DNA of 39,960 nt from Tessaracoccus bendigoensis DSM 12906 (lineage in GTDB: Bacteria; Actinomycetota; Actinomycetes; Propionibacteriales; Propionibacteriaceae). The stretch is from positions 1-39,960 of the forward strand of contig NZ_FQZG01000036.1 of assembly GCF_900141915.1 (NCBI RefSeq). Direction: 5' to 3'. Positions 1 through 39,960 of this stretch are shown piece by piece; position 1 is the first letter of the stretch; every line of letters begins with the position of its first letter. Under the pieces are notes generated by a model. It saw nothing but the letters and a program-made list of their open reading frames with translations. It made no database searches and had not been told where the DNA came from. The position numbers and the translations under genes were made by a program.

Positions 1-10
1 AAGGTCACGA

Positions 11-54
11 TGGTTTCGTCACGGGCCGTTCGTTCCTCACGGCCCGGCTCAACC
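11..54 (-). repeat. Dispersed hairpin repeat, copy 1
   Basis: Read on the minus strand, this copy starts GGTTGAGCCG and continues with stem arm GGGCCGT (39-45), loop GAGGAACGA (30-38), arm ACGGCCC (23-29), then CGTGACGAAACCA. The same layout, with different but still complementary stem arms, occurs at 39769-39805 and 39895-39942. It lies beyond the 3' end of the GH3 gene and could help end its transcript. That role is inferred; the sequence match is seen directly. Confidence 0.7.
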
Positions 55-256
55 GACGCACAACCCGGCTCAACTGACGCGCGGCCCGGCTCAACTGACG
101 CGCGGCCCGGCTCAACCCGCGGACCGGCTCAACCGGCGCGGGGAAAGTCTGTGGGGACGGTCACGATGGTTTCGTCACGGTCCCCGGCGCTCCGCGCGGT
201 GGGACCGGCTCAACCGACGCGCGACCCGCCTCAACCGACGCGCGGTCCGGCTCAAC
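44..256. repeat. 21-bp tandem repeat clusters
   Basis: The motif CCGGCTCAAC (last base sometimes T), followed by GACGCGCGG, recurs with a 21-bp period from about 44, 65, 86 and 107, then near 124, and again from 205, 226 and 247. The motif is the reverse complement of the GGTTGAGCCG foot of the hairpin repeat. The array may have grown by slippage within that element. No gene is seen between 1 and 261. Confidence 0.7.
159..214 (-). repeat. Dispersed hairpin repeat, variant copy 2
   Basis: The 22-bp stretch at 159-180 exactly repeats that at 3-24. On the minus strand this copy reads GGTTGAGC, then CGGTCCC, a longer loop, GGGGACCG and TGACGAAACC. It keeps the feet of the family but has another stem and loop. 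Only the sequence relation is certain. Confidence 0.55.
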
Positions 257-261
257 CGACC

Positions 262-1461
262 TCAGCCGCAGTCCACCAAACCCGCAGACGCCTTCAACTC
301 CAACACCCTCCCGGCCGACTCGGCGACCCGGGCCGCGAAACCCTCATCCGACCCCGCCAACTCGACCGTCGCGTCGGCCATCGCACCCATCAGCGCCGGG
401 TCGGCATTGATCGCGATGTCTCCCCCAGCCTCGATGAACCTCACCCCGCGCTGCGCCGCGTCGACGCCCTTCACCGCCACGGCCGCGCCCAGATCGTCGG
501 CGATCACGACACCGTCGTAGCCGAGGTCGCCCCTCAGCAGGTCCGTGATCACAGCCGAACTGAACACTCCCTCGTTGTCCGCATCGATCTTCTTGAACAC
601 GGCCGACGACACCATCACCGAATCGGCGCCCGCCTCGATCGCAGTCCTGAACGGTTCGATCTCCGGGCTGTCGGCCCCCACCTCGGTGTCCACGGCTGCC
701 CCGAAGTCGGTGTTCGTCTCGACCAGTCCCAGGCCCGGGAAGTGCTTGACGGAGGTGAGCACCCCCGCATTGTGCATGCCCTCGATGAACTCCCCCACCT
801 TCGCGCCGACCTGGGCCGGATCGCTGCCGTAGTCACGCTTCATCTTCCCGATGGGCGCGTTCGATGCCCGCCGATCCTCCGGGACGACGTCGGCCACCGG
901 CGCGAGGTTGTAGTCGACCCCGGCGTCCTTCAGTTCTTTACCCCACGTCTCGGCCTCGACGGCCAACTCCCCCGACGCGAACCCGCCCTGCGTCCGGGCA
1001 TCCGGGATGCGGGTGAAACCCTCACCCTGCAACCGCTGCACCGCACCACCCTCCTGATCGACGGCGACGAGGAGCGGCAGGTCTGCCGCACCGAGGCTGC
1101 CGAGCTCGGCCGTCAGGAGCCGGATGGGCTTGGACCCGGCAGAGGAGTTGCCGAGCAGCACCACAGAGCCGACCTGGTGGTCGACGATCGCCGAGCGGGT
1201 GTCCTCGTCGAGGCCCGCTGTGGAGACGCCGACCATGTACAGCTGGCCGACCTGGGATTCCAAGGGCAGGGCCGCGGCCAGGTCTGTGCAGGACAGGGGC
1301 TGCGCGGCCGGGGACGCTGCCTCCGCGGACCCCTGTTCGGCAGCGGTAGAGACCGAAGCCGACCCGCCTTCGGGCACGCCCTCGCCGGGTACCGGGGTCG
1401 GGGCGCAGGCCGCCAGGCCACCTACCGCAAGTAGAGCTATGGCGCCGATCCGGGCCCTCAC
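262..1461 (-). CDS. Glycoside hydrolase family 3 lipoprotein, LpqI/NagZ-like beta-N-acetylhexosaminidase
   Basis: Predicted exported lipoprotein of 399 residues. The N-terminus is a lipoprotein signal with lipobox LAAC (Cys19), followed by a Pro/Gly/Ser/Ala-rich tether. The body is a GH3 TIM barrel with KHFPGLG and an ADDLGAA stretch that fits the family's nucleophile Asp loop. The DxH catalytic dyad of Gram-negative NagZ appears as NTD here, which resembles mycobacterial LpqI. Such enzymes remove N-acetylglucosamine from peptidoglycan fragments, so a role in wall recycling at the cell surface is inferred. The start is GTG and overlaps the upstream mycothione reductase stop as GTGA, so the two are probably translationally coupled. 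The substrate is not proven; other beta-hexosaminides are possible. Confidence 0.85.
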   Translation of the reverse strand: MRARIGAIALLAVGGLAACAPTPVPGEGVPEGGSASVSTAAEQGSAEAASPAAQPLSCTDLAAALPLESQVGQLYMVGVSTAGLDEDTRSAIVDHQVGSVVLLGNSSAGSKPIRLLTAELGSLGAADLPLLVAVDQEGGAVQRLQGEGFTRIPDARTQGGFASGELAVEAETWGKELKDAGVDYNLAPVADVVPEDRRASNAPIGKMKRDYGSDPAQVGAKVGEFIEGMHNAGVLTSVKHFPGLGLVETNTDFGAAVDTEVGADSPEIEPFRTAIEAGADSVMVSSAVFKKIDADNEGVFSSAVITDLLRGDLGYDGVVIADDLGAAVAVKGVDAAQRGVRFIEAGGDIAINADPALMGAMADATVELAGSDEGFAARVAESAGRVLELKASAGLVDCG

Positions 1462-2861
1462 CGGCTCAACTCGGCCGGTTGCTTGACTTCGAGCAGCCCC
1501 AGAAGCGCGTTCTCGACCACCTCGGGCAGCGCGGGATGGATCCAGTACTGCCCGCGGGCGAGGTCGGGCACCGTCTGCCCGAAACTCATCGCCTGGATGA
1601 GCGGCTGGATCAGCGTCGAGGCCTGCGGGCCGATGATGTGCGCGCCGAGCAGGTGCCAGGAACCTGGCGCGGCCAGGAGTTTGACGAAGTGCGACTCGTC
1701 CTCAAGCGCCCAGCCGTAAGCGACGTCCGCATAGCGCTGGCTGTAGGCGACATACGGAATCCCCCACTCCCGCAGTTGCTCTTCGGTCGCTCCGACGGCG
1801 GCGACCTGCGGGTTGCTGAAAACCGCGTTCGGCACATAGCGGTGATCCGTCTCGACCATGTCGTCAGGGTGCAACAGGTTGTGCTGCACGGTGCGGGCCT
1901 CGGCATTGGCCACGTGTTTCAGGAGGTAGTCCGAAGACACGTCACCGATCGCCCAGACGCCCTCCACGCTCGTGCGCTGCTGAGCGTCGACTCTGATCTG
2001 CCCGTGCTCCCCGGTGTCGATGCCCGCCGCTTCCAGATTCAGTGCCTCGGAGTTACGCTCCCGCCCGATCGCCACCAGAACCGCGTCAGCGAAGTACTCG
2101 TATTCGACGCCGTTGCGGTCGGTGGTGACCACCAGAACGCCGTCGCCCTCGTTCTCCACGGCAGAAAGAGACTGGTTGAGCCGCAGCCTCACCCTCCCCG
2201 CGAGTTGCTTCTGAAACTGGTCGGCAATCTCGCGGTCGTGGTGGCGCAGCAGCACGTCGGAGCGGTTGATCATCGTCACATCCGAACCCAGCCCCGAGAA
2301 GATGTGGGCGAACTCGGCCCCGATATAGCCGCCGCCGATGATCACCAGTCGTTGCGGGCGCTCATCGACGCGCATGATGTCGTCAGAGGTGAACACCTTC
2401 CCCGCGACGTCTTCGAGGCCGGGCACTTCAAGGCGTCGGGGCCGTGACCCCGTCGCGATCACGATCTGGTCGGCCGTGATCTCCTCCTCCCCGATCCGCA
2501 ACGTGTGGGGGCCGGTGAAAGTTGCCTCACCGTGGAAGACGGTGACGTTGTCCGAGCGTTCGCGCCAGTCGAGCCCGCCCGCGGAAATGGCGTCGATCCG
2601 CCCGAAGATCCGATCACGGATGGCCGCCCAGTCGGCACCGACGAAGCGAAGGTCGACGCCCAACCGTTCGGCCTCCGCCGGGCTGACGCCGAAGTCGGCA
2701 GGCACCACGAACATCTTGGTCGGAATGCAACCCCGGTTGATGCAGGTGCCGCCGAACACGGGGTCTCGCTCGATCAGGGCGACGTTCCAGTCGGCGAACC
2801 GCTCATCGATCAGCGAGTTCCCGGATCCGGAGCCGATCACGGCCAGGTCAAAATGCTGCAT
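1458..2861 (-). CDS. mtr: Mycothione reductase
   Basis: FAD/NAD(P)H disulfide reductase of 467 residues that reduces mycothione to mycothiol, the actinobacterial counterpart of glutathione. From this start, the FAD-binding IGSGSGN is near residue 10, the redox pair is in GGTCINRGC (Cys40 and Cys45), the second dinucleotide fold has GGGYIGAEFAH, and the C-terminal dimerisation domain has the catalytic HPALPE. The ATG at 2861 is preferred to in-frame starts at 2870 and 2903 because the protein fold begins at once and a -10-like CAGAAT lies 7 bases upstream, the spacing of a leaderless transcript. The GH3 lipoprotein follows with a GTGA overlap. Mycothiol marks the host as an actinobacterium. 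Confidence 0.9.
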   Translation of the reverse strand: MQHFDLAVIGSGSGNSLIDERFADWNVALIERDPVFGGTCINRGCIPTKMFVVPADFGVSPAEAERLGVDLRFVGADWAAIRDRIFGRIDAISAGGLDWRERSDNVTVFHGEATFTGPHTLRIGEEEITADQIVIATGSRPRRLEVPGLEDVAGKVFTSDDIMRVDERPQRLVIIGGGYIGAEFAHIFSGLGSDVTMINRSDVLLRHHDREIADQFQKQLAGRVRLRLNQSLSAVENEGDGVLVVTTDRNGVEYEYFADAVLVAIGRERNSEALNLEAAGIDTGEHGQIRVDAQQRTSVEGVWAIGDVSSDYLLKHVANAEARTVQHNLLHPDDMVETDHRYVPNAVFSNPQVAAVGATEEQLREWGIPYVAYSQRYADVAYGWALEDESHFVKLLAAPGSWHLLGAHIIGPQASTLIQPLIQAMSFGQTVPDLARGQYWIHPALPEVVENALLGLLEVKQPAELSR

Positions 2862-2978
2862 GGCGCCCATTCTGTCACGGCAACGCCAGCCAGTCCCGAC
2901 CACCTACCACCCGTGTCGGGCCACCACTTGAACCACTCCTACCCCTCGATGCCTTGTGGGACGGGGGCGAGGCCCCGG

Positions 2979-2984
2979 TAGGGT
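2979..2984 (+). promoter_or_regulatory. -10 element of a likely leaderless SDR promoter
   Basis: TAGGGT is followed by 7 bases and the ATG at 2992. A -10 box this close puts the transcription start at about the A of the ATG, so no ribosome binding site is expected. None is seen. No clear -35 was found. Confidence 0.5.
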
Positions 2985-2991
2985 TGGGCCC

Positions 2992-3753
2992 ATGAGCAGA
3001 TCTTGGGCCGTGGTAACCGGAGCGTCGAGCGGGCTGGGCGTCGCGTACGCCGAGCGCGTGGCATCGATGGGGACCAACGTCGTGTTGTCGGCGAGGCGCG
3101 CAGACCTCCTCGAATCCGTCGCGGCCGACCTCCGCGAACGGTTCAACGTCGACACCCGGACGGTGACGGCAGACCTGGGCGACCAGGACCAGCGCCAGAC
3201 CCTGATCGCCGAGTTGCAGGAACTGGACGTGGCCTACCTGATCAACAACGCCGGGTTCGGCACGATGGGCGAATTCGCCGAGGCCGACCCCGACCGGATG
3301 GCCGACGAACTGAACCTGAACGTGGTCGCACTGACCGACCTGACCCGCGCGGCGGTTCCCGGGATGATCGCACGCCGCCGCGGCGCCGTCATCAACGTCG
3401 CGTCTTCCGCCGCTTTCCAACCGGTCCCCAATATGGCCGTCTATGCGGCATCGAAGGCCTACGTGCTCCGCTTCACCACCGCGTTGTGGGATGAGTTGCG
3501 CCCCACGGGCGTGCGGGCGCTGGCGATCTGCCCCGGCCCCACCGACACTTCCTTCTTCACCAACGCGGGAAACGATGAGGTGATGTCGAATCGGCGCACG
3601 CCTTCCCAGGTCGTCGACACCACCTTCAAGGCGCTCCGGCAGCATCGCCCCTATATCGTCGACGGCGGCGGCAACGTCGCGATGGCGTTCGCCACCCGTT
3701 TCGCCCCCGCCGGGCTACAGACGAAGTTGGCCAAGCTCGTGGCAACCAACTGA
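2992..3753 (+). CDS. Short-chain dehydrogenase/reductase
   Basis: Classical SDR of 253 residues and predicted to be a cytosolic NAD(P)-dependent oxidoreductase. The cofactor motif TGASSGLG is at residues 9-16, NNAG at 85-88, the catalytic Ser near 138-139, and YAASK with Tyr151 and Lys155. SARR after the second strand suggests NADP preference. The ATG at 2992 is chosen over an upstream in-frame ATG (2956) because the Rossmann fold starts there and a -10 box ends 7 bases before it. It diverges from mycothione reductase and converges on the GerMN gene with a one-base gap. The substrate cannot be told from sequence; this subgroup is often annotated as DltE-like or acyl-chain reductases. Confidence 0.85.
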   Translation: MSRSWAVVTGASSGLGVAYAERVASMGTNVVLSARRADLLESVAADLRERFNVDTRTVTADLGDQDQRQTLIAELQELDVAYLINNAGFGTMGEFAEADPDRMADELNLNVVALTDLTRAAVPGMIARRRGAVINVASSAAFQPVPNMAVYAASKAYVLRFTTALWDELRPTGVRALAICPGPTDTSFFTNAGNDEVMSNRRTPSQVVDTTFKALRQHRPYIVDGGGNVAMAFATRFAPAGLQTKLAKLVATN

Positions 3754-3754
3754 G

Positions 3755-5203
3755 TCACACGACCTCAAAGGTCTTGGTCTCAACCACACCGCTGGTCGGG
3801 GCCGCCTCGATCCGGACGCTCACCTCATAGGTGCCGACCGGCAGCTCGATGTTGAAGCTCCAGGAACGCCAGCCATCCTGATTCGCACCGGAGGCCGTCT
3901 GCGCCTGTTCTTCAGCCACGACCCTCCCAGTCGAGGTGTCCGTCACCCTGACCATCGGCTCCCCGTAGCCGGGTTTGACCGTGCCGAAGATGCTGATGGG
4001 CCCGGCCCCCAGACGTGTGGAGTTGCGAGGCGAGGTGATCCACAGCGGCGGCATCGGCCCGATGCCTTCGGTGCGGAAGCCGGTCGTGCTGCGGAACTCA
4101 TCCGGCGGGGCACCCCCTTCGGCCAGGAACCAGACGCTGACCTCCGGGTCCGCTACCAACTCGGTGACGGTGTAGACGACCTGGTCACGGGCAAGGGCCG
4201 CTACGTGCGCATCGTCGAAGTCCGCGTAGGCGTCGGCGGAAAGATCGATCACCACCGCCCCATGCGTCTGCTGGACCCTCAGCACCGTCCCCGCATTCCA
4301 GAGCGACTCGTAGTCGGGGTCGGCCGGCGGCACCGTCAGCAACGCCTCGACCGCGGTGGCCACCAGATCTCCAGTGGAGTTGAGGTCGCGTAGCTCCCGG
4401 TAGAGCGCCCGGTCCTGGCGCCCCACGTAGTAGATGGGAATGCCTCTCACCTGGGCCGCCACCGAGCGGCTCGACCCAGGTTGGGACGCCGGGGGCGGTG
4501 GCGCCCCCGTCGGCTCGTCCGGTGTCACAGGCGGGGCGCTCACCGCCGCCAGCAGCAACCCGAGGACCACTGCGACAACGGTCAGCACCACGACCAGTCT
4601 CGGCCCCACCAAGAGCCGACCGGAATCCCCCAACTGCTCCAACTCGAGCGCCAACGTCGCGGTTCCCGGTGCCTGCACCGAGCGGGCTGCTGCGCGCAGC
4701 GAAGCCGTGACCTCCTGCGAGAGCGCTTCAAGCCCGGCAGGAGGCGCGGCGCCGCCGTCGGTCGTGTTCGCGCGCAGCGTTGCCCGCGCGATCTCAAGCC
4801 GCTGATTGCAGTCGCGAAGCGACATCCGCATGATGCCCGCCAACGTTGGCCCGAACACCGAAAGATAGTGGCTGACGACCATCAGCTCGGCCATCCTGGG
4901 TGGCAAGGCACTGAGCGCGGTGAGCAGCGCAGCCTGCTCCGGGTCGTCGACTGTCGGTAGGAGCAACGGCTGGTCGGGGGGCCTGACCGCCCGGGCTGCG
5001 TGGATCACCTGCTCTTGCAGAAACTCGACACGCTCGGCTGGGTCGATGATCCGGTGCCCTCGCCGGTGCAGCGCGAGAAGGGCACCCCGCACGATCCTGC
5101 CGGATTGTTCCTCGGCGCCGAGCAGTACCACGAGCCGGTGCAGGGTGGCGCCCTGCTGCTCGTAAAGGTGGACCAGCCAGTCCGACCCCTCCTCGGCGGC
5201 CAT
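3755..5203 (-). CDS. Membrane-anchored protein: sigma-like N-domain, GerMN and Gmad2 domains
   Basis: A 482-residue protein of three parts. Residues 1-150 look like a divergent ECF sigma factor: a region-2-like helix set (LYEQQGATLHRLVVLL) and a region-4-like stretch starting ALPPRMAEL and ending near EIARATLRA. One transmembrane helix follows (about 201-222), then a Pro-rich linker (223-245). The exported part holds a GerMN domain (about 255-365) and a Gmad2 Ig-like domain (about 385-480). GerMN occurs in sporulation proteins and in actinobacterial LpqB, which suggests an envelope role. The gene starts 4 bases after the ccsB stop and ends the cytochrome c operon. Whether the sigma-like part binds DNA or RNA polymerase is unknown, and its conserved core looks weak. 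No function is assigned. Confidence 0.75.
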   Translation of the reverse strand: MAAEEGSDWLVHLYEQQGATLHRLVVLLGAEEQSGRIVRGALLALHRRGHRIIDPAERVEFLQEQVIHAARAVRPPDQPLLLPTVDDPEQAALLTALSALPPRMAELMVVSHYLSVFGPTLAGIMRMSLRDCNQRLEIARATLRANTTDGGAAPPAGLEALSQEVTASLRAAARSVQAPGTATLALELEQLGDSGRLLVGPRLVVVLTVVAVVLGLLLAAVSAPPVTPDEPTGAPPPPASQPGSSRSVAAQVRGIPIYYVGRQDRALYRELRDLNSTGDLVATAVEALLTVPPADPDYESLWNAGTVLRVQQTHGAVVIDLSADAYADFDDAHVAALARDQVVYTVTELVADPEVSVWFLAEGGAPPDEFRSTTGFRTEGIGPMPPLWITSPRNSTRLGAGPISIFGTVKPGYGEPMVRVTDTSTGRVVAEEQAQTASGANQDGWRSWSFNIELPVGTYEVSVRIEAAPTSGVVETKTFEVV

Positions 5204-5207
5204 TCAG

Positions 5208-6119
5208 CTAGATCCCCGAATAGGAGTGCAACCCACTGAACAACAGATTGACACCGATGAAGTTGAACCAGAATGCGATCACACCCACGATCGCGATGAT
5301 GGCGACCGGGCGGCCCCGCCAACCAGCCGTGGCCCGGGCGTGGAGGTAGGCGACGTAGATGATCCACGTGATGAGCGACCAGGTCTCCTTCGGGTCCCAG
5401 TTCCAGAACCGTCCCCATGCATACTGAGCCCAGATCGCGCCCGCGACAATGGTGAACGTCCACAGCGGCACTGCGAAGGCGTGCAGGCGGTACGAGATCA
5501 GGTCAAGGCGCTTAGCGGAGGGCACCTTTGCCAGATACCCGGCCACCTCGGTGCCCCTCTCGACGGCCCGTCGCTCTGCCCCGTCCCTGATCAGGTAGAG
5601 GACCGAGGTCAACGCCCCGATGTTGAAGGCAGCCCCGGCGATACAGGCGGCGACGATGTGGATGACGAACCAGACGCTGTGCAGCGCAGGCACGAGGGGT
5701 GCGACGTCGACATAGAACGCGGTGACGGCGACCCCGAGCCCGATGGTGAAGACCAGATTCGCACCCAATCCGAGCCACCGCATCCCGAACCTGAAGGCCA
5801 GCACCAGGTAGAGCAGCGCCCCGAAGGCCAGCGCCGCGGTGACGAACTCGTACATGTTGCCCCATGGCGCCCGGTTGGCCGCCAAGCCCCGCAGCACGAC
5901 GGCGGACAGGTGCAGCGCCGCGCCGATGGTCGTGACGAAGAGGCCCAGCCTGCCGAAGAAGTCGACCCGGGTGCGGGCCACATCCTCGCTGCCGTCGCCT
6001 GGGCGGACCGGCGCGAGCCCCCTCGCCGACGCCCATTCCAGTGAACAGAGCGCAAACGCCAGGAGATACAGCACGGCCGCCGTCACCATTGCGGTGTAGG
6101 ACCATTCAGACAGCGTCAC
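5208..6119 (-). CDS. ccsB: Cytochrome c biogenesis protein CcsB/ResC
   Basis: Polytopic membrane protein of 303 residues and partner of ResB in System II. Together they pass heme across the membrane and ligate it to apocytochrome c. The heme-handling tryptophan-rich loop is visible as WGRFWNWDPKETW, with conserved His residues in flanking helices. The GTG at 6119 is chosen over the in-frame GTG at 6140 because AGGAG sits 7 bases upstream of it inside the resB 3' end. It overlaps resB by 14 bases, so translation is probably coupled. It is followed 4 bases later by the GerMN gene. Confidence 0.9.
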   Translation of the reverse strand: MTLSEWSYTAMVTAAVLYLLAFALCSLEWASARGLAPVRPGDGSEDVARTRVDFFGRLGLFVTTIGAALHLSAVVLRGLAANRAPWGNMYEFVTAALAFGALLYLVLAFRFGMRWLGLGANLVFTIGLGVAVTAFYVDVAPLVPALHSVWFVIHIVAACIAGAAFNIGALTSVLYLIRDGAERRAVERGTEVAGYLAKVPSAKRLDLISYRLHAFAVPLWTFTIVAGAIWAQYAWGRFWNWDPKETWSLITWIIYVAYLHARATAGWRGRPVAIIAIVGVIAFWFNFIGVNLLFSGLHSYSGI

Positions 6120-7656
6120 GGGTCGACTCCTCGTTGCCACCCGGGCCGTCCGGCCCGGGTCTATCGCCGGTTGTGGCGGCGAGCAGGCCCGCCACCTCGT
6201 CCTCGAGACCGGACGCGGCGTCGGTCCGGTCGAGTCCGCCCACTGTAGCCATCTGGTCTGTGATTCGCACGAACAGTCTCCGGGGACGGACGGTGAGGCT
6301 CACGCTGAGCCCGGCGACCCCGACGGCGATGCTGATCAGAGTCAACAGGTTGCCGGGGGTCTGGCTCACCTGCAGCTTGACCCAACGTTGCCACCCGTCG
6401 AAGGTGATCGAGCCGAGCCCATCCGGCAGGGTCATGCCGCCCCCGACGGCGAGCGCCGCGCGTAGCGGCTCCCCCTCATCACCTTCAACCTGTCGGAGAC
6501 CCGTCGTGTTGAGGGAATAGACGGATTCGGGGACGCCGCTCTCCTCCTGCGGGTCGCCGACCCACGCGTTGAGGTAGACCTCAGGGTTGAGCGCATCGGG
6601 AAACACCGAGTGCGGGCCCTGCTCGTCGAGAACGGCAGTGGGGTAGAAGAACGCCTCGAAGGCGAGCCGCTGAGGCCGGGCGTCCGGCACCTTGATCACC
6701 CCGACCGAGGCGAAGTTGCCGTCCTGGGGCAGGAACACGACGGGCCCGCTGAAGGCGACGTCGCCGTTTCCGTCACGCACGGTGAAGGACGGCGCATAAC
6801 CGTGGCCGAGCAGGTTCACCTGAGATCCGCCTGCGGTGGTGACCGGCTTGTTGACGGTGATCAGCGCGTCGCGTTCCCCGGCCGAATCGGTGACCGTGAC
6901 CTGCGCGTCAAACCGCCGGGCGGCCCCCCTTTGGACCTCGCCCATCTCGAACTCGGCGGTGAAACTGTTCACGTCGATGGAGAACTGCTCAAGCTCGTCG
7001 GTGTCGACCAGGGTGCCCGAGGTGAAGTCGTCGTACTGGGTGATCACGTTGCTGAACCCGCGGCCCTCGACGACCACCGCCGTGCCGTGGAAGCCGAACA
7101 GGTTCGACCAGGCCAGCCCCAGGAGCACCACCACGAGCGACGTGTGGAAGACAAGGTTGCCTGCCTCACGCAGGTAGCCGCGTTCGGCGCTGATGCCCTC
7201 GGCGGTGCGACGGATCCGGTACCGCTTCGCCTTCAGGAAGGCCTCGGCGCCGTCGAGTGCCGGTTCGACGGCGCCAGCCACGGTGCCGGTGGCCGACTCG
7301 GGCAGTCGCTCGATCCGCGCGGGGAGCTTTGGCGGCGGTTGCCGGAGCGCGCGGAAATACTTCGCGACGCGGGGCAGGATGCAACCGATGAGGGAGGCGA
7401 ACAGCAGCAGGTAGACCGCGGAGAACCCTGCCGAGGTGTAGACGTGGTACATCCCGAGAGGCTCCAACACCTTGTCAAGGGTCGGATGCTCGTTCTTGAA
7501 GTCGATCACCGAGATCGGCGAGACGCTGTTCTGCGGAATCATCGATCCTGGGATCGCCGCGAGGGCCAGCAGGAAGAGCAGGGCCAGCGCGGTGCGCATG
7601 CTGGTGAGCTGGCCCCAGGCCCACCGGATGAACTGAGCTACCGGGTTGCCCTTCAC
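6106..7656 (-). CDS. resB: Cytochrome c biogenesis protein ResB
   Basis: A 516-residue membrane protein. Three hydrophobic segments lie in the first 200 residues, among them ALALLFLLALAAIPG and VYLLLFASLIGCILP. A large exported domain of about 250 residues follows, then a last transmembrane helix (LLTLISIAVGVAGLSV) and an acidic cytoplasmic tail. This is the usual ResB plan, with a length close to the family norm. It works with CcsB in heme delivery. The GTG start overlaps the ccdA stop as GTGA. Confidence 0.9.
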   Translation of the reverse strand: MKGNPVAQFIRWAWGQLTSMRTALALLFLLALAAIPGSMIPQNSVSPISVIDFKNEHPTLDKVLEPLGMYHVYTSAGFSAVYLLLFASLIGCILPRVAKYFRALRQPPPKLPARIERLPESATGTVAGAVEPALDGAEAFLKAKRYRIRRTAEGISAERGYLREAGNLVFHTSLVVVLLGLAWSNLFGFHGTAVVVEGRGFSNVITQYDDFTSGTLVDTDELEQFSIDVNSFTAEFEMGEVQRGAARRFDAQVTVTDSAGERDALITVNKPVTTAGGSQVNLLGHGYAPSFTVRDGNGDVAFSGPVVFLPQDGNFASVGVIKVPDARPQRLAFEAFFYPTAVLDEQGPHSVFPDALNPEVYLNAWVGDPQEESGVPESVYSLNTTGLRQVEGDEGEPLRAALAVGGGMTLPDGLGSITFDGWQRWVKLQVSQTPGNLLTLISIAVGVAGLSVSLTVRPRRLFVRITDQMATVGGLDRTDAASGLEDEVAGLLAATTGDRPGPDGPGGNEESTRDAV

Positions 7657-8405
7657 AGGATCGTTCCAAACTCAGAGGCCCATTGCCGAAGCCCGGCCAT
7701 CAGCCAGTCCCACAGCCCGGTCACCATCGCGACCCCGACCAGGATCATCGCGACCCCACCGATCCGCTGGATGAGCACCTGGTGCCGTTTCAACCAGCCG
7801 AGCTTCGGGGCCAGCGCGGTGAAGGCCACGGCGAACACCAGCAGCGGGATACCGAGCCCCAGCGCATAGGCGAACGCCAGCACGCCGCCCCTGAACGCGG
7901 AACCCTCGTTGAGTGCCAGGGTGAGCACCACCGAGAGGGCGGGCCCGATGCAAGGCGTCCATCCCAGGCCGAACACCACGCCCAGCAGGGGCGATGCCCA
8001 CACGCCCAGCCGCGGCGCGACGGAAGGTCGCCAGCCCGACGGTGCCGGCAGCCAGCCTGCGAACGCGGCACCCAGCACGATGATCACCGCGCCCAGCACG
8101 ATCGTGATGATCCTGGCGTTGGTGAGCAGCGTGGCGCCGATCCCCCCGATCACCGCGCCGGTTAGCACGAACACGATGGAGAACCCGAGGATGAAACCGA
8201 GGGTGCCGCACACAAGCAGCCGCTTCGGCCCGCTCCCCTCGGCGATCTCGGCGGTGCCGAGACCGGAGGCGTAGCTGAGGTAGCCGGGCAACAGCGGAAG
8301 CACGCAGGGTGAGGCGAACGAAACCAGGCCCGCAAGCATCGCGACCGGGACCGCCACGAGCATCGACGAGGTCAGCGCGTCACTTGCCCAGCTTTCGAGC
8401 GGCAT
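7653..8405 (-). CDS. ccdA: CcdA, thiol-disulfide electron transporter
   Basis: Six-helix membrane protein of 250 residues that moves reducing equivalents from cytosolic thioredoxin to exported thiol proteins. The paired cysteines are visible: Cys34 in SFASPCVLPLLPGYL and a Cys near residue 152 in GWTPCIGP. The likely electron acceptor is the thioredoxin-like lipoprotein just upstream, which would reduce the CXXCH of apocytochrome c before heme attachment. The ATG overlaps the upstream stop by one base. Confidence 0.92.
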   Translation of the reverse strand: MPLESWASDALTSSMLVAVPVAMLAGLVSFASPCVLPLLPGYLSYASGLGTAEIAEGSGPKRLLVCGTLGFILGFSIVFVLTGAVIGGIGATLLTNARIITIVLGAVIIVLGAAFAGWLPAPSGWRPSVAPRLGVWASPLLGVVFGLGWTPCIGPALSVVLTLALNEGSAFRGGVLAFAYALGLGIPLLVFAVAFTALAPKLGWLKRHQVLIQRIGGVAMILVGVAMVTGLWDWLMAGLRQWASEFGTIL

Positions 8406-8959
8406 CAGGAGCCTGCCCTGACGTCTTCGACGATGCCCTTGAGGGTGCCCGCATCGACCGACCCCAGAACCCTGGCAGCGACCCGGCCCTCTTCGTCGAT
8501 CACGACGGTGCTGGGGATCGCCTTGGGCGGCAACTGGTCGAACCCGAGGAGCAGCCGACCGTCGGGGTCGAAGATGCTTGGGTACTCGACGCCGAAGGCG
8601 CGCTCAAAGGCCAGTGCCGGCGCCTCGTCGTTCTCCTTGGTGTTGATCCCGAGGAAGGCCACGTCGGCGAGTTCCTGGCTTGCCTTCACGAGTTCGGGGG
8701 CCTCCGCGCGGCAGGGCGCACACCAGGAGCCCCACACGTTGACGACGATGACCTGGCCCGCGAAGTCCGCCGTCGAAACCTCACCACCGTCCAGCGTCGG
8801 CCCGCTGAGGATCGGTGCCGCTACCCGGTGTTCGACCGGAACGATCGTGAAGGTGCCATCGCCCGCGACGAAACCGGCCCCAGAACTCTCCCCACCTTCT
8901 GAGGCGCCAGAGCAGGCTGTCAGGAGCAGCATCGCGAAGACCGCGACGAGACGCTTCAC
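8405..8959 (-). CDS. Thioredoxin-like lipoprotein (TlpA/ResA type)
   Basis: Exported thiol-disulfide oxidoreductase of 184 residues. The signal peptide ends in lipobox LTAC (Cys16), followed by a Gly/Ser-rich linker and a thioredoxin fold with active site WCAPC (Cys80 and Cys83). The conserved cis-Pro region is at LPPKAIPSTVVID. In System II this protein keeps apocytochrome c reduced for heme ligation, fed by CcdA. The GTG start overlaps the stop of the phosphatase gene as GTGA. It could instead serve another exported thiol protein, but the ccdA-resB-ccsB context favours cytochrome c. Confidence 0.9.
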   Translation of the reverse strand: MKRLVAVFAMLLLTACSGASEGGESSGAGFVAGDGTFTIVPVEHRVAAPILSGPTLDGGEVSTADFAGQVIVVNVWGSWCAPCRAEAPELVKASQELADVAFLGINTKENDEAPALAFERAFGVEYPSIFDPDGRLLLGFDQLPPKAIPSTVVIDEEGRVAARVLGSVDAGTLKGIVEDVRAGS

Positions 8960-9612
8960 GTGCCGACCTTGAACTTGCGTTTCGTGGTCGCAGGCAGGAG
9001 TTCAGCCACCGGTTCGGCATAGTCGACTCCGGTGACGAGGCCGTCGCGGATGGTAAACGATGTGACAGAACAGAGCGTGCATTGACGGCGGCGCGGGTCG
9101 TGGACGAACGAACGATGCTCGGCCTCCCGCCTCGCGATCCAGATCGGGAGTTGGTGGCTCACGACGAGGGCCTGCCCACCGGGGCCGGCCGAAACCGCCG
9201 CTTCAAGGATCGCCGCACGCATCCGGGCCGCCACGTCCTTGTACGGCTCACCCCAACTTGGCCGCAGAGGGTTGCGCATGTGCCAGAACATCTTCGGGTT
9301 ACGCAAAGCGGCATTGTCGCGCCCGAACACCATGCCTTCGAAACGGTTGTCGGCCTCGACGACCCGCTCGTCGGGCACGATCATGAGGTCGGGGTGCCTT
9401 GCCGCCGTCGGCGCCATCGTTTCCTGGGCCCGTTGCAGTGGCGAGCACCGCAGGTGCGTCAGTGGGACGTCGGCCCAGTAGCGGCCCATCCGCTCGGCCA
9501 TCTCACGGCCAAGCTCGGAGAGCCCGAAGCCGGGCAGCCTGCCGTACAGCACCCCCGTCGGGTTCTCGACCTGGCCGTGCCGCATGACGTGAACGATGCT
9601 CGCGTTTTCCAC
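8956..9612 (-). CDS. Histidine phosphatase family protein
   Basis: About 218 residues of the phosphoglycerate mutase-like superfamily. The phosphate-binding MRHGQ is near residue 10, CSPLQRAQET carries the second conserved Arg, and the C-terminal VVSHQLPI carries the second catalytic His. The substrate is unknown. A gene of this family sits at the head of the cytochrome c cluster in mycobacteria too (Rv0525), so the link is conserved. Two GTG starts are possible. 9612 is preferred because AAGGTGA lies 8 bases upstream of it, while for the GTG at 9621 the same motif would overlap the start codon. The stop overlaps the thioredoxin GTG. Confidence 0.85.
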   Translation of the reverse strand: MENASIVHVMRHGQVENPTGVLYGRLPGFGLSELGREMAERMGRYWADVPLTHLRCSPLQRAQETMAPTAARHPDLMIVPDERVVEADNRFEGMVFGRDNAALRNPKMFWHMRNPLRPSWGEPYKDVAARMRAAILEAAVSAGPGGQALVVSHQLPIWIARREAEHRSFVHDPRRRQCTLCSVTSFTIRDGLVTGVDYAEPVAELLPATTKRKFKVGT

Positions 9613-9630
9613 GCCACTCACCTTATTAGG

Positions 9631-11229
9631 CTATTGCCCTGCTTCAACAACCTTACGACGCTTCCGCCGCTTGCGCTGGGAAGGTTTGGTCACCGGAAGC
9701 CCGGCCGAGACCTGGTCGGCGCGTCGACGGTCGGCGAAGCGGGCCAGCCCCTCCGCGACCGACTCGAACGTCGGCGTGTCGGCAAGCACATCGACGTGCA
9801 TGCCGTGCATGTCGCATGCGGCGGCGGTCGCCGGCCCGATCGCAGCCACGACCGTGGCGGCATGCGGCTTGCCCGCGATCCCGATCATGTTGCGCACCGC
9901 CGTCGCAGAGGTGAACACCACGGCGTCGAACATGCCGGTCTTGATGTCGTCGCGGACCTCTGCCGGTGGCGGCGCGGCGCGAACGGTGCGGTAAGCAGTG
10001 ACCTCCTCCACATCCCAGCCGAGGCGCCCGAGCCCGACGAGCAAGGGCTCTACGGCCACGTCAGCGCTGGGCACCAGGACACGGTTGAGGGGGTCGATCA
10101 GGTCGTCGTAGGCGGGAAACTCGTTGGCCAGGGCCCCGGTGGTGTTTTCGACGACCGGGGTCAGGTCGGGCACGAGCCCGAGCCGGGCCAGTGCCTCTGT
10201 CGTCCCGCTGCCGACCGCCGCGAGGCTGACGCCCGACAACGCCCGGGAGTCGAGCCCGTACTCCTGCAGCCGCTCCGAGATGGCGGTCACGGCATGTGGT
10301 GAGGTGAACACGAGCCAGAGGTAGCGTCCGTCGACGAGGCCGCGGACCGCCTTCTCCATGGCCTGTTCGGTACGCGGCGGCTCGATCGACATGGTTGCGA
10401 CGATCTCGCTGGTGGCGCCGTAGTGGTCGAGTTCCTCGACGAGGGACGACACGTCGTCCTTGGTGCGGGGCACCACTATCCGCCAGTCGAAAAGGGGTTT
10501 TCTTTCGAACCAGGAGAAGCGGTTGCGATGGCTGTCATCCACGCCCGGGCCGATGATGAAGAAGCGCTCGGCGTCATCGGTGTCGGTCAACGCGGCCCAG
10601 GTCGTCAGCTCGCTCGACTGTGAGGTCGTGCCCATCCTTTGAAGCGACAGGACCGCCCCGTCGCGCCCGAAACGCTCGCTCGCCGTCTCGGCGAGGCTGC
10701 GGGAGTCGGCACCGCGGGCACGGATGATGAGGGTCGCCGCCGACGGCCACTCCTGCGCGGCCGGGATGCCGAGGATGGCATCGAGCGCAGCGAACGAGGC
10801 GGAAGCCGTCACTGCGCCATAGGAAAGCGCGGCGCTCCACCGGTTTACCCCTGGCACGACGTTGGCGTGCAACCCGGCCTGGGAGAGCACCTCGGACAAC
10901 ACCGAGTCCGCGTCGGCATCGGTAAAGTAGTCGCCACCGTGCAGGCGCACGACTTTCAGCCCCTGGGCGATCGAACGCAGGATGAGCCCGGTGTCGCCGT
11001 CACCCTTCGAACACCTGATCTGCGCGTGCGCGCTCACGAGGGTGCGGACGTGCTCGGCGTCCATGTCGGGATCGACGACGATCACGTCGGCGAATCGCAG
11101 GGCCCGGGAACCCGAGAGGGTCAGGAGACCGAGGTCGCCCGGCCCGGAGCCGACGAAGGTGACTGACCCGCTCGTCGCTTCAAGTTCCGGTGGCGTCGCC
11201 GGGGACATCGGATACAAAGACTCGGTCAC
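9631..11229 (-). CDS. hemD: Uroporphyrinogen-III synthase with N-terminal methyltransferase-like domain
   Basis: A 532-residue fusion. The C-terminal half (about 270-510) is HemD, which cyclises hydroxymethylbilane to uroporphyrinogen III. It includes WRIVVPRTKDD, a VFTSPHAV loop, a VFTSATAVRN loop and a Lys/Arg-rich tail. The N-terminal half resembles the SAM-dependent precorrin-2 methyltransferase fold (FVGSGPGDLGLLTL), but the usual GGDP motif reads HGGDYF and later motifs are hard to find, so methylation is doubtful. The layout matches M. tuberculosis Rv0511. The start is GTG, 13 bases after the glutaredoxin-like gene; no good ribosome binding site is seen, and an ATG at 11208 is possible. 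hemC and hemB are not in this window. Confidence 0.88.
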   Translation of the reverse strand: MTESLYPMSPATPPELEATSGSVTFVGSGPGDLGLLTLSGSRALRFADVIVVDPDMDAEHVRTLVSAHAQIRCSKGDGDTGLILRSIAQGLKVVRLHGGDYFTDADADSVLSEVLSQAGLHANVVPGVNRWSAALSYGAVTASASFAALDAILGIPAAQEWPSAATLIIRARGADSRSLAETASERFGRDGAVLSLQRMGTTSQSSELTTWAALTDTDDAERFFIIGPGVDDSHRNRFSWFERKPLFDWRIVVPRTKDDVSSLVEELDHYGATSEIVATMSIEPPRTEQAMEKAVRGLVDGRYLWLVFTSPHAVTAISERLQEYGLDSRALSGVSLAAVGSGTTEALARLGLVPDLTPVVENTTGALANEFPAYDDLIDPLNRVLVPSADVAVEPLLVGLGRLGWDVEEVTAYRTVRAAPPPAEVRDDIKTGMFDAVVFTSATAVRNMIGIAGKPHAATVVAAIGPATAAACDMHGMHVDVLADTPTFESVAEGLARFADRRRADQVSAGLPVTKPSQRKRRKRRKVVEAGQ

Positions 11230-11242
11230 AGGGGGTTTCCGT

Positions 11243-11533
11243 TCAGTGGTGCGCCAGCAGCCAGTCGTCGGTCATGATTCTTGGTTTGCCTCGTGCGAGG
11301 GCCACACGCAGGGCCGCGTCATCGACGAACCAATAGCCGAGCAGTTCCTGATCGACGAAGGTCACCGGCACATGATCGGTGTACTTCTCCCGGAGCCGCT
11401 CGTCGTCGTCGACGTCGAGTTCGCGCCAGCCCACTCCGAGTTCCTCGCAAATCCTGCGCACCACGGCCCCGGCCTCCACACACAGATGGCAGCCGGCGCG
11501 GGTCAGGAGCAGGACCCGAGGATCCTGAGGCAC
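11243..11533 (-). CDS. Glutaredoxin-like protein (DUF836 family)
   Basis: Small thioredoxin-fold protein of 96 residues with a CHLC active site after LLLTRAG, and VPVTFVDQE with the cis-Pro. It is probably a cytosolic thiol-disulfide oxidoreductase; the partner is unknown. A close relative precedes the hem genes in mycobacteria (Rv0508). The GTG start shares one base with the TAG stop of the preceding 33-residue protein gene, which implies coupling. Confidence 0.85.
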   Translation of the reverse strand: MPQDPRVLLLTRAGCHLCVEAGAVVRRICEELGVGWRELDVDDDERLREKYTDHVPVTFVDQELLGYWFVDDAALRVALARGKPRIMTDDWLLAHH

Positions 11534-11634
11534 TACTTGCCGGCGCGACGACGCTGGATACGAGTGCGCTTCAGGAGCTTGCGGTGCTTCTTCTTGGCCA
11601 TCCGCTTGCGCCGCTTCTTGATAACAGAACCCAC
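11533..11634 (-). CDS. 33-residue basic ribosomal-type protein (AURKAIP1/COX24 domain, bS22-like)
   Basis: The translation is 33 residues, more than half Lys and Arg, with [20 protein letters not shown] at its core. This matches the small actinobacterial AURKAIP1/COX24 family, M. tuberculosis Rv0500B, thought to correspond to ribosomal protein bS22 of the mycobacterial 30S subunit. The start GTG has AAAGG 6 bases upstream. A possible promoter is TCTGAC, 17 bases, GTATTC on the minus strand near 11675-11705, and is weak. The gene heads the long minus-strand operon, which would tie its expression to tetrapyrrole and cytochrome c genes. Confidence 0.85.
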
Positions 11635-11873
11635 TGTTTGCCTTTCATCGCCGGAAGGCGAGCCCTCCGGATGGAATACTCTGGCCAGCCGTGCCGGTCA
11701 GACCCCAAATCTTAACGCGGACGCGCGGAATCGGACAATCGTCCGACGGCTGCGCTGGTTGAACGGGCGGAAAGTGGACCGCGGGGGGTCGGGGGTCACC
11801 CGCTGCTCGAAGGGACACTACGACGTGTGCGGACGGGTCGCCCCGACCTGGGCGTGGGGAGGTGGGCGATCCT

Positions 11874-11994
11874 CGACGGTGGACACGGGAAATGGGCCAG
11901 TGGTCGATAGTCGACGGTGGACACGGGAAAATCGACCAGTGGTCGATAGTCGACGGTGGACACGGGAAAATCGACCAGTGGTCGATAGTCGACG
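11874..11994. repeat. Tandem array A, three 38/39-bp units
   Basis: The phrase CGACGGTGGACACGGG begins at 11874, 11912 and 11951, and a truncated unit begins at 11990. Within each unit lie two palindromes: TCGACCA-G-TGGTCGA (altered in the first unit) and GTCGA-TAG-TCGAC. The last two full units are identical. The palindromes could bind a dimeric protein or fold as hairpins. No function is known. Confidence 0.85.
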
Positions 11995-12005
11995 ACCCCC
12001 GCCCG

Positions 12006-12170
12006 GACCCAAACGTCAGGCAGTGGCCAATACTCGACCCCAGACGGAGCAGAATCGACCACTGGCCGATTTTCAACGCACCCCCCGCGACAACCCCGAC
12101 CCAAACGTCAGGCAGCGGCCAATACTCGACCCCAGACGGAGCAGAATCGACCACTGGCCGATTTTCAACG
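12006..12170. repeat. Direct repeat B, two 73-bp copies 92 bp apart
   Basis: Copies at 12006-12078 and 12098-12170 differ by one base (CAGTGG against CAGCGG). On the minus strand each contains GAAAATCGGCCAGTGGTCGA, nearly the same as GAAAATCGACCAGTGGTCGA of array A on the plus strand. The two arrays are therefore related and face each other. The 92-bp spacing is not a multiple of three, which argues against coding. Confidence 0.85.
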
Positions 12171-12191
12171 ACCCGGCAACGGCGACCCACC

Positions 12192-12273
12192 CCACGACGG
12201 CCCAGCCACGACGGCCCAGCCACGACGACCCACGCCACGACGACCCACGCCACGACGACCGACGACCGACGAC
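12192..12273. repeat. Degenerate CCACGACG short tandem repeats
   Basis: Runs of CCACGACGGCCCAG and CCACGACGACCCACG recur with a period of about 15-16 bases, ending in GACGACC repeats. They lie downstream of the proC stop. Probably slippage-derived. Confidence 0.6.
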
Positions 12274-12360
12274 GCAAACCCCACACGATGCCCGACCAAC
12301 CCAGGTCAACCGACGTCGGGGTCGACCCTCCAGCTCGGCCCGGTCAGGTCCCACCGGCCC

Positions 12361-14223
<1,863 letters not shown>

Positions 14224-14245
14224 CCGCTTCTTACGTTGTGTGGGC

Positions 14246-15985
14246 TCAGCGGTCTCTGAACATCACGACATTGTTGAAAACCCACTTATTCGACTGCGAG
14301 AACGTGTACCCGCCGCCAGGCTTGGCCGTGGCCGCGTAGACCGTGGTCCACGTGTACGAACGGCATGCGCCCCTACCCGTAGTGGCGGTGTCGCACTCGG
14401 TGTACCAGTTGCGCCCGTCGGCAGCAGTCCAGGAGCCGGTGTGGCCGAGCGGGTTGTTGGCCCACTGCGCCCTGGTCATGTACGGCAGGTAGGTCATGTT
14501 GTTGAACGCCCAACCCTGCCGAACCTGGAACCCGCTCGACGTGCGGATCACGACGCTGGCCCAGATGTCGGTGCGGCACCGGGTGGTCTGCGAGTACGGC
14601 TGGCAGGTGGTGGTCCAGTGCCGTCCGTTGATGAAGTGCAGACCCGGCAGGGTGTACGGCGCCGAAGGCGTGAACCCGGGCGTAGGCGTCGCAGTCGGCG
14701 TCGCAGTCGGCGTCGGCGTAGCAGTCGGCGTAGGCGTAGCAGTCGGCGTAGGCGTAGCAGTCGGCGAAGGCGTAGCCGTCGGCGTCGGCGTCGGCGTAGG
14801 CGTCGCAGTCGGCGTCGCAGTCGGCGTCGGCGTCGCAGTCGGCGTCGGCGTCGGCGTCGGCGCGTTGCACCCGACCCAGACGTTGGCCCAGTTGAAGTGG
14901 TCCTGTCCGTTGCCACCGTTCGGGTCGACGTAGAGCGTCAACATATCCACGCCCGTGACGTCGACGTTGGCCGTGCCCATCGGTGTGCTCGCCGTGACCA
15001 CCCCGGATGTCCACTTCTGGGTGCCATCCCCGAGGACGCTGGCGATCACGTTGGCCGCCCCGCCCTTCGAGTCGTCGATTCCGTAGTTGAACTGCAGAGT
15101 GGAGCACTTGCCGTCTAGGTCGAACACGACGCGGGACAGAGCATGAGTGCCGAGCCCCTTGTCGAAGACGCGACCGTCGAGCGTCATCGGCGGTCCGTCG
15201 CCGGCCTCATCCTCACCGTTGGCGGTGTCCCGTTCGACCGGGCCCCAACCGTTCTCCGCAGAGACCCATTCGGCATCGGAGAGGAAATAGCCACCGGCAA
15301 CCAGGTCGACGGTGCGCGACGTGAGCGTCGAGCCTCCCCCGGTGACGGTGACCGTGAGGCGGTCCAGTGCACTTCCCGCGCCAGCGGTCAGCACCAGGGA
15401 CACGTCCGCACTCTGCCCGGCCGGGATGGTGACGGTGCGGGGCGCCGCGGTGAAGTGGTCGAGATCGCTGGCCGCGATCGTGACCTCCTGCGGTTCGTCG
15501 GTGCGGTTCCGGATCGGGACGCTCACCGTGATCTGATCGCCCTGGTCACGAACCGACCAGGCGCTGGGCGTCAGCCTGCCGCCGACGACGACCTCGGCGT
15601 TGACGAGTGCGTCGAGGACCGCCTCGCGGTGGTTGAGCATCGCGCGGCGGGTGGTGTCGTTGGCCGCACCGGAGGGGTCGACCCCTGTCAGCGCCGCCTC
15701 GACATCGGCCTGGCCGCTACCCAGTTCGGCCTTGGCGAGGTCGAGCAGCTCGGCGTCCTCGAGACCGTCCTTGAACAGCTCCCATCGGATCGAGGTGACC
15801 GGCCCGTCGGCTCCCGGGTAGACGATGTACTCGTCGCCCTGGCCGTACCGGAAAGTCGGGTCGGTGAACACGTCCTCCGGCCACGACTGGTAGGTCCAGC
15901 GCAGGTAACCGTCCAGGTCGCGCTGTTCGACGACCCACGGGAGGGTGCGCACGTTGAACGGCGGCGTCTTGACGACGGTGTTCGG
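14246..15985 (-). pseudogene. 3' portion of the sialidase-GH123 gene, cut off by an in-frame TAG
   Basis: The frame continues directly from the upstream part past one TAG and stays open for 579 codons, so this is the rest of the same protein. It begins PNTVVKTPPFN and LDGYLRWTYQSWP, the end of the DUF4091/GH123 barrel. An NEW3-like Ig domain, an NPCBM-type carbohydrate-binding domain (about YFLSDAEWV to VWVGC), a (PT/AT)n linker encoded near 14680-14866, and a C-terminal domain of about 141 residues with four Cys follow. The first start codon after the TAG is a GTG at 15952 with no convincing ribosome binding site, so separate translation is unlikely. Under readthrough or a sequencing error the full protein would be about 1,786 residues. 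Confidence 0.75.
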
Positions 15986-18900
15986 CTAGGTGGGCTCGTT
16001 CCAGGTGTAGAACAGCGTCGGTTTGCCCGCCGCGCGACGGCTGTCGATGAGGTCCTGCGACACCTGGTCGAGGAACGTCAAGTTGAACGAGATGTACTTT
16101 GCGATGTCGGCCTCGGCGAGCGAGTTGGCCGCCAGGGCGATCTTGTCGTTCCACTCCGGGTTGGCCTGATCGATCACCGCGAACGCGGCGTTCATGCGGG
16201 AAAGGGTCTGCTCGTCGAACGCGAGGCTGGTGTCATCCCACCACCCCTTGTCCCTGAGGTGTGTCTCGAACGCGTCGAGGAACGCACCCCAGACCTGACG
16301 GTAGCGGGCGTCGCCCACCGTGTAGGTCTCCCAGGTGCCCTGGCCGGTGCGGGTGTCGATGAAGTAGAACCGGTCCTGGCTCTGGAACTGGAGCATCGAG
16401 AACGCGTGGATCCGGTCGCCGATACCCGCGGCCCGGGCGTCGGTCACGAGCCGGTCGAAGACGTCGAAGTCGAACGTGAAGTTCGAGCCGTCGTAGAGCC
16501 ATTCCACCGTCGAGCGGTAGTGGCTGTAGGTCTGCGGCCGAATGGTGCCGCCCATGTTGACCAGCCAGGGGTCTTCCGTGATGGCGAGGTTCAGCACGTC
16601 CTGCCCCGCCTCGGCGAGATCCTCCCAATAGGGCACGAGCGCCTGGAAGTGGGCCTCGCTCCAGGGTGTCAGGTCGAGTTGGTCGGCCACCGCGTCGGGG
16701 TGTTGCCACAGGTCGAGCACGAACGGCCGCTCGGGGACATCGCGGTACTCGACGTCTGGCACCTCGACCACGATCGGCCAGGTGCCGAGCTGGCCGGCAG
16801 TCGTCTTGACGGCGACAGTGCCGGTGTATTCGCCCGGCGCGGTGCCTGCGGGGACGCGCACGGTCAGCCAGATCGGCTGGTTCTGGCCGCGAGCCACGTC
16901 CACCGAAGCCACGTCCTCGAGCGGGTCGGCGACCACGCCACCGTTGTTCTCGTCCGGGATGTACTTCGCGTACCGGACGTCGACGGCGTCAGTGAGCGTG
17001 CCACCTGGGCCGGTCAGCGCGCCGACCTCGGCCGCCAGACCGGTCAGGTCGGTCCCTGCGGTGACCCCCAGCTGGGCGCTGGCACGGCTGTTGGCCGGGA
17101 TGGTCAGCCCGAGGTCGCCGCTGGCCGCCGAACCGATGCCGCCGACCTGCGGCACCCGCACGAGCGAGGACGAGTCGAACGAGCCGGTGGGGACCCAGAC
17201 GCTGGCTTCAACATCCTCGGGGATCTCGCGGAGATCGACGGGGAACAGGGTCGCCGATGCGGTGACGGTGCTGCCTGCCGCGGTGCCGGTGGCGGTGTAG
17301 GTATCGCGCCACTCTCCGACGACGATGAGGTCGGCCGCCGTGACGGTGTGGCGCGGGATGGCCGGGGTGTTCCGGCAGACGAAACTGGCGCCGGGCGCCA
17401 GCGACGAAGAGGTGCAGTTTGCCGTGCCTTGGCCTGCCGCGACGCTGATGCCGGTGACGGCGACGTTGCCGGTGTTGTACACCTCAACCCAAGGCTGGAT
17501 GCCGTCGTCCAGGAGTCCTGGCTCACCGGCGGAATAGATGGCGTCGAGGACGGGACGGACCTCGAGCGAGGGCACCGGAGCGACTGGGCCGAGCACGTGC
17601 ACGGAGTGCAGGGTGCCGTTGAAGATCCAGGGGTCGGTGCGGCTGGTGAAGATGCTGCCCACCGACATAGCGTCGAGTCCCTGGACGGACGACATCAGCG
17701 CGCTGGTGGTGGTGGTGGCGATCTCGGCACCGTTGAGGTAGAGCTTGGCGCCCGCGGCGTTGACGACCGCGGCGAGCACGTAGCGCTGGCCGTTGGTCAC
17801 AGTGACGTTTGGCGCGAGCCGGATGACGTGGCCCGTCCCGCCCGTGCGGACCTCGAAGTACGGCTTTCCGCCGTTGATGCTGAGGACGACCCCCTTGTCC
17901 GTGGCGCCCTTGACGGTCGCCGCGTAGAGCGTGCCCACCGTGGCGTTGGCGTTCTGCGTGAAGTCGGCGACGATGACGCCCTCGGCAAGCGAGGCGACGC
18001 TCGGCAGGTCGGAGGTGACGTCGATGCGGGAACTGGTGGCCGGGTTCAGGACGGCTCCGGTGGTCCACTCCCACTTCTTGTCGCCGCCGATGACCATCAG
18101 CGTGCCGGAGCCGGATGCGGCCCCATCGCCCTGGGTGTAGGTGACCTTCAGCTCATGCCCGCGGGTGTCGAATGATGCGCCAGGGGTGACGGTGAGGTTT
18201 ACGGTGGCGATGGCGCCGGCCGCGATCGCGGGCACGGCGGTCGGGGTCGCGTCCCAACGCGAGTCGGCAGCCACGTCCAACGATCCGGCGGGCAGCGCCG
18301 CACCGGACTGGTTGGTGACCGTGACGGGCACCGTGGTGGCGATCCCGGCCACAGGCTGGGCGGTCGGGGCCCCGACGGCGACCTTGGCGCAGACGCCTTC
18401 GAGCCAGCCGAGGTCGAACTTGGTGAACGAGATGTGGCGGTAGCCCTCGCGTTCGTAGAACAGGCCGAAACCACCGGCGCCGAGTTCGCCCGACGCGTCG
18501 GGCAGGGGGGTCAGCGTCGAATAGCCGGTGGCGCCGCTCTGCACGACCTTCGAGACGGGCCAGGTGGTGCCGGAGTCGCACGACATGCGCACGGTGAGGT
18601 TGCGCCGCACGTTGACGTTGTTGGCGTTGGAGAACAGCAGGATCTGCGCCTTCGGGTCGCCGGGGGCGGCGTCGGGGTAGGCGCGGATGATCGACCCGTT
18701 GTTGGCCGGGTCGGGCAACTGCGTGTCCTGCGTGAAGGCGGTGTAGGTGGCGCCACCGTCGGTGGAACGCGCGATCCGACGGTAGGGGGCGGCGCGCGAG
18801 TTGAGCAGCACGTCACCGTTTGCGAGTTCGACGGTCTTGTTCTCATCGGCACCCGGGCCGACGGGGGCGGAGGCCTTCCAGGTGGCGCCGTGGTCGTCGG

Positions 18901-19609
18901 AGTAGACGGAGACGGCGTAGTTCCCACCGGAGATCCGGATGGTGTACTGCTGAATCAGGCGACCCTTGTGGGCGCCCTGACGCAGCTGGATGCCTTCGCC
19001 GGAGGCGGCGAACATGCCTGCCCAGGTGGTCTGGCCCGCCTTGATCTGGTCGGTGATGCGGTGGTGCGTCCAGGTCGCGCCGTTGTCGTCGGAGACGGAG
19101 TAGTCGGCGTGCAGCACGTTGGGGTCGTCGGGGTCGGAGCCGGTGGAGCCACCCGCGAAGCCCTGGTTGATGGAGGCCGCATAGAACAGGAAGATCTTGT
19201 CGGTCTCACGGTCGACGACGACCGACGGGTCGCCGTAGCCGTTGGGGGCGGGCGACTGACGCACGATCTGCTGGGGGCCCCAGGTGGTGCCGCCGTCGCT
19301 CGAGCGGCGCATCAGCATGGTGATGTTGCTCGGCAGGTCGTTCATCGAGGGACGGCCGTCGAAGAAGGCCAGGAGGTCGCCGTTGGGCGCGGTGGTCAGC
19401 GACGGGATGCGGTAGCGCAACCAGTCGCCCTCGCCACGGTTGGCCAGGTCGTTCAAGGTCAGGCCGTCGGCCAAGCCGTCCGCGGGGCTTGCGCTGGCTG
19501 TGGTTGCTGATGGGGGTGGGTCTGCAGTGGCTTGTGGCCCGGTGAGGGTCAAGGTTCCGGCCGCCAAGGCGACCGAGAGCCCAAGGGCCAGTGTTCTGCG
19601 CAGCGTCAT
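15986..19609 (-). CDS. Secreted sialidase (GH33) fused to a GH123-like domain, 5' portion
   Basis: 1,207 residues up to the TAG. A signal peptide (1-29, ending ATA) precedes a sialidase beta-propeller (about 50-400). The arginine motif YRIP is at 66-69. Five Asp boxes are seen: SSDGGTTW 103-110, SDDNGATW 173-180, SDDHGATW 237-244, STDGGATY 282-289 and SCDSGTTW 343-350. TGYSTL carries the probable nucleophile Tyr363. CARDB/NEW3-like and LamG-like beta domains follow, then a domain of unknown type. Last comes a DUF4091/GH123-type barrel with the Asp-Glu pair in AFDEQ (1132-1133), as in GH123 beta-N-acetylgalactosaminidases. Predicted to release sialic acid and then GalNAc from host glycans outside the cell. 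ATG with GGAGA 7 bases upstream. The barrel lacks its last strands because of the TAG. Confidence 0.85.
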   Translation of the reverse strand: MTLRRTLALGLSVALAAGTLTLTGPQATADPPPSATTASASPADGLADGLTLNDLANRGEGDWLRYRIPSLTTAPNGDLLAFFDGRPSMNDLPSNITMLMRRSSDGGTTWGPQQIVRQSPAPNGYGDPSVVVDRETDKIFLFYAASINQGFAGGSTGSDPDDPNVLHADYSVSDDNGATWTHHRITDQIKAGQTTWAGMFAASGEGIQLRQGAHKGRLIQQYTIRISGGNYAVSVYSDDHGATWKASAPVGPGADENKTVELANGDVLLNSRAAPYRRIARSTDGGATYTAFTQDTQLPDPANNGSIIRAYPDAAPGDPKAQILLFSNANNVNVRRNLTVRMSCDSGTTWPVSKVVQSGATGYSTLTPLPDASGELGAGGFGLFYEREGYRHISFTKFDLGWLEGVCAKVAVGAPTAQPVAGIATTVPVTVTNQSGAALPAGSLDVAADSRWDATPTAVPAIAAGAIATVNLTVTPGASFDTRGHELKVTYTQGDGAASGSGTLMVIGGDKKWEWTTGAVLNPATSSRIDVTSDLPSVASLAEGVIVADFTQNANATVGTLYAATVKGATDKGVVLSINGGKPYFEVRTGGTGHVIRLAPNVTVTNGQRYVLAAVVNAAGAKLYLNGAEIATTTTSALMSSVQGLDAMSVGSIFTSRTDPWIFNGTLHSVHVLGPVAPVPSLEVRPVLDAIYSAGEPGLLDDGIQPWVEVYNTGNVAVTGISVAAGQGTANCTSSSLAPGASFVCRNTPAIPRHTVTAADLIVVGEWRDTYTATGTAAGSTVTASATLFPVDLREIPEDVEASVWVPTGSFDSSSLVRVPQVGGIGSAASGDLGLTIPANSRASAQLGVTAGTDLTGLAAEVGALTGPGGTLTDAVDVRYAKYIPDENNGGVVADPLEDVASVDVARGQNQPIWLTVRVPAGTAPGEYTGTVAVKTTAGQLGTWPIVVEVPDVEYRDVPERPFVLDLWQHPDAVADQLDLTPWSEAHFQALVPYWEDLAEAGQDVLNLAITEDPWLVNMGGTIRPQTYSHYRSTVEWLYDGSNFTFDFDVFDRLVTDARAAGIGDRIHAFSMLQFQSQDRFYFIDTRTGQGTWETYTVGDARYRQVWGAFLDAFETHLRDKGWWDDTSLAFDEQTLSRMNAAFAVIDQANPEWNDKIALAANSLAEADIAKYISFNLTFLDQVSQDLIDSRRAAGKPTLFYTWNEPT

Positions 19610-19721
19610 TGCGGTGTCTCCAGATACAACGTCGGACGGGGGGTGCGCCCACCGTAACGAGTTCAGTCGTCCGATGTCTCCAGTTCAACGGGGATTCGCT
19701 CGCGAAGCTTGATCGCCTGCT

Positions 19722-20516
19722 TCAGCGTCCGATGAGCGACATCAGCCACGGCAGCAATGGAGCGCCGAGGAAGGAGAAGATGTCCAGGAGGGAGTGGGTC
19801 ACCACCAATGGCATGACCCGCCGCCGCAGCGGCTTCAGGAACAGCCACCCGAACGCCAGGCCCATGACGAGGTTGCCGATGAGCCCGCCCCAGCCCTGAT
19901 ACAGGTGGTAGCCGCCGCGGATCACGGAGCTGACCACGACTATCACCCACATCCGGCCGCCCATCTGGGCCCACCTCGTGAACAGATAGCCGATCATCAC
20001 GACCTCTTCCAGCACGCCGTTCATGATGGCGCGCAGGAACAGCACCGCGACGTTGAACACGGTGAACTCGAGCCCGGACGTGTTGATCTGGGTGTTTATC
20101 CCGATGGAGACCGAGAAAAGGTAGAAGGCCAGGCCGAGGACGCCGATCCCGGCGAAGATGGCGAATCCCTTCCCCAGGTCCGCCCAGGGGCGGGTGAGGT
20201 CGAAGCCCATCACGCGCAGGGCACCGCCTTCGGGACGCTCGACCACCGTGAGGAGATACAGGCAGAGCAACACGGGCACCAGAGGGAAGGTGAGGTTGGC
20301 GAACTGGTACAGGGCATCGAGCCATGGCCGGTCCGGCGTCTGGGCGGTGTTCAGGGTGGTGGTCTGCTGGGAGAGCGGTTCCGGGCGCGTCATGCGCTCC
20401 ACGATCCGGAGCACCGAAAAGACGGCGGACTGTCCAAGCGACAGTAGGAGGACGATGGTCATCTCCCACCCGAGCGTCCGTCTCCCAGACGATCCGACGA
20501 CCGTGCCCGTGCTCAA
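19722..20516 (-). CDS. CPBP family intramembrane metalloprotease
   Basis: A 264-residue polytopic membrane protein of the CAAX protease/bacteriocin-processing (Abi) family. The motifs are EEVVMIGYLFTR (Glu170, Glu171 and Arg181), a conserved His in RGGYHLYQ (204) and another in VVTHSLLD (241). Between six and eight hydrophobic segments are visible. The substrate is unknown. The start is TTG, overlapping the stop of the proline dehydrogenase gene as TTGA; no better start lies nearby. It closes a three-gene minus-strand unit. Confidence 0.85.
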   Translation of the reverse strand: MSTGTVVGSSGRRTLGWEMTIVLLLSLGQSAVFSVLRIVERMTRPEPLSQQTTTLNTAQTPDRPWLDALYQFANLTFPLVPVLLCLYLLTVVERPEGGALRVMGFDLTRPWADLGKGFAIFAGIGVLGLAFYLFSVSIGINTQINTSGLEFTVFNVAVLFLRAIMNGVLEEVVMIGYLFTRWAQMGGRMWVIVVVSSVIRGGYHLYQGWGGLIGNLVMGLAFGWLFLKPLRRRVMPLVVTHSLLDIFSFLGAPLLPWLMSLIGR

Positions 20517-21415
20517 CGCTTGTCCCCCACTGCCCGCAGATAGCTGAACAGGGTGCGGGGGCGGGCAGCGATCCTGGTGGTCAGGTACTCGAACCAGGCC
20601 GGGCCGAAAGGCAGGTAGGTGCGGGAGCGGTAGCAGATGTCGGCCAGGCGTCGCTGCTCAAGGGGCCGGACGCCGTAGAACATCTGGAACTCGAACGCGG
20701 CGACGGCGTTGCGCGACGCGACCTCCTGCGCGATCGCGATGATGGTCGGATCGTGAGAGGCGACCATCGCGTAGCCGCCGCCCTCCATGACGCGTCGGAT
20801 GCAACGCACCAGCGCGAGCGACTTTTCCTTCTCACTCCGGTGACCTGACGCCTTCGGCACCGGGTACGAGCCGACGCAGAGCCTCAGCCGGGCTCCTTCG
20901 GCCGCCAGCACGCCTGCCTCACGCTCGGAGCGCCGGATGTCGGCCGGCAGCGTCAGTCCGAGGCCGTTGTGCCGCTCTCGGGTCCTCTGCCACAACTCCA
21001 AGGTCTCGCGGTACTGCCCCTCCCCCTGCATCTCGAGCGTCACCAGAGCCCCCACCTCCCCGGCCGCTGCGCAGAGGTCGTCGAGCCGTGACGCGGCGCT
21101 GGCGGGGTCGCTTCGCAGGCCGAGCGAGGAGGGTTTGATTGAGATTTCACTGTCCGCGGCCAACGCCCCCAGCCGGGTGATCGAATCCAGGAGCATGGCG
21201 GGGGTCTCCGCCTCATCGTCGGAGGCCGGCAGGTACGCGAGGGAGGCGAGCAGCCCCTGGCTGCGCAGCCGACGCACGACCGCGACCGCCTGTTCCACCG
21301 TGCTCCCCGCGACATAGCTGCGGGCGAACTCCTCGGCCGCCCCACTGGCCAGCGCCGCCTGTCGGACGTTGTTGGAACGGATGAACCTGCGGACGGCGCT
21401 GTTCAGGGACGCCAT
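20513..21415 (-). CDS. Monofunctional proline dehydrogenase
   Basis: FAD-dependent oxidation of proline to pyrroline-5-carboxylate; 300 residues, the size of the PRODH barrel without the P5C dehydrogenase half of PutA. SIKPSSLGL, LEMQGEGQY, SHDPTII, FEFQMFYGVRP and YLPFGPAWFEYLTTRIAARP follow the family order for the FAD and substrate sites. The ATG overlaps the stop of the upstream TIM-barrel gene by one base. The opposing enzyme, ProC, lies about 7 kb further left in another transcript. Confidence 0.9.
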   Translation of the reverse strand: MASLNSAVRRFIRSNNVRQAALASGAAEEFARSYVAGSTVEQAVAVVRRLRSQGLLASLAYLPASDDEAETPAMLLDSITRLGALAADSEISIKPSSLGLRSDPASAASRLDDLCAAAGEVGALVTLEMQGEGQYRETLELWQRTRERHNGLGLTLPADIRRSEREAGVLAAEGARLRLCVGSYPVPKASGHRSEKEKSLALVRCIRRVMEGGGYAMVASHDPTIIAIAQEVASRNAVAAFEFQMFYGVRPLEQRRLADICYRSRTYLPFGPAWFEYLTTRIAARPRTLFSYLRAVGDKR

Positions 21416-22215
21416 CAGAGCCTCTGCGCCAGCCCGACCTCGACGGCCCTGCGGATCGACTCAAGCGAGTCGCCGAGCAGCGTCTCCCGTTCGTGCCTCG
21501 ACTTGGCGCGCCGTGACGACACCTCGAGCACGATGTGCCCCTCGAAACCGGTGCGGGCCAGGAGTTCGACGACGTCCCAGGCCGACTGGTCACCCTCGCC
21601 GGGCATCAGGTGCTCGTCCTTGAAGGAGCCCAGCCCGTCGGTCAGGTGAACGTGGGCCAGCCGTGGGCCCCAGGCGTGGATCAGGTCGAGCGATTGGCGC
21701 CGGGACGTGGAGGCATGCGACAGGTCGAGCGTCAGGTGGTCATAGTCGTAGGGTGTCGGGTCCCAACCGGGCAGGTAGGCCTGGAAGTGGCGCCCCGGGG
21801 TCCGCCACGGGTACATGTTCTCGACGGCGAACTTGACGGGGGATGAAGCGTTGAGTTCCTTGATTCCAGCCACGAAACCGGCGCCGTATTCGCGCTGCCA
21901 TCGAAACGGCGGGTGTACGACGACCACGTCTCCGCCGAGGGATTGCACCGCTTCACCGGAGCGCCGCAGCTTCTCCCAGGAGTCGGAGCCCCAGGTCCCC
22001 TGGGTGACGAGCAGCGTCGGCGCGTGGACCGACCAGACTCTCACCCCGTGATAATCGGCCAGTTTGGCGACCGACCCGATGTCTGTCGACAACGAATCGA
22101 CCCCCACCATGAGCTCAACGCCGTCGAAGCCCAGATCGGCGGCCAGTTCGAATGCACTCGTCGAGGCTTCGGGGTAGACCGAAGTGGTCGAAAGCAGGAT
22201 CTTCGATGGTGACAC
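21415..22215 (-). CDS. Sugar phosphate isomerase/epimerase-like TIM-barrel protein
   Basis: 266 residues of the AP-endonuclease-2/xylose-isomerase-like barrel. Visible are FDGVELMVGVDS, VWSVHAP, a metal-site ENMYPW, DLSHAS, LAHVHLTDG and GEGDQSAWD, which carry the Glu, His and Asp metal ligands of the fold. The reaction is unknown. The GTG at 22215 is chosen because the barrel starts at once and GGTAGG lies 9 bases upstream; the longer frame to 22353 adds an unlikely leader. The gene matches Rv0498, which sits near proC in mycobacteria. It begins the unit with proline dehydrogenase and CPBP protease. Confidence 0.82.
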   Translation of the reverse strand: MSPSKILLSTTSVYPEASTSAFELAADLGFDGVELMVGVDSLSTDIGSVAKLADYHGVRVWSVHAPTLLVTQGTWGSDSWEKLRRSGEAVQSLGGDVVVVHPPFRWQREYGAGFVAGIKELNASSPVKFAVENMYPWRTPGRHFQAYLPGWDPTPYDYDHLTLDLSHASTSRRQSLDLIHAWGPRLAHVHLTDGLGSFKDEHLMPGEGDQSAWDVVELLARTGFEGHIVLEVSSRRAKSRHERETLLGDSLESIRRAVEVGLAQRL

Positions 22216-22306
22216 GTTCTTGAGCCTACCCGTCAGATGGGCATCACTGGCGCCGGGCAGCGGCCCCGATTTCCCAGGGGGGCATACTCGGGGCGAGAAT
22301 GGCAGC

Positions 22307-22945
22307 ATGCACGTCGACCACCTGATTTTCGCGACCGGTCCGGACGGCCTCAAGGCGGAGGCGGCCCGACTCGCCGACGCGCTTGGCGCCGATTACAAGG
22401 ACGGCGGTTTCCATCCGCGGTTCGGCACCCGTAACCACATCATTCCGCTCACCGATGATCGATACATCGAGGTCGTTGAGGTTCTCGACCATCCGGCCGC
22501 CGACAAGGCCGCCTTCGGCCAGGCCGTTCGGGCCCGCTCAGACATGGGCGGAGGCTGGCTGGGCTGGGTTGTCAGTGTCGCTGACATCGCGCCCTTTGAG
22601 CTGCGGCTCGAGCGCTCGGCCGTGCCCGGTTCGCGTCAGTTCCCTGACGGTCGCCGACTGGAATGGGTACAGATCGGCATCCGCGGCCTGATCGCCGACC
22701 CGCAACTGCCCTACTTCCTGGAATGGAAGTCGGACGATTCGCTGCGCCCGGGAGCACTCCCGGGGGAGGTTTCCCTCGCCTCGGTCCAGATTTCCGGCTC
22801 AGGCGACCGCCTCTCGGAATGGCTCGGCATCCCCGTCGGAGACGAACTCGACGGGGTCGCGCTCGACATGGTCGCCCCCCGCGGCACACCGGGCATCAAC
22901 TCCGTCACATTCCGCACAGCTGACGGCGGGACCGTCACCATCTGA
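22307..22945 (+). CDS. VOC/glyoxalase-like domain protein
   Basis: A 212-residue cytosolic protein. It begins MHVDHLIFATG, has RFGTRNHIIPL and DRYIEVVEVLDHP, and later repeats a similar fold, which fits the Glyoxalase_3 (PF13468) type of the vicinal oxygen chelate superfamily. The substrate is unknown. The ATG at 22307 is chosen over the longer frame from 22184 because homology to the fold begins there. GAGAAT lies 6 bases upstream, in place for a weak -10 of a leaderless transcript. It diverges from the TIM-barrel gene. Confidence 0.8.
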   Translation: MHVDHLIFATGPDGLKAEAARLADALGADYKDGGFHPRFGTRNHIIPLTDDRYIEVVEVLDHPAADKAAFGQAVRARSDMGGGWLGWVVSVADIAPFELRLERSAVPGSRQFPDGRRLEWVQIGIRGLIADPQLPYFLEWKSDDSLRPGALPGEVSLASVQISGSGDRLSEWLGIPVGDELDGVALDMVAPRGTPGINSVTFRTADGGTVTI

Positions 22946-23036
22946 GACACCCTCCGAGGCTGCCCTTCAGCGTCGTCTCGGACCCGGTCTGTCGACGCCG
23001 ATGGGGTTAGCGACAGGGATTGTCGGTAGGCACGGC

Positions 23037-23042
23037 TAGTCT
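23037..23042 (+). promoter_or_regulatory. -10 element of a likely leaderless radA promoter
   Basis: TAGTCT is followed by 6 bases and the radA GTG. A small inverted repeat, CGACA-GGGAT-TGTCG, lies just upstream at about 23011-23025. Its meaning is unknown, and it is not a LexA box. Confidence 0.55.
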
Positions 23043-23048
23043 CGTTTC

Positions 23049-24434
23049 GTGGCTAAGAAGCAGGACATGTACGGGTGCACCGAATGCGGCTGGACATCGA
23101 CCCGATGGGTCGGCAGATGCGGTGAATGCCAGGCATGGGGAACCGTCGTCGAGCGTGGCGCCCCCAAGCTGAGGCAGGTCGCTGCGTCTGCGCCCGTCGA
23201 CGTGGCGGTGCCCATCTCGCAGGTGCCCACAGACAAGGCGAGGCGTAGGCGCACCTCCATCTCGGAGCTCGACAGGGTGCTCGGTGACGGTCTGGTCCCT
23301 GGGGCGGTCGTGCTGCTGGCCGGTGAGCCTGGCGTCGGCAAGTCGACCCTGCTGCTGGAGGTCGCAGCGAAGTGGGCCGGATCGGGCGAGACGACGCTAT
23401 ACATCTCCGGGGAAGAGTCCGCGTCCCAGGTGAGGCTGCGAGCCGAGCGCACCGGCGCACTGGCCGATTCGCTGTATCTGGCCTCCGAGAACGACCTTGG
23501 CACCGTGCTTGGCCACATCGAGTCTGTGCGACCGTCGCTGCTGGTCATCGACTCGATACAGACGGTTTCGACGGCGGAGACCGACGGCGCGCAGGGCAGC
23601 CCGAGCCAGGTGCGTGAGGTGACCGGAGCATTGGCACGCGTCGCCAAACGCGAATCGATGGCCGTGGTGATCGTCGGGCACGTCACGAAGGACGGTGCCA
23701 TCGCCGGCCCACGCACACTCGAACACCTGGTCGACGTGGTGCTCACCTTCGAAGGCGACCGACACTCGGGCTTCCGGATGGTGCGCGCCACGAAGAACCG
23801 GTTCGGCCCCGCCGACGAAGTCGGCTGCTTCGAGATGAGCGAGGCGGGCATCGTCGAGGTGCCCGACCCGTCAGGGCTGTTCGTGACTTCGCGCTCCGAG
23901 CCGGTGCCCGGCACCTGCATCACCGTCACGATGGAGGGCCGCCGCCCGCTGCTGGCCGAGATCCAGGCGCTCGTCGCCCCCGCCTCCAACCAGGCCTCCC
24001 CGCGCCGCACCACCCATGGGGTGGACAATTCCCGGATCGCGATGATGCTGGCGGTCCTCGAGCGCAAGGCAGGGTTGCCGCTCTCAAAGAGCGAGGTCTA
24101 CGTCTCCACGGTCGGCGGCGCCCGGGTGAGCGACCCTTCGGTCGACCTTTCGGTCGCGGTGGCGGTCGCATCGGCCGCGCTCAACCACAGCGACCCGCGC
24201 CGTCTTCTGGCGCTGGGCGAGGTCGGCCTCGCGGGCGACCTACGCCGGGTGCCGGGCGTGGAGCGGCGCCTGGCGGAGGCGGCGCGGCTCGGGTTCGACG
24301 TCGCGATCATTCCAACGGGTTCCCGCAACGTCAGCGTCAAGTTCCCCCGGCTCAGCGGGATGAAGGTCGTCGAGTTCGGGACGCTGGCCGAGGTGCTCGA
24401 CTACCTCTACTTCAGTCCCTCGGCCACGACATGA
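23049..24434 (+). CDS. radA: DNA repair protein RadA
   Basis: RecA-like ATPase of 461 residues that helps process recombination intermediates by driving branch migration. The N-terminal zinc finger has four Cys (YGCTECGW and GRCGECQAW), Walker A is GEPGVGKST (92-100), the RadA-specific KNRFG is at 249-253, and the C-terminal third is the Lon-protease-like domain, probably not proteolytic. The GTG start is leaderless. The stop overlaps the MerR-HEAT start as ATGA. radA and disA often lie close together in Gram-positive genomes, as here. Confidence 0.95.
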   Translation: MAKKQDMYGCTECGWTSTRWVGRCGECQAWGTVVERGAPKLRQVAASAPVDVAVPISQVPTDKARRRRTSISELDRVLGDGLVPGAVVLLAGEPGVGKSTLLLEVAAKWAGSGETTLYISGEESASQVRLRAERTGALADSLYLASENDLGTVLGHIESVRPSLLVIDSIQTVSTAETDGAQGSPSQVREVTGALARVAKRESMAVVIVGHVTKDGAIAGPRTLEHLVDVVLTFEGDRHSGFRMVRATKNRFGPADEVGCFEMSEAGIVEVPDPSGLFVTSRSEPVPGTCITVTMEGRRPLLAEIQALVAPASNQASPRRTTHGVDNSRIAMMLAVLERKAGLPLSKSEVYVSTVGGARVSDPSVDLSVAVAVASAALNHSDPRRLLALGEVGLAGDLRRVPGVERRLAEAARLGFDVAIIPTGSRNVSVKFPRLSGMKVVEFGTLAEVLDYLYFSPSATT

Positions 24435-25534
24435 CCGAGCGCTGGCTTCGGATCGGGGAGGTCGCACGCCGCACCGGCCTGACGCACCGGACCCTCAGGC
24501 ACTACGACGACATCGACCTACTCACCCCCAGTGGGCGCACGGATGGCGACTACCGGCTCTACTCGGAGGAAGACCTGCAACGGCTGCTGGCGATCCAGAA
24601 CCTCAAGTCGCTGGGGCTCTCCCTCACCGAAATCGCCGCCGCCCTGGACGAGGGGCTCGACGCCGCGGAACTGCTCGGGCGGCACGCCGCGGTCTTGGAG
24701 CAGCGGATCGCTGAGGAGCAACGGCTGCTGGCGACCCTCAGGCACCTGCAGGGCACCGCAGACGTCGGCTGGGAAGAGGTGCTCAGCGCCATCGAACTGA
24801 CGGAGCGGCTGCGCCACCCCGATCCCGCCGTCCGGTTCCGGGCCGCGCTCACCGAACCCGAACTCGCGCCGGTCGAGGTGCTGATCGAACTACTCAGCGA
24901 CCCGGTCGCGGGGGTGCGCGAAGGCGCAACCTGGGCGGTCAGCCAGCGGCCTGGCGTCCGCGAGGAACTGGTGTCGCGCATGCTGCGCGGTGACGCGCGC
25001 GCGAGGCTCTCGCTGGCGCATGCCTTGGGGAAACTGCGCGACCAGGCAGCCGTTCCGGTCCTCAGCACGCTGCTTTCCGACGAGGATGAGCGCGTCGCGA
25101 CCAAGGCTGCCTTCAGCCTGGGGCAGGTCGGCGGAAGCGATGCCGCTCGGGCCCTCGGTGTGGCGCTGGGCGACGGCCGGTTGAGGGTGCGGGAGGAGGC
25201 GTCGGCATCCCTGGCCAGGGTCGACGGAGCGCTACCGATCCTCACCGCGGCGCTCGCCTCACCCGATCTCCGCACGAGGGAACAAGCCGCCGACGCGCTC
25301 GGCGTCGTTGCAGATGAGGCCAGCGTCGAGGCCCTCATCGCGGCGCTCGCCGACCCCGAGGAGCCTGTCAGGTTCGCCGCCCTGGTGGCGCTGGGCGAGG
25401 TCGGCGGCCCCACGGCGTTGCGCGCCGTGGCCCGGGCCGTCGACTCCCCCGACAGGCACACCCGGCTCCTCGCCCGGCGCCTGGCCACCAAACTGTCGGC
25501 GGACGAGCCGTTGCCGGGTGCTCAGGCGAGGTAG
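24431..25534 (+). CDS. MerR-family regulator with C-terminal HEAT-repeat domain
   Basis: A 367-residue predicted DNA-binding regulator. Residues 5-75 form the MerR winged helix-turn-helix (RIGEVARRTGLTHRTLRHYD, then YRLYSEEDLQRLLAI). A dimerisation coiled coil spans about 75-112. From 120 to 355 there are about seven HEAT-like helical repeats, for example DEDERVATKAAFSLGQVGG and DPEEPVRFAALVALGEVGG. The HEAT part would sense a protein or another ligand. The domain aligns in order with the HEAT-only protein encoded next door, whose promoter carries a MerR-type operator, so that gene is the likely target. ATGA overlap with radA suggests co-transcription. The 3' end overlaps the convergent HEAT gene by 13 bases. 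Confidence 0.88.
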   Translation: MTERWLRIGEVARRTGLTHRTLRHYDDIDLLTPSGRTDGDYRLYSEEDLQRLLAIQNLKSLGLSLTEIAAALDEGLDAAELLGRHAAVLEQRIAEEQRLLATLRHLQGTADVGWEEVLSAIELTERLRHPDPAVRFRAALTEPELAPVEVLIELLSDPVAGVREGATWAVSQRPGVREELVSRMLRGDARARLSLAHALGKLRDQAAVPVLSTLLSDEDERVATKAAFSLGQVGGSDAARALGVALGDGRLRVREEASASLARVDGALPILTAALASPDLRTREQAADALGVVADEASVEALIAALADPEEPVRFAALVALGEVGGPTALRAVARAVDSPDRHTRLLARRLATKLSADEPLPGAQAR

Positions 25535-26256
25535 CGGGCGGCGAGCTGAGCGACGACGGGATCGGGCCCGTCCGCCAGCCTGCGCAGCATCTCGAGGGAC
25601 GCCTCTCCAAGTTGCCCAAGAGCCGCGACGGCGGCGATCCTGATCGTCGGCTCGGCATCTTCAGCGACCGCCGCCAGAGGGGCAGCGGCTGCCGTGGCAT
25701 CCTCACCGAGGTGGCCGAGCGTCTCGACCGCGTGTTCGCGGACCTCGGGCCGGTCACTCGCGAGCGCGGCGACCAGCACGGGAACGCTTTCGGCACCGAT
25801 CGAGGCGAAGGCGTTGGTCAGTGCGTCCCGCTGGAGCAGGTCGCCGTCGCCCAGCCTGGCTGCGAGCGCGTCGACGGCCCTGGCTCCGCCGGTGTTGGCG
25901 GCAGCCCGGTATGCCTTGATGGCGACGTCCGCGTGCCCGTCCGCGACGAGGGGGCTGACCCGCTCGAAGTGAGCAGGGTCGGCGACCTTGCTCAGCACGT
26001 GCGCGGCGGTGCGGCGGTCATCGGACTCCCGACTCTCCAACAGCGCGCTCAGCTGCGGCTCGGCCGCGGCCGCGTGCTGCACGATCGCCCAGGTGAGATC
26101 CTCCCGGACGCAGGAGCTGGGTTCGACCCTGATCCGGTCGACCAACGCGTCGACCACCGAAGAGTCCTGTGCCGCGCCGAGCGCCAGCGCCGCCTGGCGA
26201 CGCTGCGTCTCATCGGGGTGGGCGAGGGCCGTGATCAGAGACTGTGTGGTGTTCAT
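25522..26256 (-). CDS. HEAT-repeat protein
   Basis: 244 residues made almost entirely of HEAT-like helix pairs with the RxAAxALG pattern (for example QRRQAALALGA and IRIAAVAALGQLGE). There is no signal peptide or membrane segment. It resembles the sensor domain of the convergent MerR regulator in the same order: VREDLTWAIVQ against VREGATWAVSQ, and AHVLSKVADPA against AHALGKLRDQA. The gene starts at an ATG 7 bases after a -10 box, so the mRNA is probably leaderless. It may bind the same ligand as the regulator or bind the regulator itself; both are inference. An AlkD-like glycosylase is another HEAT fold, but no catalytic residues are recognised. Confidence 0.8.
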   Translation of the reverse strand: MNTTQSLITALAHPDETQRRQAALALGAAQDSSVVDALVDRIRVEPSSCVREDLTWAIVQHAAAAEPQLSALLESRESDDRRTAAHVLSKVADPAHFERVSPLVADGHADVAIKAYRAAANTGGARAVDALAARLGDGDLLQRDALTNAFASIGAESVPVLVAALASDRPEVREHAVETLGHLGEDATAAAAPLAAVAEDAEPTIRIAAVAALGQLGEASLEMLRRLADGPDPVVAQLAARYLA

Positions 26257-26263
26257 GCCGACG

Positions 26264-26294
26264 ACGCTAAAGCCTCACGCCGCGTGAGGGTCAA
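26264..26294 (-). promoter_or_regulatory. MerR-type promoter and operator of the HEAT gene
   Basis: On the minus strand: -35 TTGACC (26294-26289), a 19-bp spacer, -10 TAGCGT (26269-26264), then 7 bases to the ATG. The spacer region holds the palindrome CCTCACG-CGG-CGTGAGG (26289-26273). A spacer two bases longer than normal with a centred palindrome is the mark of promoters activated by MerR-family proteins such as SoxR, whose site also begins CCTCA and ends TGAGG. The regulator encoded at 24431-25534 is the obvious candidate. Confidence 0.85.
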
Positions 26295-26354
26295 ACCCGG
26301 GTGCGCGAGATGTCGGGCGCACCTACACTTGGACAGCAGATCTGAGGAGGTCAG

Positions 26355-27392
26355 GTGTCGAAGCCAACCGTCCGCCGCTACCTGAAGCAGCTTGCCCCTG
26401 GCACACCGCTGCGCGCAGGGCTCGACCGGATCCTCCACGGTGGCACAGGAGCGCTGATCGTGCTCGGTAACAATCGCCAGGTTCAGCTCGTCTCCTCTGG
26501 CGGGTTCAAGATCGGGGTCGAGTTCACCGAGCAGGCACTGCGCGAACTGGCGAAGCTGGACGGCGCGATCATCCTCTCGACCGACCTCACGCAGATAGTG
26601 GCCGCCGGCGTACACCTGGTACCGGAGGGAGATCTGCCAACCGCGGAAACGGGGACCCGTCACCGGTCGGCGGACCGTACATCGCAGGCCGCCGGTCTGC
26701 CCGTGATCACCGTCTCTGCGTCCATGGGCACAATCTCGGTCTTCTACGAGGGCCACCGGCACCTGGTAGAGACGGTGCGGCAGGTCACGAGCCGCGCGAA
26801 CCAGACCCTCGCCGCCCTGTCACGCATCTCCACCCGGGTGACCGAGCTGCTCGAACAGTTCACCTCGCTGGAGATCGCCGAGCAGGTCACGCTGCGCGAC
26901 CTCACCAACGTCGCCCACCGGCTCGAACTGACCAGGCGGCTCAGCTCCGAGATGCAGTTCCACATCGACCTGCTCGGGGTCGAGGGGCGGATGGTGGCCC
27001 TGCAGCACGATGAGTTGGTGGCGAGCTTCGCGGGCGTGGGCGACCTTCTGGAGCAGGACTACTCACCGACCGTGGCCGACCCATCCGAGTTCGACCTTGG
27101 AAGGCTGCACAACTTCTCCCACGACGAACTTTTCAGTGGGCAACTGGTGGCCGAGCGTCTCGGATTCGGCCCGAACCCGAACCTTGAGCAGCATCTGCCG
27201 ACTCGCGGCATCAGGTTGCTGACGACCGTCGGTCGGCTCCCCGCCTCGCTGGTCTCGAGACTGATCGACGGTTCTTCGCTGCAGGAACTGTTCGGCGCCA
27301 CGCTGGCCAATCTGATGGAGATCGACGGCATCGGCCCAACCCGTGCACGCCAGATCCGCGATGCCCTGATCAGGGTGAGCGAGGCGACCTGA
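26355..27392 (+). CDS. disA: Diadenylate cyclase DisA, DNA integrity scanning
   Basis: Octameric enzyme of 345 residues that makes cyclic di-AMP from two ATP and stops on branched DNA. The N-terminal DAC domain has DGA at 69-71 and RHR at 102-104, both required for catalysis. A helical linker spans about 145-290. A C-terminal helix-hairpin-helix (MEIDGIGPTRARQI) binds DNA. The start is GTG with GAGGAGG 6 bases upstream, one of the best ribosome binding sites in the window. It diverges from the HEAT gene, with both promoters in the 98-base gap. Confidence 0.94.
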   Translation: MSKPTVRRYLKQLAPGTPLRAGLDRILHGGTGALIVLGNNRQVQLVSSGGFKIGVEFTEQALRELAKLDGAIILSTDLTQIVAAGVHLVPEGDLPTAETGTRHRSADRTSQAAGLPVITVSASMGTISVFYEGHRHLVETVRQVTSRANQTLAALSRISTRVTELLEQFTSLEIAEQVTLRDLTNVAHRLELTRRLSSEMQFHIDLLGVEGRMVALQHDELVASFAGVGDLLEQDYSPTVADPSEFDLGRLHNFSHDELFSGQLVAERLGFGPNPNLEQHLPTRGIRLLTTVGRLPASLVSRLIDGSSLQELFGATLANLMEIDGIGPTRARQIRDALIRVSEAT

Positions 27393-27401
27393 GCTTCGGG
27401 C

Positions 27402-27431
27402 TTGGCGGATCGGCGAAGACCACCATAGAAT
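27402..27431 (+). promoter_or_regulatory. Promoter of the thiamine transport operon
   Basis: TTGGCG (27402-27407), an 18-bp spacer and TAGAAT (27426-27431). The start would fall near 27438, just before the TPP riboswitch. The -35 box is close behind the disA stop. Confidence 0.65.
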
Positions 27432-27442
27432 CGTCTCACACA

Positions 27443-27527
27443 CAGGGGAGCGCCACCGGGCGCTGAGAGTGCGGAACAAGACCGCAGACCCTCAAACCTG
27501 ATCCGGTTAGCACCGGCGTAGGGAGTG
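27443..27527 (+). ncRNA. TPP riboswitch (thi-box)
   Basis: Conserved blocks appear in order: GGGGAGC, the CTGAGAGTGCGG turn, ACCCTC, ACCTGATCCGGTTAGC and GCGTAGGGAG. These form the five-part TPP aptamer. Downstream are a hairpin CTCGGC-TTGC-GCCGAG (27534-27549) and a short CTCC/GGAG pairing (27551-27554 with 27560-27563) that would mask the AAGGAG of thiB. With no T-run, control of translation is more likely than of termination. Confidence 0.93.
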
Positions 27528-27568
27528 AGTCTCCTCGGCTTGCGCCGAGCCTCCGAAAAGGAGATGCC

Positions 27569-28612
27569 ATGCAAAGAATGATCGTCGCGGGCCTGACCGC
27601 CGTGGCCCTACTCGCCCTCAGCGCCTGCGGTGGCGCACCTTCGTCCGGGGAGGCCGGAGCGCCCTCCCCGACGCAGACGGACAAGCTCACCGTCGTCACC
27701 CACGACGCCTTCACCCTGCCCGACGAACTGAAGGCGAAGTTCGCTGACGAGACCGGCCTGGAGGTCACCTACGTAGCCCCAGGCGACACGGGCACCCTCG
27801 TCAACCAACTGGTCCTCACGAAGGACTCGCCACTGGGCGACGTCGTCTACGGCATCGACAACACGTTTGCTTCGAGGGCCGCCTCCGAGGGTGTTCTGGT
27901 CGACTACGAGTCGCCCCTTGCCGCGTCCACCCAGGAGTTCGCCGCACCCCAACTGACCCCGATCGACTTCGGTGATGTCTGCATCAACGCCGACACCGCC
28001 TGGTTCGAGGCTGCGGGTATCGAGATCCCATCGACCCTCGACGACCTGACCGACCCCGTCTACAAGGACCTGCTCGTCGTCACCAATCCCGCCTCCTCCG
28101 CACCCGGCCTGTCGTTCCTGCTCGCCACGATCGGGGCGAAGGGCGAGGACGGCTATCTGGACTACTGGCAGGCCTTGTCAGACAACGGCACCAAGGTCGC
28201 CTCGGGCTGGACCGAGGCCTATTACACCGACTTCTCGGGTGCCGACGGAAAGGGCCCCCGCCCCCTGGTGCTCAGCTACTCGACGTCGCCCGCGTACACG
28301 GTCGACGGCGACACCTCGACCACCCAGGCGCTGCTCGGCACGTGCTTCCGCGCCGTCGAGTACGCGGGTGTGCTCCACGGCACAACCAACGAGGCCGGAG
28401 CGCAGAAGTTCATCGACTTCATGCTCAGCCCGGAGGTGCAGGCTGCGATCCCTGAGAACCTCTACATGTACCCAGTCATCGCCGACACGCCGTTGCCGAA
28501 GGACTGGGCACGCTTCGCGCCCCTGTCAGAGGTCCCCTTCGAGGTGCCCGCCGAGCAGATCGGCCAGCACCGCGACCAGTGGATCCGGGACTGGACCGAG
28601 GCCATCGGTTGA
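27569..28612 (+). CDS. thiB: Thiamine ABC transporter substrate-binding lipoprotein
   Basis: 347 residues. A lipoprotein signal ends LSAC (Cys20), followed by a Gly/Ser/Ala-rich tether and a ThiB-type binding fold with LTVVTHDAF, VYGIDNTFASRA, VCINAD and LLVVTNPASSAPG. It collects thiamine outside the membrane. ATG with AAGGAG 5 bases upstream, under the TPP riboswitch, which confirms the substrate class. thiP follows with a TTGA overlap. Confidence 0.92.
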   Translation: MQRMIVAGLTAVALLALSACGGAPSSGEAGAPSPTQTDKLTVVTHDAFTLPDELKAKFADETGLEVTYVAPGDTGTLVNQLVLTKDSPLGDVVYGIDNTFASRAASEGVLVDYESPLAASTQEFAAPQLTPIDFGDVCINADTAWFEAAGIEIPSTLDDLTDPVYKDLLVVTNPASSAPGLSFLLATIGAKGEDGYLDYWQALSDNGTKVASGWTEAYYTDFSGADGKGPRPLVLSYSTSPAYTVDGDTSTTQALLGTCFRAVEYAGVLHGTTNEAGAQKFIDFMLSPEVQAAIPENLYMYPVIADTPLPKDWARFAPLSEVPFEVPAEQIGQHRDQWIRDWTEAIG

Positions 28613-30255
28613 ACCCGTGGGGCTGGCGGGTCGCCTGGCTCCTGGCCGCCGCCGTCCCGCTCGCCTTCCTCACGCTGTTCTTCGCCTGGCCCGCCGCGTC
28701 CCTGGTCCTGCGCGGCTTCCACGACGGCGATGGCTGGACACTGAGCGGATTCCAGACGGTGTTCGCGTCGCCCCGCACGTGGCGGGCGGTCGGGTTCACG
28801 CTCACCAGCGCGACGGCGTCGACCCTGCTCTGCCTCCTGCTGGGGCTGCCCGGCGCCTACCTGCTCTACAGGACGAGGTTCGCCGGGCAGGGGGCGCTGC
28901 GCGCGCTGGTGAGCGTCCCGTTCGTGCTGCCGACGGTCGTGGTCGGCGTCGCGTTCGGTGCCCTGCTGCGGGAGGACGGGCTGCTCGGCTGGGCCGGCCT
29001 CTCCGGCACCCCCGCGGCGATACTTGGCGCGATGGTGTTCTTCAACTATTCGGTGGTGGTGCGCACCGTCGGCTCCATGTGGGCCAGGCTCGACCCCAGG
29101 CTGGAGCAGGCCGCCGCGACCCTCGGGGCGTCACCGCTCCGGGTTCTGCTGGGTGTCACCCTCCCTGCCCTGGCACCTGCCATCGTTTCGGCCGCCTCGC
29201 TGGTGTTCCTCTTCAGCGCCTCGTCGTACGGCATCGTCATGGTGCTCGGTCAAGGTAGCTACTCGAGCATCGAAACCGAGATCTGGTTCCTGACCACGCA
29301 ACTGCTGGACCTCAGGTCCGCCGCGGCACTGTCGATCACCCAACTGGTGATCGTGACGCTGGCCCTTTGGCTCAGCAGCGCAGCGCAGACCAGGACGACG
29401 GCGTCGCTCAGGCTGCAACCAGATTCGGCGACCTCCCGACGCTTCGACCGGCGCCGGGACTGGGCACCGATGGCGCTGACCCTCGGGGTCACCGTCGTGC
29501 TGCTGGTGGCACCGCTCGGGAACCTGCTCTGGCTCTCGCTGCACCGCGGCGACCGGTTAACGCTCGCCAACTACTCCCAACTCGCCTCCGACGGGGCCAT
29601 GGGCACGACGTTGTGGGCCGCGGGTCGCACATCTCTCGTCACGGCGCTGGCGGCGACCGGGATGGCGGTCGCGCTTGGGATGCTGGTGTCGCTGGTCGCA
29701 TCGCGTAGGCCGCGGTCGACGTCTGCGCGGCGGGGGCTCGCGGCCCTTGAGTCCCTGTTCCTGCTCCCACTGGGGGTTTCGGCCGTTACCGTCGGGTTCG
29801 GCTACCTGATCACGCTCAACCGCCCCCCGCTCGACCTCCGCTCCAGCCTGGTGCTGATCCCGATCGCGCAGGCGGTGGTGGCGCTGCCGTTGATCGTACG
29901 GATCCTGCTTCCGGTGCTACGTGCGATCGACCCGCGGCAACTGGAGGCGGCCTCAACGCTGGGCTCGGGCCCCCTCCGGGTGCTGCTGCGGATAGAGCTG
30001 CCACACCTGTGGCGCGGCCTCGGCCTGGCAACCGGGTTCGCCTTCGCGACCTCGCTCGGAGAGTTCGGGGCGACGTCGTTCCTGGCGCGCCCGGACAATC
30101 CGACGCTGCCGGTGCTCATCTTCCGCCTGTTCGGTCGCCCAGGGTCGGAGACCTACGGCATGGCGCTGGCGGCTTCGGTGCTGCTGGCAGGATTGGCGGG
30201 GATCACGATGGCGGCCGCCGAACGGCTCCGCCCGCAGGAGGTGACGACTTGGTAG
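28609..30255 (+). CDS. thiP: Thiamine ABC transporter permease
   Basis: A 548-residue membrane protein with two permease halves of about six helices each. The ATPase-contact loops are EQAAATLGASPLRVLLGVTL and LEAASTLGSGPLRVLLRIEL. The start is a TTG overlapping the thiB stop as TTGA; a longer GTG start at 28579 is less likely because it would run 34 bases into thiB. The last 75 bases (30181-30255) recur at 34110-34184 just before thiQ. thiQ, which normally follows directly, now lies 3.9 kb away beyond genes on the opposite strand. The final codons read PQEVTTW. Confidence 0.92.
   Translation: MNPWGWRVAWLLAAAVPLAFLTLFFAWPAASLVLRGFHDGDGWTLSGFQTVFASPRTWRAVGFTLTSATASTLLCLLLGLPGAYLLYRTRFAGQGALRALVSVPFVLPTVVVGVAFGALLREDGLLGWAGLSGTPAAILGAMVFFNYSVVVRTVGSMWARLDPRLEQAAATLGASPLRVLLGVTLPALAPAIVSAASLVFLFSASSYGIVMVLGQGSYSSIETEIWFLTTQLLDLRSAAALSITQLVIVTLALWLSSAAQTRTTASLRLQPDSATSRRFDRRRDWAPMALTLGVTVVLLVAPLGNLLWLSLHRGDRLTLANYSQLASDGAMGTTLWAAGRTSLVTALAATGMAVALGMLVSLVASRRPRSTSARRGLAALESLFLLPLGVSAVTVGFGYLITLNRPPLDLRSSLVLIPIAQAVVALPLIVRILLPVLRAIDPRQLEAASTLGSGPLRVLLRIELPHLWRGLGLATGFAFATSLGEFGATSFLARPDNPTLPVLIFRLFGRPGSETYGMALAASVLLAGLAGITMAAAERLRPQEVTTW
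30181..30255 (+). repeat. Left copy of the 75-bp direct repeat (thiP 3' end)
   Basis: Matches 34110-34184 at 69 of 75 positions. Both copies start CTGCTGGCAGG and end GGTAG. Five of the six differences are synonymous in the thiP frame; the sixth changes Thr to Ala. No similarity extends beyond either edge. Confidence 0.93.
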
Positions 30256-30979
30256 GTTCCCCCGTCCCGCGGCTACGCCGAAGCCGGTATTGGACGCTTC
30301 GGCCCTGCGCCGGTGGCTCCGCCCGGCAGAGGTGCTCCGCCACCAGCGCGGCCACCCCCTCGTCATCGAGGTTTCCGTACCAGATGTCATCGGGCTGGAC
30401 GGTGACGAGTGGGGCCTGGTTGCAGGGGAACTGGCAGCCGGTCGCAGTGAGTAGCACCTCGTCATCGCCGAGACCGCGTTCGGCAAGGAGGCGTTGCAGG
30501 GCGGTGGTCACCTCTCCGGCGCCGCGTGCAAGGCAGCGCGGGCCTTGGCACACGAGCACCTGATGGCGGTACCCAGGCACCTCGTCCCAGGACGGTGAGG
30601 TCAGCCCCCCATCACGGCCACAGACCCGTTGCCACGCAGCCGCGGCAAGGAAGTCGTCCAGGTCCTGGAAGGGGGCTTTCAACTCCGAACGGGCCATGCG
30701 AAGGTCCATCTCAGCACCCCACGTGCGAAGCCAGTACCCGGCGACCCGGAAGGCCCAGGAGCGCCCCGTCGCAGACCGCCCGGCGTGGACCGGGACGACT
30801 TTGACTTCCGGTTCCCCGTCGCCCGCGAGACGGTTGAGTTCCTTGACCAGCGACGGCTCGCCGCGTTGAAGGAAACACAGCGTCGTCGATTCCCGGGCTT
30901 GGACCAGCGATTGGAGCCGCACCAATTCGTCGGCGGTGGCGGCCCCGAGCAGGACGAGCAGGGTGGGCACCGTTGTCAC
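30203..30979 (-). CDS. [2Fe-2S] ferredoxin-domain protein of the cobalamin module
   Basis: 258 residues. The C-terminal half has a thioredoxin-like [2Fe-2S] pattern: CQGPRCLARG, then TATGCQFPCNQAP and VTVQPDDIWYGNL, giving four or more Cys ligands. The N-terminal half (VLLGAATADELVRL to GRSATGRSWAFRV) is not recognised. Genes of this kind often follow cobalamin or siderophore ABC transporters, so a role in reducing or handling the imported corrinoid is inferred. The GTG overlaps the ATPase stop as GTGA. The last 17 residues before the stop are encoded by the antisense of the thiP repeat, so the natural C-terminus was probably replaced at the junction. It overlaps thiP by 53 bases. Confidence 0.8.
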   Translation of the reverse strand: MTTVPTLLVLLGAATADELVRLQSLVQARESTTLCFLQRGEPSLVKELNRLAGDGEPEVKVVPVHAGRSATGRSWAFRVAGYWLRTWGAEMDLRMARSELKAPFQDLDDFLAAAAWQRVCGRDGGLTSPSWDEVPGYRHQVLVCQGPRCLARGAGEVTTALQRLLAERGLGDDEVLLTATGCQFPCNQAPLVTVQPDDIWYGNLDDEGVAALVAEHLCRAEPPAQGRSVQYRLRRSRGTGEPTKSSPPAGGAVRRPPS

Positions 30980-31758
30980 CGCTGCCTGCCTTCGCTTACG
31001 CCGCTCCAGACAAGGTGCCTGCGCGGCAGGCGAGGGTGGTCGATTACATCGGCGTCCACACCGTAGAGGTTGTCCATCAGAGAGGCTGTGATGACCTCCG
31101 AAGGTGCCCCGCGAACCGCAATCCTCCCACCGTCCAGGACGATGACCTTGTCACAGAATCCGAGCGCGAGCTCAAGATCATGCAGGGCGGCCACCGACGT
31201 GATTCCCAGCTTGCTGACCCGCTGCAGGAAGTCGATCTGGTGCCCCGGATCGAGGTGGTTGGTCGGCTCGTCAAGCAGCAGGACCTCGGGTTCCTGGGCG
31301 AGCGCGCGCGCCAACTGCACCCGCTGACGCTCGCCGCCGGAGAGGCTGTGCCACGCCCGGTGCAGCAGGTGTTCGACGTTGGCGAAGGCCGCTGCGGCCG
31401 CCAACGCCTCGGCCCCCTCACCAGCCCTCGACGGCCAGCGCCCGCGGTACGGGATCCGGCCGAGTTCCACGACCTGACGAGCGGTCAGGTCGAGCCTGGT
31501 GGCGGACTGCTGCTCCACCAATGCGACGGCGCGGGCCCGCTCGCGCCCGGTAAACGATGCAAGGTCGCGGCCATCGAGCAGCACCCGGCCACCCTGAGGC
31601 CGCAGGACTCTGGCGATCAGCCGCAACAGCGTCGACTTGCCGCAGCCGTTCGGGCCGATCAGACCGACGAACCCGCCATCGGCGAGGTCGGCGCTCACGC
31701 CGTCGAGCACCTGGTGGGAGCCGTAGGAGAAGCAGACGTCTTCGATCTGCAGCCTCAT
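30976..31758 (-). CDS. btuD: Cobalamin ABC transporter ATP-binding protein
   Basis: 260 residues of the FecE/BtuD type. Walker A is GPNGCGKST (35-43), the Q-loop lies near VEQQSATR, the signature is LSGGERQRVQLARAL, Walker B is LLLDEPTNHLD, and the switch His is in VAALHDLELAL. It energises the BtuC-like permease. The ATG at 31758 overlaps the permease stop as ATGA; the frame extends upstream but without any protein logic. Cobalamin as substrate is inferred from the riboswitch, since iron chelate transporters look the same. Confidence 0.85.
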   Translation of the reverse strand: MRLQIEDVCFSYGSHQVLDGVSADLADGGFVGLIGPNGCGKSTLLRLIARVLRPQGGRVLLDGRDLASFTGRERARAVALVEQQSATRLDLTARQVVELGRIPYRGRWPSRAGEGAEALAAAAAFANVEHLLHRAWHSLSGGERQRVQLARALAQEPEVLLLDEPTNHLDPGHQIDFLQRVSKLGITSVAALHDLELALGFCDKVIVLDGGRIAVRGAPSEVITASLMDNLYGVDADVIDHPRLPRRHLVWSGVSEGRQR

Positions 31759-32828
31759 GCGTCGCTCCTCGCCCTTCGCAGGAGCCACACGAAGAAGGGC
31801 GACCCGATGATGGCTGTGACGACGCCGACCGGGATCTCCTGGCCGGGGGCGAGGGAGCGTGCCGCGGTGTCGGACCAAACCATCAGGATCGCGCCGGTAA
31901 CCAGGCTGAGTGGCAACAACCTGGCGTGGACCGGCCCCGACACGAATCGCACGATGTGCGGCACGATCAGACCCACGAAACCGATCGCCCCCACCACCGA
32001 CACCAGGCAGGCGGTGAGCAGCGCGGTCACCACCATCAGCGCCCACCGGACGCCGGCGACCGAGATCCCAAGCGACGTTGCGGTCGCTTCACCGAAGCTC
32101 ATGGCGTCCAGGTCGCGCGCGAAGAACAGGGCGACCACGAGGCCGAGCAGCGCGGCCGCGATCAGGAACCCAGTCGATTCCCACCTGACGCCGGCGAACG
32201 ACCCGAGCGTCCAGGCGAGCACCCTCCGCGCCGCTTGTTGGTCCCCGTTCATGATCACCATGAGCGAGGTGAAGGCGCTGCAGATCTGGCCGATGGCGAC
32301 GCCCGCCAGCACCACCCGGGTCGGTGGCAGTGTCCCTGCCCGCCCGACGGCGAGGAGCAGCACAAGAGCCAGGGAGCCGAGCGCGCCGACGAAGGCCCCG
32401 AAGGTGAGTGCGACGGTGCCGCCCAGTGTGCCCATGCCGACCCCCAGCGCGATCACCGCCACAGCACCCACGGTCGCGCCGCCCGAGATGCCGAGCAGAT
32501 AGGGCTCAGCCAGGTCGTTGCGGGTCAGCGATTGCAGCACTGCACCGCACACCGCCAGCCCCGCACCGACGGCGGCGGCCGCCAGCACCCGCGGCAGCCG
32601 CAGGTCCCAGATGATCTGATCCTGGAGCGGCGTGACAGGGAAGTCCCCCAGCCACATGCGGCGACCCACGACCTGCAGCACTACGTCCGCCGGGACGCTG
32701 ACCGATCCTATGCCCAGGGTGACGGCCAGGCTGACAAGCAGGACGGCAAGCAGCGCGATCAACGCAGCCACGAAACCGCCCCACCTCGAATGTGCGGGGA
32801 CCGGGGTGCTCACTCCCCCCGGATTCAC
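31755..32828 (-). CDS. btuC: Cobalamin ABC transporter permease
   Basis: 357 residues of the FecCD/BtuC family with about ten transmembrane helices. LLGISGGATVGAV and the ATPase-contact region GAIGFVGLIVPHIVR are clear. The start is a GTG overlapping the binding-protein stop as GTGA; a second GTG at 32813 is possible. It forms the membrane channel for corrinoid uptake with the neighbours on both sides. Confidence 0.86.
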   Translation of the reverse strand: MNPGGVSTPVPAHSRWGGFVAALIALLAVLLVSLAVTLGIGSVSVPADVVLQVVGRRMWLGDFPVTPLQDQIIWDLRLPRVLAAAAVGAGLAVCGAVLQSLTRNDLAEPYLLGISGGATVGAVAVIALGVGMGTLGGTVALTFGAFVGALGSLALVLLLAVGRAGTLPPTRVVLAGVAIGQICSAFTSLMVIMNGDQQAARRVLAWTLGSFAGVRWESTGFLIAAALLGLVVALFFARDLDAMSFGEATATSLGISVAGVRWALMVVTALLTACLVSVVGAIGFVGLIVPHIVRFVSGPVHARLLPLSLVTGAILMVWSDTAARSLAPGQEIPVGVVTAIIGSPFFVWLLRRARSDA

Positions 32829-33850
32829 GACAGATTCAGCGCCGTCAGCTGCTCGGCCAGGTGGCTTGCGCCGTCGACGAGCCGGATGCCAGGGGTGCTT
32901 TCGGAGAAGGGGATGGTGACGAAGTTCCCGGCCTTGACCGCGGCCAGATCCTTTAGGACCGGATCGTTTTCGAGCTGTTCGCGCTTGGCCGCGGCAGTCG
33001 ACCAGGAGGCGTCGGCCAGCACGATCACGTCGGGATCGGAGGCCAGCACCTGCTCCCAGCTGACATCGGCCCAGCTCCCTTCGATGTCGGCGAAGACGTT
33101 GGTGGCGCCCACCGCGCTGATCACGAGTTGCGGGCCACCGCTGCCGACCCCCGCGAAGGCCGCCTTGTCCCCGGAATCGAACCAGAAGATCCTGACGTCC
33201 TTGCCCGCAGCCTGGTCGTTGAGCTGGCCGAGGGTGGCCTGCTGCTCTTCGCGGACCTTTGCGGCGCGCTCCGGAACCCCGAAGGCGGTGGCCACCGAAT
33301 CGATCTCGTCCCACACCGACTCGAAGGAACTCGGGGCGCGCAACGCCTTATCGGTGCAGCCGAACGGCGAAAGCAAGGAGGGGATCCCGGCCGTGGCCAG
33401 TTCCTCCTGGGTCCCGGCGACCTCAGCGGTGAAGGCGCTGCCGAATGCGGCGTAGAGGAAGTCGGGTTCCGCGGCAAGGAGGGTCTCCCTGTCCGGGTAT
33501 TTCTCCGAGATCACCGGCACCGATTCGTAAGCGGCCTGCCACTTCTCCGGGACGGCATCGTCAAGGTAGGCGGTGCCAGCGAGTTGACCTTCGACGCCGA
33601 GCGCCAGGGCAACCTCTGTGGCGGCCTGGTTCAGCGTGACGGCCCTGCTCGGCGCCGCGGGCAGCGTCGCGGTGAAACCGCAGCTGGTTACGTCGACGGG
33701 AAAGGCCGCAGCCTCCGGTGACGTGGCCCCGATGGACGCCGAAGCGGTCGGGGCGGGGCTGGAAGCTGGCGCGCCGGCACATCCGGAGACGGCGACCAGC
33801 AGGGAAACTGAAAGAGCGGACAGCACAAGGCCGACGCGGGGTGCGCGCAT
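32825..33850 (-). CDS. btuF: Cobalamin ABC transporter substrate-binding lipoprotein
   Basis: 341 residues. A lipoprotein signal ends VSGC (Cys24), followed by a Ser/Ala/Pro tether and a TroA/BtuF-type binding fold with AVTLNQAATEVALALG, EPDFLYAAF and WEQVLASDPDVIVL. The ATG at 33850 is chosen because GGAG lies 6 bases upstream; an ATG at 33862 would place that motif inside the gene. It follows a cobalamin riboswitch, which sets the probable ligand. Confidence 0.86.
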   Translation of the reverse strand: MRAPRVGLVLSALSVSLLVAVSGCAGAPASSPAPTASASIGATSPEAAAFPVDVTSCGFTATLPAAPSRAVTLNQAATEVALALGVEGQLAGTAYLDDAVPEKWQAAYESVPVISEKYPDRETLLAAEPDFLYAAFGSAFTAEVAGTQEELATAGIPSLLSPFGCTDKALRAPSSFESVWDEIDSVATAFGVPERAAKVREEQQATLGQLNDQAAGKDVRIFWFDSGDKAAFAGVGSGGPQLVISAVGATNVFADIEGSWADVSWEQVLASDPDVIVLADASWSTAAAKREQLENDPVLKDLAAVKAGNFVTIPFSESTPGIRLVDGASHLAEQLTALNLS

Positions 33851-33882
33851 GGGTATCTCCAAACCCTCGAAGGACGAAACAC

Positions 33883-34060
33883 ACTCCGGTCAGGTTTCCT
33901 GACTCACGCTTCGGCACGGCTGTTCTGGCCTTCCCGGACTGTCCGTCCAGTGGCCCGATCCTGACGATCGTCGGAACACCCGCTCAGCGCTCACAGTGGG
34001 GAGGACCGCTCCAGATTCACGCTGGATTCCCATTCACCGGAATACGGGCAACCTATCACG
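33883..34060 (-). ncRNA. Cobalamin riboswitch
   Basis: On the minus strand the order is GGTGAATGGGAATCC, then a GGTCCTCCCCACTGT core, a variable arm, and the B12-box-like GCGTGAGTCAGGAAACCTGAC. These fit the cobalamin aptamer. Its leader ends about 30 bases before btuF. A possible -10, TAGGTT, lies at the 5' end near 34048-34053. Control by masking of the btuF ribosome binding site is likely but is not shown by the sequence. Confidence 0.88.
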
Positions 34061-34109
34061 GGGTTGAGCGCGCGGCGCGACCGCCCCGGAACATGCGTCT
34101 TGCACTTCC

Positions 34110-34184
34110 CTGCTGGCAGGATTGGCGGGAATCACGATGGCGGCGGCCGAACGGCTCCGTCCCCAGGAGGTGGCGACGTGGTAG
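34110..34184 (+). repeat. Right copy of the 75-bp direct repeat (thiP 3' remnant before thiQ)
   Basis: Encodes LLAGLAGITMAAAERLRPQE and VATW plus a stop, the intact end of a ThiP protein with no ThiP body in front. It carries AGGAGG and the GTG start of thiQ, which overlaps the remnant stop. It therefore keeps the normal thiP-thiQ junction. The left copy at 30181-30255 has TTG in place of this GTG. Confidence 0.93.
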
Positions 34185-35152
34185 CAGGCCTTGAGGTGCG
34201 CGGGGTGGAGGTGCGCTACGGCGCAGCGGTCGCCGTCGAGGATGTGAGCCTGGTGGTCGAACCCGGCACTGTGGTCGGGCTGCTGGGCCCATCCGGCTCC
34301 GGCAAGTCGACGCTGCTGCGGGCAATCGCCGGGCTGGAGCCGTTGACGGCCGGTTCGATCCTGTGGGAGGGCGACGACCTGGCCGGTGTGAAGGTGTTCA
34401 AACGCAACTTCGGCCTGGTGTTCCAGGACGCCCAACTCTTCCCCACCATGACGGTGGGCCGCAACATCGCCTACGGCCTCGGCAAACTCCCGCGTCCGGC
34501 CCAGCAGACACGGGTGACAGAGATGCTGGAACTGGTCGGGTTACCAGGATTTCAGGACCGCAGGGTAACCGAGCTTTCCGGCGGGCAGGCGCAGCGGGTG
34601 GCACTGGCCAGGTCGCTGGCCCCGACGCCCAGGGCCCTGCTGCTCGACGAGCCCCTTTCGGCCCTGGACACGGGCCTGCGGCGGCGACTGGCCGAGGACC
34701 TGGCAAGGATTCTGCGGGAGAGCCGGACCACCGCCGTCTACGTGACCCACGACCAGCAGGAGGCCTACACCGTCGCCGACCGGGTCGCGGTGCTCACCGA
34801 AGGACACCTCCTGCAGCTGGCCGATCCCGAGACCCTGCGGCACGCCCCTGCCACCCGCGAGGTCGCCGCATTCCTCGGGGCGCGCGCCTTCGTCACGGAG
34901 GCAGTGGCGCGATCGCTCGGCTGGGACGGGTCGCTCGCCACCGGAGAGATCCTCGCGGTGCTGCCGGGTTCGCTGGTGCTCGCCGACGACGGCGTGGAGG
35001 TGGAGGTACTTGACCAGGGCTACACCGTCGACGACGTCGAGATCGGGGTGCGGCTCCCCGACGGGCAGCGGGCGGTGGTGTCGTCGTCCGACCGGGTCGA
35101 CGCCAGCTCAGTGCGCGTGAGGCTGACCGGCGGGGCTCCCATCCCCGCCTGA
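34178..35152 (+). CDS. thiQ: Thiamine ABC transporter ATP-binding protein
   Basis: 324 residues. Walker A is GPSGSGKST (37-45), the Q-loop is FGLVFQDAQLFPT, the signature is LSGGQAQRVALARSL, Walker B is LLLDEPLSALD and the switch His is in VYVTHDQQEA. A TOBE-like domain occupies about 240-324. The GTG at 34178 has AGGAGG 7 bases upstream and overlaps the thiP remnant stop. It should energise ThiBP, whose genes lie 3.9 kb upstream. No TPP riboswitch or clear promoter is visible for it between 34061 and 34177, so its control is probably changed. Confidence 0.88.
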   Translation: MVAGLEVRGVEVRYGAAVAVEDVSLVVEPGTVVGLLGPSGSGKSTLLRAIAGLEPLTAGSILWEGDDLAGVKVFKRNFGLVFQDAQLFPTMTVGRNIAYGLGKLPRPAQQTRVTEMLELVGLPGFQDRRVTELSGGQAQRVALARSLAPTPRALLLDEPLSALDTGLRRRLAEDLARILRESRTTAVYVTHDQQEAYTVADRVAVLTEGHLLQLADPETLRHAPATREVAAFLGARAFVTEAVARSLGWDGSLATGEILAVLPGSLVLADDGVEVEVLDQGYTVDDVEIGVRLPDGQRAVVSSSDRVDASSVRVRLTGGAPIPA

Positions 35153-35230
35153 TCGCCTGATCCCGGGGCCGGAACACTCAGTTCCACAGAGCACTTCCGC
35201 GCCCGTCCCCATTGTGTCGGTCCTACCACC

Positions 35231-35236
35231 TAGTGT
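35231..35236 (+). promoter_or_regulatory. -10 element pointing to an ATG at 35243
   Basis: TAGTGT, 6 bases, ATG. This is the leaderless spacing seen for other genes here. The ATG at 35243 is out of frame with the GH110-like gene by one base: its own frame gives MVIGVPESEAFSPSW and a stop. Confidence 0.55.
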
Positions 35237-35283
35237 GACCCCATGGTCATTGGAGTCCCCGAATCCGAGGCATTTTCGCCCTC

Positions 35284-38200
35284 TTGGTAGCCGTCCTCAT
35301 GGTCTTCACGACGGTGGCGGCGAGCCCCGCCTCAGCCGATCCACCGTCGGACGCGGTAGGAACCGTCGTGGACGTCACCGACTACGGCGCCGACCCGACA
35401 GGCGCCGCCGATTCGACGCCCGGGGTGGTGGCCGCCATCGCCCACGCCAAGTCGCTCGACGCCCCGACGACGATCTGGTTCCCCGAAGGCACCTACCATT
35501 TCTGGCCCGAGCAGGCGCCCCAGCGGGAGCTCTACACGTCAAACACCGTCGGCACGCTCCAGCAGTTCAAGATGAAGCGACTGCCGATCCTTATCGAGGA
35601 CATGGAAGACGTGGTCGTCGACGGCGGCGGCTCCGCGTTCCTGTTCCACGGCATCCAGACGGCGTTCGCCTCGATCCGCTCCACGAACGTGACTTTCCAG
35701 AACTTCTCCACCGATTTCGTCGGCCCGAGGGTGGTCGAGACCACGGTCATCGAGACGGGCACGGCCAACGGCCGCGCCTTCCGCACGGTCGCCGTCACCC
35801 CGACGATCGACTACTCGGTCCAGGGCACCACCATCACCTGGCGAGGCGAGACCAGCCCCGTCACCGGCCAGCCGTACTGGACGGGGCAGAACTCGCTGCC
35901 CGGGCGGCAGCACTACGGCCAGCTGTACAACACCGCCACTGGCCACGCCGAACGCTTCAACGCGGGTGGCCCGCTGTTCTCCGGCGTCACCGGCATCGAG
36001 GACCTGGGCGATCACCGGATCCGGTTCACCTACTCCACGGCGACGGCGCCGACCGACCTGGGCGTCATGTACCAGTTCCGAGACATTGAGCGCGACACCC
36101 CCGGCGCCTTCATCTGGGAGAGCAGGAACACCACAATCCAGAACCTGGACGTCCACTACCTGCAGAACTTCGGCATCCTGTCGCAGATGACCGACACGGT
36201 CACCGTCGACTCGCTGCGGTTCCACGCCGACCCGGGCGGGTGGCGCAGCACCACCAACTTCGCCGATCTGCTCCACTTCTCAGGGGTCAAGGGCAAGGTC
36301 AGCATCACCAACTCGACGTTCCACAACCCGCAGGACGACCCGATCAACATCCACGGCACCTATCTCCGTGTCGTCGGCCGCCCCGCTCCGAACCAGGTGA
36401 CCCTGCGCTACATGCATGACGAGACCGCCGGGTTCCAGCAGTACTTCGTGGGCGACCAGGTGGAGTTCGTGAACGACCGCACCATGCTGCCGATCGACCT
36501 GGGCCCGGCGGTGGTCACCGCCGTCACCGGCCCGTCCGGCAACACCGACGAGTCGCTGCGCACCACCACCGTCACCTTCGACCGTGAGATCCCCGCAAAC
36601 GTCGCCTCCGGCGCCGGTTTCGTCGCCGAGAACGTCACCTACACCCCTGAGGTTCACATCGCGGGAAACAGCTTCTCAGACGCGCCGACGCGCGGCATCC
36701 TCGTCACGACCCGCAAGCCGGTCCTGATCGAGAACAACCGTTTCGACCAGATGCACATGGCCTCGATCCTGATCTCCGACGATGCCTACCAGTGGTACGA
36801 GTCGGGTCGCGCCACCGACGTCACGATCCGGAACAACACGTTCAGCCGCACGTCGACCGACCAGCCCGTCATCTACTTCGACCCCACCAACCGCGACACC
36901 GTGCCGGGCCGGACGGTGCACAGCAACGTCCTGATCGAGGGCAATGTGTTCAACGTCGCCGGCTCTCAGTTGATCGCCGGACGGTCGGTCGCCGACCTCA
37001 CGTTCCGCGACAACACCGTCCAGCGGGAGCACTCGCAGGCCGCCGTGAACCTCGACGTCGCCCGCACCACCCTGTCGGCCGGTGAGGTCACCACCGCCAG
37101 CGGCACGGGCACCGGCGAGGCCTATTCGCGTCCGCTGTTCCAACTCGACGGCTCGCTGAACATCAACCTCACCGGAAACCGCTACGACAACGGGCTGAAC
37201 CTCAGGTTCGACGGCTCGAACACCTCGGCCTCCGAGGTCCATGCCGCCGACGACGGGGTGCTGGTCGGAGCCGACAACAACCTCGATCCCCGCGGCCGGA
37301 TCGGATACCTGAGCACCAACCCGACGGTAGCAACCGTGGATGCCGACGGCACCATCCGGGCGCGCTCCGCGGGCAACACCGACATCATCGCGTTCGCCGC
37401 GTCCCAGGTCGGCGCGCACGAGTCGGCCCCGGTGCAACTCACCGTCACCGGCACCGCGCCGGGGGGCGATGCGGCGCCCATCGCCATCACCTCATCCGAG
37501 GGCACACAACTGGCGCCGGGGCAGGGCACCCAGTTGTCCGCCGACGCTGACGACGTCACCTGGCAGGTCCGCTCGTTGGCGGGCAACAGCGCAACCATCT
37601 CGTCCACCGGTGCCCTCACGGCCGGGTCCGCTGGCGTGTTCGAGGTCACCGCGACCGGCGTCGACGGCGCCCGCGGAACCCTCCTGCTGTCGGTCCACGC
37701 CCCCCTCGCTGACTCGCTGGGTGAGCGGTGGGCAGTTTCCAACCCCGATCCGGCCGCCCGCCTCGAACTCACCGCCGAAGGGCATCTTCTGATGACCCCC
37801 GCCGGTGCCGGCTCGATGTGGGGGTCGGACAACCGGGCTGGAAACATCCTCACCAACACCGAGCAGAGCCTGGCGGTCGGCGAGTCTGCCACCGTCAAGA
37901 TGGCTGGCCGCACGCAGGGTGGCTGGGAGGAGGCCGGTCTTGGGCTGATCGTGAACCAGGACAACTACCTGACCATCCAGCGCAAGCACAACAACACCCC
38001 GGCCACCCTGAACGTCGTGACGGAGGCGGCGGGCTCGGCCAACGAGTCCCGATCGATCCCGAGCCCGACGCAGGACCCGATCTGGCTGCGGCTCACCCGC
38101 ACCGGGGAGTCCACCTTTCAGGGCAGCTACTCGACAGACGGCGTCACGTTCAGCGACCTCGGGTCGCCGGTCACCAACGCCACCATCGGATCGGCGAAGG

Positions 38201-39756
38201 TCGGCTTCGTCGTCGCCACCAAGACCACAGGCTCGATCAACCACGAGTTCGTCTTCTCCGACCTCCTGGTCGCCGACCGGGCAGTCGCCTTCGCCGACGC
38301 GAACGCCGCGCCGGTCGCCTCCGAGGTGACGGTCGCCCAGAGTGGCGCCGAACTGTTGGCCGCGTGGCACTTCACCGATCCCGACGGGGATGCCCAGGGA
38401 GATTCGGTGGTGCGCTGGCTACGGGACGGTGAACCCGTCGGCACCGGGGCGACGCTGACGGTCACCGGGGATCTGGTTGGTTCCCAGGTCAGCGCGCATG
38501 TGGTCGCCCGCGACTCCCGCGGAGGGTTCTCCGCACCGGTCTCGAGCGCCCCGGTTACGGTGGCATCCCCGACAGACGCCGCGGGGGATGCGACCCTCGC
38601 AAGGGTCGACGTGCGAAACGCTGTGGCCGACGACGCGCTCCTGACTGCTTCGCGTTCAGCCGATGCCATCTTCCTGCTCCCCGTGCCCACGGCTGCGGGA
38701 GCGACGGTCAAGGTTTCAACGTCCGGGGCCGCGATCGAGGCCGACAGCCTGGGTTGGTACCGGCTCCCTCTCGGCGAGGAGTCGACGGGGATCACGGTCG
38801 CGGTCACCTCACCCGACGGCACCGCTGAGACCAGCGCTGCCTACACCGCCGTCCGCGATGGGGACAACCGGGCTCGGCTGGCTGGCGTCAACGTCGTCTC
38901 CGGGCCGAGTTGGGCCGGTTTCTCGCCGGACGCGCACTCCTACCTGCAGGTTGTCGGGTCGGCCGTGAACCAGTCGTGCCTGGCGTTCACCCCCGAGTCC
39001 CCGACAGATGCGGTGTACGTGACTCTCAACGGCCGCGACCTGGCTGCGAGGAGTGGCCGGTTCGCCTACGCCATCATCCCGGGGCTCAACACCCTCGAGG
39101 TCCGGACCCTGGCCCCCGACGGCCACACCTCGGCGCTGTACCGCTTCCAGGCCATCTCCCTCGGCCCGGACGTCCAGTTGAGCGATGACCAGGTCACCTG
39201 TGGAGGGCCGACACCAACACCCACTACCACACCGACCCCAACACCAACCCCCACACCCACACCGACCCCAACACCCACACCAACCGCGACGCCGACGCCG
39301 ACGGCTACTCCGACTACGCCTGCGGGGTTTGTCCCGACGGCTCCGTATTCGTTGCCCGGGGCGCACACCATCAATGGGCGTCAGTGGTTCACCACCTGTG
39401 AGAAGTATTCGCAGACTGAGCGTTGCCGCACTGAGATCTGGGCGAGCATCGTGGTCAGGGATAAGAGCGGGAATTTCTCGATCAGGCGGGGTTGGGCGTT
39501 CAACAACATGACGTACCTGCCTTACATGACCAGGGCTCAGTGGGCCAATAACCCGCTGGGGCACACGGGGTCGTGGACGGCGACTGATGGTCGTAGGTGG
39601 CGTACCGAGTGTGATACGGCGCTGAGTGGTCCGAATGCGTGTCGTAGCTTTGCCTGGGCCACGGTCTATGAGGCTAAGGCGAAGGCTGGTGGCGGTTACA
39701 CGTTCAGCCAGACCAATAAGTGGGTCTTCAACAACATCGTGATGTTCAAGGGGTGA
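35284..39756 (+). CDS. Secreted beta-helix glycosidase, GH110-like (alpha-1,3-galactosidase)
   Basis: 1,490 residues from a TTG. A hydrophobic segment ends SPASA, a signal peptidase site. A right-handed beta-helix follows (about 30-660), with the Asp pair in DDPINIHGTYL (351-352), a stretch typical of GH110 enzymes that remove alpha-1,3-galactose from blood group B glycans. Next come a Big_2-like Ig domain (about 675-730), further Ig-like parts, a DUF1349/LamG-like domain (about 815-1000), beta-sandwich repeats, a (PT)n linker and a 141-residue C-terminal domain shared with the sialidase protein. The TTG start lacks the basic n-region; adding one C at 35257-35260 would join it to the ATG at 35243 and give a full signal peptide. 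The exact substrate is inferred. Confidence 0.75.
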   Translation: MVAVLMVFTTVAASPASADPPSDAVGTVVDVTDYGADPTGAADSTPGVVAAIAHAKSLDAPTTIWFPEGTYHFWPEQAPQRELYTSNTVGTLQQFKMKRLPILIEDMEDVVVDGGGSAFLFHGIQTAFASIRSTNVTFQNFSTDFVGPRVVETTVIETGTANGRAFRTVAVTPTIDYSVQGTTITWRGETSPVTGQPYWTGQNSLPGRQHYGQLYNTATGHAERFNAGGPLFSGVTGIEDLGDHRIRFTYSTATAPTDLGVMYQFRDIERDTPGAFIWESRNTTIQNLDVHYLQNFGILSQMTDTVTVDSLRFHADPGGWRSTTNFADLLHFSGVKGKVSITNSTFHNPQDDPINIHGTYLRVVGRPAPNQVTLRYMHDETAGFQQYFVGDQVEFVNDRTMLPIDLGPAVVTAVTGPSGNTDESLRTTTVTFDREIPANVASGAGFVAENVTYTPEVHIAGNSFSDAPTRGILVTTRKPVLIENNRFDQMHMASILISDDAYQWYESGRATDVTIRNNTFSRTSTDQPVIYFDPTNRDTVPGRTVHSNVLIEGNVFNVAGSQLIAGRSVADLTFRDNTVQREHSQAAVNLDVARTTLSAGEVTTASGTGTGEAYSRPLFQLDGSLNINLTGNRYDNGLNLRFDGSNTSASEVHAADDGVLVGADNNLDPRGRIGYLSTNPTVATVDADGTIRARSAGNTDIIAFAASQVGAHESAPVQLTVTGTAPGGDAAPIAITSSEGTQLAPGQGTQLSADADDVTWQVRSLAGNSATISSTGALTAGSAGVFEVTATGVDGARGTLLLSVHAPLADSLGERWAVSNPDPAARLELTAEGHLLMTPAGAGSMWGSDNRAGNILTNTEQSLAVGESATVKMAGRTQGGWEEAGLGLIVNQDNYLTIQRKHNNTPATLNVVTEAAGSANESRSIPSPTQDPIWLRLTRTGESTFQGSYSTDGVTFSDLGSPVTNATIGSAKVGFVVATKTTGSINHEFVFSDLLVADRAVAFADANAAPVASEVTVAQSGAELLAAWHFTDPDGDAQGDSVVRWLRDGEPVGTGATLTVTGDLVGSQVSAHVVARDSRGGFSAPVSSAPVTVASPTDAAGDATLARVDVRNAVADDALLTASRSADAIFLLPVPTAAGATVKVSTSGAAIEADSLGWYRLPLGEESTGITVAVTSPDGTAETSAAYTAVRDGDNRARLAGVNVVSGPSWAGFSPDAHSYLQVVGSAVNQSCLAFTPESPTDAVYVTLNGRDLAARSGRFAYAIIPGLNTLEVRTLAPDGHTSALYRFQAISLGPDVQLSDDQVTCGGPTPTPTTTPTPTPTPTPTPTPTPTPTATPTPTATPTTPAGFVPTAPYSLPGAHTINGRQWFTTCEKYSQTERCRTEIWASIVVRDKSGNFSIRRGWAFNNMTYLPYMTRAQWANNPLGHTGSWTATDGRRWRTECDTALSGPNACRSFAWATVYEAKAKAGGGYTFSQTNKWVFNNIVMFKG

Positions 39757-39768
39757 CCGCCGCGCTGG

Positions 39769-39805
39769 TTGAGCCGCCTCGTGAGGAACGAACGAGGCGT
39801 GACGT
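39769..39805 (+). repeat. Dispersed hairpin repeat after the GH110-like gene; possible terminator
   Basis: GGTTGAGCC, stem GCCTCGT (39776-39782), loop GAGGAACGA, stem ACGAGGC (39792-39798), then GTGACG. It begins 12 bases after the stop codon and could end the transcript. Same family as 11-54 and 39895-39942. Confidence 0.7.
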
Positions 39806-39871
39806 CCACCCCCGCGCCCGGTGCAGAATGCTGTCTACAGGTTCTTGAGAAGGTCTGCGAACACGTCACGA

Positions 39872-39942
39872 GTGGTTTCGTCACGGTCCCCCGCGCCGGT
39901 TGAGCCGCCTTGTGAGGTACGAGCAAGGCGTGACGAAACCAC
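39872..39942. repeat. 71-bp compound inverted repeat
   Basis: Outer arms GTGGTTTCGTCACG (39872-39885) and CGTGACGAAACCAC (39929-39942) are exact inverses of 14 bp. Inside are GGTTGAGCCG and an inner stem GCCTTG/CAAGGC (39907-39912 and 39924-39929) around GAGGTACGA. Nothing else is recognised from 39806 to the window end. Confidence 0.8.
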
Positions 39943-39960
39943 CTGGCACACGGTGCAGCA

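Follow-up and report, generated by a model that had tools for sequence, protein, structure and literature searches.

A cobalamin uptake gene set interrupts the thiamine uptake operon of Tessaracoccus bendigoensis at an overlapping thiP-thiQ junction

Elements that integrate at gene 3' ends can leave their target undisrupted, and CIMEs are derivatives that have lost the integration genes while keeping attL and attR, as described in passages of a review (PMC5704250). In Dehalococcoides, islands at ssrA have metabolic cargo bounded by the gene on one side and by a repeated copy of its 3' end on the other; the relevant portions of the report (PMC3146451) describe more than a dozen repeats and a serine-recombinase integrase. 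The locus presented here resembles both. As in the elements of those review passages, cargo is flanked by a direct repeat of a gene 3' end and the target is intact; as in the ssrA islands, the cargo is metabolic and lies between a gene and its 3'-end repeat. In contrast to CIMEs as these passages present them, no recombinase and no second example were found, the repeat is forced by a gene overlap and one cargo gene, a ferredoxin gene, has a ragged end. In contrast to the ssrA islands as far as the cited portions describe them, we have a single case and a protein-coding gene.

Internal (intragenic) promoters occur in bacterial operons. The candidate described below shares with them a -10-like box in an upstream gene, near the downstream gene; unlike them, it is predicted from clade-wide synonymous conservation and a segment duplication. 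A literature search returned nothing on an intragenic promoter with synonymous conservation and, judged mostly by titles, nothing on this locus.

The DNA studied is contig NZ_FQZG01000036.1 of T. bendigoensis DSM 12906 (39,960 nt, hereafter the window, to which all coordinates refer), from a draft assembly of 158 contigs. In the sequence of the window, a B12 uptake gene set interrupts the B1 uptake operon between thiP and thiQ. The features are as follows.

27434..27541, plus strand: TPP riboswitch RF00059 (Rfam, 69.3 bits), upstream of thiB
27569..28612, plus strand: thiB, predicted thiamine-binding protein (SBP_bac Pfam matches; substrate suggested by the TPP riboswitch upstream)
28609..30255, plus strand: thiP, thiamine permease (PF00528; 79% identity to thiP of relative G019)
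30166..30171, plus strand: CTGGCG, starting at codon 519 and outside the repeat; a possible, weak -35-like hexamer and candidate promoter part
30181..30255, plus strand: left copy of the repeat, the last 24 thiP codons and the stop (direct repeat search)
30184..30195, plus strand: embedded element CTGGCAGGATTG, with -10-like hexamer CAGGAT at 30188-30193 (synonymous conservation)
30203..30979, minus strand: [2Fe-2S] thioredoxin-like ferredoxin gene (PF01257; C-termini of homologues)
30976..31758, minus strand: btuD-type ATPase (PF00005; gene order matched in other genomes)
31755..32831, minus strand: btuC-type permease (FecCD, PF01032)
32825..33850, minus strand: btuF-type binding protein (Peripla_BP_2, PF01497), assuming an ATG start at 33850
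33871..34056, minus strand: cobalamin riboswitch RF00174 (Rfam, 74.4 bits)
34047..34059, minus strand: btuF promoter, probable -10 region GTGATAGGTTGCC, at the riboswitch match's 5' end
34110..34184, plus strand: right copy of the repeat, fused to thiQ (direct repeat search); contains the element as well as the start and likely ribosome site of thiQ
34113..34124, plus strand: right-copy element, which outscores all other -10-like plus-strand sites starting within 34050-34169 (4.69 bits; next, 0.86)
34178..35152, plus strand: thiQ, thiamine transporter ATPase (PF00005), open throughout, GTG start at 34178

The thiP start is a probable TTG, read by eye, that overlaps the thiB stop; the open reading frame listing has 28579.

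thiQ lies directly 3' of thiP in 64 of 64 relatives compared, with the window genome the sole occupied case observed. The uninterrupted pair is therefore ancestral and the insertion derived, as a sequence-only reading of this DNA had proposed; the outcome that would speak against it, an arrangement common to all relatives, was not seen. Across the 64 relatives the thiQ start, as estimated from alignments, ranges from -7 to 130 nt, counted from the base that opens the thiP stop codon. In 37 of them it is at -4, a 7-nt gene overlap counting the stop. The thiQ ribosome site likely sits inside thiP, and since start and probable ribosome site both lie within the end of thiP, an insertion that keeps both genes must duplicate the tail. 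It follows that a restored reading frame is by itself no demonstration of site-specific integration. The case shows that overlapping genes in an operon can be separated by an insert without loss of either, and it carries a warning that applies elsewhere: a repeated gene 3' end alone does not prove site-specific integration, because gene overlap forces the same trace.

The repeat itself is as the sequence-only reading had it: the 75 bases ending thiP recur before thiQ, 69 of 75 identical, the longest among the direct repeats listed for positions 28000-36000. A 91-nt query containing the right copy matches just these two places in its own genome at E 0.001. Five of the six differences are indeed synonymous, and neutral change would give at least five of six with P = 0.011; the exception, at repeat position 64, changes the residue: Thr on the left, Ala on the right. 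The proposal that the copies come from two lineages has weak support. The synonymous bias speaks for it, but no relative's tail among those compared comes as close to either copy (at most 67 of 75) as the copies are to each other, and the two flanks hardly differ in their closeness to the two nearest relatives. Similarity therefore favours neither copy as the resident one, nor does it decide whether the copies diverged in place.

The left edge of the repeat lies 3 nt before a conserved element that is new, the sequence-only reading not having included it. Of 32 thiP genes from the Tessaracoccus/Arachnia clade, 27 keep the motif CTGGCANNMTTG, synonymous positions included, and 5 are without it; the 33 from outside the clade all lack it. 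Its codons are rare, and it marks the peak of synonymous conservation in thiP (z 5.2). Among 151 Leu columns of thiBPQ, synonymous change is slowest at thiP codons 519, 525 and 528, and L519 is the slowest of all. Selection here thus acts on more than the protein sequence. On the tree the element requires 4 changes, which can be read as a single gain followed by three losses; shuffles need 20.9. Its 14-base form has a single occurrence per genome in 13 relatives, always in thiP by coordinates, and a reversed control has no match in 37 genomes; the 12-base pattern has 3 places in its own genome, the third (by eye) in an apparently unrelated coding gene. These counts led us to reject a dispersed repeat. 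RNA structure was likewise rejected as the cause of the conservation: a consensus fold of 25 of the 27 element sequences (L011 and L103 left out) contains 4 pairs, and in none of them have both sides changed.

We consider the element a candidate promoter-like box for thiQ, of sigma-A type, by its likeness to an extended -10 box and to the presumed -10 box of the clade, although the first position of the hexamer is C, not T. For scoring, a -10 matrix was built from presumed promoters upstream of TPP riboswitches, with boxes hand-picked as TANNNT and not experimentally mapped. With this matrix the element has a median rank of 0.14% among thiBPQ sites, and random synonymous codons reach its score with P between 0.0015 and 0.0045 in the 27 genomes, which share one origin and so are not independent tests. 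It is the top thiBPQ site in just 2 of the 27. The scores are modest: shuffling a region yields a top site of at least 4 bits in roughly one third to one half of cases, and the window's own thiB promoter scores only 1.29 bits. CTGGCG stands 16 nt upstream of the -10-like hexamer in thiP; the right copy is without a -35-like hexamer, and in relative G015 the element is 9 nt closer to thiQ, which breaks the -35-like spacing. A simple sigma-70 scan of positions 30000-34400 found no promoter. Among 16 loci lacking the element (14 outside the clade, 2 inside), no convincing -10 site precedes thiQ, L126 alone reaching P = 0.04. That the repeat edge meets the element may be chance. The clade-wide element is a candidate second, riboswitch-independent control of thiQ, and one that is directly testable.

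The explanation we favour, at roughly even odds (about 0.5), is a one-off horizontal insertion without a dedicated integrase. A riboswitch-controlled btuF-btuC-btuD-ferredoxin module would have entered the overlapping thiP-thiQ junction once, duplicating the thiP tail and so keeping both genes. The insertion would cut thiQ off from the TPP-riboswitch transcript, leaving it to be expressed from signals in the right copy. We propose that it survived because the duplicated piece carries the promoter-like box, the ribosome site and the start codon of thiQ.

How the ends were joined can be imagined more specifically. Linear DNA from a close relative bearing thiP followed by the module may have entered by recombination within thiP at its left end and by an illegitimate joint at its right end, so that the left tail would stem from the donor and the right one from the resident. 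This variant of the favoured explanation, which names the joining mode, is possible but doubtful. It would account for the left copy having, at positions 64 and 69, states unlike those of nearly all relatives, and for the better fit of the right copy to relative G019 (67 of 75, versus 64 for the left). Nevertheless, the copies are about equally close to relative G008 (66 and 67 of 75), the required arrangement is seen in 0 of 64 relatives, and thiP similarity to G008 runs at 77-85% without a clear break and peaks just before the repeat. The same comparison (75-78% to G019, again with no clear break) led us to reject a foreign flank.

According to another scheme, a site-specific element once integrated at the thiP 3' end, which served its integrase as attB, and has since decayed into a CIME-like remnant with the two repeats as its attL and attR. 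A thiP tail brought in by the element would have restored the gene, and the integrase would later have been lost or have acted in trans. We regard this as unlikely, even though the geometry fits, with a 20-nt exact block at the gene-inward end followed by mostly synonymous divergence to the stop, and passages of the review (PMC5704250) describe both gene-3'-end elements and CIMEs. A genome-wide search with PF00589 alone, serine recombinases being left out, gave 11 places, none on the window's contig; 9 places, on other contigs, are above the cut-off and could be counted in favour of this scheme. Within the window, none of 28 scanned proteins is a recombinase (the frame at 35284-39756 and frames under 110 aa lie outside the scan), which agrees with the earlier statement that no integrase is present. 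The missing recombinase lowers the case for CIME membership, although decayed elements may lack their own. The flanking repeat is present, yet it is equally expected from the gene overlap, which accounts for the duplicated tail without an integrase. The ferredoxin gene, moreover, runs into thiP with no stop codon of its own, and the element-plus-tail pattern has 0 matches in IMG/VR. The other 38 genus genomes searched, in 14 of which the tail is detectable, yielded no second full tail copy. Together with the overlap and the ragged ferredoxin end, this goes against the integrative island that the sequence-only reading had envisaged.

We find it rather improbable that insertion produced the duplicate tail on the spot and that the copies diverged later: their mutual closeness is what this predicts, but five of six changes are synonymous even though the right copy has ceased to code (under neutrality, P = 0.011). 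This objection weakens if the right copy is constrained as a thiQ signal or if the changes hit the coding left copy.

It seems quite improbable that the element serves both as a host signal for thiQ and as the core attachment site for small recombinase-less vitamin cassettes moved in trans. If it did, the 75-bp repeat would be a portable unit of gene end, promoter and start, by which cargo could enter an overlapping gene pair with neither gene broken.

An assembly artefact, conceivable in a draft of 158 contigs judged from the assembly alone, is very improbable because the longest exact word common to the copies is 20 nt and both lie within one 39,960-nt contig with different flanks; disA and thiB upstream also follow the relatives' order, and the G+C of the insert resembles that of its flanks.

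To return to the favoured insertion, the residues of the ferredoxin gene from about 242 on are thiP antisense, with no stop of its own before the left junction, as expected for an illegitimate joint. The module reads on the opposite strand with its riboswitch, as had been claimed; of its four genes, all called btu-type in that reading, Pfam assigns three to btu types and one to a ferredoxin. GTGATAGGTTGCC scores 7.3 bits with the -10 matrix, the best minus-strand site examined around 34040-34151. A FecCD permease, an ATPase, a Peripla_BP_2 protein and an RF00174 leader make up what we take to be a BtuCDF-type B12 uptake operon, with a predicted transport role; in contrast to such operons, this one adds a [2Fe-2S] ferredoxin-like gene and sits within a thiamine operon. 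We propose that the module was acquired horizontally, the lack of a donor counting against it. Plasmid and viral origins were rejected: 1225 plasmid records match part of a 4.2-kb query and 0 cover 80%, and IMG/VR gave the result above. The btuF-btuC-btuD-ferredoxin order recurs in four other genomes (G002, G006, G017 and G040; in G006, btuF is divided between two contigs), whose BtuF proteins are 50-58% identical to that of the window. For the ferredoxin, the nine best other matches belong to another family (43-49%), those of its own genus standing at 39-42%.

A repeat search located the 75-nt direct repeat, 69/75 identical and the longest listed for 28-36 kb, exactly where the sequence-only reading had placed a duplication of the thiP 3' end:

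30181-30255, plus strand: left copy, the tail of thiP
30184-30195, plus strand: conserved 12-base element inside thiP
34110-34184, plus strand: right copy, fused to thiQ (GTG start at 34178)
34113-34124, plus strand: the same element in the right copy

The insert carries, on the minus strand, btuD-, btuC- and btuF-type genes identified by family profiles; the fourth gene, also taken for btu-type at first, is a [2Fe-2S] ferredoxin-like gene. A cobalamin riboswitch lies inside the insert and a TPP riboswitch on the thiB side of the locus. From riboswitches and families, B12 would be the substrate of the module and thiamine that of thiBPQ.

An intact thiP-thiQ junction was found in every relative compared: thiQ lies directly 3' of thiP in 64/64 loci. 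These are 8 genus loci and 56 of 58 named ones; of the two dropped, L138 has a thiP gene that is broken and L139 lacks the end of thiP. Counted from where the thiP stop codon begins, the thiQ start, as estimated from alignments, is at -7 to 130 nt. The thiP and thiQ parts likewise align side by side in Tessaracoccus coleopterorum HDW20 (L138, G008:C1:2517047-2518662), where thiP is broken into several frames with tail and element kept. Used as a query, the left copy matched 17 of 39 genus genomes, in 15 of them at the thiP tail (own genome counted); the matches in G026 and G006 are short and located elsewhere. Two full-length tail copies occur only in the present genome, and the search for the 75-bp site with other cargo gave no second full copy in the other 38, very diverged tails being invisible to it; G018 has a second, partial match (33 nt, E 1e-4). 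In kind, the event is not unusual: DNA was inserted into an operon, probably by horizontal transfer. The empty site is clear, and a single instance was seen.

The module's gene order recurs in G002, G006, G017 and G040 (in G006 spread over two contigs), with BtuF 50-58% identical. Ferredoxin matches at E 1e-30 occur in 43 of 293 genomes of the order, own counted. The nine best non-own matches belong to another family, f3 (43-49% identity), and the tenth to the window's genus (G021, 41%), where values overall are 39-42%; therefore, no near donor appears among the 293 genomes. Within the own genome, another BtuF-like match reaches E 8e-4 only, and four cobalamin riboswitches score above cut-off. 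Separately, ferredoxins L189 (G021) and L190 (G165, another family) are one residue apart in the aligned C-terminal stretch, a near-identity that suggests recent transfer.

The thiQ start precedes the thiP stop codon in 43/64 relatives; in 37, and in the right copy, it lies 4 nt ahead (overlap 7 nt including the stop), and the likely thiQ ribosome site, AGGAGGTG, falls within the last thiP codons. An insertion keeping both genes must therefore supply a second thiP end. We infer that this filter explains the restored reading frame, a trace that islands inserting at gene 3' ends also leave, without an integrase. On the left side of the insert the ferredoxin gene reads across the joint into thiP antisense; many homologues stop near this point with their own stop codons, some continue, and C-termini are variable.

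Five of the six differences between the copies are indeed synonymous (P = 0.011 under neutral change). The copies are closer to each other (69/75) than to any compared tail (at best 67/75, G019 and G008). Either copy may be the resident one. Both flanks are about equally similar to the nearest relatives, and the left copy's states at repeat positions 64 and 69 look derived. One copy may stem from a close donor, or the two may have diverged in place after duplication.

Less ordinary is the clade-wide synonymous element at the repeat's inner edge. In a codon-level test of 26 thiP genes, synonymous conservation peaks at CTG GCA GGA/GTA TTG (observed/expected 1.79, z 5.2), with GCA in 23/26 genes versus 8% of Ala codons and TTG in 23/26 versus 6% of Leu codons. 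A tree was computed from 65 thiP protein sequences without their last 45 residues. On it, 27 of 32 Tessaracoccus/Arachnia members, window counted, carry the element (GGCANNMTTG), and none of the 33 genes outside this clade does, a distribution that requires 4 changes. All 27 carriers read CTGGCANNMTTG, and 23 of them CTGGCAGKATTG. Ranked by rate of change on this tree, thiP 519, 525 and 528 are slower than all other of the 151 Leu columns in thiB, thiP and thiQ, and thiP Ala 526 is third slowest of 107 Ala columns. The element ranks third of 953 5-codon windows; both windows above it are in thiB, with just 5.6 and 15.1 changes expected against 28.9 for the element. In G015 the element is displaced 9 nt toward thiQ, which makes a signal in the sequence more likely than an effect of codon position. 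Each of 13 relatives has a single occurrence of the 14-base form CTGGCAGKATTGRC, always within thiP by coordinates, and the own genome has three (two at the locus, one elsewhere); its reversed control is absent from the 37 genomes.

The element, with its hexamer CAGGAT, may be a -10-like promoter box. A matrix was built from presumed -10 boxes, namely the last TANNNT upstream of the TPP riboswitch at 26 loci plus the window (TAGGCT or TAGGGT in 14/27, most then GG or TG), leaving out the tested genome each time. Across 27 genomes the element's rank among the roughly 3,500 sense positions of thiBPQ has a median of 0.14% and a range of 0.03-2.4%. It comes first overall in just 2/27 genomes, and first among -10-like sites within the final 120 nt of thiP in 24/27. 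Random synonymous codons match its score with P 0.0015-0.0045. On the insert's thiQ side the right-copy element scores best (4.69 bits; next 0.86); a strong site of 7.3 bits lies where the cobalamin riboswitch match has its 5' end, and the window's own thiB promoter scores only 1.29. Against a promoter count the C at the first -10 position, the lack of a -35 at the right copy, a generic promoter scan with 0 matches, 14 loci outside the clade without a convincing -10 site, and shuffled regions often scoring about as high. The element may instead be a regulator site, a signal for RNA processing or a rare-codon pause. No conserved RNA folding was seen.

Elsewhere in the window, a GH123 catalytic domain is divided over two adjacent minus-strand reading frames (14246-15952 and 15986-19609), profile positions 1-232 at the upstream protein's end and 249-323 at the downstream protein's start; this large glycosidase gene therefore looks interrupted or frameshifted. 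A 1490-aa reading frame with a Thr-Pro repeat stretch lies 3' of thiQ (35284-39756, plus strand).
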